Shown here one piece after another: positions 1-64,000 of a stretch of DNA of 64,000 nt (positions within the stretch are counted from its first letter, which is position 1; the number at the start of each line of letters is the position of its first letter). A program made the position numbers and the translations under genes. The notes under the pieces were generated by a model. It worked only from the letters and a program-made list of their open reading frames with translations, was not told the DNA's origin and did no database searches. The DNA is from Macrocybe gigantea. Taxonomy: Eukaryota; Basidiomycota; Agaricomycetes; Agaricales; Callistosporiaceae. The stretch lies in assembly GCA_011319805.1 (NCBI GenBank), contig SJRY01000324.1, positions 1-64,000 on the forward strand. Direction: 5' to 3'.

Positions 1-2
1 GA

Positions 3-923
3 GCTGAAGACAAACATCGCTATAACATGGGCGATTTAGACCGGCTCATTGGCGAAACCAGTCGCCTCGGCATCAGGACCCACGAGCAGCTCGCGGAATA
101 TTACCGCAAATTTTACACTATCACGAAGTATCTAGTTGACAAAGAAGAGATGTCGGCCAAAGAGCAAGCTAGGGCCTACGAACGCGCGTTCCCCACGGAT
201 TTACAAGCCAAAGTCCGAGATCGCCTCGAAGTCAAGTTCCCGGATTACGATCCCTATTTCACCCACTCGCTTGTCGATATACAAGATGCCGCAGCCTACG
301 TTTTTAAACGGGAAGAACAGCCCGGAGCTTCGTCGGTCCGTTACCAGTCCATAGCCCCCGCAACCCGAAGTACTTCAGCCGCTCCAGAACCTCTGTAAAA
401 CAGGAGGACCTTAACACCATCCTTGCGAGTGACTCAAAACATCACAACCGGGATCAGCGACGTTCTCGTCAAGTTTATGCAGGCACAAGCCAATACTGGA
501 GGCTTCCGACCCCGGGCTCCCGGAAACCGTCCCGAGGGCTGTCATTTCTGTGGTAAACCCGATTGTCGCATTAGGGACTGTGAGACGGCCGAGAATTATA
601 TCCGAGAAGGCCTTATCCGCCGTGATTTCAATGGGCGAATCACACTCCCGACACAGGCCGAAATTCCGAGAGCTATTCGAGGTGCCACTATGCAGGAACG
701 TGTCAACGAATATTATAGGCAGTATCCTAACGAGCGACCACGCGGAATTATTACCTCCAATGCAGACACCACCGGCCAAATGCTCCTTTCCGTCGCAACT
801 TATAATCCTACAGAGAATCCCATAGTCCCGAGCGACTCCACCTATGCTTATGCCGTAAATCCCGCGCCAGTACCCAGGTCAACGACCGCCTGTCTGATAT
901 CCAAGAACGTATCCGTCAGCTAA
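3..923 (+). pseudogene. gag: GYP1 gag (capsid and zinc knuckle), partial and interrupted
   Basis: Capsid-type helical Gag sequence is open from base 3, with the first visible ATG at 27. An in-frame TAA at 396-398 breaks it; the same frame then continues to 923. A knuckle at about 540-590 reads CHFCGKPDCRIRDC, which has the C-x2-C-x4-[H]-x4-C spacing but with Cys in the His position. After 870 a different frame carries a coiled-coil-like segment (DRLSDIQERIRQLNLEAQ), so a frameshift lies near there. Gag would package element RNA in cytoplasmic particles. The N-terminus is off the window. Confidence 0.75.
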
Positions 924-929
924 ATCTCG

Positions 930-2211
930 AAGCCCAAGTCCTCGCCAACCGCCGCACCGTTATGGATCATGTCGAAATCACCCGCAGAGGCCGCCTCGCG
1001 CAAACCGCCGAGTCAATCCCGAAACTCCTGTAGTTGCTTCTTCACCTCGAAATCCAGAACCATCCCCAGGTCAGCCACAGAATCCCGAGGCCAGTACTTC
1101 GGCATCAAAAGGTAAAGAAAAGGAAGTATCCCCAGCTCCTTCGTCGCAGACTCTTCCCGAGAATACCCAGGCCGAAACCATCCGTCACGAGGGACCCATC
1201 CATCCCTTCCGCGATGTTCCTGAAGTTCGTTACGCTCCTCCCACCACTCGAAACTTTGCAGCTCCCGCCCCAGTAGCCAAACCAACTAACAAGGACCCCT
1301 CGAAACAACCCGCCTACAAGAACGTTTTCCCCGTCGTCGATAAGAAGCATGCAGATGAAATCTTCGAAACCGTTTTGAAAGGCACCACTCAAATCTCCAA
1401 CGAGGCCCTCCTTTCCCTTTCCCCCGAAATCAGATCGAAGATGCGCGAGCTTGTCACTCCAAAACGGGTAGCTAACGAGACCAACCCCATCGCAGTCATG
1501 TCCCAGGAGTGCAGCATTCCCGAACCTGTGTTTCGAGCTACCATCGAGGAAATCCCCGACGAAGATACCACCCCGTCGAAATCAATCAACCTTAACGAAC
1601 TCCCTTTCGGCATCGCAGATTCCAACGCCGCTACATATGGACAAGCCGCGCCACCGAGGGGCGCTACCATCATCGAAGACCCGATTTCAACCTACATTTC
1701 GAGCATGAGCCGTGACCAGATCGATCCCGAACGCCTCATCGTAGCCAAAGAGAGTCATGCCCTTCGCTCTATCACATGTCTCATCGATCATCAAGACTAT
1801 GTTGAATGTGTCGTTGATCCCGGATCCCAAATTATAGCCATGTCTGATGCAGTATGTCACAAGCTCGGGATCGCCTATGACCCTACCGTCCGCCTCGATA
1901 TGCAGTCAGCCAATGGCGAAATTGACAAATCGCTTGGATTATCCCGAAACATCCCGGTTACTATCAACGAAATCACCCTCTACGCCCAAATCCATGTATT
2001 ACCTAACCCCGCCTATGATATCCTCCTCGGTCGCCCCTTTGACGTCTTAACCGAATCTCTCGTCAAGAACTACCGGAACGAGGATCAAACCATCACAATA
2101 CACGATCCCAACACCAACAGACGTACTACGATCCCGACTCAGCCCCGTGGCAAACCGAAATACATGATGCCAGGAAAGAAGACGGCTGCAGTGGATTTTT
2201 TTCGCAGATAG
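930..2211 (+). pseudogene. GYP1 protease region
   Basis: A frame open from about 1100 to 2211 (first ATG 1375) contains a proline/charge-rich linker followed by a retroviral-type aspartic protease. The active-site Asp codon is 1816-1818, in the context VVDPGSQ. This is D-P-G rather than the usual D-S/T-G, a form I associate with basidiomycete gypsy elements. A downstream LLGRPF segment fits the second half of the fold. The protease would cleave Gag-Pol. It is separated by frame changes from gag upstream and from RT downstream. Confidence 0.7.
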
Positions 2212-2273
2212 AGGACACGTTAGCTGACGGCGATTACGCTTTCGTTGTTTCCTCGGACAAAACTCAAGACAAT

Positions 2274-4400
2274 TTGGACCTTCGCCTCGATTACTATGCC
2301 CAGGTTCCTGCTCCCAATCCCGTCTCTAATTCCGCTCCCGATACGTCCATTTCAAATTATCTTTCATCCTTATATCTTTCGGCCTGTGATATTTCCATTT
2401 CCCCGATTTCAGCTTTACTGTACGAGTCTAGTGGTCGTCCAACACGACCTCAGACGCAATTTCAGAGTGGTTTCAACACCACGAACACTTCCTCTTCCGA
2501 TTTTGTTTATTTATATGATGTGACCAGGTGCGCTCCCGAACTTTCTAGACATACCCCTCCCGAATCGCGCGATACGTTCGCGAAACGTAAATACAAGCCC
2601 GTCGCCCTCAAAGTCCGTTCCGTCGTTGCCCCACTTCCCGATAATGGCAAATTTCGAATCCTCCGCGAAATCCGCGGAGACCCCTTGCCAGTATGCCGAA
2701 ACTATCCCCAAATCCCCCTCCTTTTATCCCGACCGGTCGCTATACCGAGGATCGTCGAAATCTCGTCGACAAGGCCCATCCCGAAGGCTTCCTTTGGCCA
2801 GAAGAACGAAGACTGATGCACCACTTTATGTGCCTCCAGAACGGCGCCTTCGCTTGGACCGACCAAGAGCGCGGTCGATTTCGAGAAGACTTTTTCCCTG
2901 CCGTCGAAATCCCTGTCATTCAGCACAAGCCTTGGATTCACAAGAACATCCCGATACCTCCTGGTATTTATGATGAAATTTGTCAGCTCATTCGTCGAAA
3001 GATCGATGCCGGTGTCTATGAGCCCTCGAATTCCTCCTACCGCTCCCGGTGGTTCACAGTCGTCAAGAAAGATGGCAAGTCGCTTCGCATCGTCCACTCC
3101 CTCGAGCCGCTAAACAAAGTCACCATCCGTCATTCCGGAGTTACCCCGGTCCCTGATCACTTAGCAGAACAATTTGGTGGCCGCCCCTGTGGTGCGATGC
3201 TTGACCTCTATGTTGGCTACGATGAACGACTCCTCGCTGAAAACTCTCGGGATCTCACTACGTTCCAGACCCCTTTTGGCGCTATGCGACTTGTTACGCT
3301 CCCGATGGGCTGGACCAATTCCGTTCCTATATTCCATGATGATGTAACTTTCATCCTACAAGACGAGATACCGCATCTTACCATCCCCTATATCGATGAT
3401 GTCCCCGTGAAAGGCCCAGATTCCGAATATCGACGTCCCGATAACAGTTTCGAAACCATTCCACAGAATCCCGGCATCCGTCGCTTCGTTTGGGAACACT
3501 TTTGCAATCTGAACCGTGTTGTCCAGCGCATGAAGTATTCTGGAGGCACCTTTTCTGGCACAAAGCTCACGCTCTGTAGTCCCGAAATCACAGTTCTTGG
3601 ACACCGTTGTACGCCTAAAGGTCGTCTTCCTGATGAATCCCGAGTTGTCGCAATCAAAACTTGGAAACCGTGCCGAGACCTCTCAGACGTTCGCGCCTTC
3701 CTCGGAACGATTGGTGTCATGCGTATCTTCATTCGAAATTTCGCTCATCGCGCTGACGCCTTAGTCCGCCTTACGCGGAAGAATGTAGACTACGTCTTCG
3801 GTCAGGAGCAACTCGACGCACAGGAAGACCTGAAACAAGCCCTTATCACTTCTCCAGCTCTCCGACCCCTCGACTACAAGTCGGAAGCCCCCATTATCCT
3901 CGCCGTCGATACCTCCTACATCGCAGTCGGTTACTTCCTTTGCCAATGCGACCCGATAACCCTCGAATCCGATATTATAACCGTTTCGGATCCATCACAC
4001 TGAACGATCGCGAACGTCGCTTCTCACAACCGAAACTCGAAATCTATGGCTTATTCCGATCGGTCCGTGCAGTACGCATGTACATCATTGGTGTACGAAA
4101 CCTCGTTGTCGAAGTCGATGCCCGCTACATCAAAGGCATGCTAAACAATCCCGATATAGTCCCCTCTGCCAGTATCAATCGATGGATCCTGACGATCCTG
4201 ACATTCCACTTCACACTTGTTCATGTTCCTGGCTCTAGTCACGGTCCTGATGGTCTTTCCCGCCGACCAGGCGATCCCGAGCCTGACCAAGACGAAGATT
4301 TCGACGATTGGATCGACAGAGTCTATGGCTTCATCCATTTTGTTAACACCCCTCGATATCGTCCCGAAACACGTCGAAGTCACCTCATTTCGATATACCT
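2274..4400 (+). pseudogene. pol: GYP1 reverse transcriptase and RNase H, frameshifted
   Basis: The linker up to about 2700 lies in one frame and the RT (2693-4003) in another. RT motifs include VKKDGKSLRIVHSLEPLNK (domain 2), TPFGAMRLVTLPMGWTNS (domain 4) and the catalytic YIDD at 3389-3400. RNase H starts at LAVDTSYIAVGYF near 3900 and then changes frame at about 3975, continuing in the frame covering 3940-4596. Together these would copy element RNA into DNA. The frameshifts mean this copy could not make an intact Pol. Confidence 0.85.
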
Positions 4401-4415
4401 AGGACAGGACATTTC

Positions 4416-4443
4416 AAGTGGGGAGGACAGTCAAGCTGTCCTC
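4416..4443 (+). promoter_or_regulatory. Candidate central polypurine tract with perfect palindrome
   Basis: The 15-mer AAGTGGGGAGGACAG at 4416-4430 is identical to the tract preceding the 3' LTR at 8438-8452. It overlaps a perfect 9-bp inverted repeat (GGAGGACAG, 5-nt loop, CTGTCCTCC; 4422-4444). It sits between RNase H and integrase, where central plus-strand primers lie in some retroelements. The role is inferred. Confidence 0.5.
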
Positions 4444-4592
4444 CACCGAAACTCCTCCTCTCCCGAGTCCGAAGACCGCTGGAAGCCAACCCTGACCTTC
4501 GACAGCTCAGCTCCATCCCTGACTATGTATTTGTTCCTCGTTCGAAATCAGCCATTGCCGACGATCAGCGTCTCGACCTCGTACAGGACTAT

Positions 4593-5977
4593 TTGACCAC
4601 CTTGCGTCGTCCACCCAGTCTCACAGATTCTGCTTTCGAGGCCTTTGTTCGGTATTGCTTCCACTTCTTCGTTGCTGCTGACAAGTTATGGCGAAAGGAC
4701 GACCAAGGTAGTCACAAACTCGTGATCCCTCGAAATCGGCGTATGAACATCATCGCCCAAGCCCATGATGACCTCGGTCACAAGGGCATCTACCCGACAC
4801 GTACCTTGGTTTGTGAGCGCTTTTGGTGGCCTCACATGCTGGCCGATATCTCTTGGTTTTGCAGGACTTGTCACATCTGTCAGCAACGACAGTCCCGACA
4901 GGTTCTCATCCCGCCAGTCGTGGCAGTACCCGCGCCCTTTTCGGAAAATTCTATGCCGACACCATGAAGATGCCAAAGTCCAATGGCTACCAGTACATCG
5001 TGCAAGGTCGTTGCTCCCTCACGCATTATCCTGAATTTCGAGCCCTCCGGAAAGAAAACGGTCCCGCAATCGGTGAATGGCTGTTCCAGGATGTATTATG
5101 TCGATGGGGTGGTGTTCGCGAAATTGTCACGGATAACGGTGGTCCCTTCGTGGCAGGTCTTGACTACCTCGGGAAACGCTACGGCATCTACCACATCCGA
5201 ATCTCGACATACAATTCCCGCGCCAACGGGATAGCTGAGCGGCCGCATTATGATGTTCGTCAATCACTGATAAAGGCAGCAGACGGTGTCGAAAGCAAGT
5301 GGTCACAATACGTCCATTCGGTCTTCTATGCCGAAAGAGTCACCGCCCGCCGTCGAATGGGTTGTTCACCTTATTTCGCGGTAACTGGCACCCATCCCAT
5401 TCTCCCGTTCGATATCATGGAAGCAACCTACCTGCAGCCTCCTCCCGAATCCTTACTATCATCCACAGATCTTATCGCTCGTCGAGCTGTCGCCTTACAA
5501 AAACGAACTGAACAGCTACAAGCCCTTCATGCCGACGTATACGATACCCGTAGAAAGGCTGCCGAACGTTTTGAAAAGAAGCACTATCACACCATTCGTG
5601 ATTTCAATTTCAAACGCGGTGCCCTAGTCCTCATCCGAAACACTCGTGTGGAGAAGAGTCTCGATCGCAAAATGCGACTTCGGTATCTCGGACCACTTAT
5701 TGTTGTCTCCCGGAATTTCGGAGGCGCTTACATCGTTGCCGAACTCGATGGCACAGTCCTGGATCGCCCCGTAGCAGCATTTCGAGTCATCCCGTACTTC
5801 GCTCGCCGTGAAATCACCATTCCCGAAACACTTCTCGATATCGACGCTGCCGGCTTCATGAAATGCAAGCCTCAAACGATCAAGGCGACGAAATCCCGGA
5901 CGATTTCGACGTACCTACCGACAGCGATCCCAAAGTTGATTCCGACGTTGAAATACTTTCGGCACCACTTAGTTTAG
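4593..5977 (+). pseudogene. GYP1 integrase, frameshifted
   Basis: An HHCC zinc-binding segment (HDDLGHKGIY... CRTCHICQQ, about 4768-4895) is in one frame. The catalytic core is in the next (4823-5977): first Asp in YADTMKMP, second in VTDNGGP, and Glu in NGIAERPH, giving a D,D-35-E layout. A GPY/F-like C-terminal module (GALVLIRNTRVEKSLDRK... YLGPLIVVSR) follows. I see no chromodomain. The frame change near 4900 between zinc domain and core breaks the protein. Integrase would insert the cDNA into the genome. Confidence 0.85.
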
Positions 5978-6143
5978 CTCACTCTCATTAAGTCCAACTC
6001 TTTTCGCGTTCATTGACTATCCATTTTCTTTGTTATTTGACACTCTCACTTACCATTATCTATTTTCACGATCCTTTTAAAGTCCAGTTTGACGTCCATC
6101 AGAAACAAGAAAATAACGGATTCAAAAACAATTATTACAAATT

Positions 6144-6969
6144 TTATAGTTCGGACGAGATTCCACCGAACTCATCTTCCTCTTCATCCGTCTCGCCCTC
6201 ACTCTCATCTGACGACTCGTTTTCTTTCTGGTCATAGCCTTCTTCACCGCTCTCCTCCGACGTCTCTTCTCCAGACTCCGATCCCGACGACGCTCCCGAG
6301 CTTTCCGACGAATCGACCCCAGTATCAATCGATGGCGGTATCGAAACCGCGAGCTCCCGAACCGTTGGCATTTCGACCGATGTCCCGACGCCTCTCGAAA
6401 CCATCGACTCCCGACGCTGCGCAAGTAGCCAGCGGACTTCGGTTTCGACCGCCCTCGGAACGTTCTGTGCCATGAATTGATGGACTTGAGTTAAGAGCCG
6501 ACGCTGTTGCAACTCTGTTGCCCGACGAACGTGTTGAAGGACGTTGCCGCCAAGCTCCAGGAATTCCTCCCGACGATCGGCACGTTCGCGCATAGTACGA
6601 GCGGCCGTTTCAAGAGTATCCGCCAGATCGTACATGTGTCGGGAATCCTCGTTCATACTCCGGAAGGAGTTCCCTAGAAATTCGAAGGCCTTGATATCGT
6701 ACGGGAGTACGAAATTATAAATGTCCTCGTAATCCCGATTATCGAACCGGAGGGCGTCTCGCAACTGGACGTCGCTATCCCGAACACGATCGGCAGCAAG
6801 GCGCGTCGCGGTCTCGGCAATGTCTTCGAAACCATCAGGCACGTTTGGGGCTTCGACAGCCTCCCTCCAGAAATCCCGATCTTCGAAATCGTCCGTGGCA
6901 GGCAGTGTTCCCGTCTCGAACCATTGACGTGGCCCGGGAAGTCCTGCTCACGAAAATAATGAAGCAGTC

Positions 6970-7006
<37 letters not shown>

Positions 7007-8188
7007 ATAAAATAAAATATAGACTTACGATCGCGAAAGCCCGGACCGTAGCGCGAGTCCATTGGTGGCACCGGCATCGGAGGAGGCGTAGGCGCAATAA
7101 TTGGTTCCGGACGATACGGGATGTCCTCCGAAGGCGCATGCATTTCGATATCCTCGAGATGGGACGGCGGCTCCTGCGAAGTCTCCGAAATCGATTCCTC
7201 GGCCTCGGTATCGTAAGCTCGCATCTTGCCCTTCCCCTTTGGATCGCGACGCGGTCTTGGCTCGGCATCCTCGTCCCTAGGCTTTGAATGAACGGTCTTT
7301 CGAGACCGTGACCTTGTTCGCATGACCCCGTCGCCAGAGTCAGTTTTAATCCGTGAAGTAGTTTTAGCTGATTTCGCAGCACGCGGCCTTTTGAACGAGC
7401 AGCCGAGCTGTTTTTCGACGCAGCGTCGACAAGGGCCCGGCTCGGAATCGATCCTCTCGCAGACTTCGAGGTCGGCCTTCTTACACCGTTCGCACTAAAC
7501 CGCGGTAGGACTCAGAAACAGTCCGGCGGCAAAGAGACACAATCACTCACCCGCTCATCACCCGTAACCTCCTCGAAATCGAGTTTCAGGCGGCGCTCCC
7601 GATAGCGCTGCTGCGCGAGCTTGTTCTTCTCCCGGCGAGCCGCTTTCTTTTCATCCTCGTCGGCACGCCGTCGTTTCGCTCCCGAATCCGCACCACCAGC
7701 TGCAGAATCTGACGCCCCACGCTTTCGAGAAGGTCCCGCAGTTGGGACACGCGTAGTCAGCATCGCGTTCGGGGCACCAGGGGACCATCCGCGAGCACCA
7801 TTCCGCCAAGCGAAGAACCTTCGAAATCAGCAATCCAGTGTAGTGGAGACGAAATAGCGTGACTCACCAGATCCCGGGCTCTCGTACAGGCCCCCAACCT
7901 CATCCCGACGATCCTCGTCCAGGCGGCCAACCCACTCGTTGTATCGCGAAACCCAATCCTGAAAGACGTCTTCGGGAACGTCTTGACCCTCCTTTGCCCA
8001 CTCATCCTAATGTCAATACGGATAAAGATATCGCCTCACTCACTCCCCGTTGGACTTACAAAACGTTTCGAGACCGCAGCACTAAAGGCCTTGATGGCCT
8101 CAACGCTCGCGTTCGGTCCGGGGACGGCCTCGAAGAGCCCTTCAAGCTCGGCAATAGAAGTTTCGGTCTTGACGATTTCGGCGGACAT
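6144..8188 (-). CDS. Antisense spliced gene in GYP1: Zn2Cys6-like cluster with bZIP-like basic segment
   Basis: Five exons can be laid out on the minus strand with GT-AG introns: 8188-8060, 8006-7868, 7818-7551, 7494-7029, 6943-6144; introns are 53, 49, 56 and 85 nt. The start ATG (8188) lies 107 nt below a TATA box. Exon 3 has a basic stretch with NKLAQQRYR (N-x7-R, as in bZIP basic regions). Exon 4 opens with C-x2-C-x7-C-x9-C-x2-C-x6-C (codons 7494 to about 7397), a Zn2Cys6-type spacing, then basic, RS-like and proline-rich sequence. Exon 5 is a long helical region ending in a Ser/Glu-rich acidic tail. Product about 600 residues, suggesting a nuclear DNA-binding regulator (inference). Joins 1-2, 3-4 and 4-5 keep frame; join 2-3 is one nucleotide out, so either this copy has an indel or the intron differs. 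It fills the space between integrase and 3' LTR, opposite to the element's own genes. Confidence 0.7.
6970..7004. repeat. 35-nt poly(A) run (poly(T) on minus strand)
   Basis: An uninterrupted run of 35 A on + lies inside intron 4 of the antisense gene, about 25 nt from its acceptor, where it reads as a polypyrimidine tract. Its length may be a sequencing or slippage estimate. Confidence 0.9.
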
Positions 8189-8286
8189 GTCGTGTACAAG
8201 ACGGTTTCGAGAAGCGGTATGCGATTTGGCGAGAGCTGAGATTTCGACGAGTCGACAAGAAAGGTGTTCGTACCCATCCCACCCTC

Positions 8287-8295
8287 CCTTTTATA
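8287..8295 (-). promoter_or_regulatory. TATA box of the antisense gene
   Basis: TATAAAAGG on the minus strand, 107 nt upstream of the ATG at 8188. This predicts a transcription start near 8264 and a leader of about 75 nt. It gives the antisense gene a promoter distinct from the LTR. Confidence 0.55.
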
Positions 8296-8437
8296 CAGGC
8301 GCAATCTGTAAACGACGGGAACGCCCGAAATGCCTCGCGACTTCGTCATGGCAGATCAACTCGCGAAACCCACGTTACCCGAATAACGACCAAGGTCGCC
8401 GTTCAATGGGAATGCCGACTGAGGACAGTCGACCGCT

Positions 8438-8452
8438 AAGTGGGGAGGACAG
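8438..8452 (+). promoter_or_regulatory. GYP1 3' polypurine tract
   Basis: AAGTGGGGAGGACAG sits directly before the presumed LTR start TGATGAGC. It would prime plus-strand DNA synthesis. A partial echo (GAGGACAGTC) is at 8421-8430. Confidence 0.6.
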
Positions 8453-8453
8453 A

Positions 8454-9578
8454 TGATGAGCGCTCCGCACCGCTGACCGCCGATAAGTCCTAATTTGGTA
8501 ATCCCGCCCCCGCATTCGAAATCATACCACTACTCGGCCCCCTCAGCATGATACCGCAGTCCAGTCGCTGACTTCTCGTTCGAGTACTCGGGATGTCGAC
8601 AACTCCGTGAGGCTTCCATTCCAGGTCCCTGACACTTCGCCAAACGCATCGCACACGTACATTCCGGACATTCTGCGCTTCCTATACCGCCCAATCCGGT
8701 CAGGCAGTCTTATTCCTATATGCCTCCCCCGATTTCCAGATCCCGATATGGCAAGACTACTACCATTTTCGATATCGCACCGCCTCACGCCTTCCCGCGT
8801 TCCCGACACTGCCTCGCCGCAGTACATTCGAAACAAGGGATTTCGAGCGCGCTACCATTTCATCCACTCTCATTTCGAAATTCATGACTCATATTTCACT
8901 GATACATTCTACGTTCCTTAGATTATTTTCACGTTCCATTCTACGACGCATGGCACCGGTTTCGGGATGTTCTTTTACCTACTGTTTCACCTTTTGTTCA
9001 GATTTCGAACGGACTTACATCTCCCCGGCGTTTCAGCCACTAAACGACCCTTTCGAAATCATACGATACGTTCTCTCATTCGGTTTCGACTCCGCCGGTT
9101 ATTCCGATACTCGAAATCTTCTCATCTATAAAAACCCATGTACTTGGCATTTGTAAAACATAGAAAAAGTTACCGTCTCAGTCCTTCAGCAGTCTCGCAG
9201 TCTACGACTCGTGTGGAGTCCTTGTGTTATCCGATCTCAAAGTGTCGCGCTCGCGTGGAGCCACCGTACTCAGTCTCGAAATCAGTGTCTCTGGCTTCGC
9301 GTGGAAGTCATTATCATCGAAACCCTTCCGAAACCCTCACTGAAGCCCTCGATATCGCGCGGGAATTCAGCTAAGTCTAACAGCCTTGTTTCGAAAACCC
9401 CGAAACCCGCTCGAAACCATCCATATTCACTTCGTTCCATTCCCCCCTTTCACGCTACAGTCCCTCGGGTTACTCTGTGACTTGAACAGCTCGTAGTTTA
9501 TACAGCCTCGGATAGGGACTGATGCTTCCTTCATTCCACCTTGTTGGTTTGTAGGTTAGTGCTACCCGATAGTTATCA
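8454..9578 (+). repeat. GYP1 3' LTR (approximate)
   Basis: About 1.1 kb without coding sequence, starting TGATGAGC after the polypurine tract and ending near TTATCA (imperfect TGAT/ATCA ends). It has a TATA box, TATAAAAA, at 9127-9134. The partner LTR is outside the window, so the exact end is inferred. Confidence 0.55.
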
Positions 9579-9845
9579 GCGGAGTGATTCCACTGACTCA
9601 CGAATGGATTGGACCTCTTGGCGGGTCACGGGGCCTTCACCTTCAGGTGTGTCGACTGAAATTGGCATGGCAGGCATCGGTTCAGGCACGGGCATCACGC
9701 TTCGAGGCATATGAGGAGAGGGGAGGTCGAGGGCGGTGGCAGCGGAGGCAGAACCATGACTTTCGTCATCACTGTCATCGATTCTGAAGGTGCCTATCAT
9801 GGCACGACCCACGAGCTCAGCTCTCTGTTGGAGAGAGTATTCTAC
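9579..9845 (-). pseudogene. gag: GYP3 gag 5' fragment
   Basis: Directly internal to the GYP3 LTR on the minus strand is an open frame with an acidic, proline-rich Gag-like start (IDDSDDES, PVPEPMPAMP) and a heptad-like tail (RQEVQSIRESVESLR). It ends where GYP1's LTR begins. The rest of gag is not in the window; the GYP3 protease resumes only at about 24987 on the plus strand. The initiating codon is uncertain because the frame runs back into the LTR. Confidence 0.55.
9834..9843 (-). promoter_or_regulatory. GYP3 self-priming primer-binding site
   Basis: On the minus strand, AGAATACTCT starts 2 nt after the LTR end. It is perfectly complementary to AGAGTATTCT inside the same LTR (+ coordinates 9982-9991), which is the expected RNA 5' end about 34 nt below a TATA-like box. 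This is the layout of Tf1/sushi self-primed reverse transcription. Confidence 0.6.
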
Positions 9846-10223
9846 TGTTAGGGCGACCACTGAGGATGGCCTAAATGCGACGCGCAATATATGCGAGGGG
9901 CTCAGATGGACCTAGAGGGGAAACCTAAGTTCTTGAGGTAGCTACATATGTACACCGACTCACCTAGAGGGGAAACCTAAGAGAATACTCTAAGGTTCTC
10001 CTCTAGGGCACTACCTAGCTATATCACGAGGTGGGCACATGGCAGAAGTGAGGTGGGAACAAGGCGCATAAGCGGCCTTATTCAGGAGCGCCATGATGTG
10101 AAAGGCGCGAAGGGCACGATGGCTCATGTGACAGGTGCAAATGTCACGCAACCATCGCACGAAGCGTCTTTGGGTCACGTTGTCAAGGGGACTTGGTGGT
10201 GGAATGTGGGATGTCCCCTGACA
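9846..10223 (-). repeat. GYP3 LTR A (378 bp)
   Basis: On the minus strand it begins TGTCAGGGG and ends CCCTAACA. It is the diverged partner of 28022-28408. Immediately outside it (10224-10228, CCATT on +, AATGG on -) is the TSD that matches the one beside the other LTR. Confidence 0.9.
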
Positions 10224-10228
10224 CCATT

Positions 10229-11146
10229 TTCCGAGACAATCATTCCAAGATATTCTACTTCCAGCTGATGAAACGAACACTTCTCAGGTTTTAGGTGAAG
10301 CTTGTTGTTTTTTAGCTTTTCTAATACACATTGAATGAGTTGTATGTGTTCATTCAAATCTTTATTGAAGATGAGAATGTCATCCATATAGATAACTATG
10401 TGTCCCTGATCAATTTCGTCTTTAAAGATCGTGTTCATCATTGTTTGGAAAGTGGCCAGTGAATTTGTCAGTCCGAAGAACATGACCAAGGGTTCGAACA
10501 TTCCCTGGTTTGTCCAAAATGCAGCTTTCCATTCATTGCCTTCTTTCATGTGGACGTTATTGTATCCCCATTGCATGTCAAGTTTCATAAAGAACTTTGC
10601 CCCCTTTAGTTTATCGATCAACTCCTGGATCAGGAGGAGTGGGTACTTGTTCTTTATCGTCATGTCATTTAACTTCTGATAATCCTGTACAGGTCATAGG
10701 GATCCATCCTTCTTTTTTACGAAGAAGAAAGGTGAGGCCATTGGCAACTTTGATGGTCAGATTCGTATGGTGTTTAGATTTTCATCTAAAAAGGTGTCCA
10801 ACTGTTTCTGTTCATCCAGTGTTAGGGGATAGACCTTGCAGTCCTGGAGTTTAGCTTCTTGGATGAGTTCGATTGCATGGTCCCAAGGTCGTCATGGTGG
10901 TAGTTCATCGAATGACTCTTTTCCGAACACTGAATCCTTGAAACAGTGGTATTCTTCTGGTATGATTTCTTCAAAGGTTTTAGCCTTTGTCGCTTTTGCT
11001 ATCACTTCTGCTAGTTTGGAAGCCATCATTTGGAAAGCCCTGAGATGGAACTCTTGGCTCATATCAATCATCAAGAGTTTCTCTCCATGTTCGAAGTCTA
11101 CCTCATTTGTCTTGATAGAGGTGTCATCATCTTTGGGGTTTCCTAT
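10229..11146 (-). pseudogene. pol: GYP2a reverse transcriptase, N-terminal two-thirds
   Basis: Minus-strand RT with MTIKNKYPLL, FMKLDMQWGYNNV, FGLTNSLATFQTMMN and catalytic YMDD (10390-10379). It runs to LGMIVSENG and stops exactly at the GYP3 LTR. The next residues (IKMDPIKVEG) are found on the plus strand at 28414. Upstream (11146-10700) the frame has stops and a shift between the protease end and RT motif 1. The split results from GYP3 insertion followed by an inversion. Confidence 0.85.
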
Positions 11147-11614
11147 TCAGACAATCCATTGGCACTCTTCAGGGCATCGATCAAAAGTGATCTTCTCTGT
11201 TTTCCAATTGATCCGAGGGTTGTGATATTTAACCCATTCATAACCGATAAAGATCTGGCCCTTTCCAAGTTCAGTAACTGAGAAGACCATTCGCTCGACA
11301 TAATCTTGGATCTGGACTCTTAGTTTGACATATTCGCATATGTCTCCTGCTGCGTTACAGGTTCCGTCTGCATTATGGACTGGAATAGGAATCAGATATC
11401 TTTTTATATTGATTTCCTTTTCTTTAACAAACTTCCGGTCTATGCAGGATCCAGTGCATCCTGTATTGAGTAAGGCCTTCACGCTATATGTCTGTCCAGT
11501 GTCCAGAGTCATGATTGTCAAAGGTACATCCATCTGGTTTCCATTGCCGCCTCTAACAAATCGTGGTTTTTGTCTGAGGTTGAGCAACATGTGAAGTGCA
11601 TCGTGGTCATTCAT
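11147..11614 (-). pseudogene. GYP2a protease, active-site Asp replaced
   Basis: A retropepsin-like domain on the minus strand reads VKALLNTGCTGSCID, where the family has LLDTGCTGS. The catalytic Asp codon has become AAT (11467-11465), a G to A change, so this protease would be dead. The C-terminal half (FIGYEWVKYHNPRINW) is the usual link toward RT. Confidence 0.7.
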
Positions 11615-11916
11615 TTGATTGATCTCACGAAGCTTTTCCAGTGAGATGTCCTTCTGTCACAATTGATCTGTCCATGCCTTAAGGATTGAGTATGCTTTAG
11701 ACTCATCCTGCTGATAGATTTGTTGAGCTACCCAGGATAGGGTATATCCTTTTATGAGACCGAACTCTCATGCACCTTCTCGTTCAAAGTATTCTTTAAG
11801 ATCAGAAATATCTCTTATATTAATACTTGATGATACATAGTCAGCTGGCAAAGTGGTGCTTCTTCCCAGCTCTATTGAAAACCCTGTTTCAGCTCTTCAA
11901 TCTTAGTAGTGGCAGC

Positions 11917-12236
11917 TGTTACAGACGCCGCCCAAAGGACTATTCATTTTCTTATCTTATCTTTCCCACATCCCTTATCTCCCCCATCATGCTGCGCAGC
12001 GCGCAGCCATCGAGTCATCTCACTTCCCTAGTCATCCTGAGTCATCTCCTTCCAGTCTTACTCATCCGCAGTCCACAGCATTGCGCAGCCCATGGTCCAT
12101 GCTCGAGTACTGTAGTGTATATAAGGACTCCCAGATGTACCAGTAACGCTAGGCTTAATATTCCTTTTGCCATCATCTCAAGACCACTCTCGCACTTAGT
12201 CTGCCCGAGTCCTTCTGAGATTCGTCTAGCCTAACA
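11917..12236 (+). repeat. GYP4a 5' LTR
   Basis: TGTTACAGACG...CTAACA, 320 bp. TATA box TATATAA at 12118-12124. The predicted RNA start is AGGCTTAATAT at 12151-12161, 33 nt downstream. Confidence 0.95.
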
Positions 12237-12238
12237 AG

Positions 12239-12249
12239 ATATTAAGCCT
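12239..12249 (+). promoter_or_regulatory. GYP4a self-priming primer-binding site
   Basis: ATATTAAGCCT begins 2 nt after the 5' LTR and is the exact reverse complement of 12151-12161 (AGGCTTAATAT), the predicted first 11 nt of the element RNA. No match to a tRNA 3' end (TGG...) is visible here. The same pair exists in GYP4b. Confidence 0.75.
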
Positions 12250-12302
12250 CGTCGAGACTCGCTCAGACTCACACACACACCACGTCACGCTTTATCAAAG
12301 AC

Positions 12303-12897
12303 TTGATCAACATTCGACGACAAGCGGTCGCCGACCCAGCGAGCACTAGCACGAGCGACGAGAGCACTTGGCTCAGAGAAGTAGACCAGACATTGCAGTC
12401 CACGCCATTCGCAGAGACAGTCCACGCCATCCGCAGAGACACTAGCAATCCAAACAAACGAAAGAGAGAGCGCACGCCTACACCAAGTAGCGACGACGAA
12501 GAACAGGCATTTCTGAGAGAGTTTGCCTTCACCACCACAGACGAGCCCGCTGAGATCCTCAGCGAAGGAGCAGCACAACTCATTGCAGAACTTTCCTAGA
12601 AGGAGAATACGGGATAAGCCCAGAAGAGCTGTGGTCAGACCAGAATCTTCTTGCCGAAGAAAGGACGAACCCATCCGCAAGAAAACGAGAGAAGAACGAA
12701 CACAAGCCCGAGATTTTAGGCGACAACAGATCGAGAACTATAATCGCCGAACACAGGAGGAAGACATACTGATACAGAGAGGGCACACGCACAGAGCATA
12801 CGACAGAACCAACGAGAACGACACCAGAGTCAAGGACACACAGGAACGAAACCACCGAATCCCTTCAGAGGACCAATCCGCCGAAGCACTGCATAAG
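12303..12897 (+). pseudogene. GYP4a ORF0: charged leader protein before gag
   Basis: An open frame with no recognised domain: Ser/Thr-rich start, KRKRER basic patch, acidic middle and Arg/Gln-rich tail. The GYP4b copy (31639-32235) is continuous over 198 codons. Here small indels near 12596 and 12660 break it. It ends in TAA and the gag frame follows. No in-frame ATG is present at its 5' end in either copy, so how it would be started is unclear. Confidence 0.5.
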
Positions 12898-12914
12898 GAG
12901 AGAATCGCACCACC

Positions 12915-14055
12915 GTGGCGAAAGTAAGCAACAGCGACTGGGACGAATACTATCGGTGGAGGGAGCGAAAAGGACTACCAAAGACAACCGGACCAACCGC
13001 CGCAGAGTGGGCCGATTTTGAACAAGCTTGTAGAATCGCAGGAGTCGACCTAGACTACTGGAAAGAACAGAGAGAGGAGCGAAGACAGAAACAGCTCCAA
13101 GAACAGCAAGCCCAAGTACAAGCACAGCAGACCCAAGAACAACAGATCCAGGAACAGGAAGACCAAGACCAAGAGAACGACGAAGAAAACCCCCAAAGGA
13201 TGACGACAGAATACAAGGGAATCATCGCCGACCCGAAATCCTTTACAGGAGATCGAACGTCCTTCGATATTTGGTGGAGAAAGATGAAACTCTACATAAC
13301 CGCACATGGGACCTCACGGATACACAGAAGATTGGAGCGGTCCTGTCTAGAATGACCGACGGACCCGGAGCCCACTGGGCATCAAAGAAGATCGACACCA
13401 CTACCAACCAAAGCACATGGGCCGACTTCATAACCGAGATAGAGACACGATTCAGCAACGTCATGTCGCCATCACAAGCAGGAAGCAAACTATTCAACAT
13501 CAGACAGGGAAACCGACCCATCGACGAATTTCTGGATGAATTCGTAGACCTCGCAGGGAAAGCAGGAATGACAGGAACAGCCCCTCGTTTCCTACTCGAG
13601 AAGAGCTTAAACCGAAGGACAGCAGAAGCCGTACACTCAATCTCCACACTTCCAACAGATGGAGATGAATATATCAAGACAGTTCGAGCAATTGGACGAA
13701 ACATCGATGAACACAGAAATGTGATGAGAGGAGAATTCACAAGCAATCAGCGCAAGGCCGGAAATCCAAGCCGAGGAGCAGGACAGGCCATGGAAGTCGA
13801 CAAAGTACGAAGCAACAACTGCTTCAACTGCAATAAACCAGGACACATTCACGAAACTGCCCGGAACCACGAAAAGGAGCAGCAAATGTCACATGTTTCA
13901 ACTGTGGCTTAAAGGGACACTATGCACGAAACTGCAAGAAGAAGAAGAAAGGAAAATCCCGGGTCAGAGAAGTGAAAGAAGAAGAAGGAGAGGACGAAGA
14001 AGACAAGGATGAAGAAAGCTCTGACAAAGAGGGTTTTGCCGAAGGGTCCGACTAG
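12915..14055 (+). pseudogene. gag: GYP4a gag
   Basis: It begins with VAKVSNSDWDEYYRW at a GTG in good context, then a Gln-rich stretch (about 13090-13165), then the capsid domain. The first in-frame ATG is 13201. A 1-nt loss near 13309 relative to GYP4b shifts the frame. The first CCHC knuckle (CFNCNKPGH) is damaged by a 1-nt loss near 13855 and the second ([14 protein letters not shown]) follows. A Lys/Glu-rich tail ends at TAG 14053-14055. Confidence 0.8.
14031..14037 (+). promoter_or_regulatory. GYP4a gag-pol -1 frameshift heptamer
   Basis: G GGT TTT in the gag frame fits X-XXY-YYZ, 16 nt before the gag stop. The pol frame is the -1 frame and is open across this point. The same site is at 33372-33378 in GYP4b. 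Confidence 0.55.
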
Positions 14056-17000
14056 GAGGTGCTAAATCGCGACCCATACAACTGAAACAGACTCGCTTCG
14101 ATACCGGATGTAGATCATCCCATACTCTGAAATACACCATTCCTGCCAAGCGATCTGAAGCACCAAGAAAAACCATCCAAGGGGACAAACCACCAAAGAG
14201 GAAAGAGCTCGCAGTACCAGCGAGGATACGAACCGAAAAGGAATCACAACGATAACACCAGAAGTTGATAGCGGAGCGGATAGGACCTGCATCAACACCG
14301 CGATAGTAGCAAAAACGGACTGAAGACACGACGAATCAAGAAATTCCCATCATAAATGCAGACGGATCACCCAATCGTCAGAAAACAGCAGACCGAGTAG
14401 CGGAGGTCCACATCGACATTAAAGGACACAAGGAGCATATGGAAGCCATCGTACTCGATATCGGAAAAACCGACATGCTACTAGGACATGACTGGCTTGT
14501 CTACCACAACCCAACAATCAAATGGAGGACAGGAGAGATTGTCTTCGACAGATGCCCCAAAACGTGCAAAATAAACCACCAGACGATCAAGATACAGAAG
14601 GTGGCTGAACCAGCGAAAACCACAGCCAGCGACAAGACAGGAACCCAGATACCCCCATATCTGATCAGATTCAAACACCTCTTCAAGGAGAAGAACTTTG
14701 ATCGCTTACCAGACCACAAAGAATGGGACCATGAAATAAACTTAACGAAGGATGCACCCAAAACGATACCGAGCAAGGTCTACCCGATGACACAGAAAGA
14801 GCTAGAGGAACTAGATGCCTTCGTCGAAGAAGGATTACGAACAGGAAAAATACGCCCATCGAAATCACCTTACGCAGCACCCTGCTTCTTTCGCAATAAG
14901 AAGGATGGAAGCAAGCGACTCATCCAAGACTACCGGGAAATAAACAAATATATGGTCAAGGACAAGTTTCCACTACCACGCATCAGCGAGCTCCTCGACG
15001 TACTACAAGGAGCAAAGTACTTTAGCAAGATCGATATTATCTGGGGGTACAATAACGTGCGCATCCGGAAAGGGGACGAATGGAAGGCAGCCTTCCTAAC
15101 AGCAAGAGGACTCTTCGAACCGACAGTCATGTATTTTGGGCAGTGCAACGCACCAGGCACTTTTAGCCGAATGATGGCAGCCTCTTCCAAGACCAAATAC
15201 GAAGAAGAGTGTGCATAATCTATATGGATGACATTATAATCATCGGACGAACACGAGAGGAACTCCAAAAGAACACCATAGAAGTCATGGAAATACTGAA
15301 CAAGAACGACCTATTCATCAAAGGACCGAAATGCGTCTGGGAATCATCGAAAGTCCCAGTACTAGGATACATCGTAGGAGAAGGGAAGGTAGAAATGGAA
15401 CCAGAAAAGATCACAGCCGTACAATCCTGGCCAACCCCAAAGACGAAGAAAGAACTACAAAAGTTCTTGGGATTCACGAACTTTTACCGACGATTCATCA
15501 AGGGATATGCAAAGGTCGCTAAACCCCTGACGGAGTTGACTGGAAACAAAACATTCCAGTGGACAGACAAGCAACAAGGCGCTTTCAAAGAACTGATCCA
15601 ACATATAACCTCAGCACCCATTCTAGCACTACCACAGACAGAAGGAAAATTCCGAGTCGAAACGGACGCCTCAGGATATGCCATTGGAGCGGTACTATCA
15701 CAACAGCAGAAAGGACTATAGCATCCGATTGCATTCATTTCGAGATGCATGACCCCAGCAGAGCAAAACTACGAAATCTACGACAAGGAACTTCTTGCGA
15801 TAATGGTCGCACTAAAGACATGGAGACAATACCTCCTCGAAGCTCGAGAGAAGTTCGAAATATTGACGGATCACAAGAACCTATCATACTTCCGAAAGCC
15901 GCAGCGACTCAATTCGAGACAGATTGGCTGGTACCTGAAATTACAGGAATACGACTACGAACTACGACACGTACCAGGAAAGGCGAATGGAAAAGCGGAT
16001 GTCCTGTCACGAATGGCAGGATATGAAGAAAACCTAGCAGAGAAGGACGACATACAAATGATCAAAGAAGCAGCATTCATTCGACATCTGGAAGAGAATA
16101 ATGAACGAGACTTCGAATTTATGATGTTCAGGACGAACACCCACAGAAAGAAGAAGCAGAAAATAACGAAACAATACAAACAAGAGGAATCACGATGATC
16201 GAATCCTCAAGGATAGAACAAATTCGACAATGCGCACGAAGGGAAACGATCGTAACAACAGGACTGAAGGAAAAACCACACTGGTTCACAGAAGACGACC
16301 ACATCGTATATGTAGGAGGGAAAATCTATGTTCCTCCAGACAACAAACTGAAGGAAAACATCATGTTTGAACACCACGACACACCCATCGGAGGACACCC
16401 AGGGCAATACCGCATGCACGAGCTCATAAGCCGCACCTATTGGTGGCCATCAATGCTGACAGACATCAAGAAGTATGTCAATGGATGCGAAACATGTCAG
16501 CGAAACAAAATCATCCGACAAAAGAAACACGCACCCCTGCACCCGCACGAAGTCCCACAACAACCATGGGAAGATATCGGAGTAGATCTCATAGGACCGC
16601 TACCCAGCTCGAACGGCTTTAACGCCATCGCCGCAGTCACAGACCGCCTGACCAAGATGATCCACCTAGTTCCCACAAAGACCGAACTCACAGCAGAGGG
16701 TCTCGCACGACTATACCGAGACAACGTGTGGCGGCTTCATGGAATTCCACGAAAGATCATCAGTGATCGAGGACCCCAGTTCGCAGCACGATTCATGACA
16801 GCACTTCTAAAATTACTCGGAACAAAGCAAAACCTATCAACGGCCTATCACCCACAGACAGATGGACAGGCGGAGCGATCCCACCAAGAAACGGAAGCCT
16901 TCCTCAGAAGCTTCACAAACAACCTACAGGACGATTGGGCAGAATGGATAGCAATTGCAGAGTACCAATACAATGACAAAGCACACCAGGGAACGAAGGA

Positions 17001-17675
17001 GACACCATTCTACCTCAACTATGGAATGCACCCCTGGAAGGGAGAGCCGCAGATGACAGAAGGGAATAACCCCGCAGCAAAAGACTTCGTCAAAAGAATG
17101 AGCCAAATACGAAAGGAAGCAAATGCCGCGCTGCAATATGCACAAACATGAGCCAAAGACAATTACGACGTGAGACGAAAACCTGCCCGGGAATACAAGA
17201 AAGGAGATAGAGTATGGCTAGAAGCCACCAATATCACAGTCAACGACCATCAAAGAAGTTATCGGCACTCCGATACGGACCGTTCAAGGTGGTTGAAAAG
17301 AAAGGAGCCTCGGCATATCGCCTGGAACTCCCAGCATCATGGCAGCTGATACACCCCGTGTTCAATGAAACACTGCTCACGCCTTACAAAGGACCCCGTT
17401 TCAAGATACAAGAGCGACCATCACCACCACCCCCTGAAATCATAAATGATGAAGAAGAGTACGAGATAGAAGAGATCCTAAAAAGGAAGAAACAAGGGAA
17501 GGGGACATTATTCCTGGTCAAATGGAAAGGATACGGACACGAAGAGAACACATGGATCAAAGAGAAGGAGCTGGGGAATGCGCAGCAAGCTCTAGACCAC
17601 TTCCTAAAGAAGACTGCGAACCAGGATAAAAGGATCACGACAAGAGGGAAGAAGACCAAAAATCGCACTTCATGA
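14056..17675 (+). pseudogene. pol: GYP4a pol: protease, RT, RNase H, integrase, chromodomain
   Basis: Protease active site VDSGADRTC is near 14250. RT has KYFSKIDIIWGYNNVRI and YMDD at 15221-15232. RNase H has VETDASGYAIGAVLS, then EILTDHKNL. The integrase has a zinc domain (HHDTPIGGH... CETCQRNK, about 16375-16510), first Asp in GVDLIGPL, second in IISDRGPQ and Glu in QTDGQAERSH. The tail has a GPY/F module and a chromodomain (EYEIEEIL... LFLVKWKGYG... ENTW, about 17455-17560), which in chromoviruses reads histone marks to direct integration. Damage: three 1-nt losses around 14230-14350, a 1-nt loss near 15185, TAG at about 15719 (TGG in GYP4b), TGA at 17149-17151 (CGA in GYP4b), and a loss near 17245. 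Confidence 0.9.
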
Positions 17676-18070
17676 CCACCAACGCCCCCATCAGCATCGA
17701 CAGCAGCAAGGGCAGCCGCGCACCTACCCCCAACCGCCCAAGCGACCTCGAGAATCTGGCAAGGATTCTCAATGCTAGCGACTACATGGACCCCCTCGCC
17801 ATCACACTCGGCGCATATATGTGCTATGTTATGACCGTCCGCACGCACCTCTGGACCGGGAGAACCCCTGATGGGACCGGCCCCACTGCAGCTGAACGTA
17901 TCGCGCTTCGCGAAGCAATGGAAATGCTTTGCACAGAAAACCGGCGGCTTAAACTCCTCGCCACCACACTCCACCACATTCGCGCCTATAATGAAGAGCT
18001 CATTCATACATGGGCCCCGCGTGCCGCGACCGCCTGGGAGACCAATACTGGGTGGGGACAGCTGGACTAA
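17672..18070 (+). CDS. GYP4a ORF3, accessory protein of unknown function
   Basis: A 132-codon ORF whose ATG overlaps the pol stop (ATGA at 17672-17675), a layout that suits termination-reinitiation. It is intact, unlike pol. The GYP4b copy differs at three residues (K/E, R/H, D/N) and is also intact. The N-terminal 20 residues are Ser/Pro-rich; the rest looks helical (two predicted helices around LENLARILNASDYMDP and ERIALREAMEMLCTENRR). I see no signal peptide or clear membrane span and do not recognise a domain. It ends 37 nt before the LTR. Confidence 0.7.
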   Translation: MTTNAPISIDSSKGSRAPTPNRPSDLENLARILNASDYMDPLAITLGAYMCYVMTVRTHLWTGRTPDGTGPTAAERIALREAMEMLCTENRRLKLLATTLHHIRAYNEELIHTWAPRAATAWETNTGWGQLD

Positions 18071-18094
18071 GGTTTTTCGCGAGGACGCGAATCT

Positions 18095-18107
18095 AAAGAG
18101 AGGGTGA
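18095..18107 (+). promoter_or_regulatory. GYP4a polypurine tract
   Basis: AAAGAGAGGGTGA directly precedes the 3' LTR start (TGTTACAG at 18108); same in GYP4b at 40556-40568. Confidence 0.6.
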
Positions 18108-18427
18108 TGTTACAGACGCCGCCCAAAGGACTATTCATTTTCTTATCTTATCTTTCCCACATCCCTTATCTCCCCCATCATGCTGCGCAGTGCGCAGCCA
18201 TCGAGTCATCTCACTTCCCTAGTCATCCTGAGTCATCTCCTTCCAGTCTTACTCATCCGCAGTCCACAGCATTGCGCAGCCCATGGTCCGTGCTCGAGTA
18301 CTGTAGTGTATATAAGGACTCCCAGATGTACCAGTAACGCTAGGCTTAATATTCCTTTTGCCATCATCTCAAGACCACTCTCGCACTTAGTCTGCCCGAG
18401 TCCTTCTGAGATTCATCTAGCCTAACA
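18108..18427 (+). repeat. GYP4a 3' LTR
   Basis: 320 bp, same ends as the 5' LTR. It differs from it by transitions at CpG or TpG/CpA sites (for example CAGCGCG versus CAGTGCG). TSD GCAGC follows. Confidence 0.95.
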
Positions 18428-18432
18428 GCAGC

Positions 18433-19791
18433 AGTCTCGTCCTGCATTTCTATGTTCTGTGTGACATATTTCAGTCAGGGGTTCATTGGGCAGTTATGTC
18501 TGATATGTCCCTTCTGTCTGCATCAGAAGCAGCATCCTTCGCATCTCATCTGGTTGACGTCTATGGCATTTGGGTCAGGCTATCCTTGAGCATTACCAGT
18601 TGCAAGTGCCGGAGTTTGCTCCTTAGGTGCCGTGGTTCCCTGTGCTGGTTTCTGTGTTTGCTTAGGAGCGAATTGCTCCTTCGCACTGAATTCTTTTTGG
18701 GCCTGGCGATATTGCCGGTCCAGTTCCATCATGCATTTGTACCACCAGTCAATGTCCTCCTCACGGATACCTCCTAGTTCAATAATGTGTCGTCCAAGCG
18801 CCTGCTCGAGTCCGTGTTTAAAGATATCGATGAGAGCGATATCATTGTATTCTGTTAAGGGAGCCCAGCTCCGGAATTTGACAATATAATCCTCGACTGG
18901 TCGTTGTCACTGCAACAGTTTCTTAATCTGGATGATCACATCATTCCTGGTCTCCGTGGTCATGAAGAATTCGCGGGCTTCTGCCTTAAAGTTCTTCCAG
19001 TCCTTGAATGGTGGAAGATGTCCAAGGGGGTCCATCCTGACTTCTGGAGTGTTAGCCATTGCCGGCATAACAATGCATCTATGTTCCCAATTGTCATAGG
19101 TGGAATGGTTTCCAAATTCCTGTCTACATCCATTCAATTCTGTCTTGAACTCGAGCCACTCTTGTAGCTTGGAGTCCGCCCAGTTCTGCGCACATTCAGC
19201 CTTGCCTCTCATAATCCATTGCAATGCATAGGTTATCATATCCCATTTGTTGGTGATTTCTTCTTTGTCAAAGTAGACTTCCATACATCGAAGCCAGCTT
19301 CTGATTAAACCGGGATCCCCTTTATATGGATCCGGCGGTTCTGATTTTGTTCTCTTGGGCTTCTTGCCCAAGTCCAGTTCTTCTTTGATCACATCAACTA
19401 AAGTCCGAGTCGCGTTCTGAACCTGTTCAGCCTGCTGAAGGTTGTTTCAGAGGGTGCCCTAGGCTAAGACAAGAGGGTTTGCAGCGAAGAGGGTAGTGAG
19501 GATAATTGTGATGAAAGTGAAGAGGGCGGTGATGAGCTCTATTATGGGTGTCGCTCAGGAGTTTCCCTTCTTCAGTGAAGTCGAGGGTAAAATTCAAGTT
19601 CTGGGGGTCTTCGTTGGGATAGTAGTTGGTCCAGTACTCGTACTCAACCTTGACTGTGCGGTTTCGAAGGTGAAGGTCTTTTTGGATGAGAGTGTATCCG
19701 ATGTGTCATTGGTAAAGAGGGTTGCAGTGGATTCTTGTGCAGAAGGAAGCGAGGTTGGAAACGGGGCTGTTTTGTGTGATAGAATAGTCAA
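18433..19791 (-). pseudogene. gag: GYP2a gag
   Basis: On the minus strand, a Gag N-terminal segment (19791-19594) is followed by a capsid frame (19392-18907: DPYKGDPGLIRSWLRCMEVY, then helical sequence). A CCHC knuckle near 18530-18490 has a TGA (18525-18523) between the first two Cys; GYP2b has CGA at that codon, so the stop is a C to T change. Continuity toward the protease is broken at 18428/11916 by GYP4a. This capsid would package GYP2 RNA; several stops make it non-functional. Confidence 0.75.
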
Positions 19792-20426
19792 TTAGTACCA
19801 TGCAGGCAGCGTGCGACTGTCGACTCCTGCTTTGGTTAGGTCCGGGAAAAGGCAGTAGGTGCCTGTTAAACTGCAGATGGGTCAGCTCGAATCCTCATTG
19901 CAATAGGAATGCCCCAAATGGCAGTCAAGGAAGGATTCTTTATCAGAAGTCCCAGCGGTCTGGCAACTCCTTTCTTGTTTCGGATCAATACACATTTCTG
20001 ACAATGATCTTCAAGGGCGTGTTTGAAAGGGTGGTCGAGGGGTGGGGACTATCCGCACATCCGAGTCCTCCTGTCTCTCTTGCTGAGGTATGTCCCAGGT
20101 CAACACACTACCTGGTCAAATGCACGGTGGGACTCTCTGAAGATTATCCCAGCACAGCCTTTTGATACTCGATTCAGACAGAGTCGGACTCAACATTACT
20201 CTTAGTCCTATCATACGTCCAAGTACTATGAGCAAAGACCTCTGATAGAGACTGAAATATAGGTTGGCACAGGGTGGGGAGTGGTGGTGGAAAGTAAAAA
20301 TGTTAGTTTGAGTGGGAGAGAAAGGTATGACAATGCAGCAGGTTCCTTTGGTTGCATGGCACTCAAGGCTGTCAGGCAATGAAGGAAGGGCAGCAGAGAG
20401 AGTAAGAGTAGTGAGGTGCGCAGGGG

Positions 20427-20439
20427 CCAGCTTCGAGCT
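20427..20439 (-). promoter_or_regulatory. GYP2a self-priming primer-binding site
   Basis: On the minus strand, AGCTCGAAGCTGG begins 2 nt inside the internal region. It is the exact 13-nt reverse complement of CCAGCTTCGAGCT at 20533-20521, which is the expected RNA start 30 nt below TATAAATACC (20563-20554). Confidence 0.6.
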
Positions 20440-20441
20440 TT

Positions 20442-20620
20442 TGCTATGCAAAACTAACTCTGCGCGCAAGTCACTCTAACTTAAGAGGAGAGGCGGGGAT
20501 AAGAATGCTAGTAATTAGCCAGCTCGAAGCTGGATTCTGCTATGTACAATTTAGGTATTTATACGTTACAACTCCCAAGCATGGACTATGACTATGCTAT
20601 CTTCATGTTACATGAAACCC
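20442..20620 (-). repeat. GYP2a 5' LTR, R-U5 end and core promoter (outer limit unresolved)
   Basis: On the minus strand: TATA box 20563-20554, presumed RNA start at 20533, and LTR end GCATAGCA at 20442. No second GYP2 LTR is present in the window for comparison, so the U3 start, somewhere right of 20620, cannot be placed. Confidence 0.45.
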
Positions 20621-20980
20621 TCAACCCTTGTCTGTCTGAGTAAGGATTTGACTGTGCTCCACATGTTATCCTGCAAGTGCTGCATAATAATCCTTTGCCC
20701 TGATCAGTGCTAATGCATCGTTGTCATAGGGTTTCCTTGAGTTGTTGCATTATGTCTTATTTGTTGCATTGTGGTTTGTATCACGTATTCGTCATGTGGC
20801 TTTTGAGTCACATGCCCGTCATCAAGATAACAATAAGTCCTGGAATCATAACAGTTCTTCAGGTGTTCATAATACTTTCAGACACTTCCAGCCTGTTTAG
20901 TCAATATATTTATATGAACCATACCTTAGCAAATTAATATTATGTTATGTATACCAATAAAAACCAACACCTCACATTAT
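20621..20980. other. AT-rich spacer, no gene seen
   Basis: No supported ORF or motif. It probably includes GYP2a U3 sequence next to the minisatellite. Confidence 0.4.
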
Positions 20981-20984
20981 ATAT

Positions 20985-21965
20985 TATATCTATGGAAGGC
21001 ATGTCCTATCCATATTTATTAGTCATGTTGCCCATGTCCTGGCCAACACCTGTAGGAATATTATAGGCATGTCAGCCATGTCCTGTATAATTATATAGAA
21101 TATGGCAATCATGTGGAGCATGTCCTAGCCAACTTACAGTGGAATATTATACCCATGTTAGCCATATCCTATAGGATTACATAGAATATGGTGATCATGT
21201 GAAGCATGTCCTAGCCCACATACATAGGAATATTATGATCATGCCAACCATGTCCTATATGATCATGTAGAATATGATGCTCATGCAGAACATGTTCTGG
21301 CCCATATACAGAGAAATATTATAGTCATCCAGAGCATGTCCTAGCCAATGCCTAAAGAAATATTATAATCATACTGACCATGCTGTGTATGATCACGTAG
21401 ATCCCATTAGTCTTTGTTAGCCTTTCTGTTCTTATACCCAGTAATCACCCCTCAGTTTTTCACCCTTCCTACATATGCAGGTTAAGCCAGTTCCAGCTTC
21501 ACCATATCCCTTTATTATAGCAAGAGCTGCCATTCCCAGCCTCTCTGACCATGGACATACACAAATCTGACAAATACATGATGTCTATGCAGAGCATGTC
21601 CAGGACAATACACATATAGGAATATTATAATCATGCCTAGCATGTCCTGCAGGATGATGGATAATATGATGTTTATGAGGCACATGTTCTAGCCCATCTA
21701 TGGGGAATATTATAATTATATCAACCATGTTCTGTATGACAATATAGAATATTATCTTTGTATGCAGCATAATCCAGCCAACCTACAGAGGAATATTATA
21801 ACCTTGCAGGCCATGTCCTATAGAAAGATATAGAATATGATGTCCATGCTGATCATATCCTAGCCAATCTCCAAAGAGATATTATATTCATGCTTACCAT
21901 GTCCTATTCTAGCCAAGAACAATATTATGAATATGCTAGCCATGTACTGGCCATGTCTCATGAAT
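20985..21965. repeat. 86-bp minisatellite array, degenerate
   Basis: A unit containing AATATTATA and CATGTCCTAGCC recurs at 86 +/- 1 bp. AATATT anchors are at 21057, 21143, 21229, 21315, then 21621, 21706, 21793 and 21878, with half-steps of 44 and 43 bp at 21359 and 21921. About 200 bp of unrelated DNA (about 21405-21585) interrupts it. Roughly ten units, each diverged. Confidence 0.85.
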
Positions 21966-22215
21966 ATCATACTCTTATGTAACCAAGATCATATTCATGC
22001 AGACTAGATATAGGACTAGATATAAAATGCAATCAAAAACTACTTGGTGTTAGAACACAGGAGTGGTGGAAAGGTATTTCTTCCTCCAGTTCCAAGAGCC
22101 CCAGACTGGAATACTAACTTTAGAGGGAACTCCATCAAAACCCTAATAGTAGATCAGCCAAGAAATCAATAGTAAGGGAAACCATTACCCTTGCATGTTC
22201 CAGCATTTGAACATA
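21966..22215. other. AT-rich intergenic, no gene seen
   Basis: No ORF, repeat unit or motif that I can support. Confidence 0.4.
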
Positions 22216-24567
22216 TCACTGGTAATAGTAATGCCTAGAAAGGTTCTTGAGATACATGAATCTAGCATCACAAGAAGCCTTCTTTATGGAATATGGGGCA
22301 TCAGGATCCATAGGGTCTATCTTCATGTCCATGTCTTGGACCTCTAGCTGATCTTGGATAGAATGAGTCTTGCAGGATAATGTCAATTTACCTTGATAAT
22401 GATATAGCATTGCAAGTTACAAAAGAAAATAAAATAATCTCACCCTTCTTTCCTTTTTCATCCACTTCTACTTTCTTGTCATTATCTACTTCCTCCTCCT
22501 TGTCTTGAGTGGAACCAGTCTTGTGAGACAACATAGATTTTCCTTAAATCATGATATATAGTTCTGACTTAAGAAAGAAATGAAGTCATCTTATGCTTGT
22601 TCCCTTGCACTTTCTCATTTTTGCTGTTGACCTTATTTTCCTTCTCTTCATCTTCACCATCTTTCTCATCTTCTTTGTCTTGATCATTCCAGATGGCTTT
22701 CCCCGTTCTCTTATCCTTGACCTGGTTGACACATCAGCAGATTCATTCTTATTCTATTTGTTTCTTACCTCATCGTTGCCACCTTGTTCATCTTGATCTG
22801 TATCCATAGCTTCCCCTTTGAGTTCAATCTCCTTCTCTTGTGTTGTCTCCTTCTGAGGGGGGACTTCATTGTCAGTCTCCTTCTCACCATCAGCCTTGTC
22901 AGTATCTTCTGATTAACAGTTGACAGGTGGAGTGGCACAATGAGTTCCAGTGGCCTTCTCCTTCTCCTTGCCTTTGGAGTTCTTTTTTGAGGTTTAGGGG
23001 GCCTTGTCCTTCTTTCTTGTGTCTGGTTTTTCTTCTTTTTCTTTTTCTTTCTCCTTCTCCCACTCCTTGCCTTTGGAGGTCTTGTTCGAGGTCTTGTTCT
23101 TCTTCTCTGTAGCAGTTTCATCTTCTTTCACCTTCTCTGGCTCTTTGTCCTTTTCCTCCTTGTCATTACTCTCTCCCCTACAGAACTTCAAACCTGTCTT
23201 GCCTTGGACCTAACACTTGCACCACCATTCCCACAAGTCGGATATCTCCTTTTCCTTCAGATATGAAGAATCCTTGAGTTGGAACTTGGGAGGAACACAA
23301 TCTGAAGAGAAATAGTGGTCCGGTTGATCTTGGAGGCCTTTCCAGTTCACCTTGGTTTTCTTGCCTGTAAACACTCCTACATATCATTAATGCATGATTT
23401 GTTTGTGAGAAAAGTATGTAGGTTTATGAAAATTAAAGGTCACAAATTCCCATATGAGGTGTTTATGGGTTTTCAAGGAAAGATTGTTACTCTTAGGCAA
23501 AAGAGCAGTGTTGTCAGAGAGATTAATGGAAAGGGAGCCTTCTACATCTTCTTTTTCATTACCATCTTCCTTGTTATTGTCCTCTTTCTCCTCAGCTATA
23601 GGCCACTTAATATGTTAGATTATATCAATAATAATTGGATCACTTAATCACTTACAGAATTGGCCCTTAGCATATTCACACTACTTTGCATAAAGTCCTG
23701 TTTTCTATCCCAGAATCTCCATGAAAAGTGTGGATCCAACAGATGGATGAGAAGTCACACTATTGAAGACATTAATATCTCAGTGCCTCAGAAATAGTAT
23801 TACCTCTCACCAGCAAGTGGTTAGATCCTCTTCTGCACTCGAAGGGTGGGTGACTAGCATCAGAATCTGAGCACTCATTATGCATTTGACATTGGTAGCA
23901 AAATCGGTAAGAAGCTTTTCCAAATTCTTGCAGTTTCTAAATAACTCTATTGAATAATAAACACTGAACATATATTGAATGTGCTTACTTTGCTTGTATG
24001 GAGGCAGGCTGCAACTCCATATTCCATCGATGGGCCTCAGCTTCCAACTCTGGCATCTGTTTCTTTGACAGTTTCTTCATTCTCTCTGAGACAATATTGT
24101 TTCTGGCATTAAGCCAAGGAAATGTGTGATCCTTACCAGAGGCTTTCTTGGTGGTCTTATTGAGATCCTTCTTGTATTTGTGGATATAGACCTGGGTCAC
24201 TGTGATCTTCTTACCAAAGCTGAATGCTTTCTCAGGAATGGAAGAGGGAACAGATGATTCTCCCTTCTCCTTTCTTTGAGCATTGCAATTGGGCTTGGAA
24301 CCATAAGCCCCCAAATAGACATAGTTGTTAAAATAGATATAGATTTTCTAGCAACATAGAAGGTGAATAAATATTTGGAATAATAGAGAACCAGGTACTT
24401 GCCTTTGCTAGGTCTAGTGGTAAGTCCTTGGAGTTCACCTCTTGACTATGTTTGACTATAATAGCCACCTCTGCTGATTTCTTGATGGCATTTCTCATAT
24501 CACAGGTGGCCTCTGCCCAGCACTTTCCATGTTCCTGGAGAATATCAGTATAAGAGGTTGACCACAT
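22216..24567 (-). pseudogene. Degraded multi-exon gene of unknown function
   Basis: Minus-strand coding pieces, in order: 24567-24328, 24314-23985 (ITVTQVYIHKYKKDLNK, then ELEAEAHRWNMELQPAS), 23330-23180 (DHYFSSDCVPPKFQLKD, WEWWCKC then a TAG), a long Lys/Glu-rich tract (23190-22770), and a short piece at 22410-22216. The spacing, short AT-rich gaps and the 'EAHRWN' and 'W-K-aromatic' features resemble a large family of repeated intron-rich genes I associate with Agaricomycete genomes. I cannot name a function. The in-frame TAG and uneven spacing suggest a pseudogene. Confidence 0.4.
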
Positions 24568-24736
24568 GATGAGATGTTGAGTGGAGGTGGAATAGAAGGG
24601 GTTGAATGCAGTGGATGATGAGTGTCAAAGCTCACATATTAATTCAATGCCAGAACTAGAAAGTCAATATTGATTATGTAATTAAAATATGGAGGCAAAC
24701 AAGTACATGTAGCTATGAAAAATGAATACTTCAAGC

Positions 24737-24976
24737 CTATTCATTGGAATCTTTGAGCCAATGTTGTCCAGCTCTATTACTGTGAAATACTAGAGATGCT
24801 CTAGTACCTTTAAAATTCAAATTATAGTAAGTTAGTTCTGTTGAGTGGAAAACAGTTGCATCACCATTCCTCAAGGCCAGAACCAGACTGAGCTCATGCA
24901 GAACTAAATCACCTCCCTTGCAATCGGAGATGATCACTACTATACAGTAGTCATCATCTCTGGAGTCCTGATGGGC
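24737..24976 (-). pseudogene. TET/JBP-like 2-oxoglutarate dioxygenase fragment
   Basis: A minus-strand frame from AHQDSRDDDYC to NRAGQHW matches the core of fungal TET/JBP-type double-stranded beta-helix proteins. An HxD iron-binding pair (HQD, 24976-24968) is followed by GGDLVLHELSLVLALRNGD and GTRASLVFHSN. The position where the distal iron-binding His is expected reads TYYNL, with Tyr in place of His, a likely C to T change. A stop lies just upstream of HQD and nothing earlier is present, because GYP3 sequence starts at about 24985. The family assignment is from memory of motif layout. Confidence 0.45.
24928..24963. repeat. Imperfect inverted repeat near the inversion junction
   Basis: GAGATGAT...ATCATCTC flanks an inner ACTACT-ATAC-AGTAGT palindrome, about 20 bp from the GYP3 right-part boundary. 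It overlaps the dioxygenase fragment, so it may be coincidental. Confidence 0.5.
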
Positions 24977-24986
24977 TCATGTCACC

Positions 24987-25547
24987 ATGTTGGCATTTAA
25001 TACAGAACCTGTCATTACTGAAACACCTGAAGTCATGTCAGAAAACCCTAAAAAACCCAGACCGCAACCATGCAAATGGGAACACGCACTGCCTTGCGAG
25101 TATCGCATTCGCGCGACAGACTCCAACTCCCTTTGCCTCAAGGTCGAGGTCCAAACAATGGACACTGGTGATGTCTTTTCAGTTGCCGCGCTCCTTGATT
25201 CCGGCACAACTGGCCTCTTCCTCGATCACACATTCGCTGTGAGGCATCGCATCACAACCTGACCCCTTACCTGACTGATACCCATCCACAACATTGACGG
25301 CACTCCCAACGAAGACGGCATGATTCATGAAGTTGTGGATTTGGTGATTCACCACCAAGGCCACACCAAGCACGCCGTTTTTGCCGTCACCAGACTCGGA
25401 CACCAGGAGATGATTCTGGACTTCCCCTGGTTAAAGTTACACAATCCTGATATCGACTGGGAAAAGGGTACGATCAAAATCAATCGTTGTGAGCGCACCT
25501 GCCACACTTGCGTGAACGACGCGAAAAGCGAATGCTTGCATGAGTGA
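24987..25547 (+). pseudogene. GYP3 protease
   Basis: LLDSGTTGLFLDH carries the active-site Asp (25197-25199), followed by AVFAVTRLGHQEMILDFPWLKLHNPDIDW, the usual second half. Stops at about 25261 and 25271 interrupt it. A stop at 24969 marks where GYP3 sequence begins after the junction; no gag lies before it. Confidence 0.75.
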
Positions 25548-25562
25548 AAAGACTGAAACCGG

Positions 25563-27371
25563 ATGAAGGCTGTGATTTGCGCTTGTCGCACCGGCCCTAT
25601 GCCGCACCTCGCCACTGTCGAGGATGAAGGTGAGGTCCCCGAAATGGGATGCGATCCGGACGAACTGACCAATGAACCCATTGAGGAGGGCGATCGCTTC
25701 TTCATGATCCCCATGCATGATCCTCCGGCCGCATCCATTCACGTGATGGTGAACATTTTGCAGCGTCTCGTGGTAGCTCATGCGAAAAATAGCAAAGTGC
25801 GCACCTTTTGCGATGCAGTTCCCAATCACTTACACGAGTTCGAAGATGTATTCGCGAAGTCATCATTCAACACGCTCCCTGAACATCGCACCTGGGACCA
25901 CGTGATCGAATTGGTGCCTGACGCGAAAGCAAGCCCATGCAAGATCTACCCACTCAGCCTCGATGAGCAAAAGGAGCTCAACACCTTCCTTGAAGAGCAT
26001 CTCGCCACCGGTCATATCTGCCCGTCCAAGTCACCCATGGCTGCCCCCTTCTTCTTCATCAAGAAAAAGGATGGCACCCTTTGTCCTGTTCAAGATTATC
26101 GTGCACTCAACGCGGCAATGATCAAGAACCGATATCCCATCCCTCTGATCTCAGATCTCGTCAATCAACTGCGAGGTGCGAAGTATTTCACGAAACTGGA
26201 TGTGCGATGGGGATACAACAATGTGCGCATTCGTGAAGGCGATGAATGGAAGGCCGTGTCCTGCATGAACTGCGGCTTATTCGAGCTGCTGGTAATGTTC
26301 TTCGGCATGACGAACTCGCCCGCAACATTTCAGACCATGATGAACGACATCTTCCATGACCTTATCATGGAAGGCGTGGTCTGTGTATACCTTGATGACA
26401 TCCTGATCTTCATGAAGATGCATGAGGGACACCATCACATCACGCGCCTCATACTAGAACGCCTTCACGAGCACAAGCTGTACCTCAAGTAGGAGAAGTG
26501 CGAATTCGAGTGCACATGCATCAAATACCTCGGTCTCATTATTGAAGAGGGTAAGGTGCGCATAGATCCCGTGAAAGTTGTGGGAGTTGCGGAATGGCCA
26601 ACGCTGCAAAACTGGAAGGAGGTTCAATCCTTCCTCGGCTTTGTGAACTTCTACCGCCGGTTCATTTGCAACTTTTCACATCACACGCGTCCGCTCTTTG
26701 ACCTCACCAAGACCGATGTACGATTCCATTGGAGCGAAGCTGAACAGATCACGTTCGATGCGCTAAGGTCTGTGGTGACCAGCGAATGGATTCTCATCTT
26801 CCCCGATGATGATCGCACCTACCGCGTCGAAGCCAATAGTTCCGATTTTGTGACAGGCACCATCCTCTCGCAGGAATCTCCTGATGACAGCAAGTGGCAT
26901 CTGATCACATTCTATTCGAAGAGCCTCTCGGACATGGAACGCAACTACGAGATCCATGACAAGGAGCTGCTTGCAATCGTCTGTGCACTAGAGGAGTGGC
27001 ACCATTTCCTCAAAGGCGTGCATCACTCCATCGAGATCTGGACAGACCACAAGAATCTCAAGTACTTCCGCACGGCTCAGAGACTCAACCGGCACCAAGC
27101 GCGATGGTCGCTCTACCTCTCATGCTTCGACTTCTCACTTCATCACCACCCCGGCCACTCCATGGGTAAGCCCGATGCACTCTCACATCGCGCGGATCAC
27201 AGCAACGGGTCGGCTGACAATCGCGACATCGTGCTTCTCAAGCCAGAGCTTTTCGTGATTCGCACAACTGAGGCAATAGAGGTTGAAGGCCCAGAGAGAG
27301 GTTTGTTGCAGGAGGTTTGGGCGAAGAATCGCGAGCAGGAGTTCGAAGAAGCCATCGTGAAGGCCGCATGA
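25563..27371 (+). pseudogene. pol: GYP3 reverse transcriptase and RNase H
   Basis: RT motifs: SPMAAPFFFIKKKDGTL, YFTKLDVRWGYNNVRI, GMTNSPATFQTMMN and YLDD at 26388-26399. A TAG at 26490-26492 sits in LKxEKCEFE where relatives have Gln or Pro; the frame continues unchanged into YLGLIIEEGKVRIDP. RNase H is at 26800-27190 (YRVEANSSDFVTGTIL with Asn in place of the first catalytic Asp region residue, then EIWTDHKNLKYF). Confidence 0.85.
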
Positions 27372-27426
27372 GATCTCGCGCACACTTGCGCAAACGCCAT
27401 TTGCAGTTCTGACTGGACCAAGACCG

Positions 27427-28013
27427 ATGGACTACTCTTCTACCACGGCTGCATCTACGTACCCCGCGACATGGACCTACGATGATGCATTATTGAATTA
27501 TATCATGATTCGCGTGTCGCGGGCCATCCCGGCCATTGGAAGATGCTCGAGCTGGTCAGTTGCAATTATTGGTGGCCCTCAATGTCACGCCAAATCAGAC
27601 TCTACTGCAAGACATGTGACATGTGCCTCCAAACGAAGATCCAATGCAATGCGCCACAGGGAGAGCTCCACCCCCACAACATTCTGCCGTCGCACTGGCA
27701 CACCATCAGCATCGATTTCATCGTGGAACTCCCGGAGTCAAAGGGGTACGACGTGATCATGGTCATGGTCGATAAACTCTCCAAGCGTGCACACTTCGTT
27801 CTGATGCACACCACATGCACTGCGATAGGCGCAAATGTGCATGTGCCTGACCTCGTCGCCGACTTCTATTATGAAAATCCAACAGCTGCTGGCATGCCAG
27901 GCAAACGACGACCGCCTGAATATGAATGCTCGTGCGCGCCATGCGAATTCATAGAACCAGAGATCGATACCAACACACTGCGATGCACTCGAGGACGAGC
28001 GCGCCCTTAGAGG
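27427..28013 (+). pseudogene. GYP3 integrase, internally deleted
   Basis: The zinc domain (NYWWPSMSRQIRLYCKTCDMC) and the first catalytic Asp (ISIDFIVELPESKGYD) are present. After VPDLVADFYYEN the sequence jumps to a short C-terminal tail (EYECSCAPCEFIEPEID). The second Asp, the Glu and the GPY/F region are missing. A frame change near 27540 splits the zinc domain. This integrase cannot function. Confidence 0.75.
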
Positions 28014-28021
28014 GGGAGTAA

Positions 28022-28408
28022 TGTCAGGGGATATCCTGTGTTCCACCACCAAGTCCTCTCGACAACGTGACCCAAAGACGCTTCACGTGACGGTCATGCA
28101 ACGTTTGCACCTGTCGCGCAAGCTATTGCACCCTTCGTGCCTTTTGCATCATGGTGCTCCTGAATAAGGCTGCTTATGCACCTCGTTCCCACCTCACTCC
28201 CGCCACGTGCCCACCTCATGTAGTATCGTATATAGCTAGGTAGTGCCCTAGAGGGGAACCTTAGAGTATTCTCTTAGGTTTCCCCTCTAGGTGAGTCAGT
28301 GTACATATGTGGCTACCTCAAGAACTTAGGTTTCCCCTCTAGGTCCATCTGAGCCCCTCGCGCATATTGCACGTCACGTTTAGGCCATCCTCAGCAGTCA
28401 CCCTAACA
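28022..28408 (+). repeat. GYP3 LTR B (387 bp)
   Basis: TGTCAGGGG...CCCTAACA, preceded by a purine tract (AGAGGGGGAGTAA, 28009-28021) and followed by the TSD AATGG (28409-28413). TATATAG at 28229-28235; predicted RNA start AGAGTATTCT at 28263-28272. A 45-bp imperfect palindrome (28247-28291) is centred on the start site. Confidence 0.9.
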
Positions 28409-28413
28409 AATGG

Positions 28414-30465
28414 CATTAAGATGGATCCCATTAAAGTCGAAGGCATCAAGGAATGGCCGAAACCTACCTGTAAAAGGGACGTCCAACAATTTTTAGGCTT
28501 TTGCAATTTCTACCGACACTTCATTGAGGGATTCACAAAAATCGTGAAACCCTTGACGGAACTGACTGGAAAAGCGAATTGGACATGGGGGAAAGCCCAA
28601 GATGACGCATTCGATGGATTAAAGAATCGGATCTGTTCAGCACCAATCATCATAATGCCATGAGATGATGGAAAGTTCTGAATAGAAGTCGATGCCTTGA
28701 ACTATGCACAGGAGGCATCCTTTCTCAAGAACAATCCAATGGCACCTGGAGACTGGTGGCCTTCATGTCAAAGTCATTGAACCTGACAGAATGGAACTAC
28801 AAGATCTATGACAAAGAGATGCTCATGATTATAACTGGACTTGAGGAATGGTGCCAATACCTTTGCAGTACTAAATAGAAATTTGAGATTTGGATAGACT
28901 ATAAGAATCTCAAATATTTCTGGAAGCCTCAAAAGCTGAATCGCCAGCAAGCTTGTTGGATCTTGGAACTCCAAGACTATGACTTTGTTCTGGAGCACAA
29001 ATCCAGGAAGTCAATGATGAAGGCAGACAGTCTGTCGAGATGACCAGACCATGAGAAGGGGGAGAACGATAATGAAAACATCATACTTCTAAAGCCAGAG
29101 ATTTTTCGCCGGATTTTCATGGCAAAAATCATGCTGATACCAGAATTCCAGAACATTCTGGACCAGATCAAACGGGCCTGGAAACAAAGAGAGCCTGAGG
29201 TCCAGAAATGTCTTGATGAAGGCAAACATGGCTGGGAGGAAAATGACCGAATCGTGACATGGTTAAAACAGTACTACGTTCCCAAGAGCCAAAAGATAAG
29301 AGAACGGATCATCGAAATCCATCACTTGGATCAGATCTCGGGACACCCAGGACAAATAAAGATGCACAAGTTAATCACGCGTAACTTCTGGTGGCCCAAA
29401 ATGATGAATGATGTCAAGGCATATGTCAAAGGATGTGACAAATGCCAATGAATGAAGATCATCAGAGATCGGAAGCATGCCCCACTTCACCCGAATGAAG
29501 TACCGAAGAAACCATGGGAGATTATATCTGTAGACCTCATCAGACCCCTCCCTGAATCTCAAGGGTTCAATGGCGTAATGGTGACGGTAGATCGGTTCAC
29601 AAAAGGAGCCAAATTCATACCAGTCAATATGGAAATCACAGCAGAAGGGGTTGCTCGCAATCTATGCGACACTATATTCCTGAACTATGGACTCCCAAAG
29701 AAAGTCATCAGTGACAGAGGAGGACAATTTATCTCTGCATTCATGACAGACCTCTATGCACTTTTGGGAATTAAAGGAGCCCCTTTGACACCATATCATC
29801 CACAGACTGATGGACAAATGGAATGAGTCAATCAGGAACTTGAACAGTACCTGAAACTCTTTGTGAACTATCAGCAAACTGACTGGGCAGATTGGCTACC
29901 AATGGCCGAATTTTCCTATAAAAACCGAGTTCATTCGGTGACCAGATACTCCCCATTCTATTTGAATCACAGGCAACATCCATACACTGGAAAGGAACCT
30001 CCAAAGCACAATGCTAAGTTGCAAACTGCTGAAGAGTTTGCTGAAATGATGAAGGAAGTTTGGACCAGAGCCAAAACCTCTCTGTTAAAAGCTGCAGAGA
30101 CAATGAAATGGACCCATGACCAGAAATAGAAGCCCACCGGAAAATATCATGAGGGCGACCAGGTCTGGCTGGAAGGAACAAATATTACAACTGACCAGCC
30201 AACTGATAAGCTTAACGACAAATGGTTTGGTCCATTCAAAGTCAAATGGCGAATTGGAGAATCAGTGTATGAACTCAAACTACTGGAACATTGGAAGATT
30301 CACCCTGTCCAAAATGAATCCGAACTCACCCTGTACACAGCACCGGCATTTCCACAACAAAAAGTAGTAACAATTCTAAAACGACCTCCTCTCATTGTCG
30401 TGGAAGGAGAAGAACAATACAAAGTAGAATCTATAGTAAATTCTCGATGGAACAGAGGGAAACTA
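28414..30465 (+). pseudogene. pol: GYP2a right half: RT C-terminus, RNase H, integrase, start of chromodomain
   Basis: Starts with IKMDPIKVEGIKEWP, exactly continuing the RT broken at 10229 on the minus strand. RNase H follows with stops TGA at about 28662 and 28678 and TAG at 28876. The integrase zinc domain is at 29330-29450 (HHLDQISGHPG... CDKCQ, then TGA). The core has SVDLIRPL, VISDRGGQ and QTDGQMEx, where the catalytic-Glu region is followed by a TGA (29824-29826). The tail has a GPY/F segment and the chromodomain beginning (YKVESIVNSRWNRGKLW), cut at 30465 by TIR1-0. Confidence 0.85.
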
Positions 30466-31007
30466 TGGTGCAGGACACCTAACCACCACCACTTTTGTGC
30501 AGTGGCCAAATTGACCAGTCATCAAACCTCACCATCGTAGATGCCAAGATATCAAGCAAAATTAGTTACTCATTGATAGTCTGATAGGCATCCTATGCAT
30601 ATTTACAGTAATATCCAATTTTTTCTTCATTTTTTTTCACCAGAAATGGTCAGCCACAGGAAGAGCTGGCGAAAAGCATCAGCTGCGAATGCCAGAGCTA
30701 TGAAACAACAAAAGCATAGAACACAGAATGAGTCCAATAGCTCAGATAGCAATGTTGAGATTGTTGAGATTCTGGATTACAAGCCAGAGGATGAGTCGGG
30801 CTGGACAAGTGGTATCAACCACTGGATCAGCGATGTTGAGTGGTCAGATGAAGAAGATGACTCATCGGATGAAAGTGATTTGGAACTTGAAGAGTTGGAA
30901 GGACCCAAGTTGATAGAGAGCCTTCGAGCTGGTGTCGAAAACAAACTGGCAATCCTGCAAGATCAGCAATCACCTTCCAAGGAGTTCACAGCATACCAAA
31001 GACTCAC
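30466..31007 (+). mobile_element. TIR1-0, left portion (Tc1/mariner-type DNA transposon)
   Basis: Begins TGGTGCAGGACACCTAACC after a TA (30464-30465) inside the GYP2a chromodomain. It matches TIR1-1 with some divergence, including the N-terminal acidic protein region (SDEEDDSSDESDLELEELEG). It is cut at 31007 by GYP5 and continues at 46474. Confidence 0.85.
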
Positions 31008-31170
31008 TGTAAGCCCGCCTTTGGCTTACATCAGCTACATTACATAACAGTGGGCACTTGTTGTGTATTGTGGGCATCATGTACTTCACTTCGTTCCATA
31101 TACATCTGGCTTAAAGATTACTTCACGTTCGACTTCATCTCTGCAGTTTTCCCTTACAGGAGGGTTTTCA
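31008..31170 (+). repeat. GYP5 5' LTR
   Basis: TGTAAGCC...GTTTTCA, 163 bp; the 3' copy ends TTTTAA instead. No clear TATA box 30 nt above the candidate RNA start. Confidence 0.85.
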
Positions 31171-31175
31171 CTTTT

Positions 31176-31185
31176 TAATCTTTAA
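31176..31185 (+). promoter_or_regulatory. GYP5 candidate self-priming primer-binding site
   Basis: TAATCTTTAA, 5 nt after the LTR, is perfectly complementary to TTAAAGATTA at 31111-31120 in the LTR. Weaker than the other families: no TATA box and a different offset. Confidence 0.4.
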
Positions 31186-31252
31186 TGCCCAGTTTTGCCC
31201 ACATAAATCGCCCACTTCATTCTTCACTCAGCGACCTCAAGGCGACCTGAAA

Positions 31253-31572
31253 TGTTACAGACGCCGCCCAAAGGACTATTCATTTTCTTATCTTATCTTT
31301 CCCACATCCCTTATCTCCCCCATCATGCTGCGCAGCGCGCAGCCATCGAGTCATCCCACTTCCCTAGTCATCCTGAGTCATCTCCTTCCAGTCTTACTCA
31401 TCCGCAGTCCACAGCATTGCGCAGCCCATGGTCCGTGCTCGAGTACTGTAATGTATATAAGGACTCCCAGATGTACCAGTAGCACTAGGCTTAATATTCC
31501 TTTTGCCATCATCTCAAGACCACTCTCGCACTTAGTCTGCCCGAGTCCTTCTGAGATTCGTCTAGCCTAACA
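31253..31572 (+). repeat. GYP4b 5' LTR
   Basis: 320 bp, TGTTACAG...CTAACA, near-identical to the GYP4a LTRs; TATATAA promoter retained. Confidence 0.95.
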
Positions 31573-31638
31573 AGATATTAAGCCTCGTCGAGACTTGCTC
31601 AGACTCACACACACACCACGTCACACTTTATCAAAGAC

Positions 31639-32235
31639 TTGATCAACATTCGACGACAAGCGGTCGCCGACCCAGCGAGCACTAGCACGAACGACGAGAG
31701 CACTTGGCTCAGAGAAATAGACCAGACATTGCAGTCCACGCCATTCGCAGAGACAGTCCACGCCACCCGCAGAGACACTAGCAATCCAAACAAACGAAAG
31801 AGAGAGCACACGCCTACACCAAGTAGCGACGACGAAGAACAGGCATTTCTGAGAGAGTTTGCCTTCACCACCACAGACGAGCCCGCTGAGATCCTCAGCG
31901 AAGGAGCAGCACAACTCATTGCAGAACTCTTCCTAGAAGGAGAATACGGGATAAGCCCAGAAGAGCTGTGGTCAGACCAGAATCTTCTTGCCGAAGAAGA
32001 GGACGAACCCATCCGCAAGAAAACAAGAGAAGAACGAACACAAGCCCGAGATTTTAGGCGACAACAGATCGAGAACTATAATCGCCGAACACAGGAGGAA
32101 GACATACTGATACAGAGAGGGCACGACGCACAGAGCATACGACAGAACCAACGAGAACGACACCAGAGTCAAGGACACACAGGAACGAAACCGCCGAATC
32201 CCTTCAGAGGACCAATCCGCCGAAGCACTGCATAA
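31639..32235 (+). CDS. GYP4b ORF0: charged leader protein
   Basis: An uninterrupted 198-codon frame starting at a TTG in my reading, with no in-frame ATG. Composition: Ser/Thr-rich start, basic KRKRE patch, acidic middle, Arg/Gln-rich end. It ends in TAA, and the Gag frame continues in the same phase 18 nt later (GTGGCGAAAG at 32254). It may be an N-terminal extension of Gag reached by readthrough, or a leader ORF. No known domain recognised. Confidence 0.45.
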   Translation: MINIRRQAVADPASTSTNDESTWLREIDQTLQSTPFAETVHATRRDTSNPNKRKREHTPTPSSDDEEQAFLREFAFTTTDEPAEILSEGAAQLIAELFLEGEYGISPEELWSDQNLLAEEEDEPIRKKTREERTQARDFRRQQIENYNRRTQEEDILIQRGHDAQSIRQNQRERHQSQGHTGTKPPNPFRGPIRRSTA

Positions 32236-32253
32236 GGAGAGAATCGCACCACC

Positions 32254-33396
32254 GTGGCGAAAGTAAGCAACAGCAACTGGGATGAATACTATCGGTGGAG
32301 GGAGTGAAAAGGATTACCAAAGACAACCGGACCGACCGCCGCAGAGTGGGCCGATTTTGAACAAGCTTGTAGAATCACAGGAGTCGACCTAGACTACTGG
32401 AAAGAACAGAGAGAGGAGCGAAGACAGAAACAGCTCCAAGAACAGCAAGCCCAAGTACAAGCACAGCAGACCCAAGAACAACAGATCCAGGAACAGGAAG
32501 ACCAAGACCAAGAGAACGACGAAGAAAACCCCCAAAGGATGACGACAGAATACAAGGGAATCATCGCCGACCCGAAATCCTTTACAGGAGATCGAACGTC
32601 CTTCGATATTTGGTGGAGAAAGATGAAACTCTACATAACCGCACATGGAGACCTCACGGATACACAGAAGATTGGAGCGGTCCTGTCTAGAATGACCGAC
32701 GGACCCGGAGCCCACTGGGCATCAAAGAAGATCGACACCACTACCAACCAAAGCACATGGGCCGACTTCATAACCGAGATAGAGACACGATTCAGCAACG
32801 TCATGTCGCCATCACAAGCAGGAAGCAAACTATTCAACATCAGACAGGGAAACCGACCCATCGACGAATTTCTGGATGAATTCGTAGACCTCGCAGGGAA
32901 AGCAGGAATGACAGGAACAACCCCTCGTTTCCTACTCAAGAAGAGCTTAAACCGAAGGACAGCAGAAGCCGTACACTCAATCTCCACACTTCCAACAGAT
33001 GGAGATGAATATATCAAGACAGTTTGAGTGATTGGACGAAACATCGATGAACACAGAAATGTGATGAGAGGAGAATTCACAAGCAATCAGTGCAAAACTG
33101 GAAATCCAAGCCGAGGAGCAGGACAGGCCATGGAAGTCGACAAAGTATGAAGCAACAACTGCTTCAACTGCAATAAACCAGGACACATCTCACGAAACTG
33201 CCCGGAACCACGAAAAGGAGCAGCAAATGTCACATGTTTCAACTGTGGCTTAAAGGGACACTATGCACGAAACTGCAAGAAGAAGAAGAAAGGAAAATCC
33301 CGAGTCAGAGAAGTGAAAGAAGAAGAAGGAGAGGACGAAGAAGACAAGGATGAAGAAAGCTCTGACAAAGAGGGTTTTGCCGAAGGGTCCGACTAG
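32254..33396 (+). pseudogene. gag: GYP4b gag
   Basis: Gln-rich linker, then capsid (first ATG 32539: FDIWWRKMKLYITAHGDL..., IRQGNRPIDEFLDEFVDLAG), then two CCHC knuckles ([14 protein letters not shown] and [14 protein letters not shown]) and a Lys/Glu tail ending in TAG (33394-33396). Stops: TGA at about 32306, 33025 and 33147; where GYP4a can be compared the last two are CGA there. It would package GYP4 RNA. Confidence 0.8.
33372..33378 (+). promoter_or_regulatory. GYP4b gag-pol -1 frameshift heptamer
   Basis: G GGT TTT in the gag frame, 15 nt before the TAG. The -1 frame is open upstream and downstream into protease, so a -1 shift would make Gag-Pol. Confidence 0.6.
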
Positions 33397-35561
33397 GAGG
33401 TGCTAAATCGCGACCCATACAACTGAAACAGACTCGCTTCGATACCGGATGTAGATCATCCCATACTCTGAAATACACCATTCCTGCCAAGCGATCTGAA
33501 GCACCAAGAAAAACCATCCAAGGGGACAAACCACCAAAGAGGAAAGAGCTCGCAGTACCAGCAAGGATACGAACCCGAAAAGGAATCACAATGATAACAC
33601 CAGAAGTTGATAGCGGAGCGGATAGGACCTGCATCAACACCGCGATAGTAGCAAAAACGGGACTGAAGACACGATGAATCAAGAAAATTCCCATCATAAA
33701 TGCAGACGGATCACCCAATCGTCAGAAAACAGCAGACCGAGTAGCGGAGGTCCACATCGACATTAAAGGACACAAGGAGCATATGGAAGCCATCGTACTC
33801 GATATCGGAAAAACCGACATGCTACTAGGACATGACTGGCTTGTCTACCACAACCCAACAATCAAATGGAGGACAGGAGAGATTGTCTTCGACAGATGCC
33901 CCAAAACGTGCAAAATAAACCACCAGACGATCAAGATACAGAAGGTGGCTGAACCAGCAAAAACCACAGCCAGCGACAAGACAGGAACCCAGATACCCCC
34001 ATATCTGATCAGATTCAAACACCTCTTCAAGGAGAAGAACTTTGATCGCTTACCAGACCACAAAGAATGGGACCATGAAATAAACTTAACGAAGGATGCA
34101 CCCAAAACGATACCGAGCAAGGTCTACCCGATGACGCAGAAAGAGCTAGAGGAACTAGATGCCTTCGTCGAAGAAGGATTACGAACAGGAAAAATACGCC
34201 CATCGAAATCACCTTACACAGCACCCTGCTTCTTTCGCAATAAGAAGGATGGAAGCAAGCGACTCATCCAAGACTACCGGGAAATAAACAAATATACGGT
34301 CAAGGACAAGTTTCCACTACCACGCATCAGCGAGCTCCTCGACGTACTACAAGGAGCAAAGTACTTTAGCAAGATCGATATTATCTGGGGGTACAATAAT
34401 GTGCGCATCCGGAAAGGGGACGAATGGAAGGCAGCCTTCCTAACAGCAAGAGGACTCTTCGAACCGACAGTCATGTATTTTGGGCAGTGCAACGCACCAG
34501 GCACTTTTAGCCGAATGATGGCAAGCCTCTTCCAAGACCAAATACGAAGAAGAGTGTGCATAATCTATATGGACGACATTATAATCATCGGACGAACACG
34601 AGAGGAACTCCAAAAGAACACCATAGAAGTCATGGAAATACTGAACAAGAACAACCTATTCATCAAAGAACCGAAATGCGTCTGGGAATCATCGAAAGTC
34701 CCAGTACTAGGATACATCGTAGGAGAAGGGAAGGTAGAAATGGAACCAGAAAAGATCACAGCCGTACAATCCTGGCCAACCCCAAAAACGAAGAAAGAAC
34801 TACAAAAGTTCTTGGGATTCACGAACTTTTACCGACGATTCATCAAGGGATATGCAAAGGTCGCCAAACCCCTGACGGAGTTGACTGGAAACAAAGCATT
34901 CCAGTGGACAGACAAGCAACAGGACGCTTTCAAAGAGCTGATCCGACATATAACCTCAGCACCCATTCTAGCACTACCACAAACAGAAGGAAAATTCCGA
35001 GTCGAAACGGATGCCTCAGGATATGCCATTGGAGCGGTACTATCACAATAACAGAAAGGACTATGGCATCCGATCGCATTCATTTCGAGATGCATGACCC
35101 CAGCGGAACAAAACTACGAAATCTACGACAAGGAACTTCTTGCGATAATGGTCGCACTAAAGACATGGAGACAATACCTCCTCGAAGCTCGAGAGAAGTT
35201 CGAAATATTGACGGATCACAAGAACCTATCATACTTCCGGAAGCCGCAGCGACTCAATTCGAGACAGATTGGCTGGTACCTGAAATTACAGGAATACGAC
35301 TACGAACTACGACACGTACCAGGAAAGGCGAATGGAAAAGCGGATGTCCTGTCACGAATGGCAGGATATGAAGAAAACCTAGCAGAGAAGGACGACATAC
35401 AAATGATCAAAGAAGCAGCATTCATTCGACATCTGGAAGAGAATAATGAACGAGACTTCGAATTTATGATGTTCAAGGACGAACACCCACAGAAAGAAGA
35501 AGCAGAAAATAACGAAACAATACAAACAAGAGGAATCATGATGATCGAATCCTCAAGGATA
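33396..35561 (+). pseudogene. pol: GYP4b pol, first part: protease, RT, RNase H, start of integrase
   Basis: In the -1 frame relative to gag: protease VDSGADRTC (about 33608), TGA near 33676 (CGA in GYP4a), then one open frame through RT (YMDD 34566-34577) to a TAA near 35049, then RNase H (EILTDHKNLSYFRKPQRLN). Integrase begins and is cut at 35561 by TIR1-1 (TA target in AAGGATA). It resumes at 38676. Confidence 0.9.
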
Positions 35562-35741
35562 TGGTGTGGGACACCTAACCACCACCACTTTTGTGCAGTG
35601 GCCAAATTGACTGGTCATCAAACCTCGCCATCATAGATGCCAAGATATCAAGCAAAATTAGTTACTCATTGATAGTCTGATAGGCGTCCTATGCATATTT
35701 ATAGTAATATCCAATTTTTTCTTCATTTTTTTTCACCAGAA

Positions 35742-38364
35742 ATGGTCGGCCACAGGAAGAGCTGGCAAAAAGCATTAGCTGCGAATGCCAGAGCTGTGAA
35801 ACAACAAAAGCATGGAACACAGAATGAATCCAATAGCTCAGATAGCAATGTTGAGATTGTTGAGATTCTGGATTACAAGCCAGAGGATGAGTCAGGCTGG
35901 ACAGATGGTGTCAACCACTGGATCAGCGACGTCAAGTGGTCAGATGAAGAAGATGACTCATCGGATGAAAGTGATTTGGAACTTGAAGAGTTGGAAGGAC
36001 CCAAGTTGATAGAGAGCCTTCGAGCTGGTGTCGAAAACAAACTGGCAATCCTGCAAGATCAGCAATCACCTTCCAAGGAGTTCACAGCATACCAAAGACT
36101 CACCAGGACTACCTTATCTTCAAAGGAATGGCAGGCTGCTGAGAAGAAATGTGGATTTGGATACACTGGCAACTCTGAACGCATGAAACGAAGGCTTGCA
36201 AAAGCTGCACATGACAAGGAAGAGGGAGATGTGAAGCTGAGGAGCAGGTGAGTGATGGTTTGGATGTAAGAAACATTGATGACTTACCAAAAAACCATTA
36301 GCAAGGGTGCCCAGATCATGAAGAAGTTTCTTGCACAAGGTGCTCAGGGTGCTCGCTGAAGCCTGAAAAGGATGCCTGTTCACAGCAATGCTGTCAGCGA
36401 TTCGAACCAAGAGCATGGCAATGAGGTGATGCATGATGCATCTGAGTCGATCAGCAAGATCTTCATGGGATATGCTTCGGATATCACTGAGAATGTTGAC
36501 TGGATTGGGGATGGCTCAGATGATGAGCATGCAGATGGCGGCGGATCCACAAATGCAACAAACGACATACCTGAGTCAGTGGAACTGTCAATCCGACCTC
36601 CCCCACTTCTCAAATGCCATCGTCTGTCTGTATCATATCATGCTGTGCATTTACAGACCTGGGAAGTGCAGCAAAATGAATTGAAGGAGGCCCTGGCTGG
36701 AATAGAGAAGTTGATTTGCTCAAAGAAAGCAGATACTTTTAATCATAGCCAGAATGGTTTGCAGGAATACCGAGCATGCACAATCCAGTCGTACTTGCAT
36801 ATGGTGGTTTGTAATGGCCAGAAGAGCATCAAAGCTTCCATCTCAGCTGCTGAAAGTCAAGAATTCTCACTGAAATGGGGTGCATGACTGGTATGGTGAT
36901 GGGCTTGCCATTGAATCACCTCTCGACAGCTTCCACATTCACACCATGGACATCACCCAAAATCCTTCTCGATTCTTGAAGACCCTGCCATTCATGCCAA
37001 ACTGCATTCATTCATTCGGTCAAACAAATGGGCAATCAATCCTGAGAAAATAGCCTCTTTTTCAAAGGAGACTTTGATTGATGAAGCAGCAAAGAAATAC
37101 TTGCAGAATGCCATGGAGCAGGAGATGCCAAAGGTGCTTAAGCAATATTTGGAGGTCGAGCTGATGCCTCGGATCCAGATGAAGACAGTCAAGGGCATGT
37201 TATTGAAGACTGCACATCGATAGCTGTGCAAAGAAGGTTTTTGATATATGGAGCACAAGAAAGGGCTTTATTACGATGGCCATGAGTGACCCGACATCGT
37301 TGATTATCGGCAGAATGTTTACCTTCCTGCAATACAGGCCTTGTAGCATTGGATCGTCAAGTATGAGGTTGGGAACATGGAAAAGGAGGTTGCAAAAGGA
37401 CTATTCATAATAGGGGGGAACTGTGTCAAGAAGCAATCAGTCCTGGTGTATCAAGACGAAATGACCATGCAGGCAAACAATGGGATGAAAAGGAGCTGGA
37501 TTTCTGAGGGTGAGCAGCCTCTGAGAAAAAAAGGTGTTAGGCGTGGCATCCATCATTCTGAAGTGATCTGTTCGACTGTTGGATGGATCAAGGAAGCCAG
37601 TCAGACATTGGAATATGGAAAGAATTATGATAGTTATTGGAATGGAGAACTTTTCATCAAGCAGGTACAGGCTCTTCAGATTATTATCCAGAAATCACTC
37701 AAATACTGTTGCACAGCTGAAAGAGAAGATCATTCCTGCCTTCGAGCAGCTGCATGGTGCAGGATATCAGGCTGTCATCATCATTGATAACTCTCAAGGC
37801 CATTCTGCCTTTGCAAAAGATGCTCTGGTTGCATTACGTATGAACTGGAGAAAAGGTGGCAAGCAGCCCTCCATGCATAATGGATGGTTCATGTAAAACA
37901 GTATGCATATCGAACAAGAAATGAACTTCCCATCGGGTGAGCCAAAGGGCATAAAACAAGTCATCATCGAGTGTGGATTGTGGTGAGATGGACTGAAGAT
38001 GCAATGTGACAAGTGCAATACTGGGTGAACTGACTGTTGTGGCAGATGCATTCTTGCTCATCAGCCTGATTTCATGGCTCAGCACTCTCTTGTCCAAGAA
38101 GTCATCAAAGATGCTGGACATATTTGCATCATCCTCCCAAAGTTTCACTGTGAACTCAACACTATCAAGTTTTTCTTCAGAGCAACCAAGCACTGGCTGT
38201 GGTCCAACTGTGATTATACCTTTCAAACTCTGCTTGCAAACTCACCAAAGGCATTGGGGTCAGTTTCCATCAATCTTATCAGGAAATATGAACACCAGGT
38301 GCTGCGGTGGATCGAGGCTTACATTTCAGGTCTTTCAGTAAAGGATGCTCAGTCACAGGTATAA
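35742..38364 (+). pseudogene. TIR1-1 transposase (DDE, Tc1/mariner-like), multiply interrupted
   Basis: The N-terminal acidic region starts best at ATG 35742. A GT-AG intron of 54 nt (36248-36301) keeps frame. The centre reads KKGLYYDGHE, then a TGA where relatives have Arg, then DYRQNVYLPA. The first catalytic Asp is in VYQDEMT (about 37450), the second in VIIIDNSQGH (about 37780). The last motif is PKFHCELNTIKFFF: the codon where DDE relatives have the catalytic Glu is AAG, Lys (38167-38169). Stops near 36360, 36885, 37222, 37240, 37288 and 37345 and frame changes near 37660 and 37900 make it dead. Transposase would cut and paste the element. Confidence 0.8.
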
Positions 38365-38636
38365 AAGTTCAGCTCAACGAAGTATACCTCTCACCGCCAC
38401 ATTCCGGAGGGTGTTGCAAGATCAATGGATGCTTAGTCATATTCCATATTAGGCTAGGGCTTTCCATATATGTATATATTACATCAGCTGGCCAAATCTG
38501 ACCTGATGAAAAAAAATACCTCACTCAATTTTGAACCAAATGAAAATCCGCTTGGACATTTTGTTCTACAGCTAAATTAGAGCATTTTCTTCAAAAAATG
38601 AAAGGCAACTACTAAAATTTGAGTGTGCTATTTTGT
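38365..38636. other. TIR1-1 non-coding 3' region
   Basis: AT-rich sequence between the transposase end and the right inverted repeat; no ORF seen. Confidence 0.6.
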
Positions 38637-38675
38637 TTGCACAAAAGTGGTGGTGTTTAGGTGTCCCGCACCATA

Positions 38676-40135
38676 GAACAAATTCAACAATGCACACGAA
38701 GGGAGACAATCGTAACAACAGGACTGAAGGAAAAACCACACTGGTTCACAGAAGACGACCACATCGTATATGTAGGAGGGAAAATCTATGTTCCTCCAGA
38801 CAACAAACTGAAGGAAAACATCATGTTTGAACACCACGACACACCCATCGGAGGACACCCAGGGCAATACCGCATGCACGAGCTCATAAGCCGCACCTAT
38901 TGGTGGCCATCAATGCTGACAGACATCAAGAAGTATGTCAATGGATGCGAAACATGTCAGCGAAACAAAATCATCTGACAAAAGAAACACGCACCCCTGC
39001 ACCCGCACGAAGTCCCACAGCAACCATGGGAAGATATCGGAGTAGATCTCATAGGACCGCTACCCAGCTCGAACGGCTTTAACGCCATCGCCGCAGTCAC
39101 AGACCGCCTGACCAAGATGATCCACCTAGTTCCCACAAAGACCGAACTCACAGCAGAAGGTCTCGCACGACTATACCGAGACAACGTGTAGCGGCTTCAT
39201 GGAATTCCACGAAAGATCATCAGTGATCGAGGACCCCAGTTCGCAGCACGATTCATGACAGCACTTCTAAAATTACTCGGAACAAAGCAAAACCTATCAA
39301 CGGCCTATCATCCACAGACAGATGGACAGGCGGAGCGATCCCACCAAGAAACGGAAGCCTTCCTCAGAAGCTTCACAAACAACCTACAGGACGATTGGGC
39401 AGAATGGATAGCAATTGCAGAGTACCAATACAATGACAAAGCACACCAGGGAACAAAGGAGACACCATTCTACCTCAACTATGGAATGCACCCCTGGAAG
39501 GGAGAGCCGCAGACGACAGAAGGGAATAACCCCGCAGCAAAAGACTTCGTCAAAAGAATGAGCCAAATACGAAAGGAAGCAAATGCCGCGCTGCAATATG
39601 CACAAACACGAGCCAAAGACAATTACGATGCGAGACGAAAACCTGCCCGTGAATACAAGAAAGGAGATAGAGTATGGCTAGAAGCCACCAATATCACAGT
39701 CAATCGACCATCAAAGAAGTTATCGGCACTCCGATACGGACCGTTCAAGGTGGTTGAAAAGAAAGGAGCCTCGGCATATCGCCTGGAACTCCCAGCATCA
39801 TGGCAGCTGATACACCCCGTGTTCAATGAAACACTGCTCACGCCTTACAAAGGACCCCGTTTCAAGATACAAGAGTGACCATCACCACCACCCCCTGAAA
39901 TCATAAATGATGAAGAAGAGTACGAGATAGAAGAGATCCTAAAAAGGAAGAAACAAGGGAGGGGGACACTATTCCTGGTCAAATGGAAAGGATACGGACA
40001 CGAAGAGAACACATGGATCAAAGAGAAGGAGCTGGGGAATGCGCAGCAAGCTCTAGACCACTTCCTAAAGAAGACTGCGAACCAGGATAAAAGGATCATG
40101 ACAAGAGGGAAGAAGACCAAAAATCGCACTTCATG
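38676..40135 (+). pseudogene. GYP4b integrase and chromodomain (copy 1)
   Basis: Zinc domain (HHDTPIGGH, CETCQRNK), DDE core (GVDLIGPL, IISDRGPQ, QTDGQAERSH), GPY/F module and chromodomain (EYEIEEIL, LFLVKWKGYG, ENTW). Stops: TGA near 38976 (CGA in GYP4a), TAG near 39188 (TGG in GYP4a), TGA 39876-39878 (CGA in GYP4a). The end overlaps the ORF3 start in ATGA. Confidence 0.9.
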
Positions 40136-40531
40136 ACCACCAACGCCCCCATCAGCATCGACAGCAGCGAGGGCAGCCGCGCACCTACCCCCAACCACCC
40201 AAGTGACCTCGAGAATCTGGCAAGGATTCTCAATGCTAGCAACTACATGGACCCCCTCGCCATCACACTCGGCGCATATATGTGCTATGTTATGACCGTC
40301 CGCACGCACCTCTGGACCGGGAGAACCCCTGATGGGACCGGCCCCACTGCAGCTGAACGTATCGCGCTTCGCGAAGCAATGGAAATGCTTTGCACAGAAA
40401 ACCGGCGACTTAAACTCCTTGCCACTACACTCCATCACATCCGTGCCTATAATGAAGAGCTCATTCATACATGGGCCCCGCGTGCCGCGACCGCCTGGGA
40501 GACCAATACTGGGTGGGGACAGCTGGACTAA
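40133..40531 (+). CDS. GYP4b ORF3 (copy 1)
   Basis: 132 codons, intact, three residue differences from GYP4a ORF3, starting in the ATGA overlap with pol. Retention of an open frame next to a pol with several stops suggests either a short decay time or recent constraint. Function unknown. Confidence 0.7.
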   Translation: MTTNAPISIDSSEGSRAPTPNHPSDLENLARILNASNYMDPLAITLGAYMCYVMTVRTHLWTGRTPDGTGPTAAERIALREAMEMLCTENRRLKLLATTLHHIRAYNEELIHTWAPRAATAWETNTGWGQLD

Positions 40532-40568
40532 GGTTTTTCGTGAGGACGCGAATCTAAAGAGAGGGTGA

Positions 40569-40888
40569 TGTTACAGACGCCGCCCAAAGGACTATTCATT
40601 TTCTTATCTTATCTTTCCCACATCCCTTATCTCCCCCATCATGCTGCGCAGCGCGCAGCCATCGAGTCATCCCACTTCCCTAGTCATCCTGAGTCATCTC
40701 CTTCCAGTCTTACTCATCCGCAGTCCACAGCATTGCGCAGCCCATGGTCCGTGCTCGAGTACTGTAATGTATATAAGGACTCCCAGATGTACTAGTAGCG
40801 CTAGGCTTAATATTCCTTTTGCCATCATCTCAAGACCACTCTCGCACTTAGTCTGCCCGAGTCCTTCTGAGATTCGTCTAGCCTAACA
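40569..40888 (+). repeat. GYP4b 3' LTR (copy 1)
   Basis: 320 bp, followed by TSD TGAAA. Confidence 0.95.
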
Positions 40889-40893
40889 TGAAA

Positions 40894-41961
40894 GGTCCCA
40901 AAATCAACCCTAGATCAATGAACCAATTGCGCATGGGGCTCACCTGAAAGGTGAACACCCCCGCCTTCGTTTGATTCGCTACGCCCCACTCTAGTTTGAC
41001 AGGTACCGTGCATCGACAAGACGGGCAACCTAGCAGGAGATTGAAGAGGTTAAACCCTGACCCTCAGCTATCTTCCTGCCCTTCTATGCCAGTAGAGGAT
41101 CGTCCTTCCTCACTGTTAATGCCCATCCCCTCAGAAGAGGAAACTGAACGATTTCCACTGCATATAGCTGGGTTGTACCCCAGTTTTGGACAGATTCGTC
41201 ATCCTAGGAACACTCTGACACCTTTTTCATCTCCTTTGCGAGCTCAGAAGTCTACCAAAAGATGTCATTCGACCTCAGATCCTTCATCGCCTACAGAACC
41301 CATATGCATCTTACCCATCATGTTGACCCAAGTCAATGGCATACAATATGCTACCTTTATGCAAGGCGCGCTGAATAAACTCCCCATCCTCTCTTCTGGT
41401 GTTATCGATCCTCTAGTCCTACGGGAATTTCACAGGGGACTCTCACATTATTTCAACAAGAAAGAAATCACGGAGGATGCGGAGAAGATTCGAAAGACAA
41501 TGATGTCCTGCCGGGATGGCCGCCAAGCGGATTGGTTCGATGGAAATCAGGACGCCCTGCTCGCATTATCATTCAACGATTTCTTTGCAAAGTTCAAGGC
41601 TACCTTCCTCGAACCGGATTGGGAGGACAAAGTTTACGTCAAGCTCATGGACAAGAAAATGTGGAAGAACGAGCGTTTTCTAGCTTGGGCGATGGAATGT
41701 CAGAAGCTGAACAGTCTGTTGAAAGGGACCGCATCTCATCTCTCAGATGAGGCGTTGATGAAGATTCTCAACGCTAAAATGGTCCCCGACCTCAGAATTG
41801 CGACAAAGAAGATCGACAGGACAGGCTCCTTCTTCACGTGGCTACACGTGGTCCATGATGAGGATGAAAAGCTGGCACGGGAGAAGGTCCGTTTCAATGA
41901 ACATAGCAAGGGAGGCTTGGGAACTTCATCTGCCCAGGCGGAGAACAACCCAAGGAAATGA
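40894..41961 (+). pseudogene. gag: GYP5 gag, capsid part (copy 1)
   Basis: After a short leader, an open frame to 41961 with a proline-rich N-terminus and a Gag capsid domain (LREFHRGLSHYFNKKEI, ALLALSFNDFFAKFKATFL). The ATG choice is uncertain (41086 or 41323 are in frame). It stops at a TGA (41959-41961), but the same frame continues for another 290 codons, so this is a single premature stop. Confidence 0.75.
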
Positions 41962-42849
41962 ACCACCTCCGGATCGTTCACGTCAGCCCTGCTGAGGAAG
42001 GGAGGTACCAAAGGCTTGCAGCGCATGAGGGGATACGATGCGAACACTCGGTCCGGCTCCAATTATGATGTTTTGCCACCTCTCCTGCAGCAATTCGAAC
42101 GTCGTGCTATTTTCGAGAACAACAGTTGTTTGCTGTGTCGTGACCCCTTTGCAGATCATTACTCTGACAAATGCCCCACTGGCCCACCTGATGGCGCCTC
42201 CTACGTCCCGCTCACGATGGAGAGAATCAAAGCGTTGCAAAAAGGAAAACAGAGCGCCGGTTCCTCTAACGCCACTGCAGCTCCGGCTGCTACGACACAA
42301 AGATCCTGTCTGGCACCTAAGAAGGGCCGATCGGTTAATGCTGTCCTGAATGATGCCAGTAACTCTCGCATCGAGGTTATTGATGAGGACGATGATTCCA
42401 CTATGGCTGCAAATGTTATTATGCCCAACATCGTCAACGACTATGATTCTGATTTGGTGAGCGCCCCCATCGTGGTGCCTCATCTCCGTTGGACATGTCA
42501 TTTGACACCCCACGGAGATGGGCCCACTTTGCAGGTTACGGCTCTTATTGACAATGGTGCACACATAGTCTTAATCCATCCCGATATCATGGAGAAACTC
42601 CAATTACATTGTTTTGCATTGCCTGAACCAGAACGAGTGGATGTCGCCATCCGCAAAAAGAAAATGACTATTGTATTAAAGGAATTCATCAAATTGTGTT
42701 GTATGACTAGCGATGGCTCGTGGTGTTCTACTCCCGTTAGGGCCCTGATTGCACCCAGACTTTGTATGTCTTTGATTCTTGGAATGCCTTTTTTGACTGC
42801 GAACCATATTGTTATCGACTATGCTGACTGTATTGTGATTGATAAATGA
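41962..42849 (+). pseudogene. GYP5 gag knuckle and protease (copy 1)
   Basis: Same frame as the capsid. CLLCRDPFADHYSDKC is a CCHC-like knuckle with six rather than four residues before His. A Ser/Asp-rich linker leads to the protease: ALIDNGAHIVLI with the Asp at 42550-42552. This is D-N-G where D-S-G is usual. LILGMPFL fits the second half. It ends with TGA 42847-42849 and the frame again continues. Confidence 0.7.
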
Positions 42850-44519
42850 GTTAACGTGAACATCCTAGACCCTACTGTACCTACTCCTATGCCCTGGGTA
42901 CCGAGACCCCTTTCGATTATGAAAAGACCTGCTTCGTATAATAAGTCCGTACATACAGAAAATGCCAAAGTCTTTGCAGAGAAGCATAAAATTATGTTGA
43001 ATGAGCTCGAAGGTGTCTTGGCATTGAAGAAAGTCAATGCCAACACGCAATGCGAAAAAATTTGCAAGGTCGATATCATCGCAGCGGTAAAAGAAAGAAT
43101 AGAGGCGCTGGCGCACCTGGATGAGCTAAACAAACTGGATAACAATCTGCAAAACGATTCAGTCAGATTTTTCAGCCTATACCACACACAGATAAGTTAC
43201 CTTGGAATGTGTACACATCAATCAGATTGAAAGATGTGAATAAGAAGATTGCGACAAGGACATATGGGTGCCCGCGCAAATATAGGGACATGTGGCACAC
43301 GTTAATACAACAGCACCTTGATAGCAGAAAGATTCGACCCTCATCGTCCCAGCACGCTTCACCTTCATTTATCATTCTGAAGGCAGACACTACGGTCCTG
43401 CCATGATGGGTTAATGACTATCGCCAGTTGAATACAAATATGATTGCAGATAGCCATCCACTGCCAAGGATCGATGATATCTTGGCTGATTGTGCAAAAG
43501 GGAAAATATGGGCAACAATCGATATGACAAATAGTTTCTTTCAGACAAGAATGAGACCGGAAGATATCACGCTCACCGTGGTGTCGATGCCCTTCGGCCT
43601 GTATGAATGGCACGTGATGCCTATGGGCCTAAAGAATGCACCAGCGATCCACCAGTGACGGGTGACAGCAGCCTTGCATCTGTGGATTGGAAAGATCTGT
43701 TACGTATACCTTGATGACATTGTCATTTGGTCTGATTTGGTTGAAGAGCACATTAAGAACGTACGGACGATCCTGAAAGCATTGGCTGATGCGAAGCTTT
43801 ACTGCAACCCAAAGAAAACGAACCTGTTTTGTTTGCAGATCAATTTTTTGGGCCACGTCATTTCGCACAAAGGAATTGAAGCTGATGGTTCGAAAATAGC
43901 CTGTATTTTGGATTGGCCAGTGCCGAAGTCTGTGTCAGACATACGTGCATTCTTGGGTTTGGTCCAGTATATTGCCAGTTTCCTGCCAAACTTAGCGGAA
44001 TATACACGGATACTGAACATGCTCACTACAAAAGCCTGCGAGAAGCGTTTCCCGGAGTGGAACACAGATCATCAATGGGCTTTTGATAGTATAAAAGGTT
44101 TAGCAACGTCAAGCAAGTGCCTAATGACGATAGACCATGAGAATCCAGGGGACAACCAAATTTTTGTAACGATGGATGCTTCCAACCATGGGACAGGCGC
44201 CATGCTGTCCTGGGGGCCTACCTGGGAGTCGTCGTGGCCTGTGGCATTTGATTCGGCTCCCCTGAAATCAGCGGAATGGAACTATCCCATCCATGAAAAG
44301 GAATTACTGGCAATAATTCAGGCATTAAAGAAATGGAGAGTTGATCTCTTAGGCTCACCGTTCACAATTTACACAGACTATCAGACCTTGGAATCCTTCG
44401 AGAAACAGAAAGACCTGTCACAGCGACAAGTGCATTGGATGGAGCTGATGTCCCAGTATGATGCAAAGATCGTTTACATAAAAGGGAAATCAAATGCAGT
44501 TGCCGACGTGCTGTCATGA
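42850..44519 (+). pseudogene. pol: GYP5 reverse transcriptase and RNase H (copy 1)
   Basis: A linker (42856-43230) leads with a frame change near 43170 into RT: ATIDMTNSFFQTRM, MPMGLKNAPAIHQ and YLDD at 43707-43718. RNase H: VTMDASNHGTGAMLSW, then TIYTDYQTLESF. TGA codons at 43404, 43656 and 44517 sit where family members have Arg (xWVNDYR, HQxRxTAAL, LSxLP). Confidence 0.85.
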
Positions 44520-45999
44520 TTACCTAAGGCTGCCAGTTCTGCGGAGGTGGTACCTGTCAACCCTCCAACCCTGCTCAGTTCGGACAGTGAAATCGGAAAT
44601 GAAGCTTTCATTGCAACATTGTTACCGACGACCTTCTTGAAATCAACATCCGACTCAGTCTTCACCACCTCGCAAGCGTTATCGAGCTCACCGATGGACA
44701 AAGATGACGACAGCATCATCGGAGTGGTGCTCGACATTTCATCTGACTCGGATCTGCTGATGGCTATCAAAGCAGGGTATGAGAACGATAAATGGATCAA
44801 AAAGCTCACCGAAGCGGCAATGGGCATGCAAGAGGTCAAGTCGGTCAACGGTCTGTGGTACATCAGCCAACGCCTTGCCATGCCTCAAGTAACCGAGGTC
44901 CAGGAGGCGCTGTTCAGAATGGTGCACAATGCACTTGGTCATTTCGGTTTCAATAAGTCCTACGCTGCTCTGCGAGACAGTTTTTACTGGCCTAACATGA
45001 GAAAAGATTTAGAGGAGAGCTATATTCCCAGCTGTGATGATTGCCAATGCAACAAGAGCGTGACAAGAAAATGTGCAGGCCTGCTCCATCTATTGCCTGT
45101 ACCAGATGCTCACAGCAACTGTATCGCTATCGATTTTATTGGTCCCTTGCCCGAGGACGAAGGGTATGACTGTATCGCAACATTTACTGATCGCCTGGGT
45201 GCAGATATCCAGGTTGCACCATGCAATGTCAATATGACGGCGGAGGAGTTGGCCATGCTCTTTTTCGACAAATGGTATTGCAAAAATGGTTTGCCCACCG
45301 AGATCATGTCTGACTGCAACCACCTGTTTCTCTCTTGCTTCTGGGCAGTGCTGCACAAGCTAACGGGCGTAAAGCTGAAGCTCAGACCTCGTATCACCCC
45401 CAAACGGATGGCTCATCGGAAAGGACGAATAAAATGGTCATTCAATGCCTACGCTTCCATGTTGAACGAAACCAGAAGGGCTGGGTCTGCGCCCTCCCCC
45501 ACATACGTTTCGAAATAATGAATACGGTTAATGCGAGCACAGGTTTTTCGCCATTCTTCCTAAAGACCGGAAGGCACCCTCGACTCATGCTGCCATTGTC
45601 TACCTCGGCAAGCGAAGAATGCGGGGCCGCTGACAATTCTTGGAACAGTTGCAGGTCGACATTTGGGAGGCTCAAGACAACTTGCAAATGGCAAAGATCA
45701 GTCAAGCACAACAGGCGAATCGACACCGGGGGCCCGAACATGAGTTCCAGGTCGGTGATCGCGTTCGACTTACATTGTTCCACAGGCACTGGGAATTCAA
45801 AAAGGACAGCGAAAAGAGAGTGGCAAAATTCATGCCAAGGTATGGAATTTATAAGATTATAGCTAAACATCCAGAAATGTCCAACTATACGATTGATCTA
45901 CTGGTATCATCGAAACAATACCTAGTATTCCATGCATGCGAGCTCGAACCGTACCACAAGAACGACGACAAGAAGTTTCCATCACGCCGCGCCACATGA
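44520..45999 (+). pseudogene. GYP5 integrase (copy 1)
   Basis: Zinc domain (HNALGHFGF... CDDCQCNK), first Asp in AIDFIGPLPEDEGYD, second in IMSDCNHLF. A frameshift near 45390 follows and then YHPQTDGSSERTN with the Glu. The C-terminal GPY/F-like module (FQVGDRVRLTLFHRHW) is in a third frame starting about 45640. It ends at TGA 45997-45999 before the chromodomain. Confidence 0.85.
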
Positions 46000-46011
46000 C
46001 CAAAACTGATT

Positions 46012-46212
46012 TTGATGGAGGAAGGTGAAGAAGAGTTTTTCATTGACCGCATTATCGACTCGAAATGTTGCAGATGTGGTGGAGTGGATCGCGAGTTCTT
46101 AGTGCGATGGGAAGGTTATGGGCCCAAAGAAGACAGCTGGCTCCCACGTGACGAGGTCAACGATTGCTCCACATTGGATGACTGGTTGAGGGAACACCCT
46201 GAAGATGCCTGA
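46012..46212 (+). pseudogene. GYP5 chromodomain (copy 1)
   Basis: Same frame as the GPY/F module after one TGA: EFFIDRIIDSK, REFLVRWEGYG, EDSWLPRDEV. A typical C-terminal chromodomain, aromatic residues present. It identifies GYP5 as a chromovirus. Confidence 0.8.
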
Positions 46213-46305
46213 CCAGCGGTAGCTTTTTCCCTATGGGGTTTTTTAATGCACCCATCTGGTTAGGTGCACTTCTGGGGGGAGAGGTTTTTTTGGAGGCCGT
46301 GAGAG

Positions 46306-46468
46306 TGTAAGCCCACCTTTGGCTTACATCAGCTACATTACATAACAGTGGGCACTTGTTGTGTGTTGTAGGCATCATGTACTTCACTTCGTTCCATATA
46401 CATCTGGCTTAAAGATTACTTTGCGTTCGACTTCGTCTCTGCAGTTTTCCCTCATGGGAGGGTTTTAA
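46306..46468 (+). repeat. GYP5 3' LTR (copy 1)
   Basis: 163 bp, preceded by a purine tract (TGGGGGGAGAGG, 46273-46284, about 20 nt away) and followed by TSD CTCAC. Confidence 0.85.
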
Positions 46469-46473
46469 CTCAC

Positions 46474-46614
46474 CAGGACTACCTTATCTTCATAGGAATG
46501 GCAGGCTGCTGAGAAGAAATGTGGATTTGGATACACCGGCAACTCTGAATGCATGAAATGAAGGCTTGCAAAAGCTGCACATGACAAGGAAGAGGGAGAT
46601 GTGAAGCTGAGGAG
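46474..46614 (+). mobile_element. TIR1-0, continued after GYP5 (copy 1)
   Basis: CAGGACTACCTTATC...AAGCTGAGGAG matches TIR1-1 at about 36105-36244. It is cut by a GYP4 LTR; the remaining 2.4 kb of this TIR1 is absent. Confidence 0.85.
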
Positions 46615-46894
46615 TGTTACAGACATCGCCCAAAGGACCATTCATTTTCTTATCTTATCTTTCCCACATCCCTTATCTTCCCCATCATGCTGTGCAGCGC
46701 GCAGCCATCGAGTCATCCCACTTCCCTAGTCATCCTGAGTCATCTCCTTCCAGTCTTACTCATCCGCAGTCCACAGCATTGCGCAGCCCATGGTCCGTGC
46801 TCGAGTACTGTAATGTATATAAGGACTCCCAGATGTACCAGTAGCGCTAGGCTTAATATTCCTTTTGCCATCATCTCAAGACCACTCTCACACT
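46615..46894 (+). repeat. GYP4c: truncated GYP4 LTR (copy 1)
   Basis: 280 of 320 bp of a GYP4 LTR, starting TGTTACAGACATCG, lacking its last 40 bp and joined directly to GYP2b. Confidence 0.85.
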
Positions 46895-47882
46895 CTGCAA
46901 CGTGTGAAGTGCATCGTGGTCATTCATTTGATTGATCTCACGAAGCTTTTCCAGTGAGATGTCCTTCTGTCACAATTGATCTGTCCATGCCTTAAAGATT
47001 GAGTACGCCTTAGACTCGTTCTGCCAATAGATCTGTTGAGCCACCCAGGGTAGGGTATATCCTTTTACAAGACCGAACTCTTGTACACCTTCTCATTCAA
47101 AATATTCTTTAAGATCGGGAATGTCTTTTATATTAATATTTGATGATACATAGTCAGCCAGCGAAGCAGTGCTTCTTCCCAGCTCTATTGAAAACCCTGT
47201 TTCAGCTCTTCAATCTTAGTAGTGGCAGCAGTCTCGTCCTGCATTTCTATGTTCCGTGTGACATATTTCAGTCAGGGGTTCATTGGGCAGTTACATCCGA
47301 TGTGTCCTTTCTGTCTGCATCGGAAGCAGCAGCCTTCACACTTCATCTGATCGACATCCATGGCATCAGGGTCAGGCCATCCTTGAGCATTACTGGTTGC
47401 TAGTGCTGGAGTTTGCCTCTTAGGTGCCGTTGCCTCCTGTGCCAGTTTATGTGTCTGCTTGGGAGCAAATCACTCCTTCGCACTAAATTCTTTCTGGGCC
47501 TGGCAATACTGTCAGTCCAGTTCCATTGCGTGTTTATACCACCAGTCAATGTCCTCCTTGTGGACACCTCCTAGTTCAATAATGCATTGTCTGAGCACCT
47601 GGTCAAGTCCATGTTTGAAGATATTGATAAGGGTGATGTCATTGTACTCTGTCAAGGGAGCCCAGCTCCGGAATTCAATGATATAGTCCTCAACCAGTCA
47701 TTAGCATTGCGACAGTCCTTTAATCCTAATGATTGCATCATTTTGTTATGAAGAATTCCTTGGCTTCTGCCTTGAAATCCTCCCAGTCCTTGAACAGTGG
47801 TAAATGTCCAAGCGGGTTGGTTCTGACTTCTGGAGTGTTAGCTGTTGCTGGCATAATGATGTGGCCATGTTCCCAATCATCA
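46895..47882 (-). pseudogene. gag: GYP2b gag segment (copy 1)
   Basis: Minus-strand GYP2 sequence homologous to GYP2a 11587-11911 plus 18433-19100, without the GYP4a insertion. An intact knuckle CFRCRQKGHIGCNC is near 47340-47290 and a capsid piece at 47880-47740. It is cut at 47884 by a TIR1 copy. It serves as the empty-site control for GYP4a. Confidence 0.8.
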
Positions 47883-47884
47883 TA

Positions 47885-50800
47885 TGGTGTGGGACACCTA
47901 ACCACCACCACTTTTGTGCAGTGGCCAAATTGACTGGTCATCAAACCTCGCCATCATAGATGCCAAGATATCAAGCAAAATTAGTTACTCATTGATAGTC
48001 TGATAGGCGTCCTATGCATATTTATAGTAATATCCAATTTTTTCTTCATTTTTTTTCACCAGAAATGGTCGGCCACAGGAAGAGCTGGCAAAAAGCATTA
48101 GCTGCGAATGCCAGAGCTGTGAAACAACAAAAGCATGGAACACAGAATGAATCCAATAGCTCAGATAGCAATGTTGAGATTGTTGAGATTCTGGATTACA
48201 AGCCAGAGGATGAGTCAGGCTGGACAGATGGTGTCAACCACTGGATCAGCGACGTCAAGTGGTCAGATGAAGAAGATGACTCATCGGATGAAAGTGATTT
48301 GGAACTTGAAGAGTTGGAAGGACCCAAGTTGATAGAGAGCCTTCGAGCTGGTGTCGAAAACAAACTGGCAATCCTGCAAGATCAGCAATCACCTTCCAAG
48401 GAGTTCACAGCATACCAAAGACTCACCAGGACTACCTTATCTTCAAAGGAATGGCAGGCTGCTGAGAAGAAATGTGGATTTGGATACACTGGCAACTCTG
48501 AACGCATGAAACGAAGGCTTGCAAAAGCTGCACATGACAAGGAAGAGGGAGATGTGAAGCTGAGGAGCAGGTGAGTGATGGTTTGGATGTAAGAAACATT
48601 GATGACTTACCAAAAAACCATTAGCAAGGGTGCCCAGATCATGAAGAAGTTTCTTGCACAAGGTGCTCAGGGTGCTCGCTGAAGCCTGAAAAGGATGCCT
48701 GTTCACAGCAATGCTGTCAGCGATTCGAACCAAGAGCATGGCAATGAGGTGATGCATGATGCATCTGAGTCGATCAGCAAGATCTTCATGGGATATGCTT
48801 CGGATATCACTGAGAATGTTGACTGGATTGGGGATGGCTCAGATGATGAGCATGCAGATGGCGGCGGATCCACAAATGCAACAAACGACATACCTGAGTC
48901 AGTGGAACTGTCAATCCGACCTCCCCCACTTCTCAAATGCCATCGTCTGTCTGTATCATATCATGCTGTGCATTTACAGACCTGGGAAGTGCAGCAAAAT
49001 GAATTGAAGGAGGCCCTGGCTGGAATAGAGAAGTTGATTTGCTCAAAGAAAGCAGATACTTTTAATCATAGCCAGAATGGTTTGCAGGAATACCGAGCAT
49101 GCACAATCCAGTCGTACTTGCATATGGTGGTTTGTAATGGCCAGAAGAGCATCAAAGCTTCCATCTCAGCTGCTGAAAGTCAAGAATTCTCACTGAAATG
49201 GGGTGCATGACTGGTATGGTGATGGGCTTGCCATTGAATCACCTCTCGACAGCTTCCACATTCACACCATGGACATCACCCAAAATCCTTCTCGATTCTT
49301 GAAGACCCTGCCATTCATGCCAAACTGCATTCATTCATTCGGTCAAACAAATGGGCAATCAATCCTGAGAAAATAGCCTCTTTTTCAAAGGAGACTTTGA
49401 TTGATGAAGCAGCAAAGAAATACTTGCAGAATGCCATGGAGCAGGAGATGCCAAAGGTGCTTAAGCAATATTTGGAGGTCGAGCTGATGCCTCGGATCCA
49501 GATGAAGACAGTCAAGGGCATGTTATTGAAGACTGCACATCGATAGCTGTGCAAAGAAGGTTTTTGATATATGGAGCACAAGAAAGGGCTTTATTACGAT
49601 GGCCATGAGTGACCCGACATCGTTGATTATCGGCAGAATGTTTACCTTCCTGCAATACAGGCCTTGTAGCATTGGATCGTCAAGTATGAGGTTGGGAACA
49701 TGGAAAAGGAGGTTGCAAAAGGACTATTCATAATAGGGGGGAACTGTGTCAAGAAGCAATCAGTCCTGGTGTATCAAGACGAAATGACCATGCAGGCAAA
49801 CAATGGGATGAAAAGGAGCTGGATTTCTGAGGGTGAGCAGCCTCTGAGAAAAAAAGGTGTTAGGCGTGGCATCCATCATTCTGAAGTGATCTGTTCGACT
49901 GTTGGATGGATCAAGGAAGCCAGTCAGACATTGGAATATGGAAAGAATTATGATAGTTATTGGAATGGAGAACTTTTCATCAAGCAGGTACAGGCTCTTC
50001 AGATTATTATCCAGAAATCACTCAAATACTGTTGCACAGCTGAAAGAGAAGATCATTCCTGCCTTCGAGCAGCTGCATGGTGCAGGATATCAGGCTGTCA
50101 TCATCATTGATAACTCTCAAGGCCATTCTGCCTTTGCAAAAGATGCTCTGGTTGCATTACGTATGAACTGGAGAAAAGGTGGCAAGCAGCCCTCCATGCA
50201 TAATGGATGGTTCATGTAAAACAGTATGCATATCGAACAAGAAATGAACTTCCCATCGGGTGAGCCAAAGGGCATAAAACAAGTCATCATCGAGTGTGGA
50301 TTGTGGTGAGATGGACTGAAGATGCAATGTGACAAGTGCAATACTGGGTGAACTGACTGTTGTGGCAGATGCATTCTTGCTCATCAGCCTGATTTCATGG
50401 CTCAGCACTCTCTTGTCCAAGAAGTCATCAAAGATGCTGGACATATTTGCATCATCCTCCCAAAGTTTCACTGTGAACTCAACACTATCAAGTTTTTCTT
50501 CAGAGCAACCAAGCACTGGCTGTGGTCCAACTGTGATTATACCTTTCAAACTCTGCTTGCAAACTCACCAAAGGCATTGGGGTCAGTTTCCATCAATCTT
50601 ATCAGGAAATATGAACACCAGGTGCTGCGGTGGATCGAGGCTTACATTTCAGGTCTTTCAGTAAAGGATGCTCAGTCACAGGTATAAAAGTTCAGCTCAA
50701 CGAAGTATACCTCTCACCGCCACATTCCGGAGGGTGTTGCAAGATCAATGGATGCTTAGTCATATTCCATATTAGGCTAGGGCTTTCCATATATGTATAT

Positions 50801-50996
50801 ATTACATCAGCTGGCCAAATCTGACCTGATGAAAAAAAATACCTCACTCAATTTTGAACCAAATGAAAATCCGCTTGGACATTTTGTTCTACAGCTAAAT
50901 TAGAGCATTTTCTTCAAAAAATGAAAGGCAACTACTAAAATTTGAGTGTGCTATTTTGTTTGCACAAAAGTGGTGGTGTTTAGGTGTCCCGCACCA
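47885..50996 (+). mobile_element. TIR1-2: hybrid-flank copy
   Basis: 3,112 bp, apparently identical to TIR1-1, including broken transposase and the Lys codon in the last motif. The left flank is GYP2b (CATCATA) and the right flank is GYP4b integrase (TAGAACAAATTC), so its two flanks do not belong to one insertion site: the signature of a crossover within TIR1. Confidence 0.95.
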
Positions 50997-50998
50997 TA

Positions 50999-52458
50999 GA
51001 ACAAATTCAACAATGCACACGAAGGGAGACAATCGTAACAACAGGACTGAAGGAAAAACCACACTGGTTCACAGAAGACGACCACATCGTATATGTAGGA
51101 GGGAAAATCTATGTTCCTCCAGACAACAAACTGAAGGAAAACATCATGTTTGAACACCACGACACACCCATCGGAGGACACCCAGGGCAATACCGCATGC
51201 ACGAGCTCATAAGCCGCACCTATTGGTGGCCATCAATGCTGACAGACATCAAGAAGTATGTCAATGGATGCGAAACATGTCAGCGAAACAAAATCATCTG
51301 ACAAAAGAAACACGCACCCCTGCACCCGCACGAAGTCCCACAGCAACCATGGGAAGATATCGGAGTAGATCTCATAGGACCGCTACCCAGCTCGAACGGC
51401 TTTAACGCCATCGCCGCAGTCACAGACCGCCTGACCAAGATGATCCACCTAGTTCCCACAAAGACCGAACTCACAGCAGAAGGTCTCGCACGACTATACC
51501 GAGACAACGTGTAGCGGCTTCATGGAATTCCACGAAAGATCATCAGTGATCGAGGACCCCAGTTCGCAGCACGATTCATGACAGCACTTCTAAAATTACT
51601 CGGAACAAAGCAAAACCTATCAACGGCCTATCATCCACAGACAGATGGACAGGCGGAGCGATCCCACCAAGAAACGGAAGCCTTCCTCAGAAGCTTCACA
51701 AACAACCTACAGGACGATTGGGCAGAATGGATAGCAATTGCAGAGTACCAATACAATGACAAAGCACACCAGGGAACAAAGGAGACACCATTCTACCTCA
51801 ACTATGGAATGCACCCCTGGAAGGGAGAGCCGCAGACGACAGAAGGGAATAACCCCGCAGCAAAAGACTTCGTCAAAAGAATGAGCCAAATACGAAAGGA
51901 AGCAAATGCCGCGCTGCAATATGCACAAACACGAGCCAAAGACAATTACGATGCGAGACGAAAACCTGCCCGTGAATACAAGAAAGGAGATAGAGTATGG
52001 CTAGAAGCCACCAATATCACAGTCAATCGACCATCAAAGAAGTTATCGGCACTCCGATACGGACCGTTCAAGGTGGTTGAAAAGAAAGGAGCCTCGGCAT
52101 ATCGCCTGGAACTCCCAGCATCATGGCAGCTGATACACCCCGTGTTCAATGAAACACTGCTCACGCCTTACAAAGGACCCCGTTTCAAGATACAAGAGTG
52201 ACCATCACCACCACCCCCTGAAATCATAAATGATGAAGAAGAGTACGAGATAGAAGAGATCCTAAAAAGGAAGAAACAAGGGAGGGGGACACTATTCCTG
52301 GTCAAATGGAAAGGATACGGACACGAAGAGAACACATGGATCAAAGAGAAGGAGCTGGGGAATGCGCAGCAAGCTCTAGACCACTTCCTAAAGAAGACTG
52401 CGAACCAGGATAAAAGGATCATGACAAGAGGGAAGAAGACCAAAAATCGCACTTCATG
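50999..52458 (+). pseudogene. GYP4b integrase and chromodomain (copy 2)
   Basis: Duplicate of 38676-40135, same stops. Confidence 0.9.
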
Positions 52459-52854
52459 ACCACCAACGCCCCCATCAGCATCGACAGCAGCGAGGGCAGC
52501 CGCGCACCTACCCCCAACCACCCAAGTGACCTCGAGAATCTGGCAAGGATTCTCAATGCTAGCAACTACATGGACCCCCTCGCCATCACACTCGGCGCAT
52601 ATATGTGCTATGTTATGACCGTCCGCACGCACCTCTGGACCGGGAGAACCCCTGATGGGACCGGCCCCACTGCAGCTGAACGTATCGCGCTTCGCGAAGC
52701 AATGGAAATGCTTTGCACAGAAAACCGGCGACTTAAACTCCTTGCCACTACACTCCATCACATCCGTGCCTATAATGAAGAGCTCATTCATACATGGGCC
52801 CCGCGTGCCGCGACCGCCTGGGAGACCAATACTGGGTGGGGACAGCTGGACTAA
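52456..52854 (+). CDS. GYP4b ORF3 (copy 2)
   Basis: Duplicate of 40133-40531; intact 132 codons; no pol or 5' LTR attached to it in this copy. Confidence 0.65.
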   Translation: MTTNAPISIDSSEGSRAPTPNHPSDLENLARILNASNYMDPLAITLGAYMCYVMTVRTHLWTGRTPDGTGPTAAERIALREAMEMLCTENRRLKLLATTLHHIRAYNEELIHTWAPRAATAWETNTGWGQLD

Positions 52855-52891
52855 GGTTTTTCGTGAGGACGCGAATCTAAAGAGAGGGTGA

Positions 52892-53211
52892 TGTTACAGA
52901 CGCCGCCCAAAGGACTATTCATTTTCTTATCTTATCTTTCCCACATCCCTTATCTCCCCCATCATGCTGCGCAGCGCGCAGCCATCGAGTCATCCCACTT
53001 CCCTAGTCATCCTGAGTCATCTCCTTCCAGTCTTACTCATCCGCAGTCCACAGCATTGCGCAGCCCATGGTCCGTGCTCGAGTACTGTAATGTATATAAG
53101 GACTCCCAGATGTACTAGTAGCGCTAGGCTTAATATTCCTTTTGCCATCATCTCAAGACCACTCTCGCACTTAGTCTGCCCGAGTCCTTCTGAGATTCGT
53201 CTAGCCTAACA
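52892..53211 (+). repeat. GYP4b 3' LTR (copy 2)
   Basis: Duplicate of 40569-40888. Confidence 0.95.
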
Positions 53212-53216
53212 TGAAA

Positions 53217-54284
53217 GGTCCCAAAATCAACCCTAGATCAATGAACCAATTGCGCATGGGGCTCACCTGAAAGGTGAACACCCCCGCCTTCGTTTGATTC
53301 GCTACGCCCCACTCTAGTTTGACAGGTACCGTGCATCGACAAGACGGGCAACCTAGCAGGAGATTGAAGAGGTTAAACCCTGACCCTCAGCTATCTTCCT
53401 GCCCTTCTATGCCAGTAGAGGATCGTCCTTCCTCACTGTTAATGCCCATCCCCTCAGAAGAGGAAACTGAACGATTTCCACTGCATATAGCTGGGTTGTA
53501 CCCCAGTTTTGGACAGATTCGTCATCCTAGGAACACTCTGACACCTTTTTCATCTCCTTTGCGAGCTCAGAAGTCTACCAAAAGATGTCATTCGACCTCA
53601 GATCCTTCATCGCCTACAGAACCCATATGCATCTTACCCATCATGTTGACCCAAGTCAATGGCATACAATATGCTACCTTTATGCAAGGCGCGCTGAATA
53701 AACTCCCCATCCTCTCTTCTGGTGTTATCGATCCTCTAGTCCTACGGGAATTTCACAGGGGACTCTCACATTATTTCAACAAGAAAGAAATCACGGAGGA
53801 TGCGGAGAAGATTCGAAAGACAATGATGTCCTGCCGGGATGGCCGCCAAGCGGATTGGTTCGATGGAAATCAGGACGCCCTGCTCGCATTATCATTCAAC
53901 GATTTCTTTGCAAAGTTCAAGGCTACCTTCCTCGAACCGGATTGGGAGGACAAAGTTTACGTCAAGCTCATGGACAAGAAAATGTGGAAGAACGAGCGTT
54001 TTCTAGCTTGGGCGATGGAATGTCAGAAGCTGAACAGTCTGTTGAAAGGGACCGCATCTCATCTCTCAGATGAGGCGTTGATGAAGATTCTCAACGCTAA
54101 AATGGTCCCCGACCTCAGAATTGCGACAAAGAAGATCGACAGGACAGGCTCCTTCTTCACGTGGCTACACGTGGTCCATGATGAGGATGAAAAGCTGGCA
54201 CGGGAGAAGGTCCGTTTCAATGAACATAGCAAGGGAGGCTTGGGAACTTCATCTGCCCAGGCGGAGAACAACCCAAGGAAATGA
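53217..54284 (+). pseudogene. gag: GYP5 gag, capsid part (copy 2)
   Basis: Duplicate of 40894-41961, same TGA end. Confidence 0.75.
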
Positions 54285-55172
54285 ACCACCTCCGGATCGT
54301 TCACGTCAGCCCTGCTGAGGAAGGGAGGTACCAAAGGCTTGCAGCGCATGAGGGGATACGATGCGAACACTCGGTCCGGCTCCAATTATGATGTTTTGCC
54401 ACCTCTCCTGCAGCAATTCGAACGTCGTGCTATTTTCGAGAACAACAGTTGTTTGCTGTGTCGTGACCCCTTTGCAGATCATTACTCTGACAAATGCCCC
54501 ACTGGCCCACCTGATGGCGCCTCCTACGTCCCGCTCACGATGGAGAGAATCAAAGCGTTGCAAAAAGGAAAACAGAGCGCCGGTTCCTCTAACGCCACTG
54601 CAGCTCCGGCTGCTACGACACAAAGATCCTGTCTGGCACCTAAGAAGGGCCGATCGGTTAATGCTGTCCTGAATGATGCCAGTAACTCTCGCATCGAGGT
54701 TATTGATGAGGACGATGATTCCACTATGGCTGCAAATGTTATTATGCCCAACATCGTCAACGACTATGATTCTGATTTGGTGAGCGCCCCCATCGTGGTG
54801 CCTCATCTCCGTTGGACATGTCATTTGACACCCCACGGAGATGGGCCCACTTTGCAGGTTACGGCTCTTATTGACAATGGTGCACACATAGTCTTAATCC
54901 ATCCCGATATCATGGAGAAACTCCAATTACATTGTTTTGCATTGCCTGAACCAGAACGAGTGGATGTCGCCATCCGCAAAAAGAAAATGACTATTGTATT
55001 AAAGGAATTCATCAAATTGTGTTGTATGACTAGCGATGGCTCGTGGTGTTCTACTCCCGTTAGGGCCCTGATTGCACCCAGACTTTGTATGTCTTTGATT
55101 CTTGGAATGCCTTTTTTGACTGCGAACCATATTGTTATCGACTATGCTGACTGTATTGTGATTGATAAATGA
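54285..55172 (+). pseudogene. GYP5 gag knuckle and protease (copy 2)
   Basis: Duplicate of 41962-42849, including D-N-G. Confidence 0.7.
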
Positions 55173-56842
55173 GTTAACGTGAACATCCTAGACCCTACTG
55201 TACCTACTCCTATGCCCTGGGTACCGAGACCCCTTTCGATTATGAAAAGACCTGCTTCGTATAATAAGTCCGTACATACAGAAAATGCCAAAGTCTTTGC
55301 AGAGAAGCATAAAATTATGTTGAATGAGCTCGAAGGTGTCTTGGCATTGAAGAAAGTCAATGCCAACACGCAATGCGAAAAAATTTGCAAGGTCGATATC
55401 ATCGCAGCGGTAAAAGAAAGAATAGAGGCGCTGGCGCACCTGGATGAGCTAAACAAACTGGATAACAATCTGCAAAACGATTCAGTCAGATTTTTCAGCC
55501 TATACCACACACAGATAAGTTACCTTGGAATGTGTACACATCAATCAGATTGAAAGATGTGAATAAGAAGATTGCGACAAGGACATATGGGTGCCCGCGC
55601 AAATATAGGGACATGTGGCACACGTTAATACAACAGCACCTTGATAGCAGAAAGATTCGACCCTCATCGTCCCAGCACGCTTCACCTTCATTTATCATTC
55701 TGAAGGCAGACACTACGGTCCTGCCATGATGGGTTAATGACTATCGCCAGTTGAATACAAATATGATTGCAGATAGCCATCCACTGCCAAGGATCGATGA
55801 TATCTTGGCTGATTGTGCAAAAGGGAAAATATGGGCAACAATCGATATGACAAATAGTTTCTTTCAGACAAGAATGAGACCGGAAGATATCACGCTCACC
55901 GTGGTGTCGATGCCCTTCGGCCTGTATGAATGGCACGTGATGCCTATGGGCCTAAAGAATGCACCAGCGATCCACCAGTGACGGGTGACAGCAGCCTTGC
56001 ATCTGTGGATTGGAAAGATCTGTTACGTATACCTTGATGACATTGTCATTTGGTCTGATTTGGTTGAAGAGCACATTAAGAACGTACGGACGATCCTGAA
56101 AGCATTGGCTGATGCGAAGCTTTACTGCAACCCAAAGAAAACGAACCTGTTTTGTTTGCAGATCAATTTTTTGGGCCACGTCATTTCGCACAAAGGAATT
56201 GAAGCTGATGGTTCGAAAATAGCCTGTATTTTGGATTGGCCAGTGCCGAAGTCTGTGTCAGACATACGTGCATTCTTGGGTTTGGTCCAGTATATTGCCA
56301 GTTTCCTGCCAAACTTAGCGGAATATACACGGATACTGAACATGCTCACTACAAAAGCCTGCGAGAAGCGTTTCCCGGAGTGGAACACAGATCATCAATG
56401 GGCTTTTGATAGTATAAAAGGTTTAGCAACGTCAAGCAAGTGCCTAATGACGATAGACCATGAGAATCCAGGGGACAACCAAATTTTTGTAACGATGGAT
56501 GCTTCCAACCATGGGACAGGCGCCATGCTGTCCTGGGGGCCTACCTGGGAGTCGTCGTGGCCTGTGGCATTTGATTCGGCTCCCCTGAAATCAGCGGAAT
56601 GGAACTATCCCATCCATGAAAAGGAATTACTGGCAATAATTCAGGCATTAAAGAAATGGAGAGTTGATCTCTTAGGCTCACCGTTCACAATTTACACAGA
56701 CTATCAGACCTTGGAATCCTTCGAGAAACAGAAAGACCTGTCACAGCGACAAGTGCATTGGATGGAGCTGATGTCCCAGTATGATGCAAAGATCGTTTAC
56801 ATAAAAGGGAAATCAAATGCAGTTGCCGACGTGCTGTCATGA
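55173..56842 (+). pseudogene. pol: GYP5 reverse transcriptase and RNase H (copy 2)
   Basis: Duplicate of 42850-44519; YLDD at 56030-56041. Confidence 0.85.
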
Positions 56843-58322
56843 TTACCTAAGGCTGCCAGTTCTGCGGAGGTGGTACCTGTCAACCCTCCAACCCTGCTCA
56901 GTTCGGACAGTGAAATCGGAAATGAAGCTTTCATTGCAACATTGTTACCGACGACCTTCTTGAAATCAACATCCGACTCAGTCTTCACCACCTCGCAAGC
57001 GTTATCGAGCTCACCGATGGACAAAGATGACGACAGCATCATCGGAGTGGTGCTCGACATTTCATCTGACTCGGATCTGCTGATGGCTATCAAAGCAGGG
57101 TATGAGAACGATAAATGGATCAAAAAGCTCACCGAAGCGGCAATGGGCATGCAAGAGGTCAAGTCGGTCAACGGTCTGTGGTACATCAGCCAACGCCTTG
57201 CCATGCCTCAAGTAACCGAGGTCCAGGAGGCGCTGTTCAGAATGGTGCACAATGCACTTGGTCATTTCGGTTTCAATAAGTCCTACGCTGCTCTGCGAGA
57301 CAGTTTTTACTGGCCTAACATGAGAAAAGATTTAGAGGAGAGCTATATTCCCAGCTGTGATGATTGCCAATGCAACAAGAGCGTGACAAGAAAATGTGCA
57401 GGCCTGCTCCATCTATTGCCTGTACCAGATGCTCACAGCAACTGTATCGCTATCGATTTTATTGGTCCCTTGCCCGAGGACGAAGGGTATGACTGTATCG
57501 CAACATTTACTGATCGCCTGGGTGCAGATATCCAGGTTGCACCATGCAATGTCAATATGACGGCGGAGGAGTTGGCCATGCTCTTTTTCGACAAATGGTA
57601 TTGCAAAAATGGTTTGCCCACCGAGATCATGTCTGACTGCAACCACCTGTTTCTCTCTTGCTTCTGGGCAGTGCTGCACAAGCTAACGGGCGTAAAGCTG
57701 AAGCTCAGACCTCGTATCACCCCCAAACGGATGGCTCATCGGAAAGGACGAATAAAATGGTCATTCAATGCCTACGCTTCCATGTTGAACGAAACCAGAA
57801 GGGCTGGGTCTGCGCCCTCCCCCACATACGTTTCGAAATAATGAATACGGTTAATGCGAGCACAGGTTTTTCGCCATTCTTCCTAAAGACCGGAAGGCAC
57901 CCTCGACTCATGCTGCCATTGTCTACCTCGGCAAGCGAAGAATGCGGGGCCGCTGACAATTCTTGGAACAGTTGCAGGTCGACATTTGGGAGGCTCAAGA
58001 CAACTTGCAAATGGCAAAGATCAGTCAAGCACAACAGGCGAATCGACACCGGGGGCCCGAACATGAGTTCCAGGTCGGTGATCGCGTTCGACTTACATTG
58101 TTCCACAGGCACTGGGAATTCAAAAAGGACAGCGAAAAGAGAGTGGCAAAATTCATGCCAAGGTATGGAATTTATAAGATTATAGCTAAACATCCAGAAA
58201 TGTCCAACTATACGATTGATCTACTGGTATCATCGAAACAATACCTAGTATTCCATGCATGCGAGCTCGAACCGTACCACAAGAACGACGACAAGAAGTT
58301 TCCATCACGCCGCGCCACATGA
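56843..58322 (+). pseudogene. GYP5 integrase (copy 2)
   Basis: Duplicate of 44520-45999, same frameshifts. Confidence 0.85.
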
Positions 58323-58334
58323 CCAAAACTGATT

Positions 58335-58535
58335 TTGATGGAGGAAGGTGAAGAAGAGTTTTTCATTGACCGCATTATCGACTCGAAATGTTGCAGATGT
58401 GGTGGAGTGGATCGCGAGTTCTTAGTGCGATGGGAAGGTTATGGGCCCAAAGAAGACAGCTGGCTCCCACGTGACGAGGTCAACGATTGCTCCACATTGG
58501 ATGACTGGTTGAGGGAACACCCTGAAGATGCCTGA
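58335..58535 (+). pseudogene. GYP5 chromodomain (copy 2)
   Basis: Duplicate of 46012-46212. Confidence 0.8.
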
Positions 58536-58628
58536 CCAGCGGTAGCTTTTTCCCTATGGGGTTTTTTAATGCACCCATCTGGTTAGGTGCACTTCTGGGG
58601 GGAGAGGTTTTTTTGGAGGCCGTGAGAG

Positions 58629-58791
58629 TGTAAGCCCACCTTTGGCTTACATCAGCTACATTACATAACAGTGGGCACTTGTTGTGTGTTGTAGGCATCA
58701 TGTACTTCACTTCGTTCCATATACATCTGGCTTAAAGATTACTTTGCGTTCGACTTCGTCTCTGCAGTTTTCCCTCATGGGAGGGTTTTAA
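58629..58791 (+). repeat. GYP5 3' LTR (copy 2)
   Basis: Duplicate of 46306-46468; no 5' LTR partner in this copy. Confidence 0.85.
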
Positions 58792-58796
58792 CTCAC

Positions 58797-58937
58797 CAGG
58801 ACTACCTTATCTTCATAGGAATGGCAGGCTGCTGAGAAGAAATGTGGATTTGGATACACCGGCAACTCTGAATGCATGAAATGAAGGCTTGCAAAAGCTG
58901 CACATGACAAGGAAGAGGGAGATGTGAAGCTGAGGAG
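58797..58937 (+). mobile_element. TIR1-0 tail (copy 2)
   Basis: Duplicate of 46474-46614. Confidence 0.85.
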
Positions 58938-59217
58938 TGTTACAGACATCGCCCAAAGGACCATTCATTTTCTTATCTTATCTTTCCCACATCCCTTATC
59001 TTCCCCATCATGCTGTGCAGCGCGCAGCCATCGAGTCATCCCACTTCCCTAGTCATCCTGAGTCATCTCCTTCCAGTCTTACTCATCCGCAGTCCACAGC
59101 ATTGCGCAGCCCATGGTCCGTGCTCGAGTACTGTAATGTATATAAGGACTCCCAGATGTACCAGTAGCGCTAGGCTTAATATTCCTTTTGCCATCATCTC
59201 AAGACCACTCTCACACT
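58938..59217 (+). repeat. GYP4c truncated LTR (copy 2)
   Basis: Duplicate of 46615-46894. Confidence 0.85.
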
Positions 59218-60205
59218 CTGCAACGTGTGAAGTGCATCGTGGTCATTCATTTGATTGATCTCACGAAGCTTTTCCAGTGAGATGTCCTTCTGTCACAATT
59301 GATCTGTCCATGCCTTAAAGATTGAGTACGCCTTAGACTCGTTCTGCCAATAGATCTGTTGAGCCACCCAGGGTAGGGTATATCCTTTTACAAGACCGAA
59401 CTCTTGTACACCTTCTCATTCAAAATATTCTTTAAGATCGGGAATGTCTTTTATATTAATATTTGATGATACATAGTCAGCCAGCGAAGCAGTGCTTCTT
59501 CCCAGCTCTATTGAAAACCCTGTTTCAGCTCTTCAATCTTAGTAGTGGCAGCAGTCTCGTCCTGCATTTCTATGTTCCGTGTGACATATTTCAGTCAGGG
59601 GTTCATTGGGCAGTTACATCCGATGTGTCCTTTCTGTCTGCATCGGAAGCAGCAGCCTTCACACTTCATCTGATCGACATCCATGGCATCAGGGTCAGGC
59701 CATCCTTGAGCATTACTGGTTGCTAGTGCTGGAGTTTGCCTCTTAGGTGCCGTTGCCTCCTGTGCCAGTTTATGTGTCTGCTTGGGAGCAAATCACTCCT
59801 TCGCACTAAATTCTTTCTGGGCCTGGCAATACTGTCAGTCCAGTTCCATTGCGTGTTTATACCACCAGTCAATGTCCTCCTTGTGGACACCTCCTAGTTC
59901 AATAATGCATTGTCTGAGCACCTGGTCAAGTCCATGTTTGAAGATATTGATAAGGGTGATGTCATTGTACTCTGTCAAGGGAGCCCAGCTCCGGAATTCA
60001 ATGATATAGTCCTCAACCAGTCATTAGCATTGCGACAGTCCTTTAATCCTAATGATTGCATCATTTTGTTATGAAGAATTCCTTGGCTTCTGCCTTGAAA
60101 TCCTCCCAGTCCTTGAACAGTGGTAAATGTCCAAGCGGGTTGGTTCTGACTTCTGGAGTGTTAGCTGTTGCTGGCATAATGATGTGGCCATGTTCCCAAT
60201 CATCA
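59218..60205 (-). pseudogene. gag: GYP2b gag segment (copy 2)
   Basis: Duplicate of 46895-47882. This copy continues, after TIR1-3, into 63322. Confidence 0.8.
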
Positions 60206-60207
60206 TA

Positions 60208-63200
60208 TGGTGTGGGACACCTAACCACCACCACTTTTGTGCAGTGGCCAAATTGACTGGTCATCAAACCTCGCCATCATAGATGCCAAGATATCAAGCA
60301 AAATTAGTTACTCATTGATAGTCTGATAGGCGTCCTATGCATATTTATAGTAATATCCAATTTTTTCTTCATTTTTTTTCACCAGAAATGGTCGGCCACA
60401 GGAAGAGCTGGCAAAAAGCATTAGCTGCGAATGCCAGAGCTGTGAAACAACAAAAGCATGGAACACAGAATGAATCCAATAGCTCAGATAGCAATGTTGA
60501 GATTGTTGAGATTCTGGATTACAAGCCAGAGGATGAGTCAGGCTGGACAGATGGTGTCAACCACTGGATCAGCGACGTCAAGTGGTCAGATGAAGAAGAT
60601 GACTCATCGGATGAAAGTGATTTGGAACTTGAAGAGTTGGAAGGACCCAAGTTGATAGAGAGCCTTCGAGCTGGTGTCGAAAACAAACTGGCAATCCTGC
60701 AAGATCAGCAATCACCTTCCAAGGAGTTCACAGCATACCAAAGACTCACCAGGACTACCTTATCTTCAAAGGAATGGCAGGCTGCTGAGAAGAAATGTGG
60801 ATTTGGATACACTGGCAACTCTGAACGCATGAAACGAAGGCTTGCAAAAGCTGCACATGACAAGGAAGAGGGAGATGTGAAGCTGAGGAGCAGGTGAGTG
60901 ATGGTTTGGATGTAAGAAACATTGATGACTTACCAAAAAACCATTAGCAAGGGTGCCCAGATCATGAAGAAGTTTCTTGCACAAGGTGCTCAGGGTGCTC
61001 GCTGAAGCCTGAAAAGGATGCCTGTTCACAGCAATGCTGTCAGCGATTCGAACCAAGAGCATGGCAATGAGGTGATGCATGATGCATCTGAGTCGATCAG
61101 CAAGATCTTCATGGGATATGCTTCGGATATCACTGAGAATGTTGACTGGATTGGGGATGGCTCAGATGATGAGCATGCAGATGGCGGCGGATCCACAAAT
61201 GCAACAAACGACATACCTGAGTCAGTGGAACTGTCAATCCGACCTCCCCCACTTCTCAAATGCCATCGTCTGTCTGTATCATATCATGCTGTGCATTTAC
61301 AGACCTGGGAAGTGCAGCAAAATGAATTGAAGGAGGCCCTGGCTGGAATAGAGAAGTTGATTTGCTCAAAGAAAGCAGATACTTTTAATCATAGCCAGAA
61401 TGGTTTGCAGGAATACCGAGCATGCACAATCCAGTCGTACTTGCATATGGTGGTTTGTAATGGCCAGAAGAGCATCAAAGCTTCCATCTCAGCTGCTGAA
61501 AGTCAAGAATTCTCACTGAAATGGGGTGCATGACTGGTATGGTGATGGGCTTGCCATTGAATCACCTCTCGACAGCTTCCACATTCACACCATGGACATC
61601 ACCCAAAATCCTTCTCGATTCTTGAAGACCCTGCCATTCATGCCAAACTGCATTCATTCATTCGGTCAAACAAATGGGCAATCAATCCTGAGAAAATAGC
61701 CTCTTTTTCAAAGGAGACTTTGATTGATGAAGCAGCAAAGAAATACTTGCAGAATGCCATGGAGCAGGAGATGCCAAAGGTGCTTAAGCAATATTTGGAG
61801 GTCGAGCTGATGCCTCGGATCCAGATGAAGACAGTCAAGGGCATGTTATTGAAGACTGCACATCGATAGCTGTGCAAAGAAGGTTTTTGATATATGGAGC
61901 ACAAGAAAGGGCTTTATTACGATGGCCATGAGTGACCCGACATCGTTGATTATCGGCAGAATGTTTACCTTCCTGCAATACAGGCCTTGTAGCATTGGAT
62001 CGTCAAGTATGAGGTTGGGAACATGGAAAAGGAGGTTGCAAAAGGACTATTCATAATAGGGGGGAACTGTGTCAAGAAGCAATCAGTCCTGGTGTATCAA
62101 GACGAAATGACCATGCAGGCAAACAATGGGATGAAAAGGAGCTGGATTTCTGAGGGTGAGCAGCCTCTGAGAAAAAAAGGTGTTAGGCGTGGCATCCATC
62201 ATTCTGAAGTGATCTGTTCGACTGTTGGATGGATCAAGGAAGCCAGTCAGACATTGGAATATGGAAAGAATTATGATAGTTATTGGAATGGAGAACTTTT
62301 CATCAAGCAGGTACAGGCTCTTCAGATTATTATCCAGAAATCACTCAAATACTGTTGCACAGCTGAAAGAGAAGATCATTCCTGCCTTCGAGCAGCTGCA
62401 TGGTGCAGGATATCAGGCTGTCATCATCATTGATAACTCTCAAGGCCATTCTGCCTTTGCAAAAGATGCTCTGGTTGCATTACGTATGAACTGGAGAAAA
62501 GGTGGCAAGCAGCCCTCCATGCATAATGGATGGTTCATGTAAAACAGTATGCATATCGAACAAGAAATGAACTTCCCATCGGGTGAGCCAAAGGGCATAA
62601 AACAAGTCATCATCGAGTGTGGATTGTGGTGAGATGGACTGAAGATGCAATGTGACAAGTGCAATACTGGGTGAACTGACTGTTGTGGCAGATGCATTCT
62701 TGCTCATCAGCCTGATTTCATGGCTCAGCACTCTCTTGTCCAAGAAGTCATCAAAGATGCTGGACATATTTGCATCATCCTCCCAAAGTTTCACTGTGAA
62801 CTCAACACTATCAAGTTTTTCTTCAGAGCAACCAAGCACTGGCTGTGGTCCAACTGTGATTATACCTTTCAAACTCTGCTTGCAAACTCACCAAAGGCAT
62901 TGGGGTCAGTTTCCATCAATCTTATCAGGAAATATGAACACCAGGTGCTGCGGTGGATCGAGGCTTACATTTCAGGTCTTTCAGTAAAGGATGCTCAGTC
63001 ACAGGTATAAAAGTTCAGCTCAACGAAGTATACCTCTCACCGCCACATTCCGGAGGGTGTTGCAAGATCAATGGATGCTTAGTCATATTCCATATTAGGC
63101 TAGGGCTTTCCATATATGTATATATTACATCAGCTGGCCAAATCTGACCTGATGAAAAAAAATACCTCACTCAATTTTGAACCAAATGAAAATCCGCTTG

Positions 63201-63319
63201 GACATTTTGTTCTACAGCTAAATTAGAGCATTTTCTTCAAAAAATGAAAGGCAACTACTAAAATTTGAGTGTGCTATTTTGTTTGCACAAAAGTGGTGGT
63301 GTTTAGGTGTCCCGCACCA
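60208..63319 (+). mobile_element. TIR1-3 in GYP2b
   Basis: 3,112 bp; TA on both sides (60206-60207 and 63320-63321). GYP2b gag reads across the site: left flank CATCATA, right TAGGTGGAGTGG, matching GYP2a CATAGGTGGAATGG. So this copy has the right flank of the original GYP2b insertion. Its transposase carries the same damage as TIR1-1. Confidence 0.95.
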
Positions 63320-63321
63320 TA

Positions 63322-64000
63322 GGTGGAGTGGTAACCAAACTCCTGTCTATGGTTGTTCAATTCCATTTTGAACTTGAGCCACTCTTGTAGCTTGGAGTCC
63401 ACCCAATTCTGTGCACATTCGGCCTTGCCTCCCATGATCCATTGCAATGCATATGTGATCATATCCCATTTGTTGGTTATTTCCTCTTTGTCAAAATAAA
63501 CCTCCATGCATCAGAGCCAGCTTCTGATTAGGCCGGAATCTCCTTTGTATTGATCTGGCAGTTCGGATTTCATTTTCTTGGATTTCTTTCCCAAGTCCAA
63601 TTCTTCTTTGATCACATCGACCAAAGTCCATGTAGCCTGTTGTAACTGTTTAGCCTGTTGTGGGTTATTTCAGAGGGTGCTCCAGGCCATGGCAAGAGGG
63701 TTGGCGGCGAAGAGAGTGGTGAGGATGATGGTGATGAAAGCAAACAAAGTGGTGGTGAATTCCATTATGGATGTCATTCAGGGGTTTCTCTTCATCGGGG
63801 AAGTCGGGGGTAAAATTCAAGTTCTGGAGGGTCTTTGTCCCAGATGAAGACAGAGGGGTTGCATCGAGGGGAGAGGTTGGAATAGTAGTTGGTCTAGTAC
63901 TCATACTCAACCTCAACTATGCAGTTTTAAAGGTGAAGGTTCTTTCAGATGAGAGTATAACTGATGTGTCATTGATATAGGGAATTGTGATGGATTTGTG
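63322..64000 (-). pseudogene. gag: GYP2b gag N-terminal region, runs off window
   Basis: Minus-strand capsid sequence (MEVYFDKEEITNKWDM, KAECAQNWVDSKLQEW) homologous to GYP2a 19270-19100, then the Gag N-terminus up to the window end. A stop lies before MEVYF relative to GYP2a (RWLRCMEVYF). The GYP2b 5' LTR is expected right of the window. Confidence 0.75.

Follow-up and report, generated by a model that had tools for sequence, protein, structure and literature searches.

The Ty3/gypsy LTR retrotransposon recognised from its sequence at the start of the 64,000-nucleotide stretch of Macrocybe gigantea DNA analysed here (the window), which we call GYP1, carries a second gene on its antisense strand. 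Predicted in the window copy, between the integrase and the 3' LTR, and confirmed by our analysis, this gene has five exons and 600 codons (minus strand, 8188–6144). Comparison of the copies within the genome establishes the gene, its place in the element and the purifying selection on its spliced frame. We think it fairly probable that GYP1 owns it as an antisense accessory gene, and that the product is an element-encoded DNA-binding protein, probably one that regulates the element itself.

The protease, reverse transcriptase (RT), RNase H and integrase regions of GYP1 lie on the plus strand in gypsy order. The aspartic protease region (1375–2211) matched Pfam gag-asp_proteas with 33.6 bits (cut-off 28.2), the RNase H region (3940–4596) matched RT_RNaseH with 26.8 bits (cut-off 24.8), and the integrase region (4593–5977), consisting of an H2C2 part followed by the core and C-terminus, matched Integrase_H2C2 at E 2.3e-19; its core had no Pfam match and was identified by eye. 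The segment with the RT and the start of RNase H (2693–4003) gave sub-threshold matches to RVT_1 and RT_RNaseH_2 and had 1360 protein relatives at E≤1e-5, with identities of 58–77% among the best 120 listed. The named organisms among these 120 were Meripilus lineatus, Sphagnurus paluster, Grifola frondosa and Mycena venus (66–70% identity), all of them Agaricomycetes. In the window copy, pol is broken over several frames and the integrase is split across two of them.

A polypurine tract (AAGTGGGGAGGACAGA, 8438–8453, plus strand) stands immediately 5' of the 3' LTR (8454–9578, plus strand, about 1125 bp, TGATGAGCG...GTTATCA), which has TG...CA ends. GYP1 extends leftward past the contig start, and the window copy has its 5' LTR beyond that point, so the LTR was delimited from another copy, L051 (contig C190), whose 5' LTR (L051:1595–2722) matches the 3' LTR of the window copy. 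The two LTRs of that copy are 99.5% identical over 1129 aligned bases, and a CCGG target-site duplication surrounds it, this being the one copy examined for the feature. The C190 copy is apparently nested in an inverted and older LTR of the same family (L051:1108–2722; L034 from 9564), one part of which flanks the 5' LTR on the left while the following part flanks the 3' LTR on the right.

Some further features of the window concern GYP1 and its neighbours. The word TCCCGA occurs 42 times on the GYP1 sense strand (1–9578), against 7 occurrences of its reverse complement TCGGGA; the means over 200 simulations were 7.6 and 2.6, and the maxima 22 and 7. Its occurrences are distributed along gag-pol and the antisense gene and fall in several codon phases, with only two in the LTR and none in 9600–30000; it could be a word for RNA packaging or protein binding. 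On the plus strand a very strong A-over-T skew (0.25–0.5) marks 12000–18000, 32000–36000, 39000–40000 and 51000–53000, blocks that include gypsy pol-like ORFs at 16195–17151 and 33783–35051. Two gypsy gag-pol-like ORF sets of equal lengths, at 40996–45518 and 53319–57841, lie 12,323 bases apart; their translations look identical by eye, and we take them for a recent duplicate or tandem copy.

On the minus strand, the antisense gene is preceded by a TATA box-like sequence (TATAAAAGGG, 8286–8295). Exon 1 (8060–8188) holds the ATG and 43 codons and is followed by exon 2 (7868–8006), exon 3 (7551–7818), in which a bZIP-like basic segment (RREKNKLAQQRYRERR) is encoded, and exon 4 (7029–7494), which encodes a six-cysteine cluster (codons 180–211) and then a basic and proline-rich region. 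Exon 5 (6144–6943) encodes a long predicted helix and then an acidic tail, and ends with the stop TAA at 6146–6144. The four introns, all GT–AG, measure 53 nt (8007–8059), 49 nt (7819–7867), 56 nt (7495–7550) and 85 nt (6944–7028); retention of any of the first three would bring in an in-frame stop, and the length of the fourth is not a multiple of three. Intron 4 contains a T tract, seen on the plus strand as a run of 34 A at 6971–7004, the length of which is probably variable, since the alignments of other copies break there.

The TATA box, the ATG, the five exons and the four short introns described in the earlier note could thus all be located. Its statement that three of the four joins keep the frame is correct for the window copy, but the apparently frame-breaking join reflects a one-base slip within exon 3, the sole frame slip in the spliced frame of this copy, and 22 of the 27 copies aligned at that place do not have it. 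The slip is common to the window copy, L002, L007 and L011, and L010 has a two-base gap there. At the TATA-like site, TATAAAAGG is present in 17 of 30 copies and CATAAAAGG in 7 (L003, L005–L009 and L012), with a gap in L018 and five copies lacking sequence at that position.

The gene accompanies the element throughout this genome. GYP1-type integrase loci, defined by a best piece at least 58% identical and grouped by hand, numbered at least 38 after scoring 107 of 422 candidates, and the antisense gene, whole or in part, was present at 37 of these 38. An exon 5 match lies directly downstream on the opposite strand at 36 of them; the C136 locus has kept exons 1–3, and the exception, C164, is a 43-residue integrase fragment with no antisense match. 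The conservation in place that the earlier note had proposed to check is therefore borne out among the copies of the genome itself. At 13 distant gypsy integrase loci (23–27% identity), no exon 5 match was found at E≤0.001, a test whose reach does not include unrelated antisense genes.

Six of the 38 loci (C192 twice, C322:69866, C323 and C324 twice) make up an older group; their scores are nearly identical, and they probably go back to a single old insertion spread by duplication. In the member that was read, L052, the integrase is 76% identical to that of GYP1 in DNA and about 70% in protein, and an exon 5 only 32% identical in protein occupies the same place; judged by these two identities, the antisense gene seems to evolve much faster than pol. 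Exons 1–3 were unrecognisable in L052 by tblastn (exons 1–2 and 3; best E 0.24). The stretch that holds this divergent exon 5, L052:6345–6821 (C322:70844–71320), is outside the window and belongs to a rearranged GYP1-like element; beside it, on the same strand, is a coding sequence that we take to resemble KOW-repeat Spt5-like proteins.

A search of the 41.2-Mb assembly of the organism itself with a 461-base probe yielded 34 matches, 30 of which were excised as copies L001–L030 (81–100% identity to the probe). None of the 30 has an intact antisense frame: in 26 it is broken by one or more frame-shifting indels and in the remaining four (L016, L020, L021 and L022) by stops, so that no copy seen need make the antisense protein today, though part of the indels could be assembly errors. 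L017 carries an insertion in the region of the antisense gene. Stops were also found in the pol pieces of 6 of the 18 copies tested. When indels are neutralized, the frame is free of stops in 14 of the 30 copies, including the partial L029; exons 1–4 show no length change against the common frame in eight, and in L003, L004 and L006 the frame is open through all four joins and past codon 420. The GT–AG dinucleotides are kept except in the decayed copies L024, L025, L027, L028 and L030, where one or two per copy are gone. CpG-type transitions make up 428 of 740 coding variants (a raw count), which indicates that the old copies have decayed largely through CpG loss.

As copies decay roughly neutrally after insertion and shared variants come mostly from the source lineages, selection was assessed by contrasting private variants with those present in at least two copies; CpG transitions were left out and codons close to indels were masked. 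Of the 307 singletons counted over all 30 copies, 97 came from the misaligned copy L024 alone. The 24-copy set omits L018, L024, L027, L028, L029 and L030, and a 25-copy set keeps L028. In the 24 copies, shared non-CpG changes comprised 9 nonsynonymous and 26 synonymous ones (N9:S26; 4/3/28 at the three codon positions), private ones N38:S19 and one stop (15/18/25). The excess at third positions among the shared changes (28 of 35, binomial p 2e-8) and the contrast between shared and private changes (Fisher OR 0.17, p 2e-4) have p-values that serve only as guides, because the copies are non-independent and the sharing of variants may also stem from gene conversion. The 25 copies with L028 agree (shared N10:S29 and one stop, 31 of 40 at third positions; private N57:S34 and two stops; Fisher p 1.2e-4). 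With an expected N:S of 3.1–3.7, omega is about 0.1 for shared and 0.5–0.65 for private changes.

Several comparisons bear on this signal. It is lost in the two shifted frames, where shared changes amount to N31:S4 with one stop and N28:S6 with two stops; in the same set of 25 copies, which includes L024, both parts of the gene contribute to it (exons 1–4 N4:S15, exon 5 N5:S12). Introns and UTRs vary at a rate like that of third codon positions (18 shared non-CpG changes in 339 sites and 27 in 600, respectively, against 7 in 1200 at positions 1 and 2; 24 copies, with slightly different masking). As a positive control, pol in 18 copies gave shared N3:S19 and private N29:S31. CpG-class variants in the 24 copies do not show the same shift (N98:S54 with six stops for variants in two or three copies, N39:S36 with two stops for those in at least four, and N77:S56 with one stop for private ones), a pattern that we read as recurrent decay in which many copies were hit at the same CpG sites. 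Frame, introns and wrong-frame controls all point the same way, and together they give strong evidence that purifying selection acted on the spliced antisense protein in the source lineages, and the dN/dS below 1 that the earlier note had suggested looking for across copies is found in the shared changes of this genome.

The predicted protein looks like a DNA-binding regulator. The cysteine cluster, C180-x2-C183-x7-C191-x9-C201-x2-C204-x6-C211, the basic N-x7-R segment and the acidic C-terminal tail reported in the earlier note are all present. The six cysteines of the cluster are the only ones in the 449-residue product of L004 and all are kept in 28 of 30 copies, decayed ones included (L018 is gapped there and L029 has no such region); this retention is only mild support, as TGC and TGT codons are largely spared by CpG decay. 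When the 64 kb are translated in all six frames, the six-cysteine pattern turns up a single time, and none of 20,000 shuffles of the L004 product reproduced it; the N-x7-R pattern has a single site and appeared in 11 of 20,000 shuffles.

The likeness to the two known domain families stops short of membership. In fungal Zn2Cys6 domains (PF00172), the spacing is C-x2-C-x6-C-x5-16-C-x2-C-x6-8-C. The antisense protein shares with them six cysteines in two CxxC-led halves, but its first loop is x7 instead of x6; canonical spacing was found nowhere in the window, and the loose pattern once. Similarly, the basic region N-x7-R of fungal bZIP proteins (PF00170) is represented by NKLAQQRYR at codons 155–163, but a bZIP zipper has leucine at every seventh residue from R+10, and here these heptads are missing, with E and C at residues 173 and 180. 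A Pfam scan of the L004 product and of the window exon 5 returned neither Zn_clus nor bZIP, nor a TRP28 or SMC domain, and NCBIfam gave no match for either. In hand-cut pieces, Zn_clus reached 16.0 bits (cut-off 21, E 0.013) and bZIP_1 17.3 bits (cut-off 27.6, E 0.0051, on a 38-residue piece and for its basic half only), E-values that flatter the match because the pieces were picked by eye; a 108-residue piece with both motifs matched Zn_clus alone, at 11.0 bits. Given the scores below cut-off, the over-long cysteine loop and the missing zipper, we file the protein as neither Zn2Cys6 nor bZIP, so that the earlier Zn2Cys6-like and bZIP-like labels find weak support, the six cysteines and the basic segment stand, and the profile search for Zn2Cys6 proposed in the note came out negative at the cut-off. 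For exon 5, a single-sequence AlphaFold model suggests, with low confidence (pLDDT 58), one long helix at 83–183.

Searches of protein databases with the L004 product and with exon 5 revealed no relative outside this genome, with a method that depends on 5-residue words in common and would not see relatives that evolve fast. Among viral contigs, exon 5 gave five pattern matches, none of them a relative, and the RT gave no pattern match; a search of PDB sequences with the L004 product returned five matches at chance level (E 0.6–5). A weak match of the cysteine region at C197 (L053; E 0.585) was dropped, as the sequence lacks the six-cysteine cluster.

The earlier note suggested that such a gene was not described as a standard retrotransposon component, but three systems already in print provide precedents. 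Plants have an established class of antisense additional ORFs (aORF-3R) located between pol and the 3' LTR, with gene23 of Grande, RIRE2, and Retand with TRP28 as examples (PMC7264820, PMC11963269); Grande has its own upstream antisense promoter, and a nuclear or DNA-binding function is suspected for the class (PMC7264820, PMC11963269). The GYP1 gene likewise codes on the strand opposite to pol, in the interval before the 3' LTR, and is carried by most copies of its family (37 of 38 loci), and so shares place, orientation and prevalence with the plant class. It differs in its fungal host, its four introns, and a six-cysteine cluster and basic segment in place of TRP28 or SMC domains; PMC11963269 contains neither the word 'intron' nor the word 'zinc'.

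Closer in host, a Boty-like gypsy element of Botrytis carries an additional antisense gene, brtn (Zhao et al. 2011, as cited in PMC7264820, PMC8365987 and PMC4227169). By description, Boty and GYP1 are both fungal gypsy elements with an antisense gene, but a CHROMO domain is part of the Boty gag-pol as described (PMC4227169), whereas a Pfam scan found none in the GYP1 integrase ORF. The third precedent, HBZ of HTLV-1, is a spliced antisense bZIP gene that lowers sense expression and whose transcription starts in the 3' LTR (PMC10186651). HBZ and the APH genes of HTLV resemble the GYP1 gene as spliced antisense genes near the 3' LTR of a retroelement, and by analogy we regard HBZ as the best functional counterpart. 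The GYP1 gene departs from HBZ in a TATA-like box of its own outside the LTR, its five exons, the missing zipper and the cysteine cluster. The antisense extra gene of LTR elements is known, and what is new is an intron-rich version with a cysteine cluster; no multi-intron antisense gene with such a cluster in a basidiomycete gypsy element appeared in the titles and abstract beginnings of the literature searched, which is weak evidence of absence, as most subscription papers lie outside it.

From these features we infer how the gene would act. RNA polymerase II would start at the TATA box, which lies between the 3' LTR and the antisense ATG; the host would splice the transcript, and the protein of about 600 residues would enter the nucleus, where the basic segment and six-cysteine cluster would contact DNA, the long helix may serve in dimerisation and the acidic tail may contact other proteins. 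In the manner of HTLV HBZ, the most likely use would be control of GYP1's own transcription or copy output. We propose that the introns persist because they are antisense within the genomic RNA and hence go unrecognised there. The earlier suggestion of an element-borne antisense regulator acting on the LTR or on host genes is upheld for a selected, element-borne antisense protein gene; the regulatory action is the conjectural part. In the LTR (1125 bp), TCGAAA occurs 9 times against 0.4 expected and TTCGAA 6 times against 0.6 expected; these could be binding sites, but are only a lead, since the same words are common in gag-pol.

The reading that competes best, which we hold to be possible and distinctly less probable, accepts a real and selected protein and makes it a nuclear accessory that serves integration, the export of genomic RNA or targeting to chromatin, with the cysteine cluster as a structural zinc site. 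The domain scores below cut-off and the long predicted helix in exon 5 would suit it, and such roles have been proposed for plant antisense ORFs (PMC7264820), but a basic segment with the bZIP signature beside a cysteine cluster is more like DNA-binding proteins. Alternatively, the antisense transcript might act as RNA, pairing with the genomic RNA and feeding RNA silencing, with the protein secondary. Over their full length the antisense exons complement the sense genomic RNA, and silencing through dsRNA from such transcripts is discussed in the same source (PMC7264820); pairing, however, leaves unexplained the third-position enrichment, the omega of about 0.1 in the exact spliced frame and the faster introns, and we consider this account improbable.

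We rate as very unlikely that a host regulator gene was captured once and has been carried passively since. The structure with short introns is host-like and the host genome has Zn_clus genes at 24 places, but searches of this genome gave no convincing homologue (five weak matches elsewhere, E 0.03–4.2, among them the one at C197 without the cluster), selection went on while the element multiplied, and the divergent group has the gene in the same place. The prevalence at integrase loci together with purifying selection therefore disfavours the single capture that the earlier note had named as a refuting case; an ancient capture preceding the GYP1 radiation is possible. A chance open frame on the antisense strand can hardly be entertained: CpG-rich DNA does yield long open frames, and other antisense frames of at least 80 aa exist in gag-pol, but it is refuted by the third-position pattern of the shared changes, which is confined to this frame, and the shuffles and intron rates are also against it.

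Extra genes in antisense have turned up repeatedly in the LTR elements of plants and in retroviruses, and the case of GYP1 adds a clear selection signal. It also offers an exon–intron structure that can be tested, a plausible DNA-binding domain and a fungal group with easy genetics and RNA-seq, and it warns annotators that fungal genes of such shape may be owned by transposons. A bolder extension of the regulatory reading, speculative and in our view rather unlikely, is that gypsy elements of this fungal lineage possess a self-encoded circuit in which a composite basic and six-cysteine protein would read repeated TTCGAA-type LTR sites and set the balance of sense and antisense transcription, as an independent fungal counterpart of HBZ that apparently evolves far faster than pol. 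If the GYP1 protein does regulate the LTR, antisense DNA-binding proteins would have arisen repeatedly as a means of retroelement self-regulation.
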